Source of the DNA: a virus
IMG/VR virus record: IMGVR_UViG_3300033273_000282
Span: 124,001-188,000 of that record
DNA length: 64,000 nucleotides
Strand: one strand, 5' to 3'
Part shown: positions 1-64,000 of the stretch, piece after piece
Numbering within the stretch: position 1 is the first letter of the stretch
Layout of the letters: the number at the start of each line of letters is the position of its first letter
The notes under the pieces: model-generated
What the model saw: the letters and a program-made list of their open reading frames with translations, nothing else
Databases searched by the model: none
Told to the model about the DNA's origin: nothing
Program-made: the position numbers and the translations under genes

Positions 1-3000
1 GGTACTCCTGTAGCGAATCGTTTCGCTGATGCCGCTACTCTGATCACAACCAATAAGAACTTCATCGCTAACGAAGCCGTTGAGCGTATGCTGCTTGACA
101 TTCCTTATGAGGTTCAGAGCAACAGACACTTTGACGCATACAACACAATCCTCGCTAATAAGAACCTGCTGGCACACGAAGCTTATCACCTGATGAGCAC
201 CGTAGACTTCCCTGGTTTCACAACCCCAACAGGTGATCCTCAGGATTGTATTGATGACCTTCTGGACATCGTAGATGCTGTAGCATTTAACGTTCTCCAT
301 GGTGCTAACAATAAAGTCTGGGATGCTGCCAATTATTACGTTGGCACAACCCACATTGATGGCGAAGAACAAGAAACTCTTGCTGCTATTGCCAGACTTG
401 AAGAACTGATGGAACTGGCTATCGATAACCAGACAATTACCATCAGTGGTTCTCATGGATACACCCAGACGATCGATAGCGGAATCACCAACGTATCTGG
501 CGGTTGTACAAACGTAATCGCTGGTGTCAATACTCTGATCAATATCATTGAGTTGGCAATCCAAACAGATCTGATGACTCATGCCACCAGAACTGAACCC
601 GCTGCTTTCACTGTACCTAATGGCAATATCAACTGTATTGATGACGTTGTTGATGTTATGGAAGCGCTTTCCATCAATGTCAAGTATGGCTCTAACAGCG
701 AGATCTATGATGCTGCTGCTTACTACGTAGGCACCTCACATCTGGATGGGGAAGAAATTCACTCTAAGTACGTTTATAGAGAAGCAACCAAAATTGCTAA
801 GGAAGTAATCGACAATACTTCTGTTACCGTTCGCGGTAGTCATGGCATTGCTCAGGTTACAGATTCTAGCATCACTAACGTTGTTGGTGGTTGTACAAAC
901 GTAACTGCTGCGATTGATACTCTGATGAACATCATCGAAGTTGCGATCGACACCGATTCCCTCTCTACATTTACTAGAACTGCTCCTACTGGATTTAACT
1001 CTCCTGGTATTGGTGATGCTCAGTGTAAATCTGACACTGTTGATATCCTGCGTGCTGTTGGCGTTAACGTAGCATTCGGTGGTAACCACATTCTGTGGGA
1101 TAACCTCGATATGTACTTCAATGGAGGTCATGTACAGGGTGAAGAAGCCGAGACTCAATACGTGTTTGAAGAAGCACGTCAGATGGTCAAGAAGGCAATT
1201 AACAATGAAACTTATGAGACCTATCCACAGTATAACTTCAGCACAAGAAGTCAGTATAAAGATCCTAGCATTACTTCAATTTCTGGCGGTTGTACAAATG
1301 TAATTTCTGCTATTGAAACCCTGATGGATTTTGCCTACACCGTTATCGGTCAGGGCAACTTTAATACCTTTACTAGAACTGTTGGTCAGTGTGGTGATGG
1401 TTATGAAAATTCTCCAACAATCACTCAATCTGGATACACTGCTGCTGTTGACGGTGAAGTTACTGCGGTTCTGTCTGCTGAAGGCTTCATTAAGAGCATC
1501 GCAGTTAACCAAGCAGGAGTTGGATACACCAATGCTCCAACTGTTGTAATTAAGTCTAACAGCGGTTTCAATGCCACTGCTACTGCTACAGTTTCTGGTG
1601 GTGCGGTCACTGGAATCAATGTTACTTACGGTGGATATGGTTATGATGATGTTGTTGTCGAACTGATACCAAACCCAGCAGACACAATTACAACTACCGC
1701 TCTGGCTTCTGCTACCGTCGGTAGATTTATCGAACGCCTTGAGGTTCAACTTACAGGTAAAGACTACAACCAAGCACCTACCCTGACATTCACTGGTGGC
1801 AATCCAACAACTGCTGCTACCAATCCTATTGCTAGACTCACAGGTGCCGTTACCGATATAACTCTGGTTAGCGGTGGTTCTGGTTACCTCAATACCGACA
1901 TGCTTGGCGTTGACGCTGCTGACGTTGGTGGCACTGTCGTCAACTCCTTCCAAGTTGAAGTTGGCACAGTTACCTTCGATGGCGTACAGACTGCGTTCAA
2001 CGCTAAAGTTGGTGGCACTGGATATAACCTGCCAGGTAACGATAGATTCCTGCTGTTCCTCAACTCTCACATTCAGGAACTGGGTGTTTCCTACTCCTAC
2101 ACAGGAACTCCTTCTGTAATCACATTTACAGAAGCTCCTCTGGGCAACATGGACTTCTACTGCTTCTACGTTGGTCAGTTGAGAGATCTGGATCCTATTG
2201 CTCCATTCTTCGATAATACTAGAAAAACGTTCATTCTCAAGAAGAACGATCAGCCATTCTCGCTGGAATCCGATTCACCTGCTGTTATCCCAGCAAACAA
2301 CTTGATCATCTTCCTGAATGGTGTGTATCAAGAACCAGAAGTCTCCTATATTCTTAACGGTTCCATCCTGGAATTCACCGAGGCACCAAGAGCAGGTTCT
2401 GAGTGTCTGATCTTTATCTTCACTGGTTCCGACACTGATATCACTGTTGAGGATACTTACAACAGCGTTGACCCAGGTGACCTGTTGAGAATCGATTCGG
2501 AAGGTCAAGATCGTATCTTGGCTCAAATCGCATCCTCCAGTTCGCTCGAAACATACGAGTACACTGGTCTCCAACCATCAGTTGCTTCTTTTGAGTCTGT
2601 AGTTGTTGGGGGTAAGGTTGTCAAGGTTAACATTATTGATCCTGGTGGCAACTATGAATACCCACCATTCCTCTCCTTCAATGGCGGTGGTGGCACTGGC
2701 GCTAGCGCTAGAACAGTTATTGAGCAAGGTAGCGGTAAGGTTATTGATGTAATCGACCTTAAGGGTGGTTCAAATTACATCAACGCCCCAACCGTACAAA
2801 CCTTCCATCCAGTTGCTGTCGAAAGAACGCAAAGAGATCGCGCCATTTCTAATGGTAGATTCCTCTATAGCGCAATTCTTTCTTCCTCGATTACAGATAT
2901 CGCAACTACCATTCCTTGCCAAGACTTTGGCTATGATGCTGGTGAAGGTTTCCCAAGTAACGGTGAAATTATGATCCCTTACTGGAATGGTAGCAATTGG

Positions 3001-3390
3001 AGTGTTGAAAGAATTCTTTATGGTACTGTTGATTACAATGCTAATACATTCACAGTAACTACTAATGGTAGAGGTTATAAGCGCACTGGTCCTAGCCTGG
3101 GTGTTGGTCACAATATCAGCATCGAGAATGGCACATGGAGCGCAAATGGTGTTGTAGTTTCTGTAAGCATGTCTAATGATCACCATCTCCAGACTGGTAT
3201 GGAAAGGTACATTAAGTTTACCTCTGGTGGTGCTGTACCTGGAGGTGGTGGTGCTACTTACAGTAATCTTGACGGTGTATACAAAATCACCAGAACAGGA
3301 GATCAAACCTTTACAATCACCACGACCGTGCCTCTCCAAGAGACTAGTCAAACACTCCAGATTCGTCCTATCGTCAGACTCTACGCATAA
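1..3390 (+). CDS. Large virion structural protein, gp7/VrlC position (5' partial)
   Basis: The reading frame is open from base 1, so the true start lies upstream; the ATG at 88 is internal. The visible part has about 1129 residues. It begins with three tandem alpha-helical-looking repeats of about 130 residues (bases 25-1389), marked by CIDD, a DAA-YYVG segment, H-GEE and a GGCTNV segment. Glycine-tyrosine YDG-type repeats follow (1390-1900, 2600-2800), then two copies of a FLNG-x-x-Q-x-P-x-VSY module (about 2040-2180 and 2305-2430). Near the end is a small beta domain (about 2878-3125) that also occurs in gp15 and the DUF4815 protein. It lies directly before gp8. In T4 the gene before gp8 is gp7, and in cyanophages a large protein often called VrlC sits there. 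That assignment rests on position only; no T4 gp7 similarity was recognised. Confidence 0.7.
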   Translation, partial: GTPVANRFADAATLITTNKNFIANEAVERMLLDIPYEVQSNRHFDAYNTILANKNLLAHEAYHLMSTVDFPGFTTPTGDPQDCIDDLLDIVDAVAFNVLHGANNKVWDAANYYVGTTHIDGEEQETLAAIARLEELMELAIDNQTITISGSHGYTQTIDSGITNVSGGCTNVIAGVNTLINIIELAIQTDLMTHATRTEPAAFTVPNGNINCIDDVVDVMEALSINVKYGSNSEIYDAAAYYVGTSHLDGEEIHSKYVYREATKIAKEVIDNTSVTVRGSHGIAQVTDSSITNVVGGCTNVTAAIDTLMNIIEVAIDTDSLSTFTRTAPTGFNSPGIGDAQCKSDTVDILRAVGVNVAFGGNHILWDNLDMYFNGGHVQGEEAETQYVFEEARQMVKKAINNETYETYPQYNFSTRSQYKDPSITSISGGCTNVISAIETLMDFAYTVIGQGNFNTFTRTVGQCGDGYENSPTITQSGYTAAVDGEVTAVLSAEGFIKSIAVNQAGVGYTNAPTVVIKSNSGFNATATATVSGGAVTGINVTYGGYGYDDVVVELIPNPADTITTTALASATVGRFIERLEVQLTGKDYNQAPTLTFTGGNPTTAATNPIARLTGAVTDITLVSGGSGYLNTDMLGVDAADVGGTVVNSFQVEVGTVTFDGVQTAFNAKVGGTGYNLPGNDRFLLFLNSHIQELGVSYSYTGTPSVITFTEAPLGNMDFYCFYVGQLRDLDPIAPFFDNTRKTFILKKNDQPFSLESDSPAVIPANNLIIFLNGVYQEPEVSYILNGSILEFTEAPRAGSECLIFIFTGSDTDITVEDTYNSVDPGDLLRIDSEGQDRILAQIASSSSLETYEYTGLQPSVASFESVVVGGKVVKVNIIDPGGNYEYPPFLSFNGGGGTGASARTVIEQGSGKVIDVIDLKGGSNYINAPTVQTFHPVAVERTQRDRAISNGRFLYSAILSSSITDIATTIPCQDFGYDAGEGFPSNGEIMIPYWNGSNWSVERILYGTVDYNANTFTVTTNGRGYKRTGPSLGVGHNISIENGTWSANGVVVSVSMSNDHHLQTGMERYIKFTSGGAVPGGGGATYSNLDGVYKITRTGDQTFTITTTVPLQETSQTLQIRPIVRLYA
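25..1389 (+). repeat. Three tandem ~130-residue CIDD repeats (coding)
   Basis: CIDD-type cores start near bases 220, 610 and 1000. Each unit runs through a D-A-A-x-Y-Y-V-G segment, H-x-x-GEE, a SHG-x-x-Q segment, GGCTNV and a TRT ending. The third copy is the most diverged: CIDD has become CKSD. The first copy is almost identical in protein and DNA to the second copy in the 3633-residue fibre (near 26020). Confidence 0.8.
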
Positions 3391-3458
3391 AGTAGCTAAA
3401 GCTCATCCTTGAACCCGCTACACTGTAGAGTCTACTCCTGAATCCCTTCTTTGTCAAG

Positions 3459-3466
3459 TATAAATA
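3459..3466 (+). promoter_or_regulatory. T4-type late promoter TATAAATA
   Basis: TATAAATA lies in the 95-base gap between the first gene and gp8, 27 bases before the gp8 ATG. It matches the T4 late promoter core that is read by the gp55/gp33/gp45 machinery. The rest of the gap shows no clear terminator. Confidence 0.75.
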
Positions 3467-3485
3467 CATCTAAAAGCTTTGTCTG

Positions 3486-5009
3486 ATGGCTCTTGTAACC
3501 GACAAATTTAGAATCTACGCTGCCGAGGCGTTCCGAAACACCTTGGGCAGCGCAGGCACTGATGCCAACAAAGTTTACCTCTTTGTGGGTAGACCTAAGG
3601 CATGGTCTGGCAATACAGACTCACCCCCAACGGATGAGCCTATTGATTCGTTTACATACCATCGTCAGGTATACTCTGATTCGGTAGCATACAAGCGTGT
3701 AGATATTTCTGACACTGCTCTCGTTATTCCTAGAGTTGACTGGATTGATCCAACGGAAACTACTGGTGGTACTGGTCGTACATACTCCATGTACAAACCA
3801 GATTATTCACCATCAAAGACGACAGCAAATGGCGCGACCCGTTTGTATGACTCTAACTTCTATGTGATGAACTCGGACTTTAATGTCTACAAGTGTCTGT
3901 ATAATGGTCAGACTCCAGAGTTCCCCAAAGGTCGTCCTTCGCTGGTAGAGCCAACTGGCACTTCGACCACGGTTATTGAAACAAACGATTCTGCTGACTA
4001 TAAGTATCGTTGGAAGTATATGTACACCATCGATGCTGACAATATTCTAAAGTTTGTTACTTCTGAGTTTATTCCTGTTCTGGAGAACCCTCTTGTAGAA
4101 GCTGCCGCAGGTGCTGGGTCTGTTGATACTATCGTTATTGAGAATGCTGGTGCTGGTTACAACAATGGTACATATACTAACGTCCCCATTCGCGGAGACT
4201 GGGAAATCAACGGTGGATCTCAAGCCTATTGCTCCATCACTGTGATTTCTGGTTCTATTAGCAATGTTACTGTTACTCAGTCTGGATCTAACTACAGTTT
4301 TGGCACTATTGACGTTGGTCTGATTCCAAACATCGGTACTGGTGCTAACGCTGATCTAGATGTTATTATTCCTCCTAATGGTGGTCATGGTTCTGATGCC
4401 ATCAGAGAACTCGGTTCTTACCGTCTGATGTTTGCTTCTAAACTTGAGACCTCTACTGCTTTTGTTGACTTCCCAACTGACCTCACATTCCGTAGAGTCG
4501 GTCTGGTCCTTAATCCATATGACTACAACACCACAACGGTGTCTTCTCAAAATACAAGATCTGGCGTAAAGGCTATGATCTTCCCACAGTCAGGAACTGG
4601 TTCTCCCAGTGGTACTTTCCAACCTGGCACAACTATTTCTCAGGCAACTACCCTAGCAAAGGGATATGTAGTTTCCTACGATTCTAATACTAAGATTCTA
4701 AAGTATTATCAAGACTCATTTGATGGTACCACTTCTGGTAATATTATTGAGTTTTCTGGTAATTATGAAATCACATCATCTGATTTGATTACTGCCACCC
4801 CTGATTCTACTTTTGGTACAGCATCTGTTCCTAAGAGCCAGATTCAGATCGGTGTTTCTGTCTATGAACTTGGTCTCTCTTTTGTAGAGGGATACGCAAA
4901 CGGTGAAGTTGAAATCAACTCTGGAGAAATCCTCTACATAGATAATAGGAACCCGATTTCCAGATCGGCGGATCAGAACGAAGAGCTCAAAGTAGTAATT
5001 GAATTCTAA
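3486..5009 (+). CDS. 8: Baseplate wedge protein gp8
   Basis: This is the T4 gp8 family, a wedge subunit of the contractile-tail baseplate. The N-terminus (TDKFR, then VYLFVGRPKAWS) matches the T4 gp8 start, where a VTSKFR segment is followed by a FGRSEPWS segment. The C-terminus (GEILYIDNRNPISR, then DQNEELKVVIEF) matches the T4 ending GEMIYMENRPPI with DQTEEINILF. At 507 residues it is far longer than T4 gp8 (334). Much of the excess is an insertion at about residues 203-300 carrying glycine-tyrosine repeats (AGAGYNNG, SGSNYSFG) like those of the fibres. A late promoter precedes it, and the DUF4815 gene starts at the base after its stop codon. Confidence 0.92.
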   Translation: MALVTDKFRIYAAEAFRNTLGSAGTDANKVYLFVGRPKAWSGNTDSPPTDEPIDSFTYHRQVYSDSVAYKRVDISDTALVIPRVDWIDPTETTGGTGRTYSMYKPDYSPSKTTANGATRLYDSNFYVMNSDFNVYKCLYNGQTPEFPKGRPSLVEPTGTSTTVIETNDSADYKYRWKYMYTIDADNILKFVTSEFIPVLENPLVEAAAGAGSVDTIVIENAGAGYNNGTYTNVPIRGDWEINGGSQAYCSITVISGSISNVTVTQSGSNYSFGTIDVGLIPNIGTGANADLDVIIPPNGGHGSDAIRELGSYRLMFASKLETSTAFVDFPTDLTFRRVGLVLNPYDYNTTTVSSQNTRSGVKAMIFPQSGTGSPSGTFQPGTTISQATTLAKGYVVSYDSNTKILKYYQDSFDGTTSGNIIEFSGNYEITSSDLITATPDSTFGTASVPKSQIQIGVSVYELGLSFVEGYANGEVEINSGEILYIDNRNPISRSADQNEELKVVIEF

Positions 5010-8000
5010 ATGGCACAGAATACCAACCTTAATATCTCCCCTTATTTTGACGACTTCGACGAGGATAAGGGGTTTCTAAAGGTACTGTTTAAGCCTGGAT
5101 ACCCAGTCCAAGCCAGAGAACTAACTACCCTACAATCGCTGCTCCAGAACCAAATTAACTCATTTGGTCAGGGTATCTACCGCGAGGGTAGTATGGTTGT
5201 GCCTGGGGGTATTACCCTCAATAAACAGTATCCAGTTGTACTGGTACAAAATAACTACCTCAACCTTCCCGTTGAGCTCTATAGGGAATCTCTGAATAAT
5301 AAAGTTATTAAAGGTTCTAACTCGAACATTCGTGCTAGGGTCAATTTCAGTATTAGTGCCACTGAGTCTGACCGTGGATACGTATCGTTCTACCTGACAT
5401 ATCTGACAAAGGCAGACGACAATACTACTAGCGTCTTCCAGGCTGGCGAAGTTCTGACTTGCGAAGAAGATATTACTTACAGCACATCTACCATTGTTGC
5501 TGGTACACCTTTGGCTCAGTTGCTAAACTCCAACAGCACTGCCATTGCTTCTACCGCCAACATTGGTAGAGGTGTTTATTTTGTTCGTGGTTACTTTGTA
5601 ACTGTACCCGAGCAAACAATTGTTCTTGATCAATACAGCAACAACCCCTCATACAAGGTTGGTCTGAAGGTTGAAGAGAGAATCATCACCGCTGACGAGG
5701 ATGCCAGTCTGTATGATAATGCTATTGGCAGCACTAACTTCTCTGCTCCTGGTGCCGATAGATTCAAGATCAATCTCACCCTGATCAAAAAGGAACTCAA
5801 GGACCCTAACTCTGCTGACTTTATTGAACTTCTCCGTACCAATGAAGGTAAACTGGAGAGTAAGGTAGAGCGTAGTGACCTTAGCTACATCAATGACATC
5901 CTGGCTCTTAGAACTAAGGAAGAGTCTGGTGACTATTATGTCAAGAGATTTAGTATCGATGTCAGAGAGAATCTGAACGATGCTTTCAATAATGGTGTCT
6001 ATGAAGCAGATGCCACTACTCAAGATGGCAATGAACCATCTGAGTCTAAAATGGCAGTACAGATTTCCCCAGGTACCGCCTACATTTCTGGTTATAGAAC
6101 CGAGAAGTTATCAAATACATTTAAGGATTCTGATAAGCCCAGAACATTTACTGCTGCCGATTCCCAGTCATTTGCTTCTGATTTTGGTAACTATGTTCTG
6201 ATTGATGATCTTTATGGTGGTGTTGAACTTTATGACACCATCGAGCTTCGTGATAGAATTGTAACTACCAACGGCACTGCTGCTGGTAATGTTATTGGTC
6301 TTACTAGAGTCTTGGGCTTTAGTTTTGACTCTGGTGTTAGAGATTCAACTAGCACTATCTACCGAGTTAATATCTCGGATACGACGTTGTTTACCACCCT
6401 CACCATGTCTGGTGCGGTAACTTGGGTCCAAGGAACCAAGATTGTAGGTGTCAACTCTGGCGCGTCTGGCTTCGTTAGAACTAATGGTTCTAACTCTACA
6501 TGTACTGTCTACGGTATCACTGGCAACTTTGTTTCTGGTGAAGCTGTTAGATATGAGAATGCTACCAGCAATCTGGGTACAATCTCTTCTGTTTATGGAT
6601 ATCAGTTTAGTGATATCCGTTCTATGTCCCTTAGTGGTACCTTTACTGCTAACATCCTTTTGGATGTACAAGCAACTCTTGCTGCTAATGGTCCTGTTCT
6701 GAGTGGTGTTTCTGGTGGCAATGCCACCGTCACTGCTAGTCTGTCTAATTTTACTGCTCAATTGAGAATCGGTGACATCATTAGATTCTCCAACAATAAC
6801 CAGCAGCATGTCGCTAGAGTTACCGCAGTAACTAATAACTCTAGTTTCACTATTACTAGAGAGGGTTCTACTACTCTGGCTAATGGTGCTGTAACTTCAC
6901 CAATTACTCTGACGAGACCTCAGATTCAGTTCGCTACTAAGCGTGCTCTGATTACTCCTATTCCTAAGGCTGCTGTTAAGTCTACCAGCACAAACAGTCA
7001 AGGTGCTTCTGTAACTCCTTTGGGTTACTTCCGCAAGTCTTACGTTATCCCTTCTTCGGAAATCACTAGCGGTTCGTTCTCTCTTTCTGCTGGATCTAAC
7101 CTCGTGTTTAGAGCAGCGCAAGATGCTGATGACTTCCAAATTATCGTAACCAGTGTAAGTTCTGGCAGTGGTGTTCTCGGTAACACCTACACCTATCCTA
7201 ACTTCACTACATCGACAGGATCTAACTCTGCCTCCGTTTCTGTCTCTGGTCTTCCTACTACAGTAAACGGTTGTATCGTAATTGCTACTGTCTACTCCAG
7301 CAATAGATCTGCTAAGTCCAAGACCACCGAGCGTATGAAGGTGGCTCTGATTAACAGATCTTCTCAGGGTGCTGTTAATGGTCTTACCAGCTACACCGCT
7401 GGTTATGGTACTAGAGTTCAAGATCGTACCATTTCTCTCGGTTGCCCTGACGTATTCAAGGTCAAAGCAATCTACGAATCAAAGGATTCTCAAGATCCCG
7501 TTATCCCACACTTCGCATATACTAACTTAGTTGGTTCTTATGAGATTAACCAGATTTTAACTGGTGCTTCTTCTGGTGCTAAAGCACAGATTGTATCTTT
7601 TGATAGTAACTATGTTTACTTTGTGATGCTGACAGATACTTTGTTTGATAACGCAGAGATTATTACTACTCCTACAACTACTGCTCGTATTGTAGCCAAT
7701 AGCATTCAAGAAGGTAGTTCTAATGTTACTAGCGCTTTTGATCTTGATAATGGTCAAAGAGAGCAGTATTATGACTACTCTAGAATTGTAAGAAAGAGTG
7801 GTTATTCGCCTGTATCCCATAAACTTCTTGTTATCTTTGATAGATTTGTAACCACTGGTGGCGACGGTTTCTATACTGTAGATTCTTATTCTTCTGACGT
7901 TTATAAGGAGATCCCTGAGTTTGAACTTTTCTCTCTGAGAAACGTTCTGGATTTCCGTCCAATGGTCCCAAGCCAGATTTCTGGTTCTGGTACTAGACTG

Positions 8001-11000
8001 TCTCCTTTTGAACACACCTCTTCTGGTAAACTTGATTTTGATAACAGAGACTTTACTGGTAACTATGTTGGTCTGCCTGGTCAGTCTGACACTACCATTC
8101 TGTCTTATGAATATTATCTCGGTAGAACTGATAAGATCTTCATCAACAAAGATAATAAAATCCAACTCGTCAAGGGTGAGCCTGCTGAGAATCCAGTAGA
8201 ACCCGCCGAGATTGAAGATGCCATGCTTTTGGCTACCATCTTCATGCGTCCATATGTCTTTGACATTGACAAAGATGTAGACATCACCCAGACAAACTAT
8301 AAGAGATATACCTTTAGAGACATTCAGCAACTTGAGACCAGAATTAAAACTCTGGAATACTATACTCAACTGTCTCTTCTTGAAACTGAAACCGCTACTC
8401 TTCAGATTAGAGATACCAACGGTCTGGATAGATTCAAGAATGGTTTCATTGTTGATAACTTTGCTTCTCTGGGAACTAGCGATACTTTCCACCCAGATTA
8501 TAGAGTCTCTATTGACTTTGAAGAAGGTCATCTGCGTCCTTCCCACTACACAACTAACGTCCCTCTGATCTTTAGCTCTAATTCCACCAACATTCAGCAG
8601 ACTGGTGATATTATCACCCTGCCATATACTGATGTTGTTTTGGTTGATCAGCCATTTGCTTCTGCTCTGGAGAATGTCAACCCATTCAACGTCTTTACTT
8701 TTGTGGGTGATATTAAACTTTATCCTGAGTCCGATGACTGGGTAGATACTAAGTCACTGGCTGCTCTTCAGGGTCCAACTGTTGAAGGTAACTACCAGAC
8801 TACTCTCCGTGATATGAGAGCGGATCAAAATGGTATTACTCCTATCCAGTGGGGTTCCTGGCAGACTACATGGTCTGGTCGTATCTGGTTTACACGTCAG
8901 GTCAGCACTGGTAAAGGTAAGAACCGTAGCACTAGAACTGAGAGATTCTCTAGAGTTAGAACTGATCAGACAAGAACTGGTGTACGTTATAGAATTACTC
9001 CTATTATTGAACAGCAGTCGCTGGGCAACAGAGTTGTTTCTGTTGAGCACATCCAGAACATGCGTTCTAGAAACATCGAGTTCAAAGCAGAGAAACTCAA
9101 GCCTAAGACTCGTTTCTATGCTTTCTTTGATGGTGTTTCCGTCAAATCTTATATCACACCCAAGATGCTTGAGGTGACAAAGAATCCTAATGATGACTCC
9201 GCAACAAACAGCATCCCATTCCAAGTCGGTGAGACTGTTAAAGGTCAAACTTCTGGTTGTACGCTCCGTATTCTGGAGCCAAATAATGAGTATAATGTCA
9301 ATCCATATACCAACCAGAACATCGCATCCGTCAGCGACTACACCGCAAACCTCGGTTGGATCAACCTCGACACTTCTTCTCTTGCCGCTCAAGCCCTTGG
9401 TGCTTACTCTGGTAACCCCATTGCTGGTGAAGTCCTGGTTGGACAGTCTTCAGGCGCAAGAGCCAAAGTTAAAGAAAGAAGACTTGTCACCGACAACGCA
9501 GGTTTCCTTAAGGGTACCTTCTTCATTCCAGATCCTAGCAAGTCTACCAATCCTAAGTTTAAGACTGGTACTCGTGTATTCCGTCTTTCGGATACTACGA
9601 ATGATTCGCAGGTAGTTGGTGAGTCTGAGTCCAGCGCACAGACAGAATACAGCGCAACTGGTATTCTCCAAACCACTCAGGAAACAATCATCTCTGTTCG
9701 TAATGCTAAACTTGACGAAGAGAGACTGACTCAAAACAGAACTCTGTGGTCTGACCCACTGGCTCAAACCTTCCTGATTCAGGACGATGAGCTTGAGGGT
9801 GGTGTATTCCTTACTAAGATCGATCTGTACTTCCAGCAAAAGGATTCTGAGATTCCCGTTGCTATTGACATTCGTACAGTGGAAAATGGTACTCCAACCC
9901 AAACTATTCTTCCTTTCTCTAAGGTAATTAAGAAAGCAGCAGACGTTGTTACATCTGCCGATGCTTCTGCTCCAACCACATTTACATTTGAATCTCCAGT
10001 ATTCATTCCTCACCAGCAGGAACATGCTATTGTCGTAACCTCTGACTCTAACCAGTTCAAGGTATTCATCTCGCTCCTGGGCGAAGATGCTATTGACGCA
10101 GCACACGCTGGTGAAAAGATCTCTGAACAACCTTATATTGGTGTACTGTTCAAGTCGCAGAACGCTTCTACTTGGACACCTTCCCAGTTTGAGGACTTGA
10201 TGTTCAAGATCTATAGAGCAGAATTCACTCTGCCTACTACACTGGCTCAGTCTCAAGTCTTCCTGAACAACGCTACTCTCGAAGAGAACAACGGTGGTTT
10301 CCTGCCACTGCTGCCAAACTCGATTGCTGTAACTGACAATCAAGCATACATTGATGTTTTCCACAGCAATCACGGAATGCAAAGTAATGCCAACTATGTG
10401 ATTATAAGTGGTGTTATTTCCGAAGTTGGCAATACTGCCACAACTAGCGCAGTATCAGCAACTGCCTCCCAGATTATTGTTTCTGACGCTTCGCTATTCC
10501 ACCGCTGTATCGGCGGCAATGCCACTCAAGCCGCTTCTCTGACCGCTTCCAACACTGGTCCTGGTAACGCCGCTCCTGCGGTCTCTGACACCAATCCTGG
10601 ATTCATCAAGATCGATGACGAGATCATTGCTTATGAGTACATTAACAATGGTTCCCCCAACTGGGTTATCAACGTTCTGGGTCACAACTCTGGTACCGTC
10701 TCTGGTAGAAACTGGGATCCATCCTCTAACTCTGGCGGTGCTTCTGGTTCTGCTCATGATAATGGTGCTACTGTTGAGTGCTACAACCTTGCTGGTATTC
10801 CTCTTACCAAGATCAATGGTACCCACCACACCACAACCTTTGGTGGTCTCAGCACACTCAATAGTCCCCATAAGTACAGACTGAACATCACTGGATTCAA
10901 GTCCCACAAGACTATCAACGCTGGTGGTGAAAATATCCTGGCTTCCCAGAACGTTCCCTGGGATGTTCTGACACCTCAGATCCAGACCCAAATTCAGCCT

Positions 11001-11690
11001 GGTTGTTCTATCGCTGCTAGAGCAAGAGCTACTAGCGGTACCTCCTGTGGTCCTTTCCCATCAGGAGTCACCCCTGAGACTTCTTTCCAAGCAGATTCTA
11101 CTTGGAGAGAAATTACTCTTAACGATATTAACTACTTCCTGTCCCATAAGATTATTGCTTCCAAGCAGAACGAAATCAGCAACATGTCTGGTGGTAAGTC
11201 TCTAACTCTGGAACTGAACTTCTTCTCTGATGTAAGCCATCTGTCGCCTGTTCTTGACACCCAACGTATGAGTGTCACTACGACTGCTAACCTCATCAAC
11301 TACGCTACACCTAGTCAGGGTATCGGTGATGAGAACGCCGCTATATACATCACGAGACTTGCTAGATTGGAAAATTCGTCTACAGGCGTTAAGGTTGCTT
11401 TGTCTGCTAATACATTCGAGTTCTCAGACATCGTTGCTATGTACAAACTCGTTCCTGCTGGTTACACTGGCGATCCCGACGATATCAACTTTGAATTCTT
11501 CAATACTGATGGTCGTCCTGATAGCGGAAAGATGGTTCCTCAAAACGATCCATTTGTCTGGAATGATTACGAGTATACCCTGAATGACGCGGCTGCTTTC
11601 GATGGATTCCAACTGAAGTTGGTACTGAGAAACTATAATCAGCCATACATTCCAAGAGTTAAGGATCTTAGAATCATCGCTCTGGCATAA
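5010..11690 (+). CDS. DUF4815-type large virion structural protein
   Basis: A 2226-residue protein. Its N-terminus (NLNISPYFDDFDEDKGF, then PVQARELTTLQSLLQNQI) is the signature of the DUF4815 family of cyanophage and pelagiphage structural proteins. These are baseplate or proximal-fibre proteins; the exact role is not established. Small GE-x-V-x-G-x-xSGA modules occur around residues 850, 1410 and 1480. Around residues 1810-1930 is a small beta domain with a FIKIDDEIIAYEY core that also appears in gp15. It follows gp8 with no gap and overlaps the next gene by one base (TAATG). It occupies the T4 gp9/gp10 position but shows no recognisable similarity to either. Confidence 0.85.
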   Translation: MAQNTNLNISPYFDDFDEDKGFLKVLFKPGYPVQARELTTLQSLLQNQINSFGQGIYREGSMVVPGGITLNKQYPVVLVQNNYLNLPVELYRESLNNKVIKGSNSNIRARVNFSISATESDRGYVSFYLTYLTKADDNTTSVFQAGEVLTCEEDITYSTSTIVAGTPLAQLLNSNSTAIASTANIGRGVYFVRGYFVTVPEQTIVLDQYSNNPSYKVGLKVEERIITADEDASLYDNAIGSTNFSAPGADRFKINLTLIKKELKDPNSADFIELLRTNEGKLESKVERSDLSYINDILALRTKEESGDYYVKRFSIDVRENLNDAFNNGVYEADATTQDGNEPSESKMAVQISPGTAYISGYRTEKLSNTFKDSDKPRTFTAADSQSFASDFGNYVLIDDLYGGVELYDTIELRDRIVTTNGTAAGNVIGLTRVLGFSFDSGVRDSTSTIYRVNISDTTLFTTLTMSGAVTWVQGTKIVGVNSGASGFVRTNGSNSTCTVYGITGNFVSGEAVRYENATSNLGTISSVYGYQFSDIRSMSLSGTFTANILLDVQATLAANGPVLSGVSGGNATVTASLSNFTAQLRIGDIIRFSNNNQQHVARVTAVTNNSSFTITREGSTTLANGAVTSPITLTRPQIQFATKRALITPIPKAAVKSTSTNSQGASVTPLGYFRKSYVIPSSEITSGSFSLSAGSNLVFRAAQDADDFQIIVTSVSSGSGVLGNTYTYPNFTTSTGSNSASVSVSGLPTTVNGCIVIATVYSSNRSAKSKTTERMKVALINRSSQGAVNGLTSYTAGYGTRVQDRTISLGCPDVFKVKAIYESKDSQDPVIPHFAYTNLVGSYEINQILTGASSGAKAQIVSFDSNYVYFVMLTDTLFDNAEIITTPTTTARIVANSIQEGSSNVTSAFDLDNGQREQYYDYSRIVRKSGYSPVSHKLLVIFDRFVTTGGDGFYTVDSYSSDVYKEIPEFELFSLRNVLDFRPMVPSQISGSGTRLSPFEHTSSGKLDFDNRDFTGNYVGLPGQSDTTILSYEYYLGRTDKIFINKDNKIQLVKGEPAENPVEPAEIEDAMLLATIFMRPYVFDIDKDVDITQTNYKRYTFRDIQQLETRIKTLEYYTQLSLLETETATLQIRDTNGLDRFKNGFIVDNFASLGTSDTFHPDYRVSIDFEEGHLRPSHYTTNVPLIFSSNSTNIQQTGDIITLPYTDVVLVDQPFASALENVNPFNVFTFVGDIKLYPESDDWVDTKSLAALQGPTVEGNYQTTLRDMRADQNGITPIQWGSWQTTWSGRIWFTRQVSTGKGKNRSTRTERFSRVRTDQTRTGVRYRITPIIEQQSLGNRVVSVEHIQNMRSRNIEFKAEKLKPKTRFYAFFDGVSVKSYITPKMLEVTKNPNDDSATNSIPFQVGETVKGQTSGCTLRILEPNNEYNVNPYTNQNIASVSDYTANLGWINLDTSSLAAQALGAYSGNPIAGEVLVGQSSGARAKVKERRLVTDNAGFLKGTFFIPDPSKSTNPKFKTGTRVFRLSDTTNDSQVVGESESSAQTEYSATGILQTTQETIISVRNAKLDEERLTQNRTLWSDPLAQTFLIQDDELEGGVFLTKIDLYFQQKDSEIPVAIDIRTVENGTPTQTILPFSKVIKKAADVVTSADASAPTTFTFESPVFIPHQQEHAIVVTSDSNQFKVFISLLGEDAIDAAHAGEKISEQPYIGVLFKSQNASTWTPSQFEDLMFKIYRAEFTLPTTLAQSQVFLNNATLEENNGGFLPLLPNSIAVTDNQAYIDVFHSNHGMQSNANYVIISGVISEVGNTATTSAVSATASQIIVSDASLFHRCIGGNATQAASLTASNTGPGNAAPAVSDTNPGFIKIDDEIIAYEYINNGSPNWVINVLGHNSGTVSGRNWDPSSNSGGASGSAHDNGATVECYNLAGIPLTKINGTHHTTTFGGLSTLNSPHKYRLNITGFKSHKTINAGGENILASQNVPWDVLTPQIQTQIQPGCSIAARARATSGTSCGPFPSGVTPETSFQADSTWREITLNDINYFLSHKIIASKQNEISNMSGGKSLTLELNFFSDVSHLSPVLDTQRMSVTTTANLINYATPSQGIGDENAAIYITRLARLENSSTGVKVALSANTFEFSDIVAMYKLVPAGYTGDPDDINFEFFNTDGRPDSGKMVPQNDPFVWNDYEYTLNDAAAFDGFQLKLVLRNYNQPYIPRVKDLRIIALA

Positions 11691-12004
11691 TGGATTTTGA
11701 TAAAATTGAGGATATAGTTCGGAAGCGAGAACAAGAAGTTCTCGCTCGTCGTGATCAATCTGAGTATGAAAAAAATAGAGACATCAGAAGAGAACTTGGT
11801 CTGATGAAAGTTGAGGGTCATGAGCATCTTGGTCGTGACCCTAAAACTAATGCGATCGTAAACACTGACAAGAGTGGATACAAAGCCTACATTGAAGCAA
11901 GAGATAAGAACAAACTTAAACTCACTGAAACTCAAGAACTGAAGAACGAGATTAACGAACTGAAGGAAATGCTCAAACTTCTAGTCGAGAAGAACGATAA
12001 ATAA
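11690..12004 (+). CDS. Small charged coiled-coil protein, unknown function
   Basis: A 104-residue, highly charged protein not recognised as a T4 homologue. The last 30 residues (ELKNEINELKEMLKLLVEK) have heptad spacing and should form a coiled coil. The ATG overlaps the stop of the DUF4815 gene by one base, so translation is probably coupled and the two may work together. An accessory baseplate or chaperone role is possible but unsupported. Confidence 0.7.
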   Translation: MDFDKIEDIVRKREQEVLARRDQSEYEKNRDIRRELGLMKVEGHEHLGRDPKTNAIVNTDKSGYKAYIEARDKNKLKLTETQELKNEINELKEMLKLLVEKNDK

Positions 12005-12018
12005 GAGTGAGCTAAATA
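11996..12018 (+). promoter_or_regulatory. Two late-promoter-like cores (GATAAATA, CTAAATA)
   Basis: GATAAATA spans 11996-12003, overlapping the end of the preceding gene, and CTAAATA spans 12012-12018. They lie 44 and 28 bases before the ATG at 12040. The second has the spacing seen at the other late promoters in this window and is the likelier one. Confidence 0.6.
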
Positions 12019-12039
12019 CTAAAGAGAATATCTTAGCGA

Positions 12040-12378
12040 ATGGCATCTGCTGTATCCAACTTATTGATCTATCAGGGTGCTGATTTCACCATCGACTTTT
12101 CTGTCGAAAATGATAATGGCACTGAGTTCAATTTGTCAGGCTACTCTGCGGCATGTAAAATCAAGAAGCACTATACAAGTTCTTCCTCTGTAACTGTTAC
12201 TGCCGCGATTATTTCACCAGAGACGGCAGGACGTATTCAACTTTCGCTTAATAACTCGCAGACGGCAGCAATGAAGTCTGGTCGTTATGTTTATGATGTT
12301 GTTATCACTGCACCATCTGGTCTAAAAACTAGAGTGCTTGAGGGTACTGTTAGTGTTCTGGAGGGCGTTACACTCTAA
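12040..12378 (+). CDS. Small Ig-fold/BppU-N-like virion protein
   Basis: A 112-residue all-beta protein. The pattern (LLIYQGADFTIDFSV near the start, then AACKIKKHY, an RIQLSL strand, SGRYVYDVVI and RVLEGTVSV) is that of small Ig-like tail-accessory domains resembling the N-terminal domain of BppU. Such domains dock receptor-binding proteins to baseplates. The gene has its own late promoter and overlaps the next gene by one base, heading the fibre region. The family is inferred from the strand pattern. Confidence 0.7.
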   Translation: MASAVSNLLIYQGADFTIDFSVENDNGTEFNLSGYSAACKIKKHYTSSSSVTVTAAIISPETAGRIQLSLNNSQTAAMKSGRYVYDVVITAPSGLKTRVLEGTVSVLEGVTL

Positions 12379-12599
12379 TGGCAAGATTAAGATTCGGAGA
12401 TCAGTCAGTTCCTAGAGTGACCCGTGTCGCCACTGGTGGTGGCGGCGGAACAATTGGCGCACTTGCGGACATTGACTTGACCGACACATCGTTGGGTGGC
12501 TTACAGGATGGCAGCTTGCTCGTTTATGACAGCAACTCAACTAAATTCATTCCTACTACGGTTCTGAACAACATCACAGTTAACGGGGGTACCTTTTAG
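12378..12599 (+). CDS. Short fibre-like virion protein
   Basis: A 73-residue protein with an Arg-rich start, a run of five glycines, then GALADIDLTD and GSLLVYDSNSTKFIPTT. This LVYD-x-x-x-x-KF module is common in cyanophage fibre proteins. It ends in NGGTF, and the next protein ends in DGGTF, so the shared tail may be an assembly or interaction tag. It overlaps both neighbours by one base. Confidence 0.7.
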   Translation: MARLRFGDQSVPRVTRVATGGGGGTIGALADIDLTDTSLGGLQDGSLLVYDSNSTKFIPTTVLNNITVNGGTF

Positions 12600-14287
12600 T
12601 GGCATCGGAAATTCTAATTAAAAGAAGTACAGGCACAGTTGCGCCTGGTACTATCAATTACGGTGAACTTGCCGTAACCGTCGGCTCAGGTACTCAAGGT
12701 AACCTGGGCGACCGTCTTTTTGTTGGTGATAATAACTCCGCTGCTCAGGTAGTTGGTGGTAAGTATTTCACCGACATGCTGGATCAGGTACATGGTACTC
12801 TGACCGCATCTAGTGCTGTAATCGTTGACAGCAATCTCAAAGTTGATCAATTCCTGGTTGACAACATTACCCTTGATGGTAATACAATTACCACCAACGT
12901 AACCGATAGTGATCTGATCCTCGGTGCTAACGGTGCTGGTAAAGTTGTCCTCCTGGATGGTCAGGAGATTGAGTTCGGTACATCTGGTGATATCGAACTG
13001 GCTTGGAACGACACCACTGGTGACGTAGAGATTCGCAGATCAGGCGGTAACGCTAATGCTGCTTTGTTGGTACAGGACGACATCCCCCTGAAGTTCGGTA
13101 GTAACAATGATGCTCGCGTTTACTACGATGAGGCGACTCTCGATAAACTGCGTTGGGCTGGCGCTGATCAAGAATTTGATCTTGGTGTCCAAGTAAAGTT
13201 TGCTGACAATACTGCTGCTACTTCTACAGCAACTGGCGCTGTCCAAGTTGTTGGTGGTGTGGGTGTTGGTGGTACAGTCTGGGCAAATGGTTTGGCTGTT
13301 GATGGTGATGCCACCATTGGTGATACCACTTCTGATAACCTGACTGTCAACTCTGCTACTACCTTTAACGGCAATGTTATCTTTAATGGTACTAGCACCG
13401 TTAGTGGTAACACCTCTCAGACTGGTTACATTGACATTGACCAACTGAGACTTGATGGTAACGCTCTGTCTACCACTTCTGGTACAGAACTGATCATTGA
13501 CCCCTTCCCCGCTGGCGGTGATGCTGAGGGTCTGGTTATCATCAAAGGTGACCTCCAGATCGACGGTACTACAACCACTGTTAACTCGGCTTCTATGTCG
13601 GTTAACGATCCTACTATCGAACTGGGTGATCCCACTACTGTCCTGACAGTAACTACTAATGCTCTGTCTGGTGCTACTACCCTTGAGGTAGATAAGGTAG
13701 ATGGTATTGCTATCAATGATACAATTTCTGGTACTGGCATTCCTGCTGCTACCACAATTAGCAACATCTCTTCTGCTGGTTCTCCAGTAGTTCACACTCT
13801 TACTTTGAGTGCTGCTCTCACCGCAAACTGTAATGCTGGTGAGCAACTGACAGTTGTAAGGGACACCAACGACGCTCTTGATCGTGGTGTTAAACTTCAC
13901 TACCATGATGGTAGTGCTGCCAAATTTGGCTTCTTTGGTTACGATCGCAGCGGTGGTGCTGACGGTCAGGGTGCTTGGACCTTCATCGAAGATGCTACCG
14001 ACGTTGGCACCGTATTCGGTGTAAATGGTCAACGCGGTACTGTTGTACTGGGCGACTTGGAACTCGATACTGATCTTGCTGTTCAGTATGGTGGTACTGG
14101 TGGTTCTACCTTTACTCAGTATGGTATTATCTACGGTAATGCCGCCAATCCTTTCCAAGTAACAGATGCTGCCAATATGGGAGCTCCTGGAACTGGTAGC
14201 GATGCTACTACCTCTTACCAAATCCTGACAGTGACCTCTGCTGGGATCCCCGTCTGGACTAACGTCCTAGATGGAGGAACTTTCTAG
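12599..14287 (+). CDS. Tail fibre-like protein with Mtd-N-type N-terminus
   Basis: A 562-residue protein starting at a GTG that overlaps the preceding TAG by one base. The N-terminus (EILIKRSTGTVAPGTINYGE, then GDRLFVGD) is the small beta domain found at the start of many phage fibres and of the major tropism determinant. The body carries repeated GNT/NLTV beta strands and a VKLHYHDGSAAKFGFFGYD module near residue 430. The protein ends in LDGGTF. It is probably a trimeric fibre or spike component. The lack of a Shine-Dalgarno site and the GTG start suggest coupling to the upstream gene. Confidence 0.8.
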   Translation: MASEILIKRSTGTVAPGTINYGELAVTVGSGTQGNLGDRLFVGDNNSAAQVVGGKYFTDMLDQVHGTLTASSAVIVDSNLKVDQFLVDNITLDGNTITTNVTDSDLILGANGAGKVVLLDGQEIEFGTSGDIELAWNDTTGDVEIRRSGGNANAALLVQDDIPLKFGSNNDARVYYDEATLDKLRWAGADQEFDLGVQVKFADNTAATSTATGAVQVVGGVGVGGTVWANGLAVDGDATIGDTTSDNLTVNSATTFNGNVIFNGTSTVSGNTSQTGYIDIDQLRLDGNALSTTSGTELIIDPFPAGGDAEGLVIIKGDLQIDGTTTTVNSASMSVNDPTIELGDPTTVLTVTTNALSGATTLEVDKVDGIAINDTISGTGIPAATTISNISSAGSPVVHTLTLSAALTANCNAGEQLTVVRDTNDALDRGVKLHYHDGSAAKFGFFGYDRSGGADGQGAWTFIEDATDVGTVFGVNGQRGTVVLGDLELDTDLAVQYGGTGGSTFTQYGIIYGNAANPFQVTDAANMGAPGTGSDATTSYQILTVTSAGIPVWTNVLDGGTF

Positions 14288-14299
14288 ACCTAAATTAAC

Positions 14300-14509
14300 A
14301 TGGATGTAAACCTTATTATTTCTACATTACAACGTAAAGTTTCTGAGTTGACCTTGAGTAACATTATGTTGGAAGCGAAAATTCTCGATTTAACTAACCA
14401 GTTAAATAGTATCAACCAAGAAAAAAACTCACCAGAGAATGCTATAAATGGCAACGAGGATCAAACTCAAAAGCTCAGTAACAGCCAGCCAGGTTCCAAC
14501 GACTTCTGA
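14300..14509 (+). CDS. Small coiled-coil protein overlapping fibre gene
   Basis: A 69-residue protein whose first 40 residues (STLQRKVSELTLSNIMLEAK) have heptad spacing, followed by an Asn/Gln-rich tail. The last 62 bases overlap the start of the 2392-residue fibre gene in another frame. The start follows the preceding stop by 12 bases. The function is unknown; the position suggests a fibre assembly factor, but nothing in the sequence shows it. Confidence 0.55.
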   Translation: MDVNLIISTLQRKVSELTLSNIMLEAKILDLTNQLNSINQEKNSPENAINGNEDQTQKLSNSQPGSNDF

Positions 14510-17500
14510 CTTAGAAGATCGTGAAGTTGGCTTAAATATTACTGACAAAAAATTATACGTCAATAACAATGGTACGATTGAGGAGGTGGCTAACGCCGAA
14601 CCCAATCCTGCTAGTGTTACTACGGCGATGCTTGCCACGGACATTACTAATGGTCCTGGGGCAACTTGGTTTGTCGCTCAAAATGGTACTGATGTAACCA
14701 CCCTAGGTGGTGGTGGAGCAAACGGTAAACACCCTGATACTCCATTCCTAACTGTTGCTAAGGCTTTGAGCGTTGCTCAGCCTGGTGATTCTATTGAGAT
14801 TGCTGCTGGTTCATATGTAGAGACCTTTCCTCTTACCATTCCTGATGGGGTTCATGTTAGGGGTTCTGGTATTCGCCAAACAGAAATTAAACCATCTGGC
14901 GGCACAAATGATCTGAACGCATTCGTCCTTAACGGTGATGTCACTGTTGAGGATCTTACTATTCGTGACTTTTTCTACAACAGCACGAATGACACTGGTT
15001 ATGGTTTTGTATGTGCTAATAATTGGAACTCCGAGAGAAGCGCATACATTCAAAGAGTCACTATCCTCAACAAAGGTAGTGTAACTTCTGGCTCTGACCC
15101 ATATGGTTTCCAGCAAGGTGATGCTGGACGTGGTGCTAAGCTGGATGGTTCTATTGCTAACAGCGCTGGTATTGAAGCTGCTGTTCTTTTCAACGAATGT
15201 ACGTTCATCGTACCTAATTCCGTTGGTCTGTATCTGACTAATGGTATTCGTGTAGAGTGGCTTAACGGCTTCATCTACTTTGCTGATGAAGGTATTAAAG
15301 GTGTTCAGGGTGCCACTGGTGCGTTTGGTACTGGTAGAACACGTCTTAGACTTTCTGGTACCTCTGGTACATTTGCTGCTGGTGAAGAGATCTATCAACT
15401 GGAAGACCAATTCCAGTCTGGTACTTATTCGAGATCTGGTACCACAGTTACCATTACCAGAAATGCTCACGGTCTGGTAAATGGTGACCGTGTATACGCT
15501 GACTTTATTACTGGTACTGCTACTGACAATTTCTATGTCGTCGGTGGAGTTACCACAAATACATTTACTCTAACTGATAGCGCTTCTGGATCCACAAGCG
15601 GCAACGTAACTTATAAGAAAGCCGACGCTTACGGTTTAATTACTCTTAACGATGGTAGCTACATTTACCTGAGTGGTAAGGGTGAGGGTCAATTTACAAC
15701 CACCGTTGAGGGTGGTAAGACTGCTGTACCTAATGCTGATGCTCAGGCAGATAACTCTGTCAAGAAGTTTGGTACTGGATCTCTGTTACTTGATGGTACT
15801 GGCGACTACGTTAACTATGCTTCCGAAGCTGACTTTGGTTTCGGTACTGCTAACTTCTGCGTTGAGACTTGGATCTACGCAAACGCTCTTTCTGGCACTC
15901 AGACTCTGCTTGACTTTAGAGGATCTGCTGCCGACATTGCTCCAACTCTGAGACTTAATGGTGGAACCGTTGAGTACGCTGTTGGCGGCACAACTCAGAT
16001 TTCTGGTGGCTCTCTTACCACTGGTACCTGGGTACATATCGCCGTTGCTAGATTCAACGGATCTACAAAACTCTTTGTTGCTGGTAACCAAGTAGGTTCT
16101 ACCTATACCGATACTAACAACTATGGTGCTGAGAAAGGACTGAAGATTGGTGCTCAGTATGACAACAGCACTAATTATAATGGTCACCTTGATGAAATCA
16201 GAGTAAGTAAGGGTACTGCTCGTTTCACTGGTAATTTTACTCCATCTTCTGCTGAGTACGGAACTGACATCTTTACAGTTCTGCTGCTCCACTTCAATGC
16301 CAATGATGGCGCTACAATCTTCATAGACTCTGGTTCTGCCATTAAGGACATCCGTTCTAATGGTGGCGACTCGGCTACTGGCATTGCTCTGGTTGACTAC
16401 AACCAGTTTGGCGCTGAACTTAGATCGATTGCTTCGGCAAACGTTTATGGTAATAAGGGTGTTGTTGCTGATGGCAACGGTGTAAAACTCCTTCTTACTG
16501 CTCACAACTTTGCTTATATTGGTGCTGGACAAGACTTCACCAATGATGGTTCTCTCGCTGCTCAGAGCAACGAAGTAGAAGAACTGAATGGTGGTCGTGT
16601 CTTCTACTCCTCTACTGACCAGAAAGGTGACTTCCGTGTAGGTAACGTCTTCCTGGTTGACCAGGAAACTGGTAACGTTAATTTTAGTTCTACCTCTACC
16701 TCTCAGGAAGCCGCTAGCATCACCCTGTCTGATGTTACTGGTACTACAAATATCTTCCCAGCGTATATTGAAACTGGGAACCTGCGTCTTGCTGGCAACA
16801 CGGTCTCCACTACGAGTGGTGATATTATCTTTGATCCCGCTGGTAACCAGGACGTTATATACAATGCTGAAGTCGTCTTCACTGAAGGTGTCTACTACGA
16901 TCAACCAAAATCCGCTAACTTTAAGACTGATGTCCCTGGTAACTTAGGTTTCTATGAGGGTCAGAATCAAAGACGTGGTGGATTTAATGGTTACGGTGTA
17001 CAATCTGACACCAACTTCTACTTAACCAAAGAACAAGTCACTACAGTTACTGTAGATACTGAAGGTGATGGATACACTGGCGGCGCGGCAACAATTGATG
17101 CCGATACTAACCCTCCAGTAGTATGTACCGCTACCCTGACACTGGATCTTCAGGACGGTGCTCTCAAGGAGATCAACGTTACCGCAGGGGGTGACAACTA
17201 TGTCTCTGATCCTACGGTTGGGTTTAGTGCTCCACAAGATGCTGGTGGATCTACTCCTTCTGTTTCTGCTGTTCTTTTCAGCTATGGTGACGTTCAGGCA
17301 ATCACTGTAGATGATGGTGGTGCTGGTTATGCTGCTGCCCCAGGTCTTGTTATTGACGCTCCTGGTGGTATCTCTTTCGATACTGAATCGGACATTTCTG
17401 GAAATGCCATTCAGTCGGCTAACCACCCGATGCGAAATGGTGATCGCGTTGTTTATAGTCAGAATCAAGGTGCCGAAAATATCGGTCTTACCGATGGCAC

Positions 17501-20500
17501 AACATACTTTGTTGTTAACGCTGTTAACGACTCGATTGGTGCTGGTGTAAGTTTCCAACTTTCTGCTACCCAAGGTGGCGCTGTTATTCCTCTGACTGCC
17601 TCTGCTTCTGGTAGTGGAGAGTCTCAAGCAATCAATGGTGTACAAGCCACCGCAACTTGTACTTTGTCGGGTGATGCTATTGCTAGCGTTACCATCACCG
17701 AACCTGGATCTTTGTATGACAGAGGTGCTGGTGTTTCTGTCCAAGAAGATGGATCGCAGTCTCCAACAACCGCTGCTACTCTGACAGTTTATATTGGGTC
17801 TCCTCTCTCTGGATTTATCATCAATAGCAGAGGTAGTGGATATAATGCTGCTCCAACAGTAAGCTTTACCAATGCTGCCGTTGATACTTATGGTGCTGGT
17901 GCTGCTGCTACAACTACCATTGGATTCCCACTCGCCCAAGAACCTGCTGGTCTAACTGTAACTAACGCAGGTGCTGGTTATGCCTTTGCTCCTCAGTATA
18001 AACTGAGTGGTGGCAATCCTGTTACAGAAGCAGTTCTGTCACCAACCCTCGATAAGAAGAAAGGTAATATCAGTTCAGTTGGTATCACTGGTTTTGGTGT
18101 TGGATATTCGTCTGCTCCTACCGTAACATTCTATGGTGGCGCTGGTGACGGAGCCAGACTCACTGTTAATGTTCAATCCTTAGATGGTACCATCACTAAT
18201 GGTGGTACTGGATACGTTGCTGGTAAGTACCAGAGTGTAGAACTTGAATATGTTTCTGGTGGTAGTGGTGCCCCTGCTAGCAATGCTACCGCAGACTTCA
18301 CTGTCGCTGGTTGGACTGGTAACGTCACCAATGCTGGTAGTGGTTATATTGACGGTCAGTATGACGGTCACGTTATGTACAACGTGCCTGCTGCTACTTA
18401 TACCGTAACGGTTATTACCAACCCTGGAGCTGCGCCACCAGATAACGTATATGTTATCAATGGTACTACCCAAGCTTCTCTTAACTTTGTTGAGGGTAAT
18501 ACTTATCGCTTTGATCAGTCTGATTCTTCCAACAGTGGTCATCCACTTCTCGCTGGTAGAGAAGATGGTGGAACCCTTTCTACTGATATTCTTGCCGTTA
18601 GTTATGGTACTCCTGGTGACGCAGGTGCCTTCACTGACATTATCGTAAAGCCAGGTACTGCTGGCGAAGTCCTTGATTATATCTGTAGCAACCATTCCAA
18701 CATGGGTGGCAGCGTTACCATTGGTACTGGTGCTGCTGGTAACTATGGTACTGGTCTTTCGGCAAATGTGACCGTCTCAGGCGGACAGATTACTGCTATT
18801 GAGTCTGCCGCTCAAGGTACTGACTACGCTGTTGGTGATACAGTTTCTGTCAATCCATATGCCATGGATACCAGTGGCGCTGGTAGTGGCTTTTTGTGGA
18901 CTCTTGCTGCTAATGACACAACTATTAGTGTCGTAGACAACATCAGTTTGACTGGTGGTCCATACGAAGTTGGCATGATTCTGTCGGTTGACGTACAGAA
19001 TGTCGGCGGCTCTGGTTCTAACTTTACCTATACTGTATCTAAAGCAGGTTTTGTAAAAGATGTTGACGTAGTTCAGGGTAGTGAAGGTTATGGATACACC
19101 GCAGGTGAAATTCTCTATCCAAGAATTGACCCAACCACAACAGGCAATGCTTTCCAACTCACTGTAGGTAGCACAACTACAACACCCGTTTGGGAATTTA
19201 CTCACGATGGTAGCATTGTAAACTCAGCATTTAATGTTGCTGGTACTAAGGACCCAACTTATGACCCAGGTACTCTGAGTCTCGGTTCTGGTGTTCCTAA
19301 GATTGTAATGGAGACCGAGTTTGGTAACATTACAACCGACGGTAACCTCACTGTTAAGGGCAATCTTACTCTTGGCGATGATGCTGCTGTTGACACAATT
19401 ACAGTTGCTGCTTCTACAACTGCTACTGGTGATACTACTCAGACTGGTGATTTCTCCCTGACAGGAGATATGACCATCGATGGTATCTTTACTCAGTCTG
19501 GTGGTGCTTCCTTCCTTGAGGAATTAACTGGTACCATTGCTGATGGTACTGCCGCTGCTCCTTCTCTGGCTCTTAACACCAGTCCCACCACTGGTTTGTT
19601 CTGGGCAGACACTGACATCATTGGAATTTCTAATGCTGGTGTTGAGACTGGCAGAATTGGTCCTGCTGCTTATGCCGTTGGAACTAGATTCCAAGTTGGT
19701 TCTAGTTCCATAACCGCATCTCCTCTCCTCGATGCTAACCCAGCAACTAACCTTGTAAGAATTGGTAGTTCTGCTAGTGGTCTTAGTATCAGTAGCACTG
19801 GACTCATTGAAGGTAATGGTACCGATGCTAATATTGGTATTACACTTCAACCAAAAGGTACAGGCAACGTTACTGTTGTTGGTGGTACTGATAAAGACTT
19901 TGTTCTGAACGATGGTACTTCTCTCGAACTGTTCAAGGTTGATTTAGATAGTGGTGACGCTAATCTTAAGGGTGGTCTGACTCTTAACAGCAGACTGGAG
20001 ATTAAAGATTACACACTCACTAACCAGTCTCTCGCTACTGCGTCCTTTGGCGAAGTCGTTTCGTTTGATACCAGTGGTACAGCAACTCTGTTTACCGATG
20101 GTAGTTTCACTAACGTCAACATTACCGCAACTGGTACTGGAAAAGGTACTGGTGGTCAGGTAGACGTTACTGTTGTCGGCGGTACTATCACTACCGTTGT
20201 TAAAGCCATTTCTGGATCTGCTGGTAGAGACTATGTTCTCGGGGATACAATTACAATTGACCCCGCTATTATCGGTACTGATCCTGCCCAGACAATCACC
20301 ATCACCGATGTTTCTGGTGCTGGTATTGACCTGAAACCACAGGCTCGTAAGAACGTTAGAATTAACGGTACAGGTACATTTGTCGTTCCCGTTGGTGGAA
20401 CAAATGATAGACCTGTCGCTGACGATCTCTACGTTGGTGGCATCAGATATAACACAACTACCTCTCAGTTTGAAGGATATAACGGCATTGACTTTGTATC

Positions 20501-21626
20501 TCTGGGTGGTGTTCGTGACGTTGACCAAGATACCTACATCCTTACTGAGGTAAGTCCTGGATCTGACGAGGATACCTTCGAGTTCTACAACGCTGGTTTT
20601 AACAGCCTGAGCATTGATGTTAATACCATCACGCTTAAGACTGCCAGAACAATGGACGTTGAGGGTACACTAACCCTTAATGGAACAACAGGTTTGGATA
20701 CGCTGGATGTTCAGCGTAAGTCTACTTCTATTGTCAAAGTAAGAACAACCAAGGATCTGGAGATCACTGGTGGTTTCTATCTCAAGAACCAGTTGGCTGC
20801 TGGTACCATTGCTAGCTTTGATGATGGTACTCTGGGTGCCTCTCCTGGATCCTTCAACAGCGCAGGTAATGTATATACTCCATCTCAAACATTTAGTGCT
20901 GTTGCTGGTGTATCTGAGTTTGCTGGATCTGGATCCACATTCGATGTTGTAACTAACGCTAGTGGTGGCATTACTAGCATCAGCATTGTTAGTGGCGGTT
21001 TTGTTTATGAGGTTGGTGAAATCATCACCATCCCAGGTGGTTTGCTTGGTGGTGGCGTTGGTTCTGATGTTACCTTCACTGTTGCTAGCATCAGCAACGC
21101 TGACGTTGCTCACGGTAAAGTTAGTGCTCTCCAGAGTGAACTTCGCTTTAACCTGAACGGCGACAAGCAATTCCTCAGCCTTGATTCTAATCTTACAGAA
21201 GCTCGACTTAAAGTCAACAGAGACTATGCCACTGGTGGGCAGAACTATCTGACAGTTCTGGACTCCACAGCAAAATTTGTTGAACTCAATGATGCCAGAG
21301 TGGAGGGTGGTGAGATTACCTCCTTCTCCACAACCGTAACTATCACCCAGTTTGAGAAGACTCAGTATAAGGGTGCTAAGACTTTGATCACTCTTGAGAG
21401 TGATGATGGTAAGGTACACATGTTTGAAGTAACAACCATCTGTGCCGCTAGTGGGACTGTGGCTCACGCTACCGTCACAAACTCCATCACATCCGACAAT
21501 GATTTGATGGATGCTTCAGTATCGGTTGCTGGCAACAACGTCCAGATTTCCTTGGCAAAATCGTCGCAGGCAACCTCTTCTTCGACCTTTACAGGTAGAT
21601 ATACAACTACCAAGGTCAAGGTATAA
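14448..21626 (+). CDS. Giant tail fibre with beta-helix, LamG and cupredoxin-like domains
   Basis: A 2392-residue modular protein. The N-terminal fibre-attachment domain is marked by RIKLKSSVT, then REVGLNITDKKLYV. Residues 75-280 form a DUF1565/pectate-lyase-like right-handed beta-helix (GANGKHPDTPFLTVAKAL, then IEIAAGSYVE). Residues about 441-600 are a LamG/concanavalin-type jelly roll (GSLLLDGTGDYVNY, then HLDEIRVSKGTARF), a fold that often binds carbohydrate. Residues 860-1305 hold YDG-type repeats (GGAGYAAAP, GRGSGYNAAP forms). Residues about 1315-1427 are a cupredoxin-like domain with H1365, C1413, H1416 and M1419. NLTV-type strands follow. Host-surface recognition is the likely role. 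The start is supported by the canonical N-terminal motif, although it lies inside the preceding small gene. Confidence 0.85.
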   Translation: MATRIKLKSSVTASQVPTTSDLEDREVGLNITDKKLYVNNNGTIEEVANAEPNPASVTTAMLATDITNGPGATWFVAQNGTDVTTLGGGGANGKHPDTPFLTVAKALSVAQPGDSIEIAAGSYVETFPLTIPDGVHVRGSGIRQTEIKPSGGTNDLNAFVLNGDVTVEDLTIRDFFYNSTNDTGYGFVCANNWNSERSAYIQRVTILNKGSVTSGSDPYGFQQGDAGRGAKLDGSIANSAGIEAAVLFNECTFIVPNSVGLYLTNGIRVEWLNGFIYFADEGIKGVQGATGAFGTGRTRLRLSGTSGTFAAGEEIYQLEDQFQSGTYSRSGTTVTITRNAHGLVNGDRVYADFITGTATDNFYVVGGVTTNTFTLTDSASGSTSGNVTYKKADAYGLITLNDGSYIYLSGKGEGQFTTTVEGGKTAVPNADAQADNSVKKFGTGSLLLDGTGDYVNYASEADFGFGTANFCVETWIYANALSGTQTLLDFRGSAADIAPTLRLNGGTVEYAVGGTTQISGGSLTTGTWVHIAVARFNGSTKLFVAGNQVGSTYTDTNNYGAEKGLKIGAQYDNSTNYNGHLDEIRVSKGTARFTGNFTPSSAEYGTDIFTVLLLHFNANDGATIFIDSGSAIKDIRSNGGDSATGIALVDYNQFGAELRSIASANVYGNKGVVADGNGVKLLLTAHNFAYIGAGQDFTNDGSLAAQSNEVEELNGGRVFYSSTDQKGDFRVGNVFLVDQETGNVNFSSTSTSQEAASITLSDVTGTTNIFPAYIETGNLRLAGNTVSTTSGDIIFDPAGNQDVIYNAEVVFTEGVYYDQPKSANFKTDVPGNLGFYEGQNQRRGGFNGYGVQSDTNFYLTKEQVTTVTVDTEGDGYTGGAATIDADTNPPVVCTATLTLDLQDGALKEINVTAGGDNYVSDPTVGFSAPQDAGGSTPSVSAVLFSYGDVQAITVDDGGAGYAAAPGLVIDAPGGISFDTESDISGNAIQSANHPMRNGDRVVYSQNQGAENIGLTDGTTYFVVNAVNDSIGAGVSFQLSATQGGAVIPLTASASGSGESQAINGVQATATCTLSGDAIASVTITEPGSLYDRGAGVSVQEDGSQSPTTAATLTVYIGSPLSGFIINSRGSGYNAAPTVSFTNAAVDTYGAGAAATTTIGFPLAQEPAGLTVTNAGAGYAFAPQYKLSGGNPVTEAVLSPTLDKKKGNISSVGITGFGVGYSSAPTVTFYGGAGDGARLTVNVQSLDGTITNGGTGYVAGKYQSVELEYVSGGSGAPASNATADFTVAGWTGNVTNAGSGYIDGQYDGHVMYNVPAATYTVTVITNPGAAPPDNVYVINGTTQASLNFVEGNTYRFDQSDSSNSGHPLLAGREDGGTLSTDILAVSYGTPGDAGAFTDIIVKPGTAGEVLDYICSNHSNMGGSVTIGTGAAGNYGTGLSANVTVSGGQITAIESAAQGTDYAVGDTVSVNPYAMDTSGAGSGFLWTLAANDTTISVVDNISLTGGPYEVGMILSVDVQNVGGSGSNFTYTVSKAGFVKDVDVVQGSEGYGYTAGEILYPRIDPTTTGNAFQLTVGSTTTTPVWEFTHDGSIVNSAFNVAGTKDPTYDPGTLSLGSGVPKIVMETEFGNITTDGNLTVKGNLTLGDDAAVDTITVAASTTATGDTTQTGDFSLTGDMTIDGIFTQSGGASFLEELTGTIADGTAAAPSLALNTSPTTGLFWADTDIIGISNAGVETGRIGPAAYAVGTRFQVGSSSITASPLLDANPATNLVRIGSSASGLSISSTGLIEGNGTDANIGITLQPKGTGNVTVVGGTDKDFVLNDGTSLELFKVDLDSGDANLKGGLTLNSRLEIKDYTLTNQSLATASFGEVVSFDTSGTATLFTDGSFTNVNITATGTGKGTGGQVDVTVVGGTITTVVKAISGSAGRDYVLGDTITIDPAIIGTDPAQTITITDVSGAGIDLKPQARKNVRINGTGTFVVPVGGTNDRPVADDLYVGGIRYNTTTSQFEGYNGIDFVSLGGVRDVDQDTYILTEVSPGSDEDTFEFYNAGFNSLSIDVNTITLKTARTMDVEGTLTLNGTTGLDTLDVQRKSTSIVKVRTTKDLEITGGFYLKNQLAAGTIASFDDGTLGASPGSFNSAGNVYTPSQTFSAVAGVSEFAGSGSTFDVVTNASGGITSISIVSGGFVYEVGEIITIPGGLLGGGVGSDVTFTVASISNADVAHGKVSALQSELRFNLNGDKQFLSLDSNLTEARLKVNRDYATGGQNYLTVLDSTAKFVELNDARVEGGEITSFSTTVTITQFEKTQYKGAKTLITLESDDGKVHMFEVTTICAASGTVAHATVTNSITSDNDLMDASVSVAGNNVQISLAKSSQATSSSTFTGRYTTTKVKV
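18385..18728 (+). other. Cupredoxin-like domain with complete type-1 copper ligand set (within fibre)
   Basis: The domain contains FDQSDSSNSGHPL, with the first His at residue 1365, then YICSNHSNMGG, with C1413, H1416 and M1419. The C-x2-H-x2-M loop has the spacing of amicyanin (C92, H95, M98, with H53 upstream). A type-1 copper site is inferred from the ligands; metal binding is not shown. Confidence 0.65.
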
Positions 21627-21629
21627 ATA
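21622..21629 (+). promoter_or_regulatory. T4-type late promoter TATAAATA
   Basis: TATAAATA overlaps the stop codon of the 2392-residue fibre gene and lies 28 bases before the ATG at 21650. The spacing is the same as at gp8. Confidence 0.75.
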
Positions 21630-21649
21630 ACGAAAGGTAACCTAAAACA

Positions 21650-22186
21650 ATGGCGATTAAGAACTTTTCATCGGTAGGGGGGTTTGCCGTAGGCTCAACT
21701 GAGGTGCTCAACACCGAGTTTGAACTTAAAAATATCTCAGCCATCCACATGGTTAGTGATAATTTTAGCGATGCTACAAATGACTTGTACATTGCTAAAA
21801 GGACAACCGACCCCTCGAATACAGTTCTTCGTTTGAGCCTTGATGGTAGCACTAACATTGATACCAACACGCCAGCTTTGGGACACAATAGTGTGGCGTT
21901 TATTAAGTCTAAAATCTTTGGGCAAGAGCAAAATGACAACACCTATATCCTTGCGGGTATAGATGAGTCAGTGGTTACGGTTGATGCTAGTGGGGTCCCA
22001 ACACTTCAAGCAACTTATAAAACTGTTATTCACGAGCATCTGCCTGGTACGGAAACCTGGAGTTTTACTCCAGTAGCATTCCAAATTGGTGCTGCTGCTT
22101 ACTTCAGTTATGACGTTGAGACGGTAACTAATACCTCTACTGTAAAATGGCTTGCGATGATTGAAATCACTAATGTCACAACATAA
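21650..22186 (+). CDS. Small virion-type protein of unknown function
   Basis: A 178-residue beta-rich protein with no cysteine. It starts AIKNFSSVGGFAVG and contains DLYIAKRTTDPSNTVLRLS and a C-terminal strand set ending WLAMIEITNVT. The pattern fits a structural or fibre-accessory protein. It was not recognised as a named family. It sits between two giant fibre genes behind its own late promoter, 20 bases before the 3633-residue fibre, so a connector or chaperone role for that fibre is plausible. Confidence 0.7.
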   Translation: MAIKNFSSVGGFAVGSTEVLNTEFELKNISAIHMVSDNFSDATNDLYIAKRTTDPSNTVLRLSLDGSTNIDTNTPALGHNSVAFIKSKIFGQEQNDNTYILAGIDESVVTVDASGVPTLQATYKTVIHEHLPGTETWSFTPVAFQIGAAAYFSYDVETVTNTSTVKWLAMIEITNVTT

Positions 22187-22206
22187 AGACTTCGGAGTAT
22201 CCTTAG

Positions 22207-25200
22207 ATGAGCTTAAGCCTTAATTCTTCACAGCAAAGACTTGAGGGTAGCGGTCTAGTCCCCCAGGGTCCCTGGACTTCCGCTACTTATGGTAGAGCTA
22301 ATGGTATCGTCACTGTTACTTCCGTTGCTCACAGATTAAACGATGAAGAAAGAATCTATATCAAGTTTGGCGAAGACCAACTTTTGAGAACGATTCCTGC
22401 TGGTCAGCATGAAATCAATGTAGTTGACGACGATACATTTACCATTACTGGTACTGGGCAGAACTTTATTGAGGCTGCTACTGCTTGTTCTTATCGTCTG
22501 GTAAGATCCTTTGTACTTAACGCCACCGACTCCATGGCGTTCACCGTTGGCACTGGAGCCAACGAAGATGATGCTGTCTTCATTAACAAAGGTCCTACTG
22601 GAAACATCCGTGTTGGTATTAACAACACTAACCCTGAGTTTGACCTCGACGTTGAAGGTCAGATCAGAACCACTCGATCCATCATTTCTGATACAGCGCA
22701 AATCAGAAACCTGGATGTTACCAACGAGTTTGTAACCAAGGGTCTGGATCTGCGTGGTCCTAACCTTATTAACTTTGAGGAAACTGATCCTACCGCTAGT
22801 GACTTCGGTACGATCTACTATCCTACTGCTGACAACCCTCCACGTCAGACACAGAATAATAGAATTGCTACAACCAAGTTCGTATATGACGTTGCTACTG
22901 CCGATAACGGCGGTCGTGTATACGTATCTTCGGTCCCTGGTATTGGTGATGACGAGAACGATGGTCGTTCCGCCGCTAAGCCAGTTCGTACTATTAAGAA
23001 GGCAGCACAGATTGCCTACTCCCTCCAGCAGGACACTGAAGTACCTGAGTACGTGTCCATCATTGTATCGGGTGGTGACTATGTTGAAGACAACCCAATC
23101 TCGCTGCCTTACAACTGCTCGCTGATTGGTGATAACCTTCGTCGTGTTATCCTGCGTCCTCTGAACCAGGATCGCCACATGATCAAGGCGTCCAACGAGA
23201 CGTATGCTGCTGGCGTTGTTTTCAGAGATCACCTCGACAACACTGGAACTCCAGACTGGACCTGGAAGTACGCTTACGTATTTGACGACAAACAGCGTCT
23301 GTACTACGAGCCTGAAATTGCTCCATTCTCCTTCTCTCCTGGTCTTGAGAACCAAGGTCGTAACCTTTTTGCTATCACCTTTGAGAACCATACTGGTGAT
23401 AACACAACCCTTCTCGTCGGTTATGCCGTTGAGGGTGGTTCTTCGTCCTCTAGAGGTATCATTGAATCTGTAGTATTCACTGGTCCCAATGCTTCTCCAT
23501 ATTCTTCTGGTACCATTCAGGTATTGATGAGTGACGATCAGTCAACATTCCTGTTGGCTGAAAAACTATACTATGCTGACATCTACGCCAACATCGTTAA
23601 GACAGGTGCTTCCCCATCTGACTCTCTTGACGTTGCTGACCGTGAATCTCAGAGACCAGAAACTGAGGTTATCAAGCACCAGAGATATCAGCACGTTATT
23701 AGTTCTGAGACTGAGACTCTGCGCTTTGATGGTACAGATCTTAATAATGTCATTGATACTACTGACAACAGAATTACAATCCCACTCCACAGATTGTATA
23801 CTGGTGCCAAGGTAATCTATAAAGTTCAGAATGAAGACGGCGCTCCCGTTGAGGGTCTGACTGATAACACCACTTACTTTGTTCGTGTTATCAATGACAA
23901 TACTATCGAGTTGTATGATACTTGGCTGGATGCTACAAGTCTCCAGACTACAACTGGTATTAGAAACCTGAGTGATGAAGGTAGTGGCGATGAGCACACC
24001 CTGTTCACATGTAGGGTTTCGGTCAACGACGACACTATCTACTTCCCCAACCATGGTCTGTTTACGGGCAATGGTATTTACTACCGTGCTTCTAAGGCAG
24101 GCGGTATTGGTGGTCTTAATGACAACTCTCTGATCTTTGTCTATAGAGTAGACAGCCATCACTTTAAGCTTGCTAATACTCAGGCAGATGCTACCAATAA
24201 GAACATTTCTGGTGAAGATGCTCCAGTAATTCTGCCTCTGACTTCTGAGGGTATTGGTTATCAGCGCTTTGAGAAAGCAATCAACGTTGTTGACATCTCT
24301 AGCGTAACTACTGACGTTGCTACTCAGCAAGCATACAACGGTATCATCTATGAAGTCACTGCGGCTTCTAGAGTTATTGAAGGTATTAACTTCGTTGGTC
24401 ATGACTATGAAGTCGGTCAAGAAGTACAAATCTATGGTCTTCCTTACACCGCACTGAGTTTCGGTAGCGGTGCTAGTGCTACCTATACTCAAACAGCAAA
24501 CCTGATTACAGTTACGGTCTCCAATACAGACCCAACTGTAATGAACGTTCTTTGGCCAAACCTCAAGACCCTTGGTCCTGTTGGTGGTAAGGGCGTTGGT
24601 GTTCGCATGGTCTTTGACGATGCTGGTAACACTGGACATATCAATAAGTCTTTCCACATCGCCACGTATCAAGACGGTACACTGGCTCAAACCCAGTCCG
24701 ATTTTAATGCTTATCTGGGCAGCCCATCTAACCTGGGCGCTGGTGTTGCTAGATATAATTCTTCTACTAATGAGGTTTACTTCCTCCTTAGAGCAGTAGA
24801 CTCTGCTACCAGAAGTGGTACAGTAACTGTCTTCGACAACCTTGGCGACTTCAATGGTCGTAAGTACGTTACTCATCGTATTGAGCGTGCTGACGGCTAC
24901 TCTGTTAAGTTCGTAACTAGAGGTTCTTGCTCTAGAATTGCTACGGCTCTTGACCCATCTGGTGACCAGCAGGTTTGTTCTGCTACCAACTATGCTTTGA
25001 TGTCGCTGAGGAACTCTCCTTATGCGTTCGATAAAGTAGAGTTTGGCGCTAACGTCCAAGAATCTGCTAAGCAAAGAGACGCTGCTGAGACAATCAACAA
25101 TAACCTCAGCTTCATTGCTGAGGAATCTTACGCTTATGTTAAGTCCCAGTACAACGCTGGTACTAACACAAGTTTCTCCAGAACTGGTACATACACCTGC

Positions 25201-28200
25201 TCTGGCAATGTAATGACTGTTACTTGCCCTAGAGGTTCTGCTGTATTTGCCAAGAACTCCTACGCTTTTAACTTCAGCGGTGCCACTACAGACGGTGCTT
25301 ACATCGTTGATGACTGTGAGGATCACAGAAGATTCACAATCATCCTCCCTGCTGCTAGCACGGATTCTGGTACAGTAACTATCACCATCCCTGCTCCTTG
25401 GCAGACACCAAACTCTGTTCCTCCCGTTGACAGAGCTGCTGATGGCACATCTTTGATTCTGGCTAACAAGCAACTGATTGCTCAAGAAGCAGTTGCTCGT
25501 ATGTTGATTGCTAACCCAACCTTCAACATTCCAACTGGCAACCAGGCTTGTATTGATGATGCTGTTGACTTCCTGGAAGCAATGGCATACAACCTTGCTT
25601 ACGGTGGTAACGATCAGGTCTATGATGCCGCTAAGTATTATGTTGATGGCGCTCACGTTGTAGGTGAGGAAGATGAATCTGTAGAGGTCTTCAACAACGC
25701 CAGAGACATTGCTATTCAAGTAATGCGTAACCAGACGGTTACCATCCAAGGTAGCCATGGTCTGACTCAGATTAAAGACTTTACCATCTCCCCCGACTCT
25801 GCTAACTCTGGAGTCGGTGATCGCTTCAGTGATGCTCGCAACCTGATCTACAAGAACAAAGAGTTCATTGCTGAGATCGCTGTCGGCAGATTGAATGCCA
25901 ACCTCGGATATGAGGTTGTAGATTCCAGACACATGGATGCCCACGATCTGCTGATCGCTAACCTGGACTTCATTGCTGAAGAAGCATATGCTGTTCAGTT
26001 GGCTGCCGATCCTAATCTGACCACCCCAACAGGTGATCCTCAGGATTGTATCGATGACGTTAGAGACATCCTTACCGCAGTTGCTTTCAACGTACAGCAT
26101 GGTAGCAACAACCAAGTCTGGGATGCTGCTAACCTGTATGTTGGTACACCTCACATTCAAGGTGAAGAAGCTAACTCTATTGCGATTATCAACCACGCAA
26201 GAGACATTGCTAAACTGGTAATCACCAACAGAACTCACACTAAAGTTGGTAGTCACGAATACACCCAGTCCTTCGATACCACCATCACCCACGATCAATC
26301 TGCTTCTGGTGGCGCTTACAGTTCTGCTGATTGCGCTAACGTCCAGAGCACCATTGATTCTCTGATGCTGATCGTTACCGATGCGATCACCAACCAGACT
26401 CTGAATGGTGTTACTAAGACTACCCCTGCTACCTTCTCCGTTCCAACTGGCAACCAGTCCTGTATTGATGACATCATCAATATTCTGGAAGTTGCTTCCT
26501 GGAACTTGGCTATGGGTGGCAACGACTTCACCTATGATGCTGCTAACCTGTACATCACAGGCAACCACGTCGTTGGCGAAGAGAACCACTCCATCTATGC
26601 TTTCCGTCAGGCAAGAGATATTGCCATCGAGTGTTTCCAGAATGAAGATGTAACTACTGGTGGATACACCCAACGCACTCAATTTAAGGATCTTACGATC
26701 ACTCAGGACACAGGTCTTCCAATCTGTGCTAACGTAATCGCATCACTTACTGCGTTGATGAACGTTGTTGAAGTTGCTATTGATACCCAGTCTCTGTCTT
26801 CTTTTACTAGAACGGATTCTTACGCAAACAGATGTTCTGACACTGCTGCTGCCATCACCTCTCTGACTGGTGTTGTTACAGGTGCTATTGGTAGCACTGG
26901 TAACCCTGGTAGCCTGAGTGGTGTTGTTAGAACATATCCAGTTAGCGACCAACAGTGTATTGATGACGTATATCACGTACTCCGTGCTTGGATGTACGAC
27001 ATGCGTTATGGCGGTAACTCCAAGACTATTGAAGCCGCACAGAAGTACATCCAAGGTACTAACGTTAACTACGTTACTAATGAAGTACCTCAAACTCGTG
27101 AGGTATATACAAGAGCCGAGCAACTTGCTACTCTTGCTATTCGTAACCAACTCCCTCAGGGTGAGTTCTCGCAGATTGCTCCATTCCACAACGCATCTAC
27201 AACAGTTGATAGCAACCAACCCGAGTGTGGTGCTTCTATCACCTTCCTGAATGGTCTTGCTACCATTCTGGATGACGCGCTGTCAACTGCTGGAACATCA
27301 CTTTCCAATGTTACTCTCACCGAGCCAAGCACACTCCTGAAAGATGACAGTGGACTTAAGATTGTCCCAATGTTGGCTGACAACCTTGACCTACCTGTTA
27401 TTGAGGCATCGCCTTACATCCAGAACGCATCGCTGATTTCGTTCCTGGGTGCGTCTGGTGCTGAGATCGATGGTGCTAAGGTTGCTTCTCCCAACGTTCC
27501 CCGTCCTGGTGTATTCCTCGACGGTAACGGTGTTGAGCGTTCTACTTTCCCACCTCAGGGTAAGTCGATGGTTGCCAACGCCTTCACGATCATCTCGGTC
27601 AACGGCGGTGTTGGATATAACATTCTGAACGATGGTTACACCCAGCTGGTGTCGGTCTTTGTCATCTTCGGTGGAGATGGTGTTATTGTTCAGTCTGGTG
27701 GTTATGCCTCACTGACTAACTCTGCTTCTAACTTTGGTACCCGTGCTCTGAAGGCAACTGGTTACCGTTCTGAGGCTTATGAGTTTGACGTTGGTACCGT
27801 AACCCAGATCAGAAACCAAACAGACAACAACGGTGCTCAAACTGGTCGTCAGATCATTGAGGTCGGTGGTCCTATCACCAACTTCCCTGTTGAAGACTAT
27901 ATCATCAAATTTGAAGGATTTAGAAATTCTGATCCTGCTAAGGAATACTTCGTCCTTGGTACGGAACAACTGTCTGGTTCGATCGGTACTCAGATTACCG
28001 CTAACGTTACTACTAACGACGGTCTGGGTCTTGATCTGATCAGAGAGTCCGATAGCACAAACGTGTCGTTCCAGAACGGCAACCTGGATCTGCTGAACAA
28101 TGCGGTCATCAAATTCCACAGACCTTCGATCTGTAACTCCTCCTCCCACACCTGGGAATATGTTGGTGCTGGTGATACCTATAACGCTCTGCCTCAAAAC

Positions 28201-31200
28201 GGTGGTGTTGGTATTCCTGCTAACGAAGCAGTTGAAGAAGCATACGGTCAGGTCTACACCTCTGGTACTAACGAATTCGGTGACTTCAAGGTTGGTGACT
28301 TTGTTACCATCTTCAACAGAACTGGTAGTATCAGCTTCGTTGGTACTGTTAGTATCTCCGAACTGTCTTCGATTAAGATCGTTGGTGGCTCTATCACCAT
28401 TACTGGATTCTCCGACAGTGATGAACTGGGTGGTGCTTTTGCTTCTGACTCCTTGCTGCCTACACAGGCTGCTGTTAAGGACTACATCACCAACAAACTT
28501 GGTCCATACCTGAACCAGCCATACTCAACCAACGCTGTTCCTAGCGCTCTGGTTCAGTTGACCACTAGCGGTAAGATCAACATTGAACAGATCCCCGCTC
28601 TGCGTCCTTTCAATATCACATCTGTTGCCTCTACTGCCGAGCGTCTTGCTATTGAAGATGCCAGCGCTGGTGACATCGCTATTGAAACAACTTCGACTTC
28701 TTATCAAGTTGCTCCTTCTAGCGTTGATATTGTCAATGAAGTTATCACCATTCCTTCTCACGGTCTTACCACTGGCGATATTCTGACCTACTTCCAAGGT
28801 ACCTCCAACATTGGTAACTTGGCTGATGGTGCTAACTACTATGTAATTCAACATGCTATTGGTGCTAACACCACCGACTACATCAAACTCGCTACTTCCT
28901 TGGCTGATGCTCAGGCAGGCACTGCGAGAAACCTGACTTCTCAAGGTACTGGCACCCACGTCTTCCGTACTGAAGGTGCTGCTATTTCCTACATTCTGGA
29001 AAATGACCTTGATACAATGTATGCTGCGTTTGTTCCTAACAGCGCATACGTATTCAGCAACAACTCTCTGATTATTGGTTCTCAGTCTACTGCTCAGGTA
29101 ATCGTCACCAACTACGAAGGTGGTGTCGTCAGAGACATTCTGATCGATGATCCTGGTTCTGGTTACGCTACTGCTCCTGGTATTAGCATCAGTGCTCCAC
29201 CTAGCGGTACTCAAGCAACTGCGAGTTGTACTATCACTAATGGTCAGGTAGCGTCGATCACCATTACCAACCCTGGTTCTGGTTACTACACAGCACCTAC
29301 AGTTTCTTTCACAGGTGCTCCTACAGGCGGTACAACTGCTACTGCTCAGGGCAATGCTGCTAGAATTGAAGCCAGACTTTATGTTGATCTTGCTAATAAT
29401 ATCAAGATCTCTGACATTGACTTCATTCTTGACGAAGCAAACGTCACCGTAGCCAGCGGCGTATACACCCACGATACCTTCGATATCACAATTACTGAAA
29501 CCAATCACGGATTTAGCCAAGGTGATACGGTATATCTGGAATTCACATCTGGTTCTTCGACCAGTGGTTTCTACTCTGTTGATAGTATTGTCAACGCAAA
29601 CGAGTACACGGTTGTTGCTCAGACAGCACTCCTTACCTCTGGTAACTACAACAGAAAGAGAATCGTTGACATCACCAGAGTTGTTAACACCTCTGCTTCT
29701 AACGCTCAGAACTGGACTCAGTTGTCCTCCACTAACATCGATGCTTCTAACATCGTTGCTGGTGTTATTGACCCACAGCGTTTGGCTGACACTGGTGTTG
29801 CTAACTCCTTCACCTTCCTTAGAGGTGATGCTTCCTTCCAGTATGCTGTTCAGTCGATTAAATTTACTACAGACGATGTTCTGGTTGGTGAATCTTCGAT
29901 TCAGGATAACAGCTACATTGAGAAAGTTAATATCGTTAACCCTGGTTCTGGTTATACCGTTGGTACATACCAGAACATCCCAATGGTCGGCGGTAACGTT
30001 CAGATCTCTGAGCAAGGCGTTGCTCGTGCTACCTATACCGTCGCTGACGTTGTAACTGGTGGTATTGTAGATAGCGTAAGTAACCTGTCGTTTACCCCAG
30101 GATCTTACACCCCCAGCAGCACATTTGACGTTTCTGTTTCTACCACCGATGGCGCTGGTCTCGGTGCTCAGATCAGATTCGTAACTGATGTCAACGGTGA
30201 TATCGCAGTTGATATCATTCTCGATGGTGGATCTGGATACAATGGTGGCGATACTCTTGAATTTGACGGTCCACTCTTCGGTGGTACTGTACAGCAGGGC
30301 GTAAGCGTAACTGTATCCACGTTGACTTCCAGCACAACCCTTGGTGCTATCACTAGCGTTTCGGTTGTTACTCCTGGTACTGGATACACCTCTGACTTTA
30401 CACTCACAGTTCCTAGCGAACTGGGTCAACCAGTTCAGGCAGGTAGTCTGACTGCTGTTAAGGGTACATTGTCTCGTTACTACGGTAACGCTTCGTTTGA
30501 CCTTCTCAAGGCAAACAACCTTACCCCAACAACCCTCCAGGCTGGCGGTTCGGTCTTCGGTAACTATGGTATCGCCAAGTTCCGTAAGCCAGCTGCTGAG
30601 CAAGCGCTCGCTAACCAAGACCTCGGTGGTTTCGTTATTACCACTGCTGGTGAAGTTACCATTGACCAGGGTCCTGGTTCTAAACTGAACGCTGATAAAC
30701 TGGATGGTAACGAAGGTTCCTTCTACCAGAACGCTACCAACCTTATTGAGGGTATTCTTGATCCTCAGCGCCTGGCAAACACCACCTACAACATCTCGAT
30801 CTCTGGTACAGCAGACTACGCAAACACTCTGTTCTGCGAAACAACTGCTCCATCTTCCGCTAACGCTTCCCTCGTCAGCGCTGCTAACGTAGGTACCCAG
30901 CTTGCCCTGAGATCCAACTCCGTAACTGGTATTCCTACCGATGCTGGTGGAACCAGAGCGGGTATCATGACGTTCCGTCGTTCCGCAACTGGTAACTCTG
31001 TTGCTCAGTTGGCTTTCTCTGCCACCGACAACCTGTACCTGAGAGGCAACTCTGACACTGGTACTGTATATGGTCAGTGGGCGAAGATCTGGTCTTCTGA
31101 GAACGATGGTGCTCCCGATCCTAACGATCCTCGTCGTGGCACTCTGCCTGGTCCAGATGCCGACTACCTCGATGGTAAGCAAGGTCTCTGGTATCAAGGT

Positions 31201-33108
31201 GGTTACAACATCAATGACCAGCGTGTTGCTGGTGTCATCGGTGACACTGCTCTGCCCGAGCTGCTGGGTCGTAATAAGTATTTCGCTGACAACCTGTATC
31301 TGGTTGCTTCAAGTGAGACTTACGAACTGTATGTTCCCGACTTCTTCTGTGCTACTGGTACTGCTCCTGTTGGTAACTTGGCTAACAATGGAGTTTATAC
31401 ACTCTACTCCGATGAAGCCGCTGTCAATAACATCGGTACAATCACCATTCTTGCTAACGGTATTTCCGAAGTTAACGACACCACTACTGGTTCCATCTAC
31501 ACAACGATTAGAGGTACAATCAGTTTCGTTGGTAACTACACCAACAAAGATATCAAGGTCTTTGGTCCTAACCCTGGTACTAAGTGGACTGTTACTTCTT
31601 CCAACCTGCTGACCACTGGCGCAAGTCAAGTGTTCGCTATGAGCAACACCGCTAACGGTGCTCTGCTTGAAATTGGTAGAACTAACATCGTTGCTACCCC
31701 AACCATTGACTTTAGATCTGGTGCTCTGGCTTCTGACTATGATGTAAGATTTGAAGTTAGCGGTGGCACCGCACAGAACGGTGAAGGTGTTATCGAACTG
31801 AAGACCAGTTCCTTCACCCTGAACGGCAACACTGTATGGCACTCTGGTAATGACGGTGTTTCCTCTCAGTTGGACGCACACTATGTTGATGGTTACATCC
31901 AGAGCTCTTCTAACACAAACAATGCTCTTGTAAGAAGAACATCAAGCGGCGACATTAACATCTCTGACGTATACGCTGATCAAGGTATCTTCGCCAACAC
32001 TGGTGAATCCATCCTTCAACTTGCTGATAGCAACGGTATCAACCTCGGTAAGGCAGGCACTAACGTTCTGTCCCTCAGAGGTAGACAGAATACCAATACT
32101 GGTTACATTGAGTTTGGTAATGATTCCAAGAAACTTGGTTGGAACGGTACTCACCTGTCCTACGGTACAATCTACTTCCGTAACAACAGAATCGGTATTG
32201 GCAATGATAACCCACAATATGATCTTCACGCCGCAGGTGATATCGTCACTGGTAGCACAAGCAGATCCGCTAATACAGTTGTTCGTGCTCTCTCGGGAGA
32301 CAGCAACCAAGCAGGCTTTGAAGCGTACGGTAACAGCCAAGGTACTGGTTACCTGTACATAGGTCAGTCTACTTCTTATGGTGGTGGTATTGCCTATAAC
32401 GGCGACAACTCCCCCGCAGCGTTCGGTTCTGAACAGGGTGACGATATCACCTTCTACAGAAGAAACAACGGCACTGACACCCGTGTCATGAAGTACCGTT
32501 ATAATGATTCTACCGTTCACTTCTTCGGTCAGATTCGCTCTCGCGTTGCTACTGGTACCGCTCCCGTCGATGTAGACTCCACTACAGTATGTAATAACCT
32601 GAACGCTGACCTGCTCGATGGATACCAGGCAAACAACCTGCCTTACCTGTCCAGAGCAGTCAACACCTGGATTACTGATGCGAACGGTCAGCAGAGATTC
32701 TACTTCTCTAACAACTCTCATACATACTTCAGAACTGGTAATGACTTCTTCTTCAGAAATGATTCTGATCAGACATTCTTGTCGATGGATGAGGGTGGTA
32801 GAGTTCACTTCCACGAGCCAGGTAGCAACAGCATTCAGAGCAGCTACAGACTCCAAGTTACTGGAGATAGTGGTCTTAACATTAACGCTTCTGAAAGTCT
32901 CTCTAGTGGTCAGAAGTCTACTGTTCTCAGAGCAACTGGAGACAAGCAGTATCTTGACTCCTATGGTATAATCAAGAGAAACCGTCAGAACATTAGCGAG
33001 TCTATCACCATCAACAACGGTGATTCTTGTGGATCCTTTGGTCCTATCACTATAAATAATAATGTGACCATTCAAGTCGCCCCAGGCGGTGCCTGGGTAA
33101 TTCTCTAA
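22207..33108 (+). CDS. Giant 3633-residue tail fibre protein
   Basis: One of the largest kinds of protein a phage encodes. After an N-terminal region with a VDDDTFTITGTG motif, residues about 237-430 are a pectate-lyase-like beta-helix (DENDGRSAAKPVRTIKKAAQ). Four CIDD repeats follow (bases 25435-27300), shared with the first protein of the window. YDG-type repeats lie at 29125-29360 and 29930-30400. The distal part has four A-D-x-LDG modules (near 30690, 31160, 31870, 32605), typical of T4 gp34/gp37-like and prophage fibres, and GIGNDNPQYDLHAAGDI. The end (GPITINNNVTIQ, then GGAWVIL) is a common cyanophage fibre terminus. AGTAT-like cggag bases precede the start. The adhesin-like genes begin nine bases downstream. 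It probably serves as a long or side tail fibre. Confidence 0.85.
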   Translation: MSLSLNSSQQRLEGSGLVPQGPWTSATYGRANGIVTVTSVAHRLNDEERIYIKFGEDQLLRTIPAGQHEINVVDDDTFTITGTGQNFIEAATACSYRLVRSFVLNATDSMAFTVGTGANEDDAVFINKGPTGNIRVGINNTNPEFDLDVEGQIRTTRSIISDTAQIRNLDVTNEFVTKGLDLRGPNLINFEETDPTASDFGTIYYPTADNPPRQTQNNRIATTKFVYDVATADNGGRVYVSSVPGIGDDENDGRSAAKPVRTIKKAAQIAYSLQQDTEVPEYVSIIVSGGDYVEDNPISLPYNCSLIGDNLRRVILRPLNQDRHMIKASNETYAAGVVFRDHLDNTGTPDWTWKYAYVFDDKQRLYYEPEIAPFSFSPGLENQGRNLFAITFENHTGDNTTLLVGYAVEGGSSSSRGIIESVVFTGPNASPYSSGTIQVLMSDDQSTFLLAEKLYYADIYANIVKTGASPSDSLDVADRESQRPETEVIKHQRYQHVISSETETLRFDGTDLNNVIDTTDNRITIPLHRLYTGAKVIYKVQNEDGAPVEGLTDNTTYFVRVINDNTIELYDTWLDATSLQTTTGIRNLSDEGSGDEHTLFTCRVSVNDDTIYFPNHGLFTGNGIYYRASKAGGIGGLNDNSLIFVYRVDSHHFKLANTQADATNKNISGEDAPVILPLTSEGIGYQRFEKAINVVDISSVTTDVATQQAYNGIIYEVTAASRVIEGINFVGHDYEVGQEVQIYGLPYTALSFGSGASATYTQTANLITVTVSNTDPTVMNVLWPNLKTLGPVGGKGVGVRMVFDDAGNTGHINKSFHIATYQDGTLAQTQSDFNAYLGSPSNLGAGVARYNSSTNEVYFLLRAVDSATRSGTVTVFDNLGDFNGRKYVTHRIERADGYSVKFVTRGSCSRIATALDPSGDQQVCSATNYALMSLRNSPYAFDKVEFGANVQESAKQRDAAETINNNLSFIAEESYAYVKSQYNAGTNTSFSRTGTYTCSGNVMTVTCPRGSAVFAKNSYAFNFSGATTDGAYIVDDCEDHRRFTIILPAASTDSGTVTITIPAPWQTPNSVPPVDRAADGTSLILANKQLIAQEAVARMLIANPTFNIPTGNQACIDDAVDFLEAMAYNLAYGGNDQVYDAAKYYVDGAHVVGEEDESVEVFNNARDIAIQVMRNQTVTIQGSHGLTQIKDFTISPDSANSGVGDRFSDARNLIYKNKEFIAEIAVGRLNANLGYEVVDSRHMDAHDLLIANLDFIAEEAYAVQLAADPNLTTPTGDPQDCIDDVRDILTAVAFNVQHGSNNQVWDAANLYVGTPHIQGEEANSIAIINHARDIAKLVITNRTHTKVGSHEYTQSFDTTITHDQSASGGAYSSADCANVQSTIDSLMLIVTDAITNQTLNGVTKTTPATFSVPTGNQSCIDDIINILEVASWNLAMGGNDFTYDAANLYITGNHVVGEENHSIYAFRQARDIAIECFQNEDVTTGGYTQRTQFKDLTITQDTGLPICANVIASLTALMNVVEVAIDTQSLSSFTRTDSYANRCSDTAAAITSLTGVVTGAIGSTGNPGSLSGVVRTYPVSDQQCIDDVYHVLRAWMYDMRYGGNSKTIEAAQKYIQGTNVNYVTNEVPQTREVYTRAEQLATLAIRNQLPQGEFSQIAPFHNASTTVDSNQPECGASITFLNGLATILDDALSTAGTSLSNVTLTEPSTLLKDDSGLKIVPMLADNLDLPVIEASPYIQNASLISFLGASGAEIDGAKVASPNVPRPGVFLDGNGVERSTFPPQGKSMVANAFTIISVNGGVGYNILNDGYTQLVSVFVIFGGDGVIVQSGGYASLTNSASNFGTRALKATGYRSEAYEFDVGTVTQIRNQTDNNGAQTGRQIIEVGGPITNFPVEDYIIKFEGFRNSDPAKEYFVLGTEQLSGSIGTQITANVTTNDGLGLDLIRESDSTNVSFQNGNLDLLNNAVIKFHRPSICNSSSHTWEYVGAGDTYNALPQNGGVGIPANEAVEEAYGQVYTSGTNEFGDFKVGDFVTIFNRTGSISFVGTVSISELSSIKIVGGSITITGFSDSDELGGAFASDSLLPTQAAVKDYITNKLGPYLNQPYSTNAVPSALVQLTTSGKINIEQIPALRPFNITSVASTAERLAIEDASAGDIAIETTSTSYQVAPSSVDIVNEVITIPSHGLTTGDILTYFQGTSNIGNLADGANYYVIQHAIGANTTDYIKLATSLADAQAGTARNLTSQGTGTHVFRTEGAAISYILENDLDTMYAAFVPNSAYVFSNNSLIIGSQSTAQVIVTNYEGGVVRDILIDDPGSGYATAPGISISAPPSGTQATASCTITNGQVASITITNPGSGYYTAPTVSFTGAPTGGTTATAQGNAARIEARLYVDLANNIKISDIDFILDEANVTVASGVYTHDTFDITITETNHGFSQGDTVYLEFTSGSSTSGFYSVDSIVNANEYTVVAQTALLTSGNYNRKRIVDITRVVNTSASNAQNWTQLSSTNIDASNIVAGVIDPQRLADTGVANSFTFLRGDASFQYAVQSIKFTTDDVLVGESSIQDNSYIEKVNIVNPGSGYTVGTYQNIPMVGGNVQISEQGVARATYTVADVVTGGIVDSVSNLSFTPGSYTPSSTFDVSVSTTDGAGLGAQIRFVTDVNGDIAVDIILDGGSGYNGGDTLEFDGPLFGGTVQQGVSVTVSTLTSSTTLGAITSVSVVTPGTGYTSDFTLTVPSELGQPVQAGSLTAVKGTLSRYYGNASFDLLKANNLTPTTLQAGGSVFGNYGIAKFRKPAAEQALANQDLGGFVITTAGEVTIDQGPGSKLNADKLDGNEGSFYQNATNLIEGILDPQRLANTTYNISISGTADYANTLFCETTAPSSANASLVSAANVGTQLALRSNSVTGIPTDAGGTRAGIMTFRRSATGNSVAQLAFSATDNLYLRGNSDTGTVYGQWAKIWSSENDGAPDPNDPRRGTLPGPDADYLDGKQGLWYQGGYNINDQRVAGVIGDTALPELLGRNKYFADNLYLVASSETYELYVPDFFCATGTAPVGNLANNGVYTLYSDEAAVNNIGTITILANGISEVNDTTTGSIYTTIRGTISFVGNYTNKDIKVFGPNPGTKWTVTSSNLLTTGASQVFAMSNTANGALLEIGRTNIVATPTIDFRSGALASDYDVRFEVSGGTAQNGEGVIELKTSSFTLNGNTVWHSGNDGVSSQLDAHYVDGYIQSSSNTNNALVRRTSSGDINISDVYADQGIFANTGESILQLADSNGINLGKAGTNVLSLRGRQNTNTGYIEFGNDSKKLGWNGTHLSYGTIYFRNNRIGIGNDNPQYDLHAAGDIVTGSTSRSANTVVRALSGDSNQAGFEAYGNSQGTGYLYIGQSTSYGGGIAYNGDNSPAAFGSEQGDDITFYRRNNGTDTRVMKYRYNDSTVHFFGQIRSRVATGTAPVDVDSTTVCNNLNADLLDGYQANNLPYLSRAVNTWITDANGQQRFYFSNNSHTYFRTGNDFFFRNDSDQTFLSMDEGGRVHFHEPGSNSIQSSYRLQVTGDSGLNINASESLSSGQKSTVLRATGDKQYLDSYGIIKRNRQNISESITINNGDSCGSFGPITINNNVTIQVAPGGAWVIL
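25435..27300 (+). repeat. Four CIDD repeats inside giant fibre (coding)
   Basis: CIDD cores lie near 25549, 26047, 26461 and 26956, each followed by a GGN or GSN segment and mostly a DAA-x-x-Y segment and H-x-x-GEE. The units are partly separated by LI-x-AN-x-x-FIA-x-EA helices. The second copy is closest to the first copy in the gene at 1-3390, with a near-identical stretch of DNA at 222-255 and 26022-26058. Confidence 0.8.
33051..33058 (+). promoter_or_regulatory. Possible late promoter inside the fibre 3' end
   Basis: TATAAATA lies within the last 20 codons of the giant fibre, 66 bases before the first adhesin ATG. It matches the promoter core exactly and uses a rare ATA codon. It could drive the three adhesins separately from the 11-kb fibre gene. 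Spacing is longer than at the intergenic promoters. Confidence 0.45.
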
Positions 33109-33116
33109 GTAAATCT

Positions 33117-33869
33117 ATGAGTAGGTTATACGTAAATAATATCCGCGCTTACAGCGGATCAACTATTTCCATTCCTGCCACTACTGCCCTCTCTCTTGGT
33201 GGAGCCAAGATTGACGAGAACTCTGTTCTGCCCAGTGCTTCTGGGCAGGCTAACCGAGCAGTTGGTAGTGATGGTGAGCAAGTTGTATATGACACTTACG
33301 GTGCTCAGTCGATCCAAGTGTTCCAAAGTTCTGGAACATACACTAAATCGGCTGGCGTCAATACCGTTCTTGTCAGGCTTGTAGGTGGCGGTGGTGGTGG
33401 TTCAGGTCATGCTGAATCTGGTGGTGCTGGTGGATACGCTGAAAGAGTTTGCGATGTATCTGGAGTAAATACAGTATCCGTTGTCGTTGGACAGGGTGGT
33501 GCTGGTACTTACTACTCTGGTAGATCGAGCCAAGGTGGTTCTACTTCATTTGGTTCTTTCTGTTCTGCTACTGGTGGCGATGGCGCTAACCAGTCTTTCC
33601 AACATGCTGGTGGACTGGGGGGAATCGGTGCTGGTGGAGATGTTAATATGTACGGCGGCGGTGGATCTGCCCACGGTAGATATAACGGAGCAGGTGGATA
33701 TTCCTTCTTCGGTGGTTGCGCTGCTAGAGGACACCCCCGTGGTGGCGACTATTCAAGAAACCACCAATCAAGATGTGCTCCTGGATCGGGTGGCGCTAAC
33801 GGCTGGTTTCGATCCTACCTCGGACCAGATGGTAAACACGGTATGGTAGTAATCTGGGAATTTAAGTAA
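33117..33869 (+). CDS. Glycine-rich adhesin-like protein, copy 1
   Basis: A 250-residue protein and the first of three tandem paralogues. The N-terminal third is a short beta region (MSRLYVNNIRAYSGSTISI, then FQSSGTYTKSAGVNTVLVRL). The C-terminal two-thirds are glycine-rich (VGGGGGGSGHAESGGAGGY, TYYSG, ANQSFQHAGGLGG, MYGGGGSAHG, RGHPRGGDYS), ending in VVIWEFK. Glycine-rich scaffold strands alternate with short variable loops rich in Tyr, His, Ser and Asn. This recalls the T2 gp38 adhesin, which caps fibre tips, but no direct homology is claimed. It follows the giant fibre by eight bases, as gene 38 follows gene 37 in T2. It has more cysteines than its siblings (FCSATGG, GGCAARG, SRCAPG). Confidence 0.75.
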   Translation: MSRLYVNNIRAYSGSTISIPATTALSLGGAKIDENSVLPSASGQANRAVGSDGEQVVYDTYGAQSIQVFQSSGTYTKSAGVNTVLVRLVGGGGGGSGHAESGGAGGYAERVCDVSGVNTVSVVVGQGGAGTYYSGRSSQGGSTSFGSFCSATGGDGANQSFQHAGGLGGIGAGGDVNMYGGGGSAHGRYNGAGGYSFFGGCAARGHPRGGDYSRNHQSRCAPGSGGANGWFRSYLGPDGKHGMVVIWEFK

Positions 33870-34644
33870 ACAATGTCTATTCTTAAGGTCAATGAATTGA
33901 GAGCCCAGTCGGGCAGTAACGTAACCATTCAAAGTGGTTATAGTCTTCGCCTGGGAACTAAGACACTGGATGCTTCTAGTGTTATGCCCTCGCCCTCTGG
34001 TCAGAATGGTAAAATTCTTACCAGTAATGGATCTACTAGATCATGGACTGAACATGGTGCCGTATCGATGCAGGTATGGACTTCCAATGGAACTTGGAGC
34101 AGACCATCTGGGGTAAAGAGAATTCTTGTTAGAATCTCTGGTGCTGGCGGTGCTGGCTCGGGTGTTGGTGAAGCAGGTGGTGCTGGTGGATACGCTGAAG
34201 AAATTATCGACGTTACTGGTATCTCTTCTGTTTCTATTACTGTAGGTCAGCCTGGTTCCTGGGGTGGTACTTACTACTCAGGTGGTGCTGCTAATGGCGG
34301 TACTACTTCTTTCGGTAACTATCTCTCTGCCTCTGGTGGTAACGGTGCTAACCGTAATTACCAGCACTGTGGAGGACTTCCTGGCGTAGGCTCAGGTGGT
34401 CAACTTAACATCTACGGTGGCGGTGGATCTGGTCACGAGTATTGGTCTGGTTATCCTGGTGGCGGTTCCTTCTGGGGTGGCGCAGGTGCGACTGGTCACC
34501 CTCGCGGTGGTCACTATGCTTACACCCACCAATATAGAGCCGCTCCTGGTAGCGGTGGTTCTCCTGGGTATCACACTTCTCGTCGTGGTGCTAGGGGTAT
34601 GGCTGGAATCGTAGTAGTTTGGAACTTCGCATAAACAATGTCTA
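33867..34644 (+). repeat. 13-base junction repeat flanking adhesin copy 2
   Basis: TAAACAATGTCTA spans the stop of one gene and the start of the next at 33867-33879, and again at 34632-34644. The identical junctions bracket copy 2 and fit an origin by unequal tandem duplication. Confidence 0.65.
33873..34634 (+). CDS. Glycine-rich adhesin-like protein, copy 2
   Basis: A 253-residue paralogue of the preceding protein. The shared frame is VNELRAQSGSNVTIQSGY, then TWSRPSGVKRILVRISG, AGGAGGYAEEIIDVTG, TYYSGGAANGG, RNYQHCGGLPGVGSGG, NIYGGGGSGHEYWSG, ATGHPRGGHY, RAAPGSGGSPG and VVWNFA. Loops after TYYSG and after GGGGS differ from copies 1 and 3. The gene starts three bases after the previous stop, at a 13-base TAAACAATGTCTA junction that recurs before copy 3. 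The role proposed is distal receptor binding. Confidence 0.75.
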   Translation: MSILKVNELRAQSGSNVTIQSGYSLRLGTKTLDASSVMPSPSGQNGKILTSNGSTRSWTEHGAVSMQVWTSNGTWSRPSGVKRILVRISGAGGAGSGVGEAGGAGGYAEEIIDVTGISSVSITVGQPGSWGGTYYSGGAANGGTTSFGNYLSASGGNGANRNYQHCGGLPGVGSGGQLNIYGGGGSGHEYWSGYPGGGSFWGGAGATGHPRGGHYAYTHQYRAAPGSGGSPGYHTSRRGARGMAGIVVVWNFA

Positions 34645-35393
34645 ATATCCGTATCAATGAACTCGACGCTGCGTCGGGAACTACTATTCTTATCCCCGAT
34701 GGATACAATCTATCCCTCGGCGGCACTACGCTGAACAAGAACTCGATTCCCCCACCACCAGCGGGGAACGCTGGTAAGTTTCTTGTTAGTGATGGAACTT
34801 CTGCGTCGTATAAAAACATCGGTCCCGCTAGTATTCAGACTTTCTATAGCAGTTCTACTTGGACTAGACCTCCTGGGATTAACCGTGTTCTGGTCCGTGT
34901 AGTCGGCGGCGGCGGCGGTGGATCTGGACACTCAGAATCAGGCGGAGCAGGTGGCTATTCTGAAGAGGTAATCGATGTCCGTGGAATCTCGTCTGTTACT
35001 ATTACTGTGGGCAATGGCTCTACGGGCGGCACTTATTATTCTGGTAATGGCGGAGGCGGTCAGACATCCTCATTCGGAAACTACCTTTCTGCGTCGGGTG
35101 GTCTCGGTGCTAACCAGTCTTACCAACATTGCGGTGGTCTTGGTGGTTTGGGCTCTGGTGGCAATTTGAATATCTACGGTGGCGGTGGTATCGGACACAT
35201 GAACTACATGGGTCATGGTGGCGGATCATTCTTTGGTTGTGGCACCATGAGCGCTCATGGTAATTGGGTACAAGGTACCCGTTCTAACCAACTTCGTGCT
35301 GCTTATGGTGCTGGTGGAACGTCTGGTTATCAGCGTTCTTATCAAGGTGCCAATGGCATGCAGGGGTGCGTTATTGTAATGGAGTTTATTTAA
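34638..35393 (+). CDS. Glycine-rich adhesin-like protein, copy 3
   Basis: The third paralogue, 251 residues. It keeps TWTRPPGINRVLVRVVGG, GGGGSGHSESGGAGGYSEE, TYYSGNGGGG, NQSYQHCGGLGGLGSGG, NIYGGGGIGHMNYMG and GAGGTSGYQRS, ending in VIVMEFI. It lacks the HPRGG segment of copies 1 and 2: that loop reads SAHGNWVQG. The core resembles copy 2 more than copy 1 in the LNIYGGGG region. A late promoter for the downstream enzyme operon starts three bases after its stop codon. Three intact copies suggest alternative or mixed fibre tips. Confidence 0.75.
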   Translation: MSNIRINELDAASGTTILIPDGYNLSLGGTTLNKNSIPPPPAGNAGKFLVSDGTSASYKNIGPASIQTFYSSSTWTRPPGINRVLVRVVGGGGGGSGHSESGGAGGYSEEVIDVRGISSVTITVGNGSTGGTYYSGNGGGGQTSSFGNYLSASGGLGANQSYQHCGGLGGLGSGGNLNIYGGGGIGHMNYMGHGGGSFFGCGTMSAHGNWVQGTRSNQLRAAYGAGGTSGYQRSYQGANGMQGCVIVMEFI

Positions 35394-35395
35394 TT

Positions 35396-35402
35396 CTAAA
35401 TA
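35396..35402 (+). promoter_or_regulatory. Late promoter CTAAATA of the enzyme operon
   Basis: CTAAATA lies 30 bases before the ATG at 35426. No other late-promoter core was noticed until 44771, so this one probably drives about 9 kb of overlapping genes, including the halogenases and all six oxygenases. Confidence 0.7.
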
Positions 35403-35425
35403 GTTACCAAGGAATCTAGAGTAAA

Positions 35426-35941
35426 ATGGCTAAAAGTTGTCTTGTAGATTACAGAGGATTTATCACCGACATCAGAGAATGCGGTGATGAATTTGAAGTA
35501 TACCAAGGTCCCGATTCTCATATCCGCTGGGTCATTTGTGATGATGACAACGTGGATAATACTTGGGTCCTTTATAACGGGGAGTTTTTCCCTGGAGATC
35601 TTCGCCTGGAACGTAACCAGGATATGAAGCGTAAGGTTGCTTACGGATCGATCGAAGAGCAGTTGGACATGATGTACTGGGATCAGGTCAACGGAACGAC
35701 CACCTGGAGAGATCATATTGGCTCGATCAAATCAGCGGAACCCACTCAGTCCGTTGCTGACGCTGATCCTACCTTCTACGCTGATAAGCGAGAGTTTGAG
35801 ATGGGTACTGAGGATGCTCCTGCCTGGGAAACTCTTCCCGCAGTAAAGCGTCAGAAGATCACCACCTTCAAGAATGGGACAGTTTATGAAGAGGGCTGGG
35901 GTCCTGACCCTGTGACTGGCAAACCTGTTAGACTGGCTTGA
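35426..35941 (+). CDS. Small tail-type protein heading the enzyme operon
   Basis: A 171-residue protein. The first 60 residues (CLVDYRGFITDIRECGDEF, then DDDNVDNTWVLYNGEFF) form a small beta module seen in cyanophage tail proteins. The middle (YGSIEEQLDMMYWDQVNG, then WRDHIGSIKSAEP) resembles short segments in phage tail proteins where a G-x-I-x-x-QLD-x-x-Y motif precedes a helix. The C-terminus is charged and Trp-rich and was not recognised. It is the first gene after the operon promoter and is probably a virion component rather than an enzyme. It would be a candidate substrate or partner for the enzymes, but that is inference. Confidence 0.65.
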   Translation: MAKSCLVDYRGFITDIRECGDEFEVYQGPDSHIRWVICDDDNVDNTWVLYNGEFFPGDLRLERNQDMKRKVAYGSIEEQLDMMYWDQVNGTTTWRDHIGSIKSAEPTQSVADADPTFYADKREFEMGTEDAPAWETLPAVKRQKITTFKNGTVYEEGWGPDPVTGKPVRLA

Positions 35942-35958
35942 GGATATCCATCTAGATT

Positions 35959-37527
35959 ATGATTGATAAAATTTGTATTGTTGGCGGCGGCACCGCTGGA
36001 TGGATTGCCGCTGCTTCTTTGATTAGATTTTTTCCTAAAAAAGAAATTACTCTGATCGAATCAGAAGAGATCCCCACCATTGGTGTGGGTGAATCTACCA
36101 CCCAGTTCTTTAGAGACTGGACTCGGGAGATGTGTATCTCTGATGTCTGGATGGATGAGTGTGAAGCCACCTATAAGTACAGCGTGAAGTTTAGAAACTT
36201 CAGCGAGTACGGTGATTTCCATTACCCATTTTTTCCTGGTAAAGAGCCACCTAACGCAAAGCTGGGACTTCTGGATTGGTTCCTTCATTACCGTGCTACT
36301 AACGGTAATCCAGAAAAGTCCTTCTGTGAGTGGATGGTTCCTTATTGGAAAGTCATCGAAGATAATAAGGTTGTTCCTCGGGACGTTGATTACTTCAGCT
36401 ACTTGGACAATGCTGGGTATCATATGGATGCTCAGAAGTTTGCTGAGTATCTCCGTCGGGAGTTCTGTGTTCCTCGTGGCGTCAAGCACGTTAAGGGTAC
36501 AGTAACTGAGATTGATCACGATGAGACTGGTATCAAACGTCTATATGTTGGCGATGTGTTCTACACTGCCGACCTCTTTATTGACTGTACTGGATTTAAG
36601 TCTCTGCTTCTGGGTGAAACTCTGGGTACCGAATGGGATGAGTTCCCCTTCCTGATCAATGATCGTGCCTGGGCAGTTCGCCTGAAGTATAAGGACAAGA
36701 AGACAGAGATGCTCAACCATACTCTGTGTACCGCACTGGGTAATGGCTGGGTTTGGCATGTCCCCCTCAGCACTCGCTACGGCACTGGATATAACTTCAG
36801 CAGTAAGTTCATCTCTGATGAGGATGCTCTGGAGGAGTTCAAGTCGCACCTGGGCGAAGAATTTGAGGATCGTCAAATCAGTGACTTCCGTTTGATCAAG
36901 TGGAAGAACGGTATCTCTAAGAAGATCTGGAATAAGAACGTCGTTGGTATTGGACTCTCTGCTGGCTTCATTGAACCCCTGGAATCCAATGGACTCATGA
37001 GTGCTCATAACTTTGCCATGTATCTGTGTGATGCTCTGACAGCACATAATGGTAAGGTGAACACATTGATCAAGGATCAGTTCAACCGTCGCTGTCGTCA
37101 GAACTTCCAGAACTTTGCTTACTTTGTGGGCAACCACTTCATGTTATCCACCAGGGATGATACACCCTACTGGAAGTACATCACTCAGGATATTGATTAT
37201 CTCAGTGCTCACGTTCAAGATGAGTATCGAGTGTATCCTCAGAACCAGATCTTCCTGGACATGCATGACATGAGCATCTGGAATATGAGTAACCTTGAAG
37301 GTAACGCATATCTTGCTGCTGGATTCAACCAGCATCCAGTTACTGAATGGCACGCTGACTACATGGAGAGGCGGCATAGCCTTGACTTAAGTCAGTGGAG
37401 GACGCTAGAATCTGGGTACGAACTCCACCCCGATGCGGTGAGGGAGATCGATGAATTTCCAACACCAGCAGAGTTCTACTATGAGGACGTTGCTGGTATA
37501 GACATGCCCTACTACATTCATGGCTAA
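35959..37527 (+). CDS. Flavin-dependent tryptophan-halogenase-like enzyme 1
   Basis: A 522-residue protein of the PrnA/RebH family, which uses FADH2, oxygen and halide to make a hypohalous species that halogenates aromatic substrates. Visible hallmarks are the FAD-binding GGGTAGW at residues 9-15, ATYK with the predicted catalytic Lys73 (PrnA Lys79), IDCTGFKS at 208-215, the WVWHVP motif at 264-269 (family W-x-W-x-I-P) and EPLESNG at 339-345, whose Glu342 matches the halide-site Glu of PrnA. A viral member, VirX1 of cyanophage Syn10, was shown to prefer iodide. A separate flavin reductase is needed and none was seen here. It overlaps the next halogenase by eight bases. Confidence 0.9.
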   Translation: MIDKICIVGGGTAGWIAAASLIRFFPKKEITLIESEEIPTIGVGESTTQFFRDWTREMCISDVWMDECEATYKYSVKFRNFSEYGDFHYPFFPGKEPPNAKLGLLDWFLHYRATNGNPEKSFCEWMVPYWKVIEDNKVVPRDVDYFSYLDNAGYHMDAQKFAEYLRREFCVPRGVKHVKGTVTEIDHDETGIKRLYVGDVFYTADLFIDCTGFKSLLLGETLGTEWDEFPFLINDRAWAVRLKYKDKKTEMLNHTLCTALGNGWVWHVPLSTRYGTGYNFSSKFISDEDALEEFKSHLGEEFEDRQISDFRLIKWKNGISKKIWNKNVVGIGLSAGFIEPLESNGLMSAHNFAMYLCDALTAHNGKVNTLIKDQFNRRCRQNFQNFAYFVGNHFMLSTRDDTPYWKYITQDIDYLSAHVQDEYRVYPQNQIFLDMHDMSIWNMSNLEGNAYLAAGFNQHPVTEWHADYMERRHSLDLSQWRTLESGYELHPDAVREIDEFPTPAEFYYEDVAGIDMPYYIHG

Positions 37528-39085
37528 AAGTATTTGTATTATTGGCGGTGGCAGTTCAGGATGGATGACTGCTGCCGCTTTTGCTGTCCGTTTTCCAGAT
37601 TGGGATATCACTCTAGTTGAAAGTGAGTGGTCTAAGGCTATTGGTGTAGGCGAATCCACCCTAGGGCATTTTAATCGGTACCTGGATTGTTTGGGTATTG
37701 AGGATAAAGACTGGATGCCTGCGTGTAGCGCAACCTATAAAGTATCGATCCAGTTTACCAACTGGAAGAACGAAGGTGATGTCTTCCAATATCCTTTCGG
37801 GGACTTTGACTTTTCCCGTGGAGGATTCCTAGATTGGTATCATCTTCACAACTTCTTTCCAGAAAAGTTCCCTGATACATCGTTTGCTGAGTTCTACAAT
37901 CCGATCTCCTTCTTGGCTTCTGCCAATAAGATGTGTGATACGGATCAATATATTCCAAACTTTAGCAGACGCTGGAACGCCGCCTACCACTTTGACGCTG
38001 ACAAGTTCGGGCAGTGGTTGCGGGAGAACCTCTGTAAGGATGTAACCCATCACAGAGGTGACATCTGTGGAGCCGTACATAAACACACGGGTGATATTGC
38101 TTACCTGCTCGATGAAGAGGGGCACCAATATCATGCTGATTATTTTATCGACTGTACTGGATTTAAGTCAGCAATCCTAGAAGGATTCATGGGAGTTCCC
38201 TTTATCTCCTTTGAGAATGATCTCCCTAATGATTCGGCAGTAGCAGCACGTATCCCCTACACTAATCGTAGGGAACAGATGAGAAATACTACCGATGGGT
38301 ATGCTCTGGATAATGGCTGGGTGTGGACTATTCCCACTTGGGATCGCATTGGTACTGGTTATGTGTACTCATCTAAGTTCTGCTCACAGGAGCAGGCAGA
38401 GAAAGAGTTCCGTGAGCATGTTAAGTGGGACGGAGAAGTTAAGCACATTAAGTTCCGTCATGGTAAGCACAAGTATGGATGGTCTAAGAATGTCATTGGT
38501 ATTGGACTATCTTATGGTTTCCTAGAGCCACTAGAATCCACAGGTCTCTTTACTACACATGAAAATATCCTAAGACTGATTGACACCTTTGAAAGAAGGA
38601 ACGGCAAGATCACTCAACTGGATATTGACGGATTTAATCACGCTGTATCATACGAACTTGAAGCAATGAAAGAGTTTGTGTACATGCATTATTATCTGTC
38701 ACCTAGAGATGACACTCCTTACTGGAGGTATTACACTGAGCGCAGTCCACTGACATATGAGGAAATGTATGATAAAGTGGTAAGGTCACCTAGACTGTAC
38801 CAGGAGTTCATACATAACTTCAATATCGCTAATGCTCCCAAAGACCTTGGAGGATTGGTCTATATCGCTGCTGGTCTTGGATACCATCCATTGACTATGA
38901 CGGATAGTCTTCATACGAGAAATCGTAAAGAGTATCCTCAAGAGGAAATGGAAACCACTGTTACACAGTTTGAGAAATATAAGACCAGTCTAGAAAGGCA
39001 CGTTGCTAAACTCCCAAGTCACTATGATTACCTTGTTGAAAACATTTATGGGGTTGATAAAGAAACCCAAAAAACCTCGTGCTAG
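37520..39085 (+). CDS. Flavin-dependent tryptophan-halogenase-like enzyme 2
   Basis: A 521-residue paralogue of the preceding enzyme, clearly diverged from it. The FAD motif is GGGSSGW at 9-15. The predicted catalytic Lys74 lies in ATYK, with IDCTGFKS at 210-217, the WVWTIP motif at 267-272 (closer to the canonical form than the first copy) and EPLESTG with Glu339. All expected catalytic residues are present, so both copies look active. The two differ in the substrate-facing segment between about residues 90 and 160, which suggests different substrates or positions. It overlaps halogenase 1 by eight bases and the next gene by 38. Confidence 0.9.
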   Translation: MAKSICIIGGGSSGWMTAAAFAVRFPDWDITLVESEWSKAIGVGESTLGHFNRYLDCLGIEDKDWMPACSATYKVSIQFTNWKNEGDVFQYPFGDFDFSRGGFLDWYHLHNFFPEKFPDTSFAEFYNPISFLASANKMCDTDQYIPNFSRRWNAAYHFDADKFGQWLRENLCKDVTHHRGDICGAVHKHTGDIAYLLDEEGHQYHADYFIDCTGFKSAILEGFMGVPFISFENDLPNDSAVAARIPYTNRREQMRNTTDGYALDNGWVWTIPTWDRIGTGYVYSSKFCSQEQAEKEFREHVKWDGEVKHIKFRHGKHKYGWSKNVIGIGLSYGFLEPLESTGLFTTHENILRLIDTFERRNGKITQLDIDGFNHAVSYELEAMKEFVYMHYYLSPRDDTPYWRYYTERSPLTYEEMYDKVVRSPRLYQEFIHNFNIANAPKDLGGLVYIAAGLGYHPLTMTDSLHTRNRKEYPQEEMETTVTQFEKYKTSLERHVAKLPSHYDYLVENIYGVDKETQKTSC

Positions 39086-39854
39086 ATTCTTTAGCCTGAT
39101 TCCTGGGGCGCATACTTTGTACCCTGTGGTTCGATCTGAAGAACTCGATCGGGATTGGATTAAGCAAGAGAAAGAAGACTATAGGGAACGGCAAACTAAG
39201 TGCCCTATGGCTAATATCATAAACGCGATTCCTTTTAACCAACCCCATAGTATTGGTAAGTGTCCAGCGATTAACTCTGTGATGCGAACTGGGTATGTTG
39301 TTCGTGCTCCAGCTGACTTTAAGGTCCATACTAATGGAGATGGACATACCATCCTCTTTACCACAACTGCTTTCAGTCCTCCTGGATCTGACTATGTGGT
39401 CCTTCACGATAGTGATACGGCTAAGTGGTTGATGGATTCAACTAAGGATAATGTTATCGATCAGGTTATCAAAGTCAATACGTGTTGGAGAGTACAAGCA
39501 GATGATGATATTGTGTTCCTCCAGACTAAGGTTCCTTTTGTAAATGAATCTCGTTTCAGCGCTATTACTGGTATCCTTGATCCACGATCGGCTTATGAAA
39601 TCAATGTTCAACTCTGGTGGCATGTGAAGGAAGGGGATGAAACTATCAAAGCAGGAACTCCCCTAGCATGTTATGTCCCTATCTCTCGCAAGCTTCTAGA
39701 AGATCTGAATGTGGATATCGACATAGCCACTCCAGAAGATTATGTTCTAGAGAACGAGTTTCAATATACAGCCTATAATGAATTTCCTGACACGGTGAAT
39801 GTTACCAGGCGTCAGTTAAAAACAAACAAGATCCTTCGCAAGTATTGGAAATGA
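39048..39854 (+). CDS. DUF6065-like protein
   Basis: About 268 residues from the ATG at 39048; a TTG at 39003 and an ATG at 39024 are alternative starts, and no good ribosome site decides. Features include RARFFSLIPGAH near the start, KCP-x-I-x-S-x-MRTGY-x-V-x-APADF in the middle, then VNTCWRVQA, FLQTKVPFVNESRFSAITGI and GTPLACYVPISRK. This order (a CP motif, a GY and PAD strand, a W strand, a GTP-L-x-x-x-x-P strand) resembles the DUF6065 family, whose function is unknown. The call is from pattern memory only. It overlaps halogenase 2 by 38 bases, which places it firmly in the enzyme operon. Confidence 0.65.
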   Translation: MGLIKKPKKPRARFFSLIPGAHTLYPVVRSEELDRDWIKQEKEDYRERQTKCPMANIINAIPFNQPHSIGKCPAINSVMRTGYVVRAPADFKVHTNGDGHTILFTTTAFSPPGSDYVVLHDSDTAKWLMDSTKDNVIDQVIKVNTCWRVQADDDIVFLQTKVPFVNESRFSAITGILDPRSAYEINVQLWWHVKEGDETIKAGTPLACYVPISRKLLEDLNVDIDIATPEDYVLENEFQYTAYNEFPDTVNVTRRQLKTNKILRKYWK

Positions 39855-40231
39855 ACATCCCCACATTTAATACACCTGAACACCAAGAAGAGTTTGAACT
39901 CGTCTTTGCTGAAAAAGCAGTAGAGTATGTCAAACTCATGAATGTTGTGAGAGAACTGATGTATGGTACTGGTAATGGTAACTATGCTAATCTCCCTGGA
40001 TCATGCCTAGAAATAGTCAATGACATCACACGTTCTCTACTCTATGATTGTGAAACTCAATTCAAAGAGTATCACCCAGAGTATAAGACTGATGAAGATG
40101 AGATCTTCATTCCACGTAAGTCATTCAAAGAAAATGTAACTGAAGCACTGCTAGAAGCAAACCAGAAGTTCTGGAATAGTGGTGATGAACCTACCGAACT
40201 ACAGTGCGTTGATCATCTTACTGACGAGTAA
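39851..40231 (+). CDS. Small helical protein of unknown function
   Basis: A 126-residue protein starting at the ATG of an ATGA overlap with the previous stop. It is mostly helical and acidic (TPEHQEEFELVFAEKAVEYV, then CLEIVNDITRSLLYDCETQF). It was not recognised. The next oxygenase starts inside its stop codon (TAATG). The tight coupling suggests a partner or substrate-presenting protein for the enzymes, without direct support. Confidence 0.65.
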   Translation: MNIPTFNTPEHQEEFELVFAEKAVEYVKLMNVVRELMYGTGNGNYANLPGSCLEIVNDITRSLLYDCETQFKEYHPEYKTDEDEIFIPRKSFKENVTEALLEANQKFWNSGDEPTELQCVDHLTDE

Positions 40232-40836
40232 TGACTATCCATCCTTTGTTCTCGGTTCCAGTATTCAAGGGGCATCTTTGCCCCACCGAATATCAAGAAG
40301 CCGAGTTTGATGATATCCTCAACAGGATGTTTTTGGATTGTAAGTTGGGTGACTTTACTGGGGAGACTGGGTTGTCTACCGCACCCAACGGTATGAACCT
40401 TCATAAGATCTCAGAGTTGAAATGGTTCTGGGAGAGAATTGATTATGCTGTGCGAGACTACTGGGTAAACATCCTTGGATATAGGAGGATGTCTTACGTT
40501 GAGTGTCAGCACTCTTGGGCAAACAAACACTTTTCTAATGACAGCACCGCAGAGCACAGTCATAGAGATGGTTGGAATGGTAGATGTCAGGTCTCTGGCG
40601 TATACTACTTTAAGAAGCCAAAAGGATCTTCTAACATCCACTTCTGTAATCCAAACGATTATATTTTAAGGATGACTCCATACGAGCACATGACAGGCAT
40701 AGATACTATATCTACTGAAGTGACAGCAGAGCAGTACGATTTTATTCTCTTCCCCTCCTGGGTTAGACATAGAGTCCCACCAAGCAATGCTTCTCAGAGG
40801 ATCGCTATATCATTTAATTACCTTGGTTATGATTGA
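40231..40836 (+). CDS. 2OG-Fe(II) oxygenase-like protein 1 (PF13759-like)
   Basis: A 201-residue protein of the putative 2-oxoglutarate/Fe(II) oxygenase group typical of cyanophages. The double-stranded beta-helix core shows H109-S-H111-R-D113 (an H-x-D iron motif), VSGVYYFKKP, then FILFPSWVRHRVPPS with the distal His180 and R190 for the 2OG carboxylate before IAISFNYLG. The N-terminus (IHPLFSVPVFKG) matches the family start. Such enzymes hydroxylate proteins or small molecules; the substrate cannot be read here. It overlaps the neighbour genes by one and eight bases. Confidence 0.85.
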   Translation: MTIHPLFSVPVFKGHLCPTEYQEAEFDDILNRMFLDCKLGDFTGETGLSTAPNGMNLHKISELKWFWERIDYAVRDYWVNILGYRRMSYVECQHSWANKHFSNDSTAEHSHRDGWNGRCQVSGVYYFKKPKGSSNIHFCNPNDYILRMTPYEHMTGIDTISTEVTAEQYDFILFPSWVRHRVPPSNASQRIAISFNYLGYD

Positions 40837-41611
40837 AGACTTTAAGATTCTTCCAGTCCCTAAACACTTAGCACTCTTTGTCAAGCCATTTGATGAGTGG
40901 AACTGGACTTATCACGGGTACTACTGGCGTATCCGTGATATGTTCTATGAACTAGATAAGTTTATTGAAGTCCTTAAGTGCTATCCCATTGAGGATATGA
41001 ACAATGCTGATAGTGCGGACGATCCGAACCCTTTCGCGCAAACGTCGATACCTTATTGGATATTTGCCCCCATAGCGGAGCAGATCAGAAACTTCATCAT
41101 TGTCAATCACTTCAAGCAAGAAGTATCTTTCTCGCTACACGATGAGCGTCTCTCTGAGTGGGGTAACGTATACTCTAAGAAACACTCTAGACCTGTTGGG
41201 TGTTGGCAAATGCCCCATCGAGATTTTGGTACCGATGAAGGATTCATTGGCAACCTCTGGCTTTCTCACCACGAACCAAATGAAACAGGAACCGCGTTCT
41301 TTGACTATAAAGGAACGATTGATGAGGGACGGTACGATTTCCAAATCGATCCAAATCACCACAGGTATAAAGAGTGGCATAATTGGCACGGAAGCGGAGC
41401 CGATCACGACGACCGATGGATCAACTTCGACTCAAATAAGCAACGGCATTGGGGTTTCATTAAGAGAGGTTTCGCAGCAGCTGAATATGGAACTATGACA
41501 CTTTACGATGCGAACGCTATCCACTCACCGTACATCCCTGATAGTGTAGAATGGCGTTGGAGCCATTGCTTCGGATTCAAGTATACTCCTTTACGAAATG
41601 TTCTTAGATGA
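40829..41611 (+). CDS. 2OG-Fe(II) oxygenase-like protein 2
   Basis: A 260-residue protein; the ATG at 40829 overlaps the previous gene by eight bases. The likely iron triad is H130-R-D132 in QMPHRDFG and H232 in NAIHSPYIP, followed by R243 in SVEWRWSHCFGF. The beta-strand spacing (GFIGNLWLSHH, TGTAFFDYKG, YGTMTLYDANAIH) fits the 2OG-dioxygenase jelly roll, but the N-terminal 100 residues are unlike those of its neighbours. An unusual His/Trp/Asp-rich insertion (HNWHGSGADHDDRW) sits between the motifs. The family assignment is from the motif and is less secure than for oxygenase 1. Confidence 0.7.
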   Translation: MIEDFKILPVPKHLALFVKPFDEWNWTYHGYYWRIRDMFYELDKFIEVLKCYPIEDMNNADSADDPNPFAQTSIPYWIFAPIAEQIRNFIIVNHFKQEVSFSLHDERLSEWGNVYSKKHSRPVGCWQMPHRDFGTDEGFIGNLWLSHHEPNETGTAFFDYKGTIDEGRYDFQIDPNHHRYKEWHNWHGSGADHDDRWINFDSNKQRHWGFIKRGFAAAEYGTMTLYDANAIHSPYIPDSVEWRWSHCFGFKYTPLRNVLR

Positions 41612-42161
41612 AATCTTCCCTACCCCAATATGGGGAGCGGATCTCAATCTTGATGTGGATAGCATCATGTATTGGGCATACCGCCAGAAAGAAGAAGATG
41701 AAGGTAGGATCATATCTAATGTTGGTGGGTGGCAATCAAATGATTACAGAAATTTTTCTGGAACTCCACTCCTCCCCCTGACGGAGGCAATTTCTAAGCT
41801 TGCTATTCAAGCCAGCGAAGACCTGGGTATACCAGAACCTGCTGATGCTATTGTTAACTTGTGGGTTAACATCAATCCTAGACTTTCATATAATCAAGTT
41901 CATGTACACCCTGAGTGTAAACTGTCTGGTGTCTTCTATGTGAAAGCAGAGAAGGATTGTGGTAATCTTTGTTTTACTAGAGGATCTAATGACTTTGCTC
42001 TAGGAACGGTTGCTCCGAATCAAACTAGATATAGTAGTGCTGAATATGAGTACACGCCTAAACCAAATCGCTTGATTATTTTCCCAGCGTGGGTGATGCA
42101 TCATGTGAAAGCTAATCTATCCTATTCTGATAGGATATCTTTGTCATTTAATTTACGATGA
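41598..42161 (+). CDS. 2OG-Fe(II) oxygenase-like protein 3 (PF13759-like)
   Basis: A 187-residue protein of the same group as oxygenase 1. It has EIFPTPIWGADL at the start, LWVNINPRLSYNQVHVHPE with H102, H104 and E106, CKLSGVFYVKAE, then RLIIFPAWVMHHV with the distal His and R179 before ISLSFNL. The acidic ligand is Glu rather than Asp, which is known in this group. The resemblance to oxygenase 1 is partial, so the two are diverged paralogues and not a recent duplicate. It overlaps the previous gene by 14 bases and the next by 4. Confidence 0.85.
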   Translation: MFLDEIFPTPIWGADLNLDVDSIMYWAYRQKEEDEGRIISNVGGWQSNDYRNFSGTPLLPLTEAISKLAIQASEDLGIPEPADAIVNLWVNINPRLSYNQVHVHPECKLSGVFYVKAEKDCGNLCFTRGSNDFALGTVAPNQTRYSSAEYEYTPKPNRLIIFPAWVMHHVKANLSYSDRISLSFNLR

Positions 42162-42772
42162 AAGAGTTTAAGAATTTTCTACCAGTATCTCAAGCACTTG
42201 AGATTCATGACATCCTTACTTCTAGTATCTTCCCATGGTACTGGCTTGATGATGTAACTGTTTCTCCTGAGGAGAGAGATGAGGTTCCAGCATATTACAG
42301 GTCTCAACCTGGAATGCATCATACTCCTTTTGTTGATGGTCGCGCTAGTGAGTGGTACGATAAGTTTAGTTTCATCTATCACTACATTCTGGATGCGATG
42401 GAACTGGATTATAAGGAATGGCAACTGGCTCGGATTCGATGTGGATTAAACTTCCCCACCTTTAGGGATGAGCACATGCTCCACAACCAGCCACACATTG
42501 ATTACCCAGAGACTCAAGTGGGGGATCACTTCACCTGTCTGTATTATGTGAATGATTCGGACGGTCCTACAGTTGTGTTCAACGAAACCGAAGAGTCTGA
42601 TAAGTACACAATTAAGTATCAGTGTCATCCAGAAAAGAATAAACTCTTTGTCTTTAATGGTAAGCACTATCACGCATCCTCATGTCCCAAGCATCATGAT
42701 GCTAGAATGGCATTGACAATTAACCTTTGTAGCAGAACTCGAAATGTGGAACAGTTTCTTCGCGGCGTCTAA
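42158..42772 (+). CDS. 2OG-Fe(II) oxygenase-like protein 4
   Basis: A 204-residue protein starting at an ATGA overlap. The motifs are QPHIDYPE (H113, D115), HFTCLYYVNDSDGPTVVFNE (the jelly-roll strands), then FVFNGKHYHASSCP with His172 and R183 before MALTINLCS. This is the prolyl-hydroxylase-like order H-x-D ... H ... R. It is closer to the P4H-type group than oxygenases 1 and 3 are. The substrate is unknown. Confidence 0.8.
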   Translation: MKEFKNFLPVSQALEIHDILTSSIFPWYWLDDVTVSPEERDEVPAYYRSQPGMHHTPFVDGRASEWYDKFSFIYHYILDAMELDYKEWQLARIRCGLNFPTFRDEHMLHNQPHIDYPETQVGDHFTCLYYVNDSDGPTVVFNETEESDKYTIKYQCHPEKNKLFVFNGKHYHASSCPKHHDARMALTINLCSRTRNVEQFLRGV

Positions 42773-43427
42773 TTTATTAGGCAAAGATCAAGCGGCTTAC
42801 GTTCCAGATTTTCTCAAGTCTCCTGAGAAGTATTGTTCTTGGGAGACTGTAGAGGATGCCTTACATAGATCCGATATGTATTGGGAACTCATCAATCCCA
42901 ATGGGGGCAAAGATGATGTCGGTGAGTATAAACCAGCATGGGCTAGAACACCAGACCAAGACAAAAGGCACATTCATGATCACATCATGAGTGGTAAAAG
43001 TTTTGTTATCTTGTCTTATAGTAGAGCGAACGCTAGAGTTAGATCTCTATGTGCTGAGATAGAAAGGCACTTCAATGTGAATACTGACATCCATGTATAT
43101 GGAGCGAGAGATTCTGCTAATTCTTTCAAGTGTCATTATGATCACTTTGCCAATTTCATCATCCAATGCGAGGGTGAAACTGATTGGGTAGTCTATAAGA
43201 ACAGGGCTACCTCTCTATGGGAAGCAAAGAATGATAAACCTGTAGATGAATCAAATTATGAAGTTGACTGGAAGGGGGTTCTCAAACCTGGAGATATGCT
43301 GTATATTCCAGATAGGGCGTGGCATAAAGCCACACCAACTTCCAGAAGACTGTCAATGAGCATCCCATGTATGCCCACTGTGATACCCTCTAATTTCTAT
43401 GACCGAACTCATTATAAAATCACATAG
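42744..43427 (+). CDS. JmjC/Cupin_4-like oxygenase 5
   Basis: A 227-residue protein. The central SFKCHYDHFANFIIQCEG (H131, D133), then TDWVVYKN and GDMLYIPDRAWHKATP with His194 followed by RRLSMSIP, is the cupin-4/JmjC arrangement. It is seen in ribosomal-protein hydroxylases and related peptide hydroxylases. This subfamily largely acts on protein side chains, which favours a protein substrate for the cassette. It overlaps the previous gene by 29 bases and the next by 29. Confidence 0.75.
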   Translation: MWNSFFAASNLLGKDQAAYVPDFLKSPEKYCSWETVEDALHRSDMYWELINPNGGKDDVGEYKPAWARTPDQDKRHIHDHIMSGKSFVILSYSRANARVRSLCAEIERHFNVNTDIHVYGARDSANSFKCHYDHFANFIIQCEGETDWVVYKNRATSLWEAKNDKPVDESNYEVDWKGVLKPGDMLYIPDRAWHKATPTSRRLSMSIPCMPTVIPSNFYDRTHYKIT

Positions 43428-44031
43428 AAAACCATTTGTCAAACTGGTTAGGCAAATGGTATCTCCTAATGTTATTGATCTTCTTGCTACCGAGTTTAGG
43501 CTTATGCGAGATGCTCTAAAAGCAATGGGAAACAATGAGGGTTACAATGACCCTACTGTCCCAAACACATTTTCTTGGTACTCTCCCCTTTGTTTCGAGT
43601 CTCTAAGTTTGGTTCTCCAACCAAAAGTCGAGAGGATCTTAGAAGAGAAATTGTATCCGACCTATTCTTATGGTCGCATATATACTGAAGGTAGCGAGCT
43701 TGTTCGGCACGTTGACCGAAGAAGTTCTGAAGTAGCAGTAAACGTCAACATCGCAAGGGATGAGGAGCACCTATCGTTCCTCTACTTTGAATGGGAAGGC
43801 AATCTAAGAAAGGTTGACCTTGAGCCAGGAGATGTGGTAATATATTCAGGATCACTCATTCCCCACTGGCGTGAGAAGTATACTGGTCGAGAGCAAATGA
43901 ATGCTTTCATGCAGTATGTCTTTGCTAATGGTCACTACAGTGATCTAAAGTATGATACCCGTCCCTATCTTGCTACTCCATATGAGCTGACAGAAGGACA
44001 CATTAAAGATGAAGTGAAAAACTATGTCTGA
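43399..44031 (+). CDS. 2OG-Fe(II) oxygenase-like protein 6
   Basis: A 210-residue protein. It shows LYPTYSYGRIYTEGSELVRH followed by V and D106 (the H104-x-D106 motif), then VAVNVNI, LSFLYFEWEG, and LEPGDVVIYSGSLIPHW with His156, followed by R158/R164 and MQYVFANG. The layout is the standard 2OG-Fe(II) jelly roll of the P4H type. The N-terminal helix (KLVRQMVSPNVIDLLATEF) is typical of such domains. It overlaps the JmjC-like gene by 29 bases and the next by 8. Confidence 0.8.
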   Translation: MTELIIKSHRKPFVKLVRQMVSPNVIDLLATEFRLMRDALKAMGNNEGYNDPTVPNTFSWYSPLCFESLSLVLQPKVERILEEKLYPTYSYGRIYTEGSELVRHVDRRSSEVAVNVNIARDEEHLSFLYFEWEGNLRKVDLEPGDVVIYSGSLIPHWREKYTGREQMNAFMQYVFANGHYSDLKYDTRPYLATPYELTEGHIKDEVKNYV

Positions 44032-44293
44032 AGAAACAACAACCGAAGGTCTCTTGGATTTTACGGAGGTGTGGGATGACTTTGTTGAGCAGCTTCTCGC
44101 TTGCCGTAAAGAGGTTAAAGAGCGTGAAGATGAACTCGAAAAAAATTCTGCTCTTCTAACTCGTGTAGACCTCAGCGAACTCAATGAAGTTCGTAACAAG
44201 TGCCTTAAGCTTGAAGGTGCTTGTGAAGCCCTTGACCTTGTACGCACCAGAGTTATGGGTGAAGAATCCAAAATCCAAAGGAGTGAAGCATGA
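44024..44293 (+). CDS. Small coiled-coil protein of the enzyme operon (first)
   Basis: An 89-residue acidic helical protein (EQLLACRKEVKEREDELEKN, then NKCLKLEGACEALDLVRTRV). It is predicted to be a coiled coil and has no recognised family. It overlaps oxygenase 6 by eight bases and its own small partner by four (ATGA), so the two products are probably made in step and may form a complex. Confidence 0.65.
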   Translation: MSEETTTEGLLDFTEVWDDFVEQLLACRKEVKEREDELEKNSALLTRVDLSELNEVRNKCLKLEGACEALDLVRTRVMGEESKIQRSEA

Positions 44294-44493
44294 CTATTGA
44301 AGAAATGATTAAAGATTTTGAAGAGCAGCGCGGTAAAATCCGTGGTGAAATCTCTGAGATCGAAGACGCACTGAAAGCCAGACAAGAACAACTCTTGCGT
44401 CTTGGTGGCGCAATCGAAGGTCTCCGTCTGGCTGAAAAGAATCTAGACGCCGCACCCGTTGCTACGGGTAACGTAGAGGTTGCCGCTGACTAA
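44290..44493 (+). CDS. Small coiled-coil protein of the enzyme operon (second)
   Basis: A 67-residue protein with a continuous heptad-like stretch (EEMIKDFEEQRGKIRGEISE, then LKARQEQLLRLGGAIEGLRL) and an Ala/Val-rich tail. It is related in style to the preceding protein (both end in a GA-x-E-x-L-x-L-x-x helix), which suggests duplication. It is the last gene of the operon; its stop overlaps the stop of the minus-strand gene. Confidence 0.65.
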   Translation: MTIEEMIKDFEEQRGKIRGEISEIEDALKARQEQLLRLGGAIEGLRLAEKNLDAAPVATGNVEVAAD

Positions 44494-44765
44494 AGCAGTG
44501 CCTTGCTGCTGAGCATATCATGCTTCTCATCGAATTCAAATCTTTGAGGAGCATGAGTCCTATCACCAGCAACGATTAGGTAATATCTTTTACCGTAAAT
44601 ATTTTTGGTAATACCGATGGATCTGATTTCTCTTCCATCATATTTACCACCAACTTCGTAGGGGACAGTCTCTGGAGTACCGTCAAACTGTGGTTTGATA
44701 CGGGACCAAAGATGTTCCCTTTCTCTGTATTCGCCAGTAATTGGCTTTCTATCTCTTAACGACAT
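44490..44765 (-). CDS. Minus-strand small protein of unknown function
   Basis: This 91-residue protein is the only convincing minus-strand gene in the window. The start at 44765 gives MSLRDRKPITGEYREREHLW; a longer frame to 44819 would run through the late promoter and is unlikely. The product is charged, with a beta strand NIYGKRYYLIVAGDR near the end. It fills the 319-base interval with no plus-strand gene. It converges on the enzyme operon and diverges from the protease gene, with a TTTATA stretch complementary to the late promoter upstream. It may be expressed outside the late programme. No family was recognised. Confidence 0.6.
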   Translation of the reverse strand: MSLRDRKPITGEYREREHLWSRIKPQFDGTPETVPYEVGGKYDGREIRSIGITKNIYGKRYYLIVAGDRTHAPQRFEFDEKHDMLSSKALL

Positions 44766-44770
44766 TAGGG

Positions 44771-44778
44771 TATAAATA
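44771..44778 (+). promoter_or_regulatory. T4-type late promoter TATAAATA
   Basis: TATAAATA lies 42 bases before the protease ATG, in the 47-base divergent gap next to the minus-strand gene. Confidence 0.7.
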
Positions 44779-44812
44779 CAAAAGAGGATAACACTGACCT
44801 GGACAGGCGTAC

Positions 44813-47800
44813 ATGGCAACCCTATTAGTTAAGGTCGCAGACTCATTTGACGTTAACGATGTAAAGGATACTCTCCTTAGTCAGCATGATTATTTAGAGT
44901 TTGTAAAGACACTTAGATCATTCCGTACCATCAGATTCAGCGTGGCAGACGAGAATGCTACTGCCGAGAATTTAGAAAGCGTACGTCTAACCGAGGGTCT
45001 CCAAGGAGCCACCTGGGACAGAGAGTTTCGTGTCACCGATTATGATGACGGTGGCGAAGTATTGAATGTAGAGTATGTAGGTGATGAAGTTGAAGAAACT
45101 GATGCTCAACTTCAAGACACCAAGAATACCAGAATTCTTTCTACTGGTTCTGGTGGTACTATCTACGTTCGTGTTCAGAACTTTCCTGCTGGTCCAAGAT
45201 ATACATTCTCAACTATCAGCGGTGGTCCTTTCAGCAGGATCAGTACCTTTACTGGCTTCCTCCAAGGCGGTACATATACTTTTGACCAGTCAGACTCCTC
45301 AAACGCAGGTCATCCTCTTAGACTCTCTATTACTCCAGACGGCACTTGGACTGCTGGTGGCGTTATTTACTCTACGGGTGTAACTGCTGCTGGTACTCCT
45401 GGACAGTCTGGTGCGTACACTAGAATTGTAATTAGTTCTAGTACACCTTCTGTTCTCTATTGGTATAACACCAACTCTTCCAACTACGGCAACTATAACG
45501 ATAGTCCTGCTCGTTTTGGTAAGTTATGTGTTCATGACTTTTGGCATCTTGACAGAATTACAAAACAGAATCGTTCTTACATGAACGGTGTCTACAATAG
45601 CCCAGAGGAAGGCGACGGATGCGACCTCTACGTTATTGATACTGGTGTTCGTGGTTCTTCTAGACCCACTGGTAACAACGCTGCGCTCCACCCAGAACTG
45701 TATGATCCCGACAACATCACCGACCTGAACGGTACTTCGGAGCAACAGTCTTATCGTGTATATGAAGTAACTGGATTCCAATCTGGTTATACCGTTGGTG
45801 GTAGTGCTAACTCTAACGAAGATGACCAGGGTCATGGTACCAACTGTGCTATCTGTGCCGCTGGTATTAAAGCAGGTGTGGCTCGAAAGACAAAGATCTA
45901 TGCCCTGAAGGCTTTCAACAGCGGTGGTAGTGGATCTCTTTCCGACATCATTGATGCTTATCAGGCAGTCCTTGATCACAACGATTCAGGTCACCCCAAC
46001 TACAAGGGCAACACAAGACCTGCTGTCATCAACGCTTCCTTTGGTCCCACAACTCCAAGCGGCGCTTTCCCTTACGTTGAGATTAACGAGAGCGGACAAG
46101 ATGCTGGCTTCGATCTGGAACTCTATGACGAAGTTGAAAAAATAATCGTTGATAATAACATTATCCTTGTCAGATCTGCTGGTAATGGATTTATCGACGC
46201 CTCTTCTAACTTCGCTGGTCCTCTCCAGACAAGATATGTTGCTGGCGCTAGATCCTCTGGTTTCTCTGACAATGATGTAAACTATCAGGACGTTAATATC
46301 AAGAGCATCGCGGTTGGTGCTTCTGATTACAACGACCGTTGGGCAGACTTCTCCAACTATGGTTCTGGTACAACCACAGTTGCTCCTGGTGCTCACCTAA
46401 CAATCCCAAGATACGACTGGACCGCTAACACTCCATACACCAGCACTGGTAACTATGGAAATATCAGTGGTACTTCGTTCTCTAGTCCCATCGTTGCTGG
46501 CATCATGTGTCAGTGGGTAACCTCTAATAACTATACTCTGGGAACTAGTGATGTACCTGGACTGGCTAAAACGTTCATCCGTACATCAGGTCCTGTTAGT
46601 GACATTTCCGCCGTTAGCAGTTCGGCATATCCAATCAACACTGCTACTGAATACAAACTACCATCTGATCCATTTGCTACAACGGCATCTAGCACTGCGC
46701 TGAAGATTTCTTTCCCACCAGCACAGTCTTCGGTATTCCTCAACAACATTAACAAGTATATCCAGTTCAGAGTTGGCGCTTCTTCTCTGACTGTTGGTGG
46801 TGTTAATATCAAGGATGAATCCTATCAGTGGCACCAGATTACAGCACAGGATCCTGTAAACAATACGATCACCATCACCCTTCAGAACGCTGCTACTGGC
46901 ACAGCGTCTGGTGGTGGATCAAATAATTTCATGTGTATCATTTCGGATACCCATGAATTTACCGATGGACCTGAGTTCAGCAATGTTACTCTCTATGCTG
47001 AACTTGATTCCGAGGAGGCTACTCATAGTGGTAGAGCCATCAACAACATCCCCGTACACACAGGGGTTGACTTTGATGCGTCTAGCACTAATGACGTGAT
47101 CTCCAAAGTAATGGGTATGTTCAACCCATTCATTCCTAAAACAATCTCTTGGTATACTAGCGCGGGAGATCTTACTAGCGGTCAAGGATATGACAACGGA
47201 GATTCCGTCAACGTACAACTTGGCATCCAAACTATTGTTTCATATGCTAGTGAGCCATTTACTGCTAGAGAATATAGTCTGACTGGTGATGACATCAGCA
47301 GCACTGGATTGACATTCAGCACTAGCTCTGGTGTTCTCTCTGGTACAGTAACTTCTAGTTATCAGGATCTCACATTCAATATCACAGTCACCGAAGTAAA
47401 GAGCGGTGAGTCTCGTAGTTATTCCTTCCAGACAAACGGAACGGGTGTTCTTGTATTCGTTACATCTCAGCCCGTTGACCAAGTTATAGAAGCTGGTGCT
47501 GGGACTAACGCTACGTTCGGTCCCCTTGGAGGATACTCTTCTGATGGTTCTACTGTTACTTATCAGTGGCAGATTTCCACAGACAATGGAAGCAACTGGT
47601 CCAACATCAGTGCGTTGGCTGGACACTCTGGAGAAACTACCGAAACTCTGACTGTTGATGATGATTTCGCATTCAACGGTTATCAATATCGTTGTATTCT
47701 AGACTCCAACACTGCGGTACAGACAACAACAACTAATGTTGCTAACCTAAGTCTGTACAGAGTTATCACAGTATCGACAGACCCACAACCACAAAGCGTT

Positions 47801-49954
47801 GTGGCTCCTGCTGCTGCTACCTTTACTATCGTGGCAGCGACTGCTGATAACGCAACTCTCGCTTATCAGTGGAAAAGATCTACCTCTCTGAACGGTACTT
47901 ACTCCGACATCGGTGGTGCTACTGCTCCCGCATATACAACACCAGCAACTACATACGCTAACGATAACAGTACATTCTTCAAGTGTAATATCACCGTTGA
48001 TGGTTCATCTTCTGTTCTATCTACAGCAGCAGAACTGACAGTCACTAGAACTATCGTTATCATCACTCAACCTGCTAACGATACTGGTTCTGTTGGTGGT
48101 ACTAGAACATTTAGCGTTGTTGCTAATACATCTGATAATGTTCCTGGTGATCTTACTTATCAATGGCAGTTGTCCATTGATGATGGATCTAACTGGTCTA
48201 ACATTACTGGTGCTACATCTGACAGTTATACAACTGGAACACTCACGGCTTCCGATGATGACTATCGTTTCAGAGTTCTGATTGCTGCTGCTGGTGCCCC
48301 AACAGTAACTTCCGATGCTGCGATCCTTCAGGTTGAAACTGTATCGATTGCGATCACACTCAACCCAACCCCACAAACAGTTAACGAGGGGCAGACTGCT
48401 ACGTTCACCGCTGATGGTAACGCAGTCAACAATAGCATCAATGCTCTGGTAAGTTCTTCGTTTGGTATTAGTCAATGGGATTCTCCTGCTGGCGGTGGTA
48501 ACCAATTTGAAGATCCAGAACAGCAGTTGCTCTGGGATAAGACCTGGGCTAAGATTGCTTCCGATCATACTCCATCTGTTACTTTCCAATGGCAAAGAAC
48601 TGACGATCAAGGAGTCAACTGGAGTGACATCAATGGAGCAACATCAAATAGTTACACTACACCTAATCTGACATACGCTGATGATCATGATGATCGTTAT
48701 CGTTGTAAGATTGATGCCGTAGGCGCAGAAGCTCCTGCCTTTACAAGTGCTGCTCTGCTGACTGTCTTCAGAACACACTCTGTACAAACTGAGCCATCCA
48801 ACCAGACTGGCAATGAAGGAGGCACGGCAACCTTTACCGTTGTCGGACAAACATCCAGTGGAACACAGACTTTCCAATGGCAGAGATCTGATGACACAGT
48901 TAACTATAGTGACATCCCAGGTGCTACAAGTTCGTCCTACACCACGCCAAATCTGGTGTTCGCTAATGACAACGAATCTAGATATCGTTGCGTACTTTCT
49001 CTGGTCGGTTCTCAAGCGCCAGTAACTTCTACCTATGCTGTACTGACTGTTAACAGGGTCATCACAATTGATACCCAACCAACAGGTCAGGCAGTCATTG
49101 AAGGCAACAGAGCCACATTTACTATTGCTGCTTCTATCACATCTGGTACGGTTAACTACCAGTGGCAGATTTCCACAGACAATGGTTCTAACTGGAATAA
49201 TATTTCTGGTGCTAATAGCACAAGTTATGAGACAGAGGTTCTTCCATTCCCAACTCTGAACAGAAAGTATCGTTGTGTACTTAGTAATAGTAATGCTATT
49301 ACAGTCACATCTGATGCTGCTGCTCTGACTGTTAATGAAGCGGAGTTTGTTGATCCTCCAACTAGCGTCAATGTCAATGTTGATGCTGATACTGGTTTGA
49401 CATTCAACAGACAACCAACGTTTAATGCTTCGGCTTTCAACTCACAGTATGCTGGATCTACTCATGCTGCTAGCTTCTGGCAGATCAAGAGAGTTGCTGA
49501 CAACGTTATCATCTATGATACTTCATCAGTTACTGTTCCTGATCTTTCCCAGGGTGATCCTGTCAACCTGACATCCTTTACAGTACCAGTCGCAGTTCTG
49601 GACTTTGATACTTTGTATCAAGTTGCTGTTAAATATAAGGATAACGCAGGACTGACTTCTCCTTACTCTATCCCAATTCAGTTCCAAACTCCTAAGGTAG
49701 ATCAACCAGAGATTCAAACTATTACTCCAGCGTTCAACCCAACTATCAACGTTATTACTCCTGCGATTAAAACTGGGTATCAGCATGTAACTTCTGATTG
49801 GCAGTTCTCTCAGTCCGATCAGTTCATTGACATTATTCACCAGTCTCTCGGTAACTCTACTAACCTTCTGTCTTATACTCTGCCAGGAGACGTAGTTGTA
49901 CTGCCACTGACAACATATTATGTTCGTGTTCGCTTCAATGTAGATGTAGTGTAA
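44813..49954 (+). CDS. Virion subtilisin-like protease with Ig-like repeats
   Basis: A 1713-residue protein. After about 110 N-terminal residues, a cupredoxin-like domain (about 112-240) lacks three of the four copper ligands. A subtilase (S8) domain follows with a complete triad: D276 in YVIDTGVRG, H341 in GHGTNCA and S555 in GTSFSSPIVAG, plus the oxyanion Asn458 in SAGNG. About six Ig-like repeats follow between 47445 and 49350, each with a YQWQ or FQWQ strand and a YRC strand. Two fibronectin-like C-terminal domains follow. It lies directly before gp13, where T4 has wac, so it is probably a neck or whisker-position virion protein. It could process virion proteins or degrade host surface proteins. 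The active site looks intact. Confidence 0.85.
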   Translation: MATLLVKVADSFDVNDVKDTLLSQHDYLEFVKTLRSFRTIRFSVADENATAENLESVRLTEGLQGATWDREFRVTDYDDGGEVLNVEYVGDEVEETDAQLQDTKNTRILSTGSGGTIYVRVQNFPAGPRYTFSTISGGPFSRISTFTGFLQGGTYTFDQSDSSNAGHPLRLSITPDGTWTAGGVIYSTGVTAAGTPGQSGAYTRIVISSSTPSVLYWYNTNSSNYGNYNDSPARFGKLCVHDFWHLDRITKQNRSYMNGVYNSPEEGDGCDLYVIDTGVRGSSRPTGNNAALHPELYDPDNITDLNGTSEQQSYRVYEVTGFQSGYTVGGSANSNEDDQGHGTNCAICAAGIKAGVARKTKIYALKAFNSGGSGSLSDIIDAYQAVLDHNDSGHPNYKGNTRPAVINASFGPTTPSGAFPYVEINESGQDAGFDLELYDEVEKIIVDNNIILVRSAGNGFIDASSNFAGPLQTRYVAGARSSGFSDNDVNYQDVNIKSIAVGASDYNDRWADFSNYGSGTTTVAPGAHLTIPRYDWTANTPYTSTGNYGNISGTSFSSPIVAGIMCQWVTSNNYTLGTSDVPGLAKTFIRTSGPVSDISAVSSSAYPINTATEYKLPSDPFATTASSTALKISFPPAQSSVFLNNINKYIQFRVGASSLTVGGVNIKDESYQWHQITAQDPVNNTITITLQNAATGTASGGGSNNFMCIISDTHEFTDGPEFSNVTLYAELDSEEATHSGRAINNIPVHTGVDFDASSTNDVISKVMGMFNPFIPKTISWYTSAGDLTSGQGYDNGDSVNVQLGIQTIVSYASEPFTAREYSLTGDDISSTGLTFSTSSGVLSGTVTSSYQDLTFNITVTEVKSGESRSYSFQTNGTGVLVFVTSQPVDQVIEAGAGTNATFGPLGGYSSDGSTVTYQWQISTDNGSNWSNISALAGHSGETTETLTVDDDFAFNGYQYRCILDSNTAVQTTTTNVANLSLYRVITVSTDPQPQSVVAPAAATFTIVAATADNATLAYQWKRSTSLNGTYSDIGGATAPAYTTPATTYANDNSTFFKCNITVDGSSSVLSTAAELTVTRTIVIITQPANDTGSVGGTRTFSVVANTSDNVPGDLTYQWQLSIDDGSNWSNITGATSDSYTTGTLTASDDDYRFRVLIAAAGAPTVTSDAAILQVETVSIAITLNPTPQTVNEGQTATFTADGNAVNNSINALVSSSFGISQWDSPAGGGNQFEDPEQQLLWDKTWAKIASDHTPSVTFQWQRTDDQGVNWSDINGATSNSYTTPNLTYADDHDDRYRCKIDAVGAEAPAFTSAALLTVFRTHSVQTEPSNQTGNEGGTATFTVVGQTSSGTQTFQWQRSDDTVNYSDIPGATSSSYTTPNLVFANDNESRYRCVLSLVGSQAPVTSTYAVLTVNRVITIDTQPTGQAVIEGNRATFTIAASITSGTVNYQWQISTDNGSNWNNISGANSTSYETEVLPFPTLNRKYRCVLSNSNAITVTSDAAALTVNEAEFVDPPTSVNVNVDADTGLTFNRQPTFNASAFNSQYAGSTHAASFWQIKRVADNVIIYDTSSVTVPDLSQGDPVNLTSFTVPVAVLDFDTLYQVAVKYKDNAGLTSPYSIPIQFQTPKVDQPEIQTITPAFNPTINVITPAIKTGYQHVTSDWQFSQSDQFIDIIHQSLGNSTNLLSYTLPGDVVVLPLTTYYVRVRFNVDVV

Positions 49955-50764
49955 ATGGCTAAACCAGGAACCAGACAACAACTTATCGATTATGCTCTGA
50001 GAAAACTGGGTGCCCCAGTTCTGGAGATTAACGTCGATGACGATCAGATCGATGATCTGGTGGATGATGCTATCCAGATGTACAACGAAAGAATGTACGA
50101 TGGATATATCAAAACCTATCTGAAGTATCAATTCGATCAGGCAACTATTGATGCCATGAAAACCAACAGCACCACAACGGTGACTCAAGTTGGTGGTAAG
50201 GCAACTGACTTCTTAGAAGCCAATAACTATATTACAGTTCCCGATTACGTTACCAGCGTCATCAAAATCTTTGACTTTACGTCGAAGAATACTACAAACC
50301 TTTTTGATGTCCGCTATCAGTGGAGACTCAATGATCTGTGGGATCTTACACAGACTGAGATCTTGACCTATGAGATGGTCAACCGTAGATTGGAAGATAT
50401 CTACTTCCTGCTGGAAGGGCAAAAACAAGTTAGATTTGACATGAGAGGTCAACGTCTATTCATGGATATTGACTTCCAAGAGGATGTGGCAGCAGGAGAT
50501 CACTTGGTCTTTGAATGCTACAGAGCTCTGGACCCAGCAGATCATGCTGGTATCTTTAACGATCTCTGGCTCAAGAGATATGTCACTGCTCTGATTAAGA
50601 GGCAGTGGGGTCAGAACCTGATCAAGTTCCAAGGTGCTCAACTCCCTGGTGGTATCACTCTGAATGGGAGAGAATTGTTTGATGATGGGAACAATGAGGT
50701 GAACAAACTAGAAGATGAAATGCTCAGTCGTTATGAAATGCCACCCCTGGATATGATCGGATGA
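49955..50764 (+). CDS. 13: Neck protein gp13
   Basis: 269 residues, of the T4 gp13 family (309 residues in T4), which joins the head portal to the tail. The start RQQLIDYALRKLGAPVLEIN and the pattern EINVDDDQIDDLVDDAIQMY are the family signature. The segment YRALDPADHAGIFNDLWLKR and the C-terminal GITLNGRELFDDG also match. The gene follows the protease without a gap and its stop overlaps the gp14 start. Confidence 0.92.
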   Translation: MAKPGTRQQLIDYALRKLGAPVLEINVDDDQIDDLVDDAIQMYNERMYDGYIKTYLKYQFDQATIDAMKTNSTTTVTQVGGKATDFLEANNYITVPDYVTSVIKIFDFTSKNTTNLFDVRYQWRLNDLWDLTQTEILTYEMVNRRLEDIYFLLEGQKQVRFDMRGQRLFMDIDFQEDVAAGDHLVFECYRALDPADHAGIFNDLWLKRYVTALIKRQWGQNLIKFQGAQLPGGITLNGRELFDDGNNEVNKLEDEMLSRYEMPPLDMIG

Positions 50765-52092
50765 GAAACGTTTTCTTCACTCACGGAACTCGTAACGAAC
50801 AGTTTCTCCAACAAGGACTGGTCGAAGAGTACATCAAAATGTTTGGGATGGATATACTTTACATCCCAAGACAACTTACTCAAAAAGATGGCGTCTTTAA
50901 TGAAGAGGTGTCATCTGAGTTTGATGACTCGTATCTTATCGAGGCTTACTTGGAGAACGCCGAAGGCTTCCAAGGTGGTGGAGATCTGTTGACTAAATTT
51001 GGGATCAGGCAGAACGATGAGATAACAATGGTTATTTCTCAGCAAAGATTCTCTGATCTTATCTCTCAGTTCCTTCTTCTGGATACTGATGTAGAACTTG
51101 GGGAGAGACCACAGGAAGGAGATCTTATTTACTTCCCACTGGCAGGCAACTATTTTGAGATCAAGTTTGTAGAACACGAAGAGCCATTCTACCAACTTGG
51201 CAAGAACTATACTTACAAACTTAAGTGCGAACTGTTCGAGTACAGCGACGAGCAGGGAGACATCTTCATTGGAGACGAAGATCTCGTCGATACTGGATAC
51301 ACTATCAAATACTACTACCTTACTTCTCAAGGTGTCAGTGCTATTGGTGTACCAACACTTCTTAATGGAGGAATCTCTTCGCCAGTTCTCACTGAAGAAG
51401 GTAAGAACTATAACTACACTCCAACTGTCACAGTGAATGGTGATGGCACTGGAGCCACAGTTCGTGCTGATATGATTACAGTTTCCGTTCAGGGTTCCAC
51501 ACCACTGAAGGATGCTGTACTGAAACCAACTGTGGTACAAGGTAAACTTACCAAGTTGGAAATTGTAGATGGTGGCGAAGGATATGATGCTGCTAGATCT
51601 AGTATCGCATTCTCAACCCCACCTTTCGGTGGACTTACACCCGTCGCCAAACCAACGTTTGATACCAATGGTAAACTGGTCAATGTTGAAATTACAAACC
51701 AAGGTAAGGGTTATACTTCTGTATCCAAACTGGTAGTAGAGAATCCTGGCACTGGATACACCACAGCATCACTCGCTATCCAACCAGTATCTCCTGGACT
51801 TACTGGTCAATTCAAGATTGGTGAAAGTGTCACTGGTGGTAGCACTGGCAACCAAGCAGTTCTCGCAGATTGGGATTCTAAGGAAGGTTGGCTTAAACTC
51901 AAAGCACCTACTGGAGACTTTAGAATCGATGAAACACTCATGGGTTCTACCTCTGGTGCTCAGATTGTAATCAACTCCTTTGATCCAATCGATTCTACAG
52001 ATGATAAATATTATGATAATGTTGAGTTTGAACTTGAAGCAGACGACATTTTAGACTTTACTGAGTCTAACCCATTCGGCATAGCAACATAA
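50761..52092 (+). CDS. 14: Neck protein gp14 with YDG-repeat insertion
   Basis: 443 residues against 256 in T4 gp14. The N-terminal 190 residues (EQFLQQGLVEEYIKMFGMDI, then YIPR, and YELGKNYTYKL-like strands) and the C-terminus (YYDNVEFELEADDILDFTES, then NPFG) are gp14. Between them, residues about 194-410, lie repeats of the fibre type (VDGGEGYDAA, NQGKGYTSV, NPGTGYTTA) and a GE-x-V-x-GG-x-TGNQA module. The insertion accounts for the extra length. It overlaps gp13 by 4 bases and is 1 base from gp15. Confidence 0.92.
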   Translation: MRNVFFTHGTRNEQFLQQGLVEEYIKMFGMDILYIPRQLTQKDGVFNEEVSSEFDDSYLIEAYLENAEGFQGGGDLLTKFGIRQNDEITMVISQQRFSDLISQFLLLDTDVELGERPQEGDLIYFPLAGNYFEIKFVEHEEPFYQLGKNYTYKLKCELFEYSDEQGDIFIGDEDLVDTGYTIKYYYLTSQGVSAIGVPTLLNGGISSPVLTEEGKNYNYTPTVTVNGDGTGATVRADMITVSVQGSTPLKDAVLKPTVVQGKLTKLEIVDGGEGYDAARSSIAFSTPPFGGLTPVAKPTFDTNGKLVNVEITNQGKGYTSVSKLVVENPGTGYTTASLAIQPVSPGLTGQFKIGESVTGGSTGNQAVLADWDSKEGWLKLKAPTGDFRIDETLMGSTSGAQIVINSFDPIDSTDDKYYDNVEFELEADDILDFTESNPFGIAT

Positions 52093-52093
52093 G

Positions 52094-53101
52094 ATGTTAA
52101 ACACTGGATACACTTATAACAAGATCATCCGTAAGTGCGTTATCGCTTTCGGTACGATGTTCAATAATATCGAGGTTCGCAAAGAAAACCCCGATGGATC
52201 AACGTACCAGAAAATGAAAGTGCCTCTGGCTTATGGACCTAAGCAGAAGTTTCTTGCCAGAATTGAACAGCAGCCAGATCTTAACAAGAAAGTTTCCATC
52301 ACTCTGCCACGCATCTCCTTTGAGATTACTGGCATTAACTATGATGGCACTCGAAAGTTAAGTCCGATCACCTTAAACCTTAAGGCGGATGGTAACAATG
52401 CGGTTAGAAAGGTATACACCCCAGTACCATATAACATCGAGTTTAGTCTTTCTGTTTTATCCAAGACTAACGATGAGGCTCTGGAAATCATGGAGCAAAT
52501 CCTCCCATTCTTCCAACCCTCTTATAACGTTACGATCAAACTTATTGAAGACCTCAATGAGTTCCGTGATGTGCCTATCGTTCTTAATGGCATATCATAC
52601 TCTGATGAATACGAAGGTGACTTTACTCAGAGAAAACTTACAACGATTGACTTCACGTTTTCGATGAAGACATATCTGTTTGGTCCTTCTCAGACTGGCG
52701 CACCCATTAAGAAAGCTTCTGTGGATCTCAAGATGGGAACCAACAGAGAGTTGGCACCACGCAGAGTTACCTATCAAGTTACTCCTGCCGCAATCAGAGA
52801 TGGAGATCTCGACGGCACTTCTACTCTCATGGCTGATCTTACTAAGACAGCAACCACAATTGAAGTACAAGACTCCTCTGTATTCACTATCGGTGAATTC
52901 ATCGAAGTTGACAATGAAGTGATGAAGGTTGCCACACTTGTAAATGCTACAAGCATTACAGTTGTCCGTGGTCAGAAAGGAACCAGTAAAGCACAGCATT
53001 TGGCTGGTGCTTCTATCGATCTGATCAACTCTGCTGACGACGCATTGCTTGAAGCGGGTGATGACTTTGGTTTCAATGAACTGACGAGTTTCTATGGATA
53101 A
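52094..53101 (+). CDS. 15: Tail sheath stabiliser gp15 with extra C-terminal domain
   Basis: 335 residues against 272 in T4. The core (FGTMFNNIEVRK, LPRISFEITGINYDG, YNIEFSLSVLSKTNDEALEI, then MEQILPFFQPSYNVTI) is clearly gp15, the terminator that caps the sheath and joins it to the neck. Residues 242-314 are an extra small beta domain (TTIEVQDSSVFTIGEFIEVD, then NEVMKV and VRGQKGTSKAQHLAGASI). The same domain occurs in the DUF4815 protein and in the first protein. It overlaps gp16 by 8 bases. Confidence 0.92.
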   Translation: MLNTGYTYNKIIRKCVIAFGTMFNNIEVRKENPDGSTYQKMKVPLAYGPKQKFLARIEQQPDLNKKVSITLPRISFEITGINYDGTRKLSPITLNLKADGNNAVRKVYTPVPYNIEFSLSVLSKTNDEALEIMEQILPFFQPSYNVTIKLIEDLNEFRDVPIVLNGISYSDEYEGDFTQRKLTTIDFTFSMKTYLFGPSQTGAPIKKASVDLKMGTNRELAPRRVTYQVTPAAIRDGDLDGTSTLMADLTKTATTIEVQDSSVFTIGEFIEVDNEVMKVATLVNATSITVVRGQKGTSKAQHLAGASIDLINSADDALLEAGDDFGFNELTSFYG

Positions 53102-53498
53102 GTTTGACGGGTTAGATAAGGCGTTTGAAACTGTGAGTGAACTCTCCACAGTTAGTGAACCCAAGAAACCACCTGCTCCAATTGAAAAGGATCAGGTACA
53201 AGATGATCATGAATATAGCAGAGCAAACCTTTATCAACTGATCGAAAAAGGTCAGGAAGCAATCAATGGTGCTCTAGATGTAGCAATGTCATCTGACCAT
53301 CCCAGAGCATATGAGGTGGCAGGTCAACTTATTAAGCATGTCGGTGATGTTACCGATAAGTTGATGGCTCTTCAGAAGGCAACTAAGGATGTCAAAGAAG
53401 AAAAGAAGAAGGGTCCAACCAATGTTACAAACGCACTGTTTGTTGGATCAACAGCAGACCTTCAAAAAATGTTGAAGGATGCTTCTAAAAAACAATAA
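53094..53498 (+). CDS. 16: Terminase small subunit gp16
   Basis: 134 residues (T4 gp16 has 164). The central helices RANLYQLIEKGQEAINGALD and HPRAYEVAGQLIKHVGDVTD match gp16, which forms a ring that regulates gp17 during headful packaging. The C-terminus (NVTNALFVGSTADLQKML) is also typical. The N-terminal DNA-binding part is short and Pro/Lys-rich. It overlaps gp15; unlike in T4, gp17 lies 4.4 kb downstream instead of adjacent. Confidence 0.85.
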   Translation: MDKFDGLDKAFETVSELSTVSEPKKPPAPIEKDQVQDDHEYSRANLYQLIEKGQEAINGALDVAMSSDHPRAYEVAGQLIKHVGDVTDKLMALQKATKDVKEEKKKGPTNVTNALFVGSTADLQKMLKDASKKQ

Positions 53499-53501
53499 AT
53501 A
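53494..53501 (+). promoter_or_regulatory. Late promoter AATAAATA
   Basis: AATAAATA overlaps the gp16 stop codon and lies 30 bases before the ATG at 53524. It probably drives the small genes and perhaps the fibre and gp17. Confidence 0.6.
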
Positions 53502-53523
53502 GAAAGAAGGTATTAGTAGTCCA

Positions 53524-53784
53524 ATGATTGTAAAACCACTGTCAGTCGCTGAAGACATTCAGGCAGCTGCTAGTGTCAACGCTACTATTCTTGCTGCTCC
53601 TCTGGTGCTGTGTACGAATAGTTCCGCCACAGCAGCTGCTGCGGTGACCGTTGTTGCCACTGGCTTTGTTGCTTACATTCCACCAGCGAGTTCGCTAGTT
53701 ATTGAAAAACCAACAGCATCTGCTTTGGATGCCACTGGCGCGGCTGCCTCCGTATGGGCAACTGCTGTAGCATATAAAAACTGA
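53524..53784 (+). CDS. Ala-rich small protein of unknown function
   Basis: 86 residues, rich in Ala, Val and Ser. It contains ATILAAPLVLCTNSSATAAA and a second hydrophobic segment VVATGFVAYIPP, ending in VWATAVAYKN. It could be a small head decoration or fibre-type protein; no family is recognised. It has its own late promoter, and its stop overlaps the next ATG. Confidence 0.65.
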   Translation: MIVKPLSVAEDIQAAASVNATILAAPLVLCTNSSATAAAAVTVVATGFVAYIPPASSLVIEKPTASALDATGAAASVWATAVAYKN

Positions 53785-54038
53785 TGGCAAATAGAATCAA
53801 CGAATACGGAAAGTATTATCTCGCTGAAGTATTATGGCGAGGTAAACCTTATCGTCTTCAGTTGTTCTTTCCCTACCTAAACAAACCACAACGAGGTGAT
53901 ATCCAGAAACAGGCAGACAAGGTTTACCCTGGATGCCGTGTTTATTCTTACTCTGAGTCAGAGTACAAGATTAAGCAAATACCTCTGTTTTTAGCGTTAG
54001 AGTCTGAGCGTGCTAATGTAGACGGGACTCTCCTCTGA
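53784..54038 (+). CDS. Small basic protein of unknown function
   Basis: 84 residues, Tyr- and Lys-rich (EYGKYYLAEVLWRGKPYRLQ, then LFFPYLNKPQRGD). It looks like a small single-domain beta protein conserved near gp16/gp17 in cyanophages, but that recollection is weak. It overlaps the previous stop by one base (TGATG) and precedes the membrane protein by two bases. Confidence 0.65.
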   Translation: MANRINEYGKYYLAEVLWRGKPYRLQLFFPYLNKPQRGDIQKQADKVYPGCRVYSYSESEYKIKQIPLFLALESERANVDGTLL

Positions 54039-54040
54039 TT

Positions 54041-54361
54041 ATGACAATCTCCCCAACTACCTGGCTACTTTTAGTTCTATTGTTCTGTGTAGCGTACGCT
54101 GGTTGGGAAGGTACCATGCGTTTGATTACGTACATTGAATTAGAAATCAAGTACGGATATGTGAAATTGCGTATGTACTTTATGGAAAAACGTCTTAGAC
54201 GGGAGCTTCAGAAAACAATTACGCAAATGGAAAAAGAGTATGGAATTAAACTCGGAGAGGGAAGTCTCGGACCTGTCGCTCAAAAGAGTCGATTGTCCGA
54301 AGTGCGGAGCGATGTGGATCAACGGTCAACACATCTGGGCGACGGGCAAGATAGGGGATGA
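54041..54361 (+). CDS. Small membrane protein
   Basis: 106 residues with one N-terminal transmembrane helix (TTWLLLVLLFCVAYAG, residues 6-21). A basic cytoplasmic helix follows (LRMYFMEKRLRRELQKTITQ). The C-terminal 40 residues overlap the zinc-ribbon gene in another frame and may be little constrained. The function is unknown. Confidence 0.6.
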   Translation: MTISPTTWLLLVLLFCVAYAGWEGTMRLITYIELEIKYGYVKLRMYFMEKRLRRELQKTITQMEKEYGIKLGEGSLGPVAQKSRLSEVRSDVDQRSTHLGDGQDRG

Positions 54362-54506
54362 GCTTGACTTAGCTGGTCTTGTGTGTAATAATTTAGGAGA
54401 TAGTACCTGTATCAATCCATGCGTAGGTATGGATGGTGGCGATACCTGGAATAAACGCAGGGAATTCCTAGAAACATACGAACCAGAGGTCAAAGAAGAT
54501 GAGTGA
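54240..54506 (+). CDS. Zinc-ribbon-like small protein
   Basis: 88 residues. It contains VDCPKCGAMWINGQHIWATG, then DLAGLVCN and DSTCINPC; these Cys pairs could bind zinc. It overlaps the preceding membrane-protein gene by 122 bases in a different frame, an unusual amount. The Cys motifs start at about residue 19, so a shorter form is possible, but no other in-frame start with a good ribosome site was seen. The frame is supported by the conserved-looking motif and by the 8-base overlap with the next gene. Confidence 0.6.
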   Translation: MELNSEREVSDLSLKRVDCPKCGAMWINGQHIWATGKIGDELDLAGLVCNNLGDSTCINPCVGMDGGDTWNKRREFLETYEPEVKEDE

Positions 54507-54771
54507 AGTTCCAGAAGATCGCATCACGCTCCTTGAAGATCTTCGAGATGAAGCACTAGATAATCCTGATTGGTACCGCAGTTATGTTGCGGAGCATCCT
54601 CCTATTTCGGAGGCTCCCATCACGTTTGATTCTTTGCTTGGAAAATTCTGCGTTGTCTTTGATGGTCATACGATGTTCTTCAATGAGTTTGACGCAGCAG
54701 AGGACTGGTACCAGCTAAATACCCATAGAAAGCATGTAGCCAGCACAGCAGATGTCTCTGACAATTCGTAA
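54499..54771 (+). CDS. Small acidic protein of unknown function
   Basis: 90 residues, acidic, with EDRITLLEDLRDEALDN at the N-terminus, then FCVVFDGHTMFFNEFDAAED. It was not recognised. It overlaps the zinc-ribbon gene by 8 bases and the next fibre by 20; a late-promoter core for that fibre lies inside its 3' end. Confidence 0.65.
   Translation: MSEVPEDRITLLEDLRDEALDNPDWYRSYVAEHPPISEAPITFDSLLGKFCVVFDGHTMFFNEFDAAEDWYQLNTHRKHVASTADVSDNS
54715..54721 (+). promoter_or_regulatory. Possible late promoter CTAAATA inside a coding end
   Basis: CTAAATA lies 37 bases before the fibre ATG at 54752, inside the end of the preceding gene. The spacing matches the CTAAATA promoter before gp20 (35 bases). 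Confidence 0.5.
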
Positions 54772-57700
54772 GTTACCTGAGGAAGCCGCAAATCTCCTCA
54801 GACCACCATCAAGTATTTTCCCTGCTCAGATTGGGGACGTTGTTCTGGAAGCGACTTCCAACACCGTCCTTACGATGAAGTTGAAGGGAAGTGATGGTGT
54901 TGTCAGAAACTTTGACGTTGGTGGTGGTGCTTCCTCCATCGGTACTGAATATGATATTAGGATGGTTTCCACAACTGGTGGAGCCATTTTTAGATTGACA
55001 TCATCGTACTCTGTTCTTGATGATATCACCTTTGCGGAGACTGCTAACCAAGTTAGAGTCTACTATACTAACGATGACACCGTTACGTTTGGTCTTGCGA
55101 ATGATGTAACCATTCCAAACGATCTGGTAGTCACAGGTAATCTTACAGTCAATGGCTCGACCACGACTGTGAATTCGACGACTGTCACAATTGATGACAA
55201 GACATTTGAACTAGGTTCTACCTCTAGCCCGACTGATGCTGGAGCCGATGGTGGCGGGATTGTTCTTAAAGGAACCACAGATAAAAGTATTCTTTGGTCT
55301 AACGTCAATGACGCTTGGACCTTCAATCAGCACATCTATCCTGATGTGGATAGCACTTGGGACTTGGGTTCCAACCTAATCCGCTACGCTAATGTATACG
55401 CTGATGCTGCTAACATCACAGCTATCACAGGAGCACTAACAGGAAATGCGGATACTGCCACGGCGCTTCAAACATCTCGCAATATCAGTGGCGTATCTTT
55501 CGATGGCACTGCTGATATCACGCTTGTCACGGACAACGTACAAGAAAGCGGCACCCCGACCAACATCTATTTCACAGATGCCAGAGCTCGTGCTGCCGTA
55601 TCGGCAACCGATGCTGGTGGTGACGGATCGTTCGCCTACGACTCGGGTACAGGTATCTTTACATACACTGGTCCCAGCGCAGCAGAAACCCGTGCTCATT
55701 TCTCGGGTGGCACTGGAGTCACTATCAACTCTGGAGTAGTTGCTATCGGTCAAGCCGTTGCGACAACTGATAGCGTAACCTTTGCTAGTATCAGTGGTCC
55801 TCTGACTGGTAATGCTTCTACCGCAACGGCTCTTCAGACTGCCAGAACAATCAACGGTATCTCTTTCAATGGTACCGCCAATATCACTCTGGATCTAGAT
55901 GACATTGCGGAAGCCCAAGCATCCCCAACTAATCTTTTCTTCACTAACGAAAGAGTTGATGACCGCGTAGCGGTTCTCCTTCAAGGTGGCACGGGCATCA
56001 ATAAAACCTACGATGATGCCAACGATCAACTGACATTCTCTGTTGATTTCTCTGAGTTTGATTCCGATTCTATTGTAGAAGGTAGCACAAATGTCTTCTT
56101 CACCAATGCTAGAGCTCGTAGCGCAATCTCGCTCGTAGACAATGGCGGAGACGGTTCTCTTACTTACAATTCTACTTCTGGTCAGTTTACTTATACTGGT
56201 CCCAGCGCTGCCGAAGTCCGTGCCCACATTTCTGTCACTGATCTTGGTGGTGATGGATCTCTCGCTTATGATTCTGCTACTGGCGTCATCACCTATACTG
56301 GTGGCTCAGCTGCTGAGACACGTCAACACCTTAGTGGTGGAACTGGCGTCACGTATTCATCTGTTAGTGGTGAGATTTCAATCGGTCAGGACGTTGCTAC
56401 CAACTCCAACGTAACCTTCGCTAACATTACATCTGGTGGTTCTGGTCCTAGATCTCTGCTTCTCCAGAATACAGACAACGTTGGTACAGTAGATACTGCT
56501 GCGAACATTACATTTAAGCATAGTGGTATTGACTTTACCTCCGATTCTATTGTTGCTGATGGCAATGATCTGGGTCACATCGACTTTAGAAACAACGGTG
56601 GCTCTATTGTTGCTCAGTTTGGTTTCCGTAAGCGCAACACCGCAACATCCAAGGTTGCCTTTGAGATCGATACAAACAACGACGGAACTCCAGAGTTTGA
56701 AGTTTCCGATAGCAACATCAACTTCTCGTCCACTAACATCGGCATTACAGCAGGTGCTGGATATACAGTAACCACTGAGAATTCCACAGTTGATTACTCT
56801 GATGATGCTGATGGATATGGTCCTAACTTTATCCTCAGAAGAAACAGCACATCTGCTGCTGTTGATGACCAACTCGGTACTATCCAGTTCATTGGTAGAG
56901 ACGCTGCCAACACTGTGGATCTGGAGTACGGAAGAATTAAGACTGACATTCACCTGACTGCTGCTGGCTCTGAGAGGGGTCTGATGAGACTTCAGGCAAT
57001 GGATGCTGGTTCTCTGTTTGACACCTTAGTCCTCAGAGGTCAACTGGTCGGTCTGGGTATTGATGAGCCTGCTGGTCAACTCCACATCAAAGGTAGTGAC
57101 ACGACTGACCAGGTTATTATTGAGAACACAACCAACTCTTCTACTACCGCCCCTGACCTTGTTCTCTACAAGTCGGGTACTATCAGTATAGGACACCAGC
57201 CTGGTCGTATTGACTTCCGTGGCAGAAACGCTGCCGACAACGCCAACGTTAACTACGGTGGTATCTTCGCTGAGGTTGAGTCTACCACCAATGGTCAAGA
57301 AGGTGGTGCCATTAAGTTCCTCACCTCTCAGTTTGGTACTCTCACCGAAGCCGCTCGATTCAACTCCAGTGGTAACCTCGTTCTTCAGGCAGAAAAGGGT
57401 ATTGATTTCAGTAACCAGACTGCTCTCCTTGGCGTTTCTTACCAAGTTCTTGATCATTATGAAGAGGGTTCTTACGACTGTACCCCATACTTTGCTAACA
57501 CAAATAGAGCAGGTATGTCGAACACCTCTACTGGATACTACACCAAGATTGGTAGAATGGTTCATGTGCATGCCAAGATGGTCGTTAACATCCTGGATAA
57601 CACATTGATTGGTGGTGAACTGAGATTCCCACTTCCATTCCAACCATCTGTATCTTGTAGTAACAATGCTGTTCAGCGTGTGATCATGGAGAATGATTCG

Positions 57701-57904
57701 GGTCACTTCCTGAATACTGCTCAAGCAATCTTCCTTGACGACTCTAGAGATATGATTGTTACTCATGCTGGCTCTCAGAATCAGTACGTTCTTCTCCAAG
57801 GTTTGAACGCTGACTATCAGAGAGGATCCCTAATTACTTCCAGCAACTGTGCCATTGGTCTTGGTACTGTATTCATTGACTTTACTTATAGAGCCGCTGC
57901 TTAA
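54752..57904 (+). CDS. Tail fibre-like protein between gp16 and gp17
   Basis: 1050 residues. The N-terminal 30 residues are unusual, then fibre strands (TIPNDLVVTGNLTVNGSTTT). Tandem units with the order NADTATALQTSRNI, GVSFDGTADITL, IYFTDARARAAVS, and GGDGSFAYDSGTGIFTYTGP recur two to three times between residues 230 and 560. A beta-rich shaft and a compact C-terminal domain (VHVHAKMVVNI, QYVLLQGLNADYQ) follow. The C-terminal domain has no sequence-visible chaperone. The placement inside the terminase module is typical of cyanophages and not of T4. It overlaps gp17 by one base. Confidence 0.8.
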   Translation: MSLTIRKLPEEAANLLRPPSSIFPAQIGDVVLEATSNTVLTMKLKGSDGVVRNFDVGGGASSIGTEYDIRMVSTTGGAIFRLTSSYSVLDDITFAETANQVRVYYTNDDTVTFGLANDVTIPNDLVVTGNLTVNGSTTTVNSTTVTIDDKTFELGSTSSPTDAGADGGGIVLKGTTDKSILWSNVNDAWTFNQHIYPDVDSTWDLGSNLIRYANVYADAANITAITGALTGNADTATALQTSRNISGVSFDGTADITLVTDNVQESGTPTNIYFTDARARAAVSATDAGGDGSFAYDSGTGIFTYTGPSAAETRAHFSGGTGVTINSGVVAIGQAVATTDSVTFASISGPLTGNASTATALQTARTINGISFNGTANITLDLDDIAEAQASPTNLFFTNERVDDRVAVLLQGGTGINKTYDDANDQLTFSVDFSEFDSDSIVEGSTNVFFTNARARSAISLVDNGGDGSLTYNSTSGQFTYTGPSAAEVRAHISVTDLGGDGSLAYDSATGVITYTGGSAAETRQHLSGGTGVTYSSVSGEISIGQDVATNSNVTFANITSGGSGPRSLLLQNTDNVGTVDTAANITFKHSGIDFTSDSIVADGNDLGHIDFRNNGGSIVAQFGFRKRNTATSKVAFEIDTNNDGTPEFEVSDSNINFSSTNIGITAGAGYTVTTENSTVDYSDDADGYGPNFILRRNSTSAAVDDQLGTIQFIGRDAANTVDLEYGRIKTDIHLTAAGSERGLMRLQAMDAGSLFDTLVLRGQLVGLGIDEPAGQLHIKGSDTTDQVIIENTTNSSTTAPDLVLYKSGTISIGHQPGRIDFRGRNAADNANVNYGGIFAEVESTTNGQEGGAIKFLTSQFGTLTEAARFNSSGNLVLQAEKGIDFSNQTALLGVSYQVLDHYEEGSYDCTPYFANTNRAGMSNTSTGYYTKIGRMVHVHAKMVVNILDNTLIGGELRFPLPFQPSVSCSNNAVQRVIMENDSGHFLNTAQAIFLDDSRDMIVTHAGSQNQYVLLQGLNADYQRGSLITSSNCAIGLGTVFIDFTYRAAA

Positions 57905-59586
57905 TGTCGTCTGATCATTATCTTGGTAATCCCAACCTAAAGAAGGTTGGGACTCCCATTGAGTTTACTAAAGAACAAATTGAAGAGTATCTGAAGTGTA
58001 AGGATGATCCCGTATACTTTTCGATGAACTATGTCAAGATTATCTCTCTTGACGAGGGCGTCGTGCCGTTTAAGATGTGGGATTTCCAGAAAGATCTCAT
58101 CAAGAAGTTTCACCACAATAGATTTAATATCGCAAAGTTGCCGCGACAGACTGGTAAGTCTACTACCTGTGTGTCGTATCTACTTCACTATGCCCTGTTT
58201 AACGACAACGTAAACATCGGTATCCTGGCAAACAAACTGTCTACTGCCCGCGACCTGTTGGGAAGATTACAGTTGGCTTACGAACAGTTGCCATTGTGGA
58301 TGCAACAGGGTATAGTGGTATATAACAAAGGATCGATGGAGCTTGAGAATGGCAGTAAGATACTGGCAGCTTCTACATCTGCGTCTGCTATCCGAGGCAT
58401 GTCGTTTAACATCATCTTCCTCGATGAGTTTGCGTTCATTCCAAACCATATTGCGGAGCAATTCTTTGCCTCTGTTTATCCTACTATTACTTCTGGTAAA
58501 AGCACAAAAGTCATCATCATCTCCACCCCAAATGGAATGAACCACTTTTACAAGTTGTGGGTGGACGCACAGAAAGGTAGAAACGGATATACTTGGACTG
58601 AGGTTCACTGGTCACTTGTACCAGGAAGAGATGCGGAGTGGAAGAAGACCACTATCGCTAACACATCAGAACGACAGTTCACTCAGGAATTTGAGTGTGA
58701 GTTCTTAGGATCGGTTGATACACTGATCCATGCTTCTAAATTAAGAACGCTAGTTTACGATGACCCACTGACTAGCCATAAGGGATTGGATGTATATCAG
58801 AATCCTGTAGAGGGTCATGACTATATTATATGTGTGGATGTGTCCCGTGGATTGTCACAGGACTACAGTGCCTTTGTAGTTATTGATATTACGCAAGCTC
58901 CGTGGTGTCTGGTTGCTAAGTATAGGGACCATGACATCAGACCGATGTTGCTACCCAACGTTATTCAGAGAGTTGCTAGCAATTACAACAAAGCGTACGT
59001 ATTGGTAGAGGTCAATGATATTGGTGAGGCAGTGGCTTCCATGCTTCATTATGACATTGAATATGAGAATGTATTGATGTGCGCTATGCGTGGGCGTGCT
59101 GGTCAGATTGTTGGACATGGATTCTCTGGTGGTAAGACCCAGATGGGTGTCAAGATGTCCAAGACTGTCAAGGCTCAGGGTTGCTCTAACCTTAAGACTC
59201 TGATTGAAGATGATAAACTTCTAGTCAAAGACTACAACATCGTATCCGAACTTACTACCTTCATTCAAAACAAACAATCATTTGAGGCAGACGAAGGATA
59301 TAACGATGACCTAGTGATGTGCCTGGTTATTTTTGCTTGGCTTGTACAGCAAGAATACTTCAAAGAAATGACGGATCAAGATATCCGTAAGCGCATCTAC
59401 GAAGAACAGAAGAATCAAATTGAGCAAGACATGGCACCCTTTGGATTTATTCTAAATGGTATTGATGACGAAGATCAAATTATTGATTCGGAAGGTAACG
59501 TATGGTCGGCTGATATGTCTGATGAGAGTGCTAGATATCATCTAGATGAATACGGTGACAGATCGTTTATGTGGGAGTTCCGTTAA
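57904..59586 (+). CDS. 17: Terminase large subunit gp17
   Basis: 560 residues (T4: 610). The ATPase domain has Walker A RQTGKST at 81-87, Walker B IIFLDEF with D174/E175 and the STPNG coupling motif at 208-212. The RNase-H-fold nuclease has D312 in ICVDVSRG, E369 in YVLVEVND and D469 in YNDDLVM, matching T4 D401, E458 and D542. It packages DNA through the portal and cuts the concatemer at headful. All catalytic residues are present. The gene overlaps the fibre stop by one base. Confidence 0.96.
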   Translation: MSSDHYLGNPNLKKVGTPIEFTKEQIEEYLKCKDDPVYFSMNYVKIISLDEGVVPFKMWDFQKDLIKKFHHNRFNIAKLPRQTGKSTTCVSYLLHYALFNDNVNIGILANKLSTARDLLGRLQLAYEQLPLWMQQGIVVYNKGSMELENGSKILAASTSASAIRGMSFNIIFLDEFAFIPNHIAEQFFASVYPTITSGKSTKVIIISTPNGMNHFYKLWVDAQKGRNGYTWTEVHWSLVPGRDAEWKKTTIANTSERQFTQEFECEFLGSVDTLIHASKLRTLVYDDPLTSHKGLDVYQNPVEGHDYIICVDVSRGLSQDYSAFVVIDITQAPWCLVAKYRDHDIRPMLLPNVIQRVASNYNKAYVLVEVNDIGEAVASMLHYDIEYENVLMCAMRGRAGQIVGHGFSGGKTQMGVKMSKTVKAQGCSNLKTLIEDDKLLVKDYNIVSELTTFIQNKQSFEADEGYNDDLVMCLVIFAWLVQQEYFKEMTDQDIRKRIYEEQKNQIEQDMAPFGFILNGIDDEDQIIDSEGNVWSADMSDESARYHLDEYGDRSFMWEFR

Positions 59587-59598
59587 GACTGTGATTTT

Positions 59599-59606
59599 AA
59601 TAAATA
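59599..59606 (+). promoter_or_regulatory. Late promoter AATAAATA before gp18
   Basis: AATAAATA lies 48 bases before the gp18 ATG in the 60-base gap after gp17. A strong AGGAG ribosome site follows at 59634-59638, fitting the very high expression of sheath protein. Confidence 0.75.
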
Positions 59607-59646
59607 ATTTTAGACAAATTGAAATCATTCATCAGGAGTACCACGC

Positions 59647-61635
59647 ATGGCTAGCACGCTTCTCTCGCCAGGAGTAGCGATCCAAGAAAGAGATTTAACT
59701 CTTGGATCCGTCGAGACTGTAGAAACTAATGTGGGCGCTATCGTTGGCGCTTTCCAGAGGGGACCTGTAGGTGTCCCCACAAGAGTTACTTCAGAAGCCG
59801 ACCTCCTCAACCTCTTCGGTCAACCTAACGATTCCAACGCTGGTACTTGGTGGGTTGCTTCTAGTTTCCTGTCGTATGGCGGCGTCCTGGACGTTGTTCG
59901 TGCTGCTGGTGCTGCTCTGCTTAACGCTAAAGTCGGTGGCAGTGGTATCCTGATTCGTAACGATGATGATTACGAAGGCAACTACTGGTTCCCAACTGGC
60001 GCTAATACAAACACCTGGGAATTCGCCGCTAAAGAATCTGGTACTTATGGTAACTCCCTGAGAGTTGCTATCATCGACCGTGGTGCTGATCAGAATATCT
60101 ACTTGGCTACCACTCCAGTAACGGCGATCAATGCTGGCGATTTGGTCACCAATGCTGCTGCTACCAAGACTGCTTACGTTCACTCCTGGGACTCTACCAC
60201 TCGTAGACTGTCCCTGATCTGGGCAACTGGTGGTCGTTGGACTGTTAGCGCTGGTGGTGGTGACGAACTGGATGATGGCACCAACCCTGATGTAAGCATC
60301 TCCTCCGAGAAGAACTGGTACGATGAGCAAGAAGTCTTCACAGGTCTTCGCTGGAATCAGCTCGCTGGTAGACCTGGCACTTCTCTTTATGTTGGTGACC
60401 GTGGTGGTGCTTATGACGAAGTTCACATCGTAGTTTACGATGCTGATGGCGGCGTCACTGGTACTCCTCTGACAGTTCTTGAGAAGTTCCTCTATGGTTC
60501 TAAGGCTAACGACGCTAAGACCACTGAAGGTTCCAACAACTACTACGCTACCAACATCTTTGATGGTTCGTCCTACGTTTACTGGGGCAAGCATGAAGAG
60601 TCAGTTTGGGATGTAAGCGCTAACGCTTTCACCACTACTGACGGCAACGTCGGGGCTGGTGCTGGTACTACCTTCGACGTTATCGGTAAGGTAAATTACA
60701 CCCTGTCTGGTGGATATGACGCTTACAACCTGACAGACGCTGAAGTCCTGACTGGTTACGATACACTGTCTGACACTGAGACAGTTAACATCGACTACCT
60801 GCTGATGGGCGACTCTGGTTCTAACAGAACCGCCTCCCTTGCTAAGGCAGCAAGAGTTCTTCAAATCGCTTCTTCCAGAAAAGATTGTATCGGTTTCGTC
60901 TCCTCTCACAAAGGAGATGTTGTTGGAGTTCCCGACAGCGCAACCGCAACAAACAACATGATCGCATACTTCGATCAACTTCAGTCCACATCCTACGGTG
61001 TGTTTGACGCTGGTTGGAAGTATCTGTACGATCGCTTTAATGATAAGTATCGCTGGGTACCATGTAACGGTGACGTTGCTGGTCTCTGTGCTGCTACTAC
61101 AGCAAACGGTGATCCTTGGTTCTCGCCCGCTGGTCTGAACCGTGGAGCCATCCGTAATGCTATCAAGCTTGCTTATTCTCCTAAGAGATCTGAGCGCGAT
61201 GCCCTTTATCAGGCACGCATCAACCCCATCACCAGCCTGCCTGGTCAGGGTATCGTTCTCTTCGGTGATAAGACTGCTCTCGCTTCACCATCTGCTTTTG
61301 ATCGCATCAATGTCCGTCGTCTCTTCCTCGTCGTTGAGAAGACAATCGGCAATGCTGCGAAGGGAGTCCTGTTTGAACTGAACGACGAGTTCACCAGAAA
61401 CAACTTCAACAATGTTGTTGAACCATTCCTCCGCGAGATTCAAGCTCGCCGTGGTATGACTGATTTCCTGGTAGTTTGTGATGGATCAAACAACACACCA
61501 TCTGTGATTGATGCTAACGAGTTTGTCGCTGAGATCTACATCAAGCCCGCACGCTCGATTAACTTCATCACACTGACCTTCGTTGCTACACGCACAGGTG
61601 TTAGCTTCGAGGAAGTAGTCCCCCGCAGAGTTTAA
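59647..61635 (+). CDS. 18: Tail sheath protein gp18
   Basis: 662 residues, the same size as T4 gp18 (659). The N-terminus (LLSPGVAIQERDLTLGSVE, then VGAIVGAFQRGPVGVPTRVT) is the contractile sheath signature. The C-terminal VEPFLREIQARRGMTDFLVV and AEIYIKPARSINFITLTFVA are the conserved sheath handshake strands. It forms the contractile tail sheath. It has a strong ribosome site and its own late promoter. Confidence 0.96.
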   Translation: MASTLLSPGVAIQERDLTLGSVETVETNVGAIVGAFQRGPVGVPTRVTSEADLLNLFGQPNDSNAGTWWVASSFLSYGGVLDVVRAAGAALLNAKVGGSGILIRNDDDYEGNYWFPTGANTNTWEFAAKESGTYGNSLRVAIIDRGADQNIYLATTPVTAINAGDLVTNAAATKTAYVHSWDSTTRRLSLIWATGGRWTVSAGGGDELDDGTNPDVSISSEKNWYDEQEVFTGLRWNQLAGRPGTSLYVGDRGGAYDEVHIVVYDADGGVTGTPLTVLEKFLYGSKANDAKTTEGSNNYYATNIFDGSSYVYWGKHEESVWDVSANAFTTTDGNVGAGAGTTFDVIGKVNYTLSGGYDAYNLTDAEVLTGYDTLSDTETVNIDYLLMGDSGSNRTASLAKAARVLQIASSRKDCIGFVSSHKGDVVGVPDSATATNNMIAYFDQLQSTSYGVFDAGWKYLYDRFNDKYRWVPCNGDVAGLCAATTANGDPWFSPAGLNRGAIRNAIKLAYSPKRSERDALYQARINPITSLPGQGIVLFGDKTALASPSAFDRINVRRLFLVVEKTIGNAAKGVLFELNDEFTRNNFNNVVEPFLREIQARRGMTDFLVVCDGSNNTPSVIDANEFVAEIYIKPARSINFITLTFVATRTGVSFEEVVPRRV

Positions 61636-61655
61636 TTAAAGGAGAGTAAATCAAA

Positions 61656-62267
61656 ATGGCTGAAGTATCCGCACTAGGCGTACTTAATTTTCAAACAAAA
61701 ATCAGGGGCGGCGTACGCCCCAACCTGTTCTCGGTCGATCACGATTGGCCAAACGGTCTGGCAAAGCCCGACGAGGATATGGTATCGCTCTTCTGTAAGA
61801 GTGCTGCCCTCCCCGCAACTTCGGTAGGTACAGTTGAACTCCCCTTCCGTGGTCGTGTCATCAAAGTTCCTGGCGACAGAACTTATGAGTCCTGGACTGC
61901 TACCTTCTACATGGACGACGCATTCAGACTGCGTGGTGCATATGAGAAGTGGATCGAACTGACCAACGCTGTTGATGCTAACGTTTCGCAATCGTCCATC
62001 GACAATGTTCTGAGAACTGTTACCATCACTCAGTTGGATAAGTTCAACAATCCTTCCGAGAAAGGTTTCACAAAGATCCGTGGCTATACACTGGTCAAGG
62101 CATTCCCTGTCAGCGTATCTCAAGTTTCGGTTGCTTACGATAACAACGACTCTTATGAAGAGTTCGATGTTGAGTTTGCTTACCAATTCTTCGAGACTAG
62201 CGAGGAGAATGGTGGTGGTGGAAACGAGCAAAAAGCCAAAGTTTCGGTCAACCAAAAATCCAACTAA
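61656..62267 (+). CDS. 19: Tail tube protein gp19
   Basis: 203 residues (T4: 163). The segment DMVSLFCKSAALPATSVGTV, then ELPFRGRVIKVPGDRTYESW and TATFYMDD is the classic gp19 tube motif. The C-terminus has EEFDVEFAYQFFET and a Lys-rich tail with a short GGGGN run. It follows gp18 by 20 bases with an AAAGGAGAG ribosome site at 61639-61647 and no visible promoter, so the two are co-transcribed. Confidence 0.95.
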   Translation: MAEVSALGVLNFQTKIRGGVRPNLFSVDHDWPNGLAKPDEDMVSLFCKSAALPATSVGTVELPFRGRVIKVPGDRTYESWTATFYMDDAFRLRGAYEKWIELTNAVDANVSQSSIDNVLRTVTITQLDKFNNPSEKGFTKIRGYTLVKAFPVSVSQVSVAYDNNDSYEEFDVEFAYQFFETSEENGGGGNEQKAKVSVNQKSN

Positions 62268-62270
62268 ATA
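62264..62270 (+). promoter_or_regulatory. Late promoter CTAAATA before gp20
   Basis: CTAAATA overlaps the gp19 stop codon and lies 35 bases before the gp20 ATG. Confidence 0.65.
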
Positions 62271-62298
62271 GTCAGGTAGGAATCGTCCACACTATACA

Positions 62299-63927
62299 AT
62301 GGCAGAGCTTTTTGGTTTTTCATTCAAGAAGAGGGAGCAGGCTAAGCGTAGCGCACCTTCTCCCATTGCCCCTTCATCAGAAGACGGAGCCACTAGCTTT
62401 ATCGCAGGCGGTTACTATGGTCAGTACGTAGATCTTGACGGCAACTTCAAGACTGAGTATGACATGGTTACTAAGTATCGCCAGATGGCGATGCACCCTG
62501 AGGTAGACTCTGCCATTGAGGACATTCTACAGGAAGCTATCGTTACAGATTTGAACGATACTCCTGTTCAAATCAATCTTGACAACTTGGATGTATCCGA
62601 GAGTGTCAAGACTATGATGCGTAATGAATTCGATTACGTAAAAACTCTTCTAGGTTTTGATACGAAAGCCCATGAGATGTTCCGTAGATGGTACATCGAT
62701 GGGCGTTTGTATTATCATAAGGTAATTGATTTGAACAAGCCTCAGGATGGTATCCTGGAGCTGCGCTACATTGATCCCCAAAAGATCAAAAAGGTTCGTC
62801 AGATTCAGAAGAATCCGAAGAACACTGAAGAGTTCATGACGTTGGACTTCGGTAAGATCGACGAATACTTCATCTACAATCCAAAAGGTCTTAACAATAC
62901 CTCTGCGAATTCTGGTATCAAGATTGCTAAAGACGCTATCGCGTATGTAACGTCTGGCATCATGGATACCAATAGAAATATCGTATTGTCTTATCTCCAT
63001 AAGGCAGTGAAGGTACTCAATCAACTTCAAATGATTGAGGACTCTTTGGTTATCTACCGTATCTCACGCGCACCCGAGCGTAGAATTTTCTACATCGATG
63101 TGGGCAACCTACCTAAGGTCAAGGCGGAACAGTACCTTAGGGAAGTGATGGGTCGCTATCGCAACAAGCTTGTGTACGATGCCAACACAGGTGAGATTCG
63201 TGACGATAGAAAATACATGTCCATGTTGGAAGACTTCTGGCTTCCAAGACGCGAGGGAGGGCGCGGGACAGAAATTACCACTCTTCCTGGCGGGCAAAAC
63301 CTCGGAGAACTGACTGACATTCAGTATTTCCAAACTAAACTCTACAAGGCTCTTAACGTTCCTGCTGGTAGACTCGATTCCAATACCAGTTTCAATCTTG
63401 GCAGATCCTCTGAGATCATGCGCGATGAACTCAAGTTCACCAAGTTTGTAGGAAGGCTGCGTAAGAAGTTTAGCGAACTGTTTCAAGACGTTCTTAAGAC
63501 TCAACTGATCCTCAAGGGTGTTATCACTCCTGAAGATTGGGAGGACATGAAGGAGCATGTACAGTATGACTACTTATATGACAATCACTTCACAGAACTT
63601 AAGAATATTGAAATGTTAAATGAGAAGCTGAGCGTCATTGCTCAGATGGAGCCCTACATGGGTCGCTACTTCTCTACGGAATATGTTCGTACTGAGATCC
63701 TCAAACAGACTGAGCCTCAGATGAGAGAACTTGATGCTCAAATGGCTGACGACATTAGTCAGGGTCGTATCATCGATCCTCTCGATCAAGTCGCCATGGA
63801 TACTCAAGCGATGGAAGACGAACAGCAGAACGCGGAACTTGATCAGGAGATGAAAAAGGCTCAGATCCAACAGGCAAAGAATCCACCTAAACCTGCCGCA
63901 AGTTCAAATTCCAAAACAAATAAATAA
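62299..63927 (+). CDS. 20: Portal protein gp20
   Basis: 542 residues (T4: 524). It has the portal segments MVTKYRQMAMHPEVDSAIED, IYRISRAPERRIFYIDVGN, LPKVKAEQYLREVMGRYRNK and EDFWLPRREGGRGTEITTLP, which are the region used for cyanophage g20 PCR surveys. It forms the dodecameric DNA entry ring and starts head assembly. The C-terminal tail is Gln/Asn/Lys-rich. It has its own late promoter. Confidence 0.96.
   Translation: MAELFGFSFKKREQAKRSAPSPIAPSSEDGATSFIAGGYYGQYVDLDGNFKTEYDMVTKYRQMAMHPEVDSAIEDILQEAIVTDLNDTPVQINLDNLDVSESVKTMMRNEFDYVKTLLGFDTKAHEMFRRWYIDGRLYYHKVIDLNKPQDGILELRYIDPQKIKKVRQIQKNPKNTEEFMTLDFGKIDEYFIYNPKGLNNTSANSGIKIAKDAIAYVTSGIMDTNRNIVLSYLHKAVKVLNQLQMIEDSLVIYRISRAPERRIFYIDVGNLPKVKAEQYLREVMGRYRNKLVYDANTGEIRDDRKYMSMLEDFWLPRREGGRGTEITTLPGGQNLGELTDIQYFQTKLYKALNVPAGRLDSNTSFNLGRSSEIMRDELKFTKFVGRLRKKFSELFQDVLKTQLILKGVITPEDWEDMKEHVQYDYLYDNHFTELKNIEMLNEKLSVIAQMEPYMGRYFSTEYVRTEILKQTEPQMRELDAQMADDISQGRIIDPLDQVAMDTQAMEDEQQNAELDQEMKKAQIQQAKNPPKPAASSNSKTNK
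63919..63926 (+). promoter_or_regulatory. Late promoter AATAAATA after gp20
   Basis: AATAAATA overlaps the gp20 stop and lies 28 bases before the last ATG of the window. Confidence 0.6.
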
Positions 63928-63946
63928 AATATAGTCAAGATTTATT

Positions 63947-64000
63947 ATGTCTACACAAGAACGAGATATCGTTGATTTGCTCTGGGACAATGACCAAGCG
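63947..64000 (+). CDS. Start of a head-assembly gene (3' partial)
   Basis: Only 18 codons are visible (STQERDIVDLLWDNDQA). In T4-like phages gp20 is followed by small prohead-core genes (gp67, gp68) and then protease gp21. The short acidic helical start is more like a small core protein than gp21, but the fragment does not decide. Confidence 0.5.
   Translation, partial: MSTQERDIVDLLWDNDQA

Follow-up and report, generated by a model that had tools for sequence, protein, structure and literature searches.

The analysed window, a 64,000-nucleotide stretch of viral DNA (positions 124,001 to 188,000 of IMG/VR record IMGVR_UViG_3300033273_000282), carries, according to the sequence and the ORF calls, 13 densely packed + strand reading frames at 35426-44493. 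Consecutive spacings are +17, -8, -38, -10, -1, -50, -14, -4, -29, -29, -8 and -4 nt, where -50 becomes -8 if the alternative start at 40829 is used. The single CTAAATA of this 13-gene unit stands just 5' of its first gene, as the late promoter element does in a T4-type late transcription unit, and this bears out the layout given for 35396-44493 by the first-pass annotation. Cyanophages are known to have late promoters of NATAAATA type (PMC2984593). CTAAATA has no overall enrichment in the window (5 found vs 8 expected), and genome-wide it occurs at most 50 nt upstream of 9 genes vs 0.74 expected (maximum 4 in 200 draws). From this promoter-like site we infer late expression of the cassette. 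Three tandem genes for glycine-rich tail-tip adhesins (33117-35393) precede the cassette, and the functional unit should include them. Compared with phage records by megablast, the region gave just one match, of 333 bp. The features are as follows, all on the + strand.

33117..33869, +, glycine-rich tail-tip adhesin 1 (phrog_863, E 1.9e-51; in the adhesin alignment)
33873..34634, +, glycine-rich tail-tip adhesin 2 (51-55% identity with its neighbours)
34638..35393, +, glycine-rich tail-tip adhesin 3 (PF21722, E 2.4e-7; AF2 model vs Pam3 fibre 7ypx, E 2.9e-7)
35396..35402, +, CTAAATA, late-promoter-like site, 30 nt 5' of the first ATG
35426..35941, +, phrog_1787 protein, putative tip chaperone (phrog_1787, E 1.4e-19)
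35959..37527, +, flavin-dependent halogenase 1 (PF04820, E 6.8e-92; conserved K73, E339, E342, WVW)
37520..39085, +, flavin-dependent halogenase 2, VirX1-type (PF04820, E 2e-104; VirX1 6qgm, E 7.5e-137; K74, E339 conserved)
39048..39854, +, phrog_7084 / distant DUF6065 protein, dUTPase-like predicted fold (phrog_7084, E 5.6e-52)
39845..40231, +, small protein phrog_10289 (E 2.6e-41; TTG start)
40231..40836, +, 2OG-Fe(II) oxygenase-like, HxH motif (PF13759, E 2.1e-14; H109, H111, H180, R190)
40787..41611, start possibly 40829, +, 2OG-Fe(II) oxygenase-like, phrog_1644 (H130xD132..H232..R243 in 45 relatives)
41598..42161, +, 2OG-Fe(II) oxygenase-like, HxH motif (PF13759, E 4.6e-22; H102, H104, H168, R179)
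42158..42772, +, 2OG-Fe(II) oxygenase-like, phrog_274 (H113xD115..H172..R183 in 124 relatives)
42744..43427, +, JmjC-domain oxygenase (JmjC_2 PF08007, E 4.7e-19; H131xD133..H194..R202)
43399..44031, +, 2OG-Fe(II) oxygenase-like, phrog_2954 (H104xD106R107..H156xR158 in 36 relatives)
44024..44293, +, small helical protein, phrog_20247/580 (PHROG match)
44290..44493, +, small helical protein, phrog_580 (E 1.6e-11)

Enzymes and accompanying proteins

Both halogenases fall within PF04820 by the sequence criteria of variant A, the catalytic Lys (PrnA K79) and Glu (PrnA E346) being kept as K73/K74 and E339, so that the earlier claim of two flavin halogenases with intact catalytic motifs holds. Their GxGxxG motifs read GGGTAG and GGGSSG and their WxWxxP motifs WVWHVP and WVWTIP, halogenase 1 having V in place of I in WxWxIP. 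Halogenase 2 is related to VirX1 of Syn10 by phmmer and has the same catalytic Lys and Glu; the Syn9/Syn10 halogenase gene is at ~43% to it, and Syn10, like the window, has adhesin and JmjC genes nearby. VirX1, whose active site is large and open and accepts broad aromatic substrates, is the only one for which halogenating activity has been demonstrated (PMC8407142), and for the two window enzymes such activity is predicted from their sequences.

Five 2OG-like oxygenase genes and one JmjC gene, as first annotated, are corroborated by Pfam matches and conserved residues. The JmjC protein combines the PF08007 profile with HxD..H. In the phrog_1644, phrog_274 and phrog_2954 proteins the iron triad HxD/E..H and the 2OG-binding Arg are invariant or nearly so across those 45, 124 and 36 relatives. 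These three (40829-41611, 42158-42772, 43399-44031) have no significant Pfam match, and PHROG labels them 'minor coat protein', 'DNA endonuclease V' and 'ferrochelatase', in conflict with the conserved HxD..H residues, therefore 'oxygenase' is the better name; a DNA repair role, suggested by the second label, is rejected on the same residues. The statement that all enzymes keep their catalytic motifs can be retained for the halogenases, the JmjC protein and these three oxygenases, but not for the two PF13759 proteins, which fit their family profile with an invariant HxH..H..R and depart from HxD/E..H: HxH is present in 73/73 and 149/150 relatives, with no conserved Asp/Glu two positions after either His. 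Known JmjC and 2OG protein hydroxylases have ribosomal proteins or other proteins of the cell as substrates. The window JmjC protein and the three oxygenases have in common with them the fold family (PF08007 for JmjC) and the iron-binding residues; the window set differs in being tied to adhesins and in the HxH of its two PF13759 members. The oxygenase complement varies among cassettes.

The protein at 39048-39854, annotated earlier as DUF6065-like, is so distantly: PF19541 is matched by 3/15 phrog_7084 relatives (best E 3.7e-4) and not by the window protein itself. Its predicted structure resembles a dUTPase fold (Foldseek E 2.5e-4; TM 0.56 on target length, 0.33 on query length), the dUTPase catalytic Asp is not conserved, and the only polar residues conserved at 95% are C63, H111, K133 and W138. 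The phrog_10289 protein is seldom present in other cassettes. We rejected the small proteins at 44024-44493 as RiPP precursors, given their helical look and few aromatic residues; the first-pass alternative of a host-surface or ribosomal peptide as substrate found no support, no precursor-like peptide being seen.

Adhesins and their linkage to the enzymes

The predicted (AF2) adhesin fold matches the Pam3 fibre and the Bxb1 tail tip, and this tip-fold domain, together with a gene position after the fibre gene, points to a glycine-rich receptor-binding tip of Pam3 gp24 or gp38-like type. PDB sequence searches with adhesin, phrog_7084 and phrog_1787 alignments returned nothing useful, structure prediction alone being informative; tblastn with a divergent adhesin against phage records found no match, perhaps from low-complexity filtering. 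Pam3 offers a close parallel (fibre gp24 with chaperone gp25, PDB 7ypx), its receptor tip being likewise glycine-rich and of the fold predicted here, with a small gene adjoining, but, unlike what we propose for the window, the Pam3 fibre was produced in E. coli and its structure solved without modifying enzymes (PMC9608196). The phrog_1787 gene lies immediately 3' of the adhesin in 75/76 loci, a position that fits a Tfa-like tail fibre assembly chaperone. Its product has no Pfam or PDB match and no sequence-profile match to gp25, and its putative role as tip chaperone comes solely from positional likeness to gp25.

Halogenase-linked adhesins conserve E100, Y134, N159, H164 and H187, which are absent from five unlinked PF21722 proteins, and are richer than these few and remote controls in His (5.1 vs 0.6%) and Tyr (5.3 vs 2.7%). 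E100, H164 and H187 could form a metal site instead of being modified residues. The published virion proteome text of S-SZBM1 lists fibres gp52-54 and makes no mention of adhesins gp48-49, for which predicted usable tryptic coverage is just 41-53%.

Linkage was surveyed in IMG/VR and in isolates. A halogenase lies downstream of the adhesin in 75/75 and 70/70 evaluable IMG/VR loci of two adhesin scans, both seeded with halogenase-linked adhesins and keeping the best 80 matches each; at the middle clustering setting, the halogenases of 144 IMG/VR loci fall into 72 clusters. Among isolates, 20/20 adhesin-bearing records have the halogenase. In the reverse direction, 48/58 VirX1-like halogenase loci in IMG/VR have the adhesin just upstream, with phrog_1787 in between in 46/48, and ten are without it. 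Among control loci picked on the neck gene gp13, 0/24 show either an adhesin or a halogenase in the 8-10 kb upstream. The block of adhesin and cassette is found at two genomic sites with conserved gene order, and in S-RIM44 isolates adhesins and cassette are present or absent jointly, while the flank is 96.6-97.7% identical. To the question of whether the enzymes are linked to fibres or scattered, the survey thus answers with a near-obligate linkage to one adhesin family. The idea that the substrate is a virion protein, adhesin or fibre, gains from it, except that some VirX1-like halogenases, as in the isolates S-B64 and S-MbCM6, do not adjoin an adhesin. Our literature search found no paper joining a halogenase with a tail fibre in this sense, and reviews that describe VirX1 as a broad aromatic-substrate enzyme leave adhesin linkage unmentioned (PMC10452541, PMC8407142).

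Proposed modification of the tip and rival readings

We hold it probable that the cassette enzymes act on the adhesin tip and modify it, either ahead of assembly or in the course of it. The region would then form a receptor-binding module in which the three tandem adhesins are accompanied by phrog_1787, probably their tip chaperone, and by a set of late, co-transcribed enzymes modifying the adhesins post-translationally. The two VirX1-type halogenases, supplied with FADH2 by a host reductase and with halide by seawater, would add halogen to aromatic side chains, possibly Tyr, His or Trp of the glycine-rich domain, and the five 2OG-like oxygenases and the JmjC oxygenase may hydroxylate other side chains, while the chaperone and the dUTPase-fold protein may present or recognise the tip. 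The phage would thereby gain a host-binding surface that is hardened or more diverse in its chemistry. Phage enzymes that alter their own virion surface have precedent in glycosylated virions; the window has halogenases and Fe(II) oxygenases in place of glycosyltransferases, dedicated to one adhesin family.

The enzymes might instead act on another virion protein (the long fibre, phrog_1787 or a baseplate part), with the adhesin simply lying next to it in a module exchanged as one. The fibre does adjoin the adhesin and also differs between S-RIM44 isolates; in Sf-CH11, whose tip proteins are others, the fibre is followed by a VirX1-like halogenase and four oxygenases, and S-SRM01 has a halogenase between the fibre and a different glycine-rich adhesin. 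However, the giant fibre of the window has no recognisable relative upstream in 67/120 adhesin loci (some of them short), so that it is the adhesin family and phrog_1787 that stay constant as virion-linked partners, and we regard another virion target as unlikely, though the best of the rivals.

More improbable still is auxiliary metabolism, in which the enzymes would make a halogenated small metabolite or antibiotic, or shift host 2-oxoglutarate. Published proposals see in these genes a metabolic or antibiotic function, naming pyrrolnitrin-like antibiotic protection (PMC9964418, PMC2984593), 2OG signalling (PMC3037559) and halogenation of host metabolites (PMC10452541), and more distant halogenases of P-SSM2, Syn1 and S-MbCM6 do lie amid metabolic genes. 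Metabolism gives no reason for the near-obligate adhesin linkage, the late-type promoter position or the joint exchange with adhesins.

Simple hitchhiking, as cargo functionally unconnected with the adhesin in a hypervariable tail-fibre exchange region, has little probability in our estimate. Exchange is known to concentrate in fibre regions, for instance near gp5 with tRNAs (PMC3037559), and the oxygenase set is variable, but 145/145 evaluable locus counts pointing one way, an order kept at two sites and the 0/24 of gp13 are more than loose cargo predicts. That the adhesin holds a metal, cofactor or ligand made or altered by the enzymes is the least credible reading, since no gene for making or transferring a ligand is recognisable in the cassette, even though the two His and one Glu that would bind it are near-invariant in halogenase-linked adhesins and missing in the five controls.

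A flavin halogenase also lies a few kb 3' of a TonB surface-receptor gene in all six bacterial loci checked. Identity of the bacterial halogenases is at most 36%, and 0/80 of the nearest loci match the adhesin, phrog_1787, phrog_7084 or JmjC models; in the lack of these other parts, a cassette taken whole from a bacterium was rejected.

Significance for viral halogenases

No natural substrate is established for viral halogenases such as VirX1, which are known as catalysts, and the role of the numerous cyanophage 2OG oxygenases is so far a guess. The near-obligate linkage to one adhesin family merges these two questions into one. It indicates that the attachment tips are probably decorated chemically by the phage itself, and viral halogenases gain a likely natural target. 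With somewhat less assurance than for tip modification as such, we lean towards a dedicated phage system, adhesin-locked and horizontally exchanged, which adds halogen and hydroxyl groups to the phage's own receptor-binding tips, this being the natural role of viral flavin halogenases. If true, the enzymes would be protein-modifying halogenases and oxygenases useful in biocatalysis, and a group of 'auxiliary metabolic genes' would be reassigned from metabolism to virion assembly. Phages would tune host binding via side-chain chemistry invisible in sequence, and the chemistry of host recognition would reach past the twenty amino acids.

The gene unit and its setting

The window covers bases 124001-188000 of a 200,309-bp virus record with a T4-like cyanophage gene set, in which the gp13-like neck protein (gp13), head closure protein, sheath stabiliser, terminase, sheath, tube and portal all come after the cassette. 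The 13-gene unit proposed in the first-pass annotation at 35396-44493 was borne out, every gene lying on the plus strand, packed or overlapping. Three tandem glycine-rich adhesin genes (33117-35393) precede it, and after it come a minus-strand gene and then a subtilase protein, which is not found at the same place before gp13 in phages S-RIM44 and Sf-FP1:

44490-44819, minus strand: phrog_26228 gene (E 7.2e-23), directly past the cassette and convergent with it
44813-49954: 1713-aa protein with weak Ig-like matches after its subtilase domain; precedes gp13

CTAAATA is not over-represented across the window, and it stands within 50 nt upstream of 9 genes in the record (200 random draws: mean 0.74, maximum 4). 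Taken with the known late promoters of NATAAATA type in S-PM2 and Syn9 (PMC2984593), this placement makes late expression of the cassette likely.

Linkage of the cassette to the adhesins

The neighbourhood comparison that the first-pass annotation had proposed was run, and it revealed linkage of cassette and adhesins in isolates and metagenomic loci alike. The gene order in the first eight annotated records is fibre, adhesins, phrog_1787 (the first cassette gene), one or more halogenases, the phrog_7084 gene if present, and oxygenases with JmjC. The block terminates near gp13 in Sf-FP1, S-RIM44 and the window; in syn9, P-TIM40, P-RSM6, S-WAM1, S-SZBM1 and S-CREM1 it comes after other fibre genes and leads into small genes, a helicase or a methyltransferase in place of gp13. 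By tblastn, all 20 phage records matching the adhesin also hold a halogenase like VirX1 of cyanophage Syn10, whereas gp13 has matches in no fewer than 439 records carrying the name Synechococcus phage or Cyanophage.

For the metagenomic survey, profiles seeded with window genes were refined by iteration over the loci fetched. Counting was restricted to the 58 halogenase loci that have 4.5 kb or more of upstream sequence; 48 of them have an adhesin on the same strand within 3 kb upstream; 41 of these 48 carry three adhesin copies, and 46 have phrog_1787 in between. Conversely, a halogenase lies downstream in 75/75 evaluable adhesin loci among the best 80 matches, where the distance is 453-2279 nt, and in 70/70 evaluable loci among the best 80 of a second scan with divergent adhesins, both scans being seeded by halogenase-linked adhesins and the two sets partly sharing contigs. 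The 144 adhesin loci reduce to 101, 72 or 41 halogenase clusters as criteria become laxer. In a control scan with gp13, blind to the module, none of the loci had an adhesin or a halogenase within the 8-10 kb that precede gp13 (0/24).

Cassette content in the 54 loci whose sequence reaches 9 kb or more past the adhesin (median, six oxygenases per locus)
halogenase: 54/54
phrog_1787: 53/54
phrog_274: 50/54
PF13759-C: 48/54
JmjC: 44/54
phrog_7084: 43/54
PF13759-A: 42/54
phrog_1644: 35/54
phrog_2954: 33/54

Some genomes under the species name S-RIM44 have the adhesin cassette and others lack it (loci L006 and L200). NC_047734 and KX349295, both so named, share 96.6-97.7% identity over the stretch that runs from gp13 to the sheath gene; the former has adhesins and cassette, the latter neither, with four short genes there instead, and the fibre preceding the swap site aligns in pieces only (71-79% identity). 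Since the flanks are nearly identical and both parts are there or missing together, adhesin and enzymes were gained or lost as a single unit.

The enzymes and the adhesin

Pfam detects two PF04820 halogenases, the second nearer to VirX1 (E 7.5e-137 against PDB 6qgm), two PF13759 proteins (40231-40836 and 41598-42161) and a single JmjC_2 protein. That all enzymes keep intact catalytic motifs, as had been claimed, holds for three further proteins (40829-41611, 42158-42772, 43399-44031), whose 2OG-oxygenase HxD..H pattern is conserved among 36 to 124 relatives, and not for the PF13759 pair, which has an invariant HxH..H..R in place of HxD (222/223 fetched relatives) and may hold iron by three histidines. 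The PHROG/RefSeq labels of those three families ('minor coat protein', 'DNA endonuclease V', 'ferrochelatase') look wrong, the residues being those of 2OG oxygenases, and are misleading. As for the 'DUF6065-like' protein, phrog_7084, only a distant kinship to PF19541 stood; its predicted structure has a dUTPase-like fold in which no catalytic Asp of dUTPase is conserved, so that its role may be structural or in binding. Viral contigs L110 and L112 (about 2000-11600) combine a tandem run of four phrog_7084 genes with numerous oxygenases and a halogenase, and give no match to the adhesin.

The AlphaFold2 model of the adhesin (pLDDT 84.7) has the cyanophage Pam3 fibre 7ypx as its top match (E 2.9e-7, TM 0.53), followed by the Bxb1 tail tip and the ALK glycine-rich domain. 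Pam3 gp24 carries a glycine-rich receptor tip and is served by a dedicated chaperone, gp25 (PMC9608196), and phrog_1787 occupies the position expected for such a gene, although profile searches gave no support for a chaperone. Five non-glycine residues (E100, Y134, N159, H164, H187), conserved at 93-99% across 251 adhesin clusters, are missing from five unlinked PF21722 proteins of cyanobacterial chromosomes, a small and remote control set relative to which the halogenase-linked adhesins are enriched in His (5.1 vs 0.6%) and Tyr (5.3 vs 2.7%). We regard these residues as first candidates for modification; the two His and the Glu could instead form a metal-binding site.

Proposed modification of receptor tips

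We propose that late in infection the adhesins, the putative chaperone phrog_1787 and the enzymes would be produced together; the halogenases would modify aromatic side chains of the adhesin and the oxygenases others, before or during tip assembly, and the completed tip would then be mounted on the fibre, with no need for the enzymes in the virion. The active site of VirX1 is large and open (PMC8407142). For the S-SZBM1 proteome, whose table has fibre proteins gp52-54, the available text mentions neither halogenase gp46 nor adhesins gp48-49; it is the absence of the adhesins that weakens the case. Unexpected mass shifts would hide peptides, and predicted usable tryptic coverage of the adhesins is just 41-53%, which may excuse their absence and is not evidence.

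No adhesin stands beside the halogenase in S-B64, S-MbCM6 and ten metagenomic halogenase loci, so some phage halogenases lie outside the adhesin system; more distant ones (P-SSM2, Syn1) neighbour metabolic genes. In 6/6 marine bacterial loci checked (L221, L232, L239, L249, L260, L274), a TonB-dependent receptor gene precedes the halogenase relative by a few kb.

These genes have been treated as metabolic or antibiotic genes (PMC9964418, PMC2984593, PMC3037559, PMC10452541). A search, with subscription papers mostly outside its reach, found no paper joining halogenase and tail fibre as a modification system. Phages are known to modify their own virion proteins, for example by glycosylation, so that the kind is familiar, and the novelty would lie in a dedicated cassette that halogenates and hydroxylates receptor tips. 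The distant halogenase of freshwater phage S-SRM01 (L018, 9887-12468) is immediately flanked by a fibre gene on one side and, on the other, by a glycine-rich adhesin of a different kind with abundant Cys and Trp, and Sf-CH11 (L374, 6731-12893) has a VirX1-like halogenase and four oxygenases between fibre and gp13, with GspG-like and LamG-like proteins in place of glycine-rich adhesins. Adjoining other tip proteins as they do, these halogenases suggest that tip modification is a wider theme.

Follow-up and report, generated by a model that had tools for sequence, protein, structure and literature searches.

Two anciently diverged halogenases of a T4-like phage lie in a conserved tail-fibre and oxygenase gene block with a possible role in virion modification

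Introduction

Why does a phage carry two halogenase genes side by side, and on what might the two enzymes act? The question is raised by a stretch of DNA of 64,000 nucleotides (the window), which covers positions 124001 to 188000 of the 200,309-base virus record IMGVR_UViG_3300033273_000282; all coordinates given here refer to the window. Judged by its sequence, the record is a T4-like phage genome with cyanomyoviruses as the nearest named relatives, and it stems from a marine virus, probably with cyanobacteria as host. The two genes, termed HalA and HalB, are intact open reading frames on the plus strand with an overlap of 8 nt. Tandem halogenases are common: besides Syn9, numerous viral contigs have them, and so do loci of bacteria. 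The two prnA genes of Syn9 (1593 and 1524 nt) were tabulated already in 2010 (PMC3037559).

Materials and Methods

Maximum-likelihood trees were calculated with 166 rows and, bootstrapped, with 64 rows. Conservation of the gene block was analyzed in a phage collection of 50,697 records, with a cutoff of E 1e-8 for tail fibre 2. Viral contigs were fetched via their halogenase, and occurrence of the block without a halogenase was probed by the searches of the phage collection only. Contig counts refer to non-redundant viral representatives with enough flanking sequence, and the term "upstream" was used for a distance within 3 kb. Gene orders were assigned with home-made profiles for all fetched loci. 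For the phrog_7084 protein, 39015 to 39851 was modelled.

Table 1. Features of the halogenase gene block and its surroundings in the window.
Feature	Position	Strand	Remarks
Late-promoter motif TATAAATA	33051..33058	+	66 nt ahead of the first tail-fibre gene
Gly-rich tail-fibre gene 1	33117..33869	+	PF21722; PHROG 863
Gly-rich tail-fibre gene 2	33873..34634	+	PHROG match; relatives in exactly the 20 HalB-clade phage records
Gly-rich tail-fibre gene 3	34638..35393	+	Pfam and PHROG matches
phrog_1787 protein	35426..35941	+	conserved position between fibre and halogenase genes
HalA, flavin-dependent halogenase, HalA clade	35959..37527	+	522 aa; Pfam, PHROG and PDB matches, tree; K73, E342, WVWHVP 264-269, PLESNG 340-345
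HalB, flavin-dependent halogenase, VirX1 clade	37520..39085	+	521 aa; Pfam, PHROG and PDB matches, tree; K74, E339, WVWTIP 267-272, PLESTG 337-342
phrog_7084 protein, dUTPase-like fold, HalB companion	39063..39854	+	frame opens upstream
phrog_10289 protein	39845..40231	+	seldom in the block elsewhere
2OG-Fe(II) oxygenase (PF13759)	40231..40836	+	H109, H111, H180, R190 invariant in 60 homologues
2OG-Fe(II)-type protein, phrog_1644	40787..41611	+	named "minor coat protein" in PHROGs
2OG-Fe(II) oxygenase (PF13759; TIGR02466)	41598..42161	+	
2OG-Fe(II)-type protein, phrog_274	42158..42772	+	named DNA endonuclease V; HxD 113-115, H172, R183 invariant
JmjC_2 oxygenase (PF08007)	42744..43427	+	HxD 131-133, H194, R202
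2OG-Fe(II)-type protein, phrog_2954	43399..44031	+	named ferrochelatase; HxD 104-106, H156
Neck genes gp13, gp14, gp15	49955..53101	+	structural boundary downstream of the block, also in several related phages

Results

Using the Pfam profile Trp_halogenase (PF04820), HalA was matched with an E value of 6.8e-92 and HalB with 2e-104, both far past the cutoff, and PHROG 2928 gave 5.9e-133 and 3.4e-150, respectively. The FAD-binding GxGxxG motif was found as GGGTAG in HalA and as GGGSSG in HalB. The WxWxIP motif is exact in HalB (WVWTIP); in HalA (WVWHVP) the exchange of I for V is the norm of the clade, with both Trp and the Pro kept. The active-site residues K73/E342 and K74/E339 align with those of VirX1 and RebH and vary little or not at all across 69 homologues. 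An AF2 model of HalA (pLDDT 89.8) was superimposed on VirX1 over 504 residues at 2.2 Å with a Z score of 44.0, and its scores against PrnA, RebH and others were close to those against VirX1. That both proteins belong to the class of flavin-dependent halogenases is practically certain, and sequence and structure show that each of them retains its FAD site, the active-site Lys and Glu and the two Trp of WxWxIP. The residues listed by a first-pass annotation of the DNA (K73/K74, E342/E339 and the W-V-W-x-(V/I)-P motif) were right by alignment, and the FAD motifs that it noted are present in the sequence. Its remark that WVWHVP is non-canonical describes the motif properly, but not an oddity of this copy, as V stands for I in 86% of the core HalA rows. 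A phage flavin reductase (PF01613) was not found in the whole 200-kb record; therefore, a host reductase is assumed.

Comparison with close orthologues yielded dN/dS values of 0.05–0.07 for HalA and 0.07–0.10 for HalB. Values of 0.05–0.10 indicate that both genes are maintained under strong purifying selection, and decay of one copy was ruled out by these values together with the intact motifs in both. The amino-acid identity between HalA and HalB is 38.7%. The two were found apart in both the 166-row and the 64-row tree; in the latter, the HalA clade comprised 27 rows (support 100/97) and the HalB clade 23 rows (99/97), each from many phages. Forcing the window pair together as sisters in the 64-row tree was rejected (p-AU 2e-57), which together with the separate clades rules out a recent duplication in the window phage. 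The first-pass annotation had proposed a phylogeny, with near-identical recent duplicates as the contrary outcome; the tree gives a different picture, and trees, identity and dN/dS bear out its description of two diverged, distinct and apparently functional enzymes. Two distinct, diverged enzymes without recent duplication fit two different roles, and we consider it very likely that HalA and HalB have had distinct roles since ancient times. The tandem pair is genuine, and both genes are well kept; it is not new in kind, and such copies are already on record.

In mixed pairs HalA was the first gene and HalB the second. Exceptions to the A-B arrangement were pairs within HalB (P-RSM6, L128), one triple of the order A-A-B (L110) and, in the sister clade HX, a pair at L008. 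HalA was part of a tandem array in 25 of 27 cases and HalB in 42 of 93, suggesting that HalA works alongside HalB or follows it.

Core HalA rows and HalB rows are told apart by ten alignment columns. In the most informative of them, the residue after PLES is N in 95% of core HalA (21 of 22 rows, counting one PLESNS), G in 5/5 HA3 rows and T in 93/93 HalB rows. HalB and the bacterial enzymes have Thr at the PLEST halide site, where the HalA clade has Asn. In PrnA and RebH, this Thr and the next Gly bind the halide by their backbone amides. Further separating columns follow just after the FAD site (GVGEST-TQ.FR versus LGH.N). Conservation is lowest in the C-terminal part of both proteins. Over HalA residues 413–523 the two were 16–20% identical, in agreement with the earlier claim that the copies differ in the part that probably faces the substrate; however, within each type this tail varies almost as much, with 24–25% identity between HalA and the Syn10 HalA and 17–26% between HalB and VirX1. 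Divergence of the C-terminus as a sign of different substrates was discarded as unspecific for this reason.

The crystallised VirX1 (6QGM) matches CPUG_00131 of Syn10 over its full length, which is the second halogenase gene of that phage; the first, CPUG_00132, is a HalA. Therefore, HalB is the relative of VirX1, and HalA corresponds to its partner, on which no characterisation was found in the literature searched. VirX1, used as comparator for both copies in the first-pass annotation, is indeed a relative, but not equally of both, being the HalB of its own pair. HalB groups in the VirX1 clade with about 44% identity and the same motifs, and the genes around the Syn10 pair form a block like that of the window. 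In contrast, HalA lies outside this clade, in its own, and differs by the Asn for the halide-site Thr. The annotated iodide preference of VirX1 agrees with a 2021 review giving the order I > Br > Cl (PMC8407142), but is disputed by a 2024 paper, according to which the preferred iodination was later ascribed to hypoiodous acid in solution (PMC11021962). VirX1 is without the helical lid of tryptophan halogenases, has a large open pocket (PMC7948982; PMC8407142) and is promiscuous in vitro, accepting many small aromatic molecules (PMC8407142). A natural substrate of VirX1 was not found in the literature searched.

Both halogenase genes are part of a larger block (Table 1). Six neighbours are, from their sequences, predicted 2OG-Fe(II) oxygenases with invariant metal-site residues. 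The pattern HxD...H...R is invariant in the phrog_1644, phrog_274 and JmjC proteins, the phrog_2954 protein shows HxD...H with an Arg, and the two PF13759 proteins show HxH...H...R. In the phrog_1644 protein HxD 144–146, H246 and R257 (numbering of the frame as aligned) are invariant in 35 homologues. The PHROGs names minor coat protein, DNA endonuclease V and ferrochelatase are misleading for three of these oxygenases, whose metal-site residues are invariant in 35–61 homologues. Four further PF13759 copies were found elsewhere in the record, and 2OG oxygenases are common across cyanophages. The Gly-rich fibre family has near-invariant Tyr135, His165, His188 and His209 (fibre 2 numbering, as aligned). 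These are candidate modification sites, and their conservation may be structural or due to metal binding alone.

In the 50,697 phage records, tail fibre 2 was matched in 20, each with at least 80% coverage. Strong phrog_1787 matches and HalB-clade halogenases were found in the same 20 records, which represent 9 lineages with shared history and not 20 independent cases. The phrog_7084 protein was present in 14 phage records, all within these 20, whereas gp13 is carried by at least 439 records with Synechococcus phage or cyanophage in their name. Among the fetched contigs, fibre and phrog_1787 genes were located just upstream of HalA in 21/24 loci (11/11, 8/10 and 2/3 in three groups) and of HalB in 68/83, compared to 0/10 for HX; a fibre was lacking in 15 of the 83 testable HalB loci. 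Downstream phrog_7084 genes were counted for HalA in 22/23, for HalB in 57/84 and for HX in 0/9 loci, and two or more 2OG-type genes occurred in 64/84 HalB loci. The order TTTq(A)B7OOO..JO is shared by dozens of divergent contigs. The block is found ahead of the neck genes in the window, S-RIM44, Sf-FP1 and Sf-FR1, and away from them in Syn10, P-TIM40, S-CREM1, S-WAM1 and S-SZBM1. Such linkage can come from joint inheritance of the block and not from a shared substrate. The conserved setting of fibre, oxygenase and dUTPase-fold genes, which the first-pass annotation had missed, says more on function than the pair itself. In a limited literature search no description of a link of halogenases with tail fibres and oxygenases was found, and the text on the S-SZBM1 virion proteome makes no mention of ORFs 46–50.

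The model of the phrog_7084 protein (pLDDT 89.7) showed a dUTPase-like fold (Foldseek E 3e-4; VIA-align against dUTPase: Z 9.9, 126 residues, 4.3 Å). A sequence search of the PDB yielded a dUTPase as sole match (E 0.39), in agreement with the fold match. By eye, the conserved residues of 46 homologues included neither the RSG phosphate motif nor the Gly-rich C-terminal dUTPase motif. Of these 46 members, 5 were matched by Pfam DUF6065, at best with 9e-4. At a guess, the protein might serve the halogenase as adaptor or scaffold.

The sequence TATAAATA is the T4-type late-promoter motif as described for cyanomyoviruses (PMC2984593). It occurs four times in the window (3459, 21622, 33051 and 44771), each 27–66 nt before a gene start; the copy at 44771 precedes the gene at 44813, and the interval from 33051 to 44771 contains the block. 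The count was not significant (4 seen versus 1.73 expected; 8 of 100 shuffles reach 4), and therefore the positions alone serve as argument. The motif was also found before a fibre gene in S-RIM44, Sf-FP1, Sf-FR1, S-WAM1 and S-SZBM1.

Discussion

HalA and HalB may be long-separated halogenases within a late virion-modification block. From the gene context we give an even chance to the view that the enzymes act on the virion, with the Gly-rich tail fibres as the most likely target. Against it stand the 2OG oxygenases found elsewhere in cyanophages and in this record, the HalB loci that lack a fibre, the possible joint inheritance of the block and the action of VirX1 on many small aromatics in vitro. 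The full proposal, a dedicated late operon by which the phage halogenates and hydroxylates its own tail fibres after translation with two halogenases in division of labour, together with the six 2OG/JmjC oxygenases and an accessory protein of dUTPase fold, is put forward tentatively, at somewhat less than that. As is known for this enzyme family, FADH2 (supplied by the host), O2 and halide would yield hypohalous acid, which would travel down the tunnel to Lys73/74 and halogenate an electron-rich aromatic ring with the help of Glu342/339. Going by the gene context, the substrate would be Tyr, Trp or His side chains of virion proteins from the same operon and not free tryptophan, and the neighbouring 2OG-Fe(II)/JmjC oxygenases would hydroxylate the same Gly-rich fibre proteins. 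In this scheme HalB would be the central enzyme. HalA, which hardly ever occurs as the sole halogenase, might serve a second site or have a different halide preference, for which the Thr-to-Asn exchange at the halide site is a candidate cause. The outcome would be a chemically altered host-binding fibre.

The literature reads such halogenases as auxiliary metabolic genes: free tryptophan or a small host metabolite would be halogenated, with the two enzymes acting in sequence or on different substrates, and the product, an antibiotic or a signal, would aid infection. Pyrrolnitrin-like protection was discussed (PMC2984593, PMC9964418), a cluster for a halogenated metabolite was predicted in the jumbo cyanophage S-SSM6a (PMC7824862), and the promiscuity of VirX1 on small aromatics (PMC8407142) points the same way. 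However, no biosynthetic genes lie beside the pair, its constant neighbours are tail-fibre genes and oxygenases, a late-promoter motif stands ahead of the block, and the S-SSM7-type and S-PM2/Syn1-type halogenases that fit the metabolic idea come from different clades and are located elsewhere; we consider it unlikely here. The S-SSM6a cluster resembles the window block in its halogenase, 2OG oxygenases and cupin-like proteins, but it contains a halogenase of another clade, a carbamoyltransferase and sugar genes and was read as a cluster for metabolite or polysaccharide synthesis (PMC7824862).

A change of function in HalA, to a flavin monooxygenase or to a different halide, would explain the Asn or Gly at the halide-site position of HalA and HA3 against the uniform Thr of HalB. 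It appears rather improbable, given that HalA retains the Lys, the Glu and the two Trp; moreover, as backbone amides bind the halide in PrnA and RebH, the Asn may be neutral. The late region also holds genes for giant structural proteins (22207–33108, 14448–21626 and 5010–11690) that adjoin the block, and these proteins or a fibre-bound glycan, in place of the Gly-rich fibres, might be the virion target. However, the exact co-occurrence, as measured for the Gly-rich fibre, speaks against such a target, which we consider distinctly improbable. Least is to be said for a modification of nucleotides or DNA bases by halogenases and 2OG oxygenases with a nucleotide-binding dUTPase-fold neighbour: the fold of phrog_7084 would suit it, but the alignment lacks, by eye, both dUTPase motifs, and the location is the late tail-fibre region, so that we hold it to be highly improbable.

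The bacterial tryptophan halogenases PrnA, RebH and PyrH share the fold and the catalytic Lys/Glu with HalA and HalB, but with 25–28% identity, in a separate clade, and the phage pair has no tryptophan-derived biosynthetic genes nearby. MibH (5UAO), a lanthipeptide tryptophan 5-halogenase of the same fold, acts on a ribosomally made peptide; therefore, ribosomal peptides are possible substrates. Unlike the phage enzymes, it serves lanthipeptide synthesis, is of non-phage origin and is not the closest by sequence. Marine bacteria have tandem halogenases as well: the pair of Alteromonas marina directly follows a gene for a TonB-dependent receptor, and a Paraglaciecola pair is flanked by a JmjC_2 gene and TonB receptor genes. 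Such halogenases next to TonB receptors are of the BrvH and Xcc4156 type, which is not known to us to have an established native substrate. They resemble the phage pair in being tandem and beside a surface protein, but form separate clades and have neither tail fibre nor phrog_7084.

For modification of the virion, the gene block offers a concrete and testable candidate substrate, the Gly-rich tail fibres, for VirX1, a well-known biocatalyst that was studied without its partner HalA. If true, this would give the VirX1 family a native role and would be a new virion modification, which could tune host recognition; halogenation would join the known viral ways of modifying host-binding proteins. 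Cyanophage halogenases and some of the abundant 2OG oxygenases would then move from metabolic genes to virion maturation.

Genes around the tandem halogenases

The phrog_7084 protein, companion of the halogenase HalB, has a dUTPase-like fold, and the dUTPase phosphate motifs are absent from it. DUF6065 was matched weakly and in some of its relatives only. Three of the oxygenase-type neighbors retain HxD...H 2OG-Fe(II) motifs, and the labels that PHROG gives them (minor coat protein, DNA endonuclease V, ferrochelatase) look misleading. The 1713-aa protein combines a subtilase (Peptidase_S8) domain with virion-protein and Ig-like segments, and the C-terminal extensions of gp14 and gp15 matched tail-fibre and baseplate families.

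Features neighboring the halogenases
Protein	Window position	Remark
phrog_7084	39015-39854	nearly constant neighbor downstream of HalB
"minor coat protein"	40787-41611	motif kept
"DNA endonuclease V"	42158-42772	motif kept
"ferrochelatase"	43399-44031	motif kept
1713-aa protein	44813-49954	flanked by block and neck genes
neck protein gp14	50761-52092	C-terminal extension
sheath stabiliser gp15	52094-53101	C-terminal extension

Halogenases in other viral and bacterial loci

Three or four consecutive halogenase-like genes of differing clades were observed on the viral contigs L187, L190 and L192, one clade carrying PLEANG and an altered WxWxIP motif (e.g., WTWKIG). In marine bacteria (loci L236 and L239), tandem halogenases adjoin TonB-dependent receptors and a JmjC_2 gene, an arrangement which parallels the phage block.
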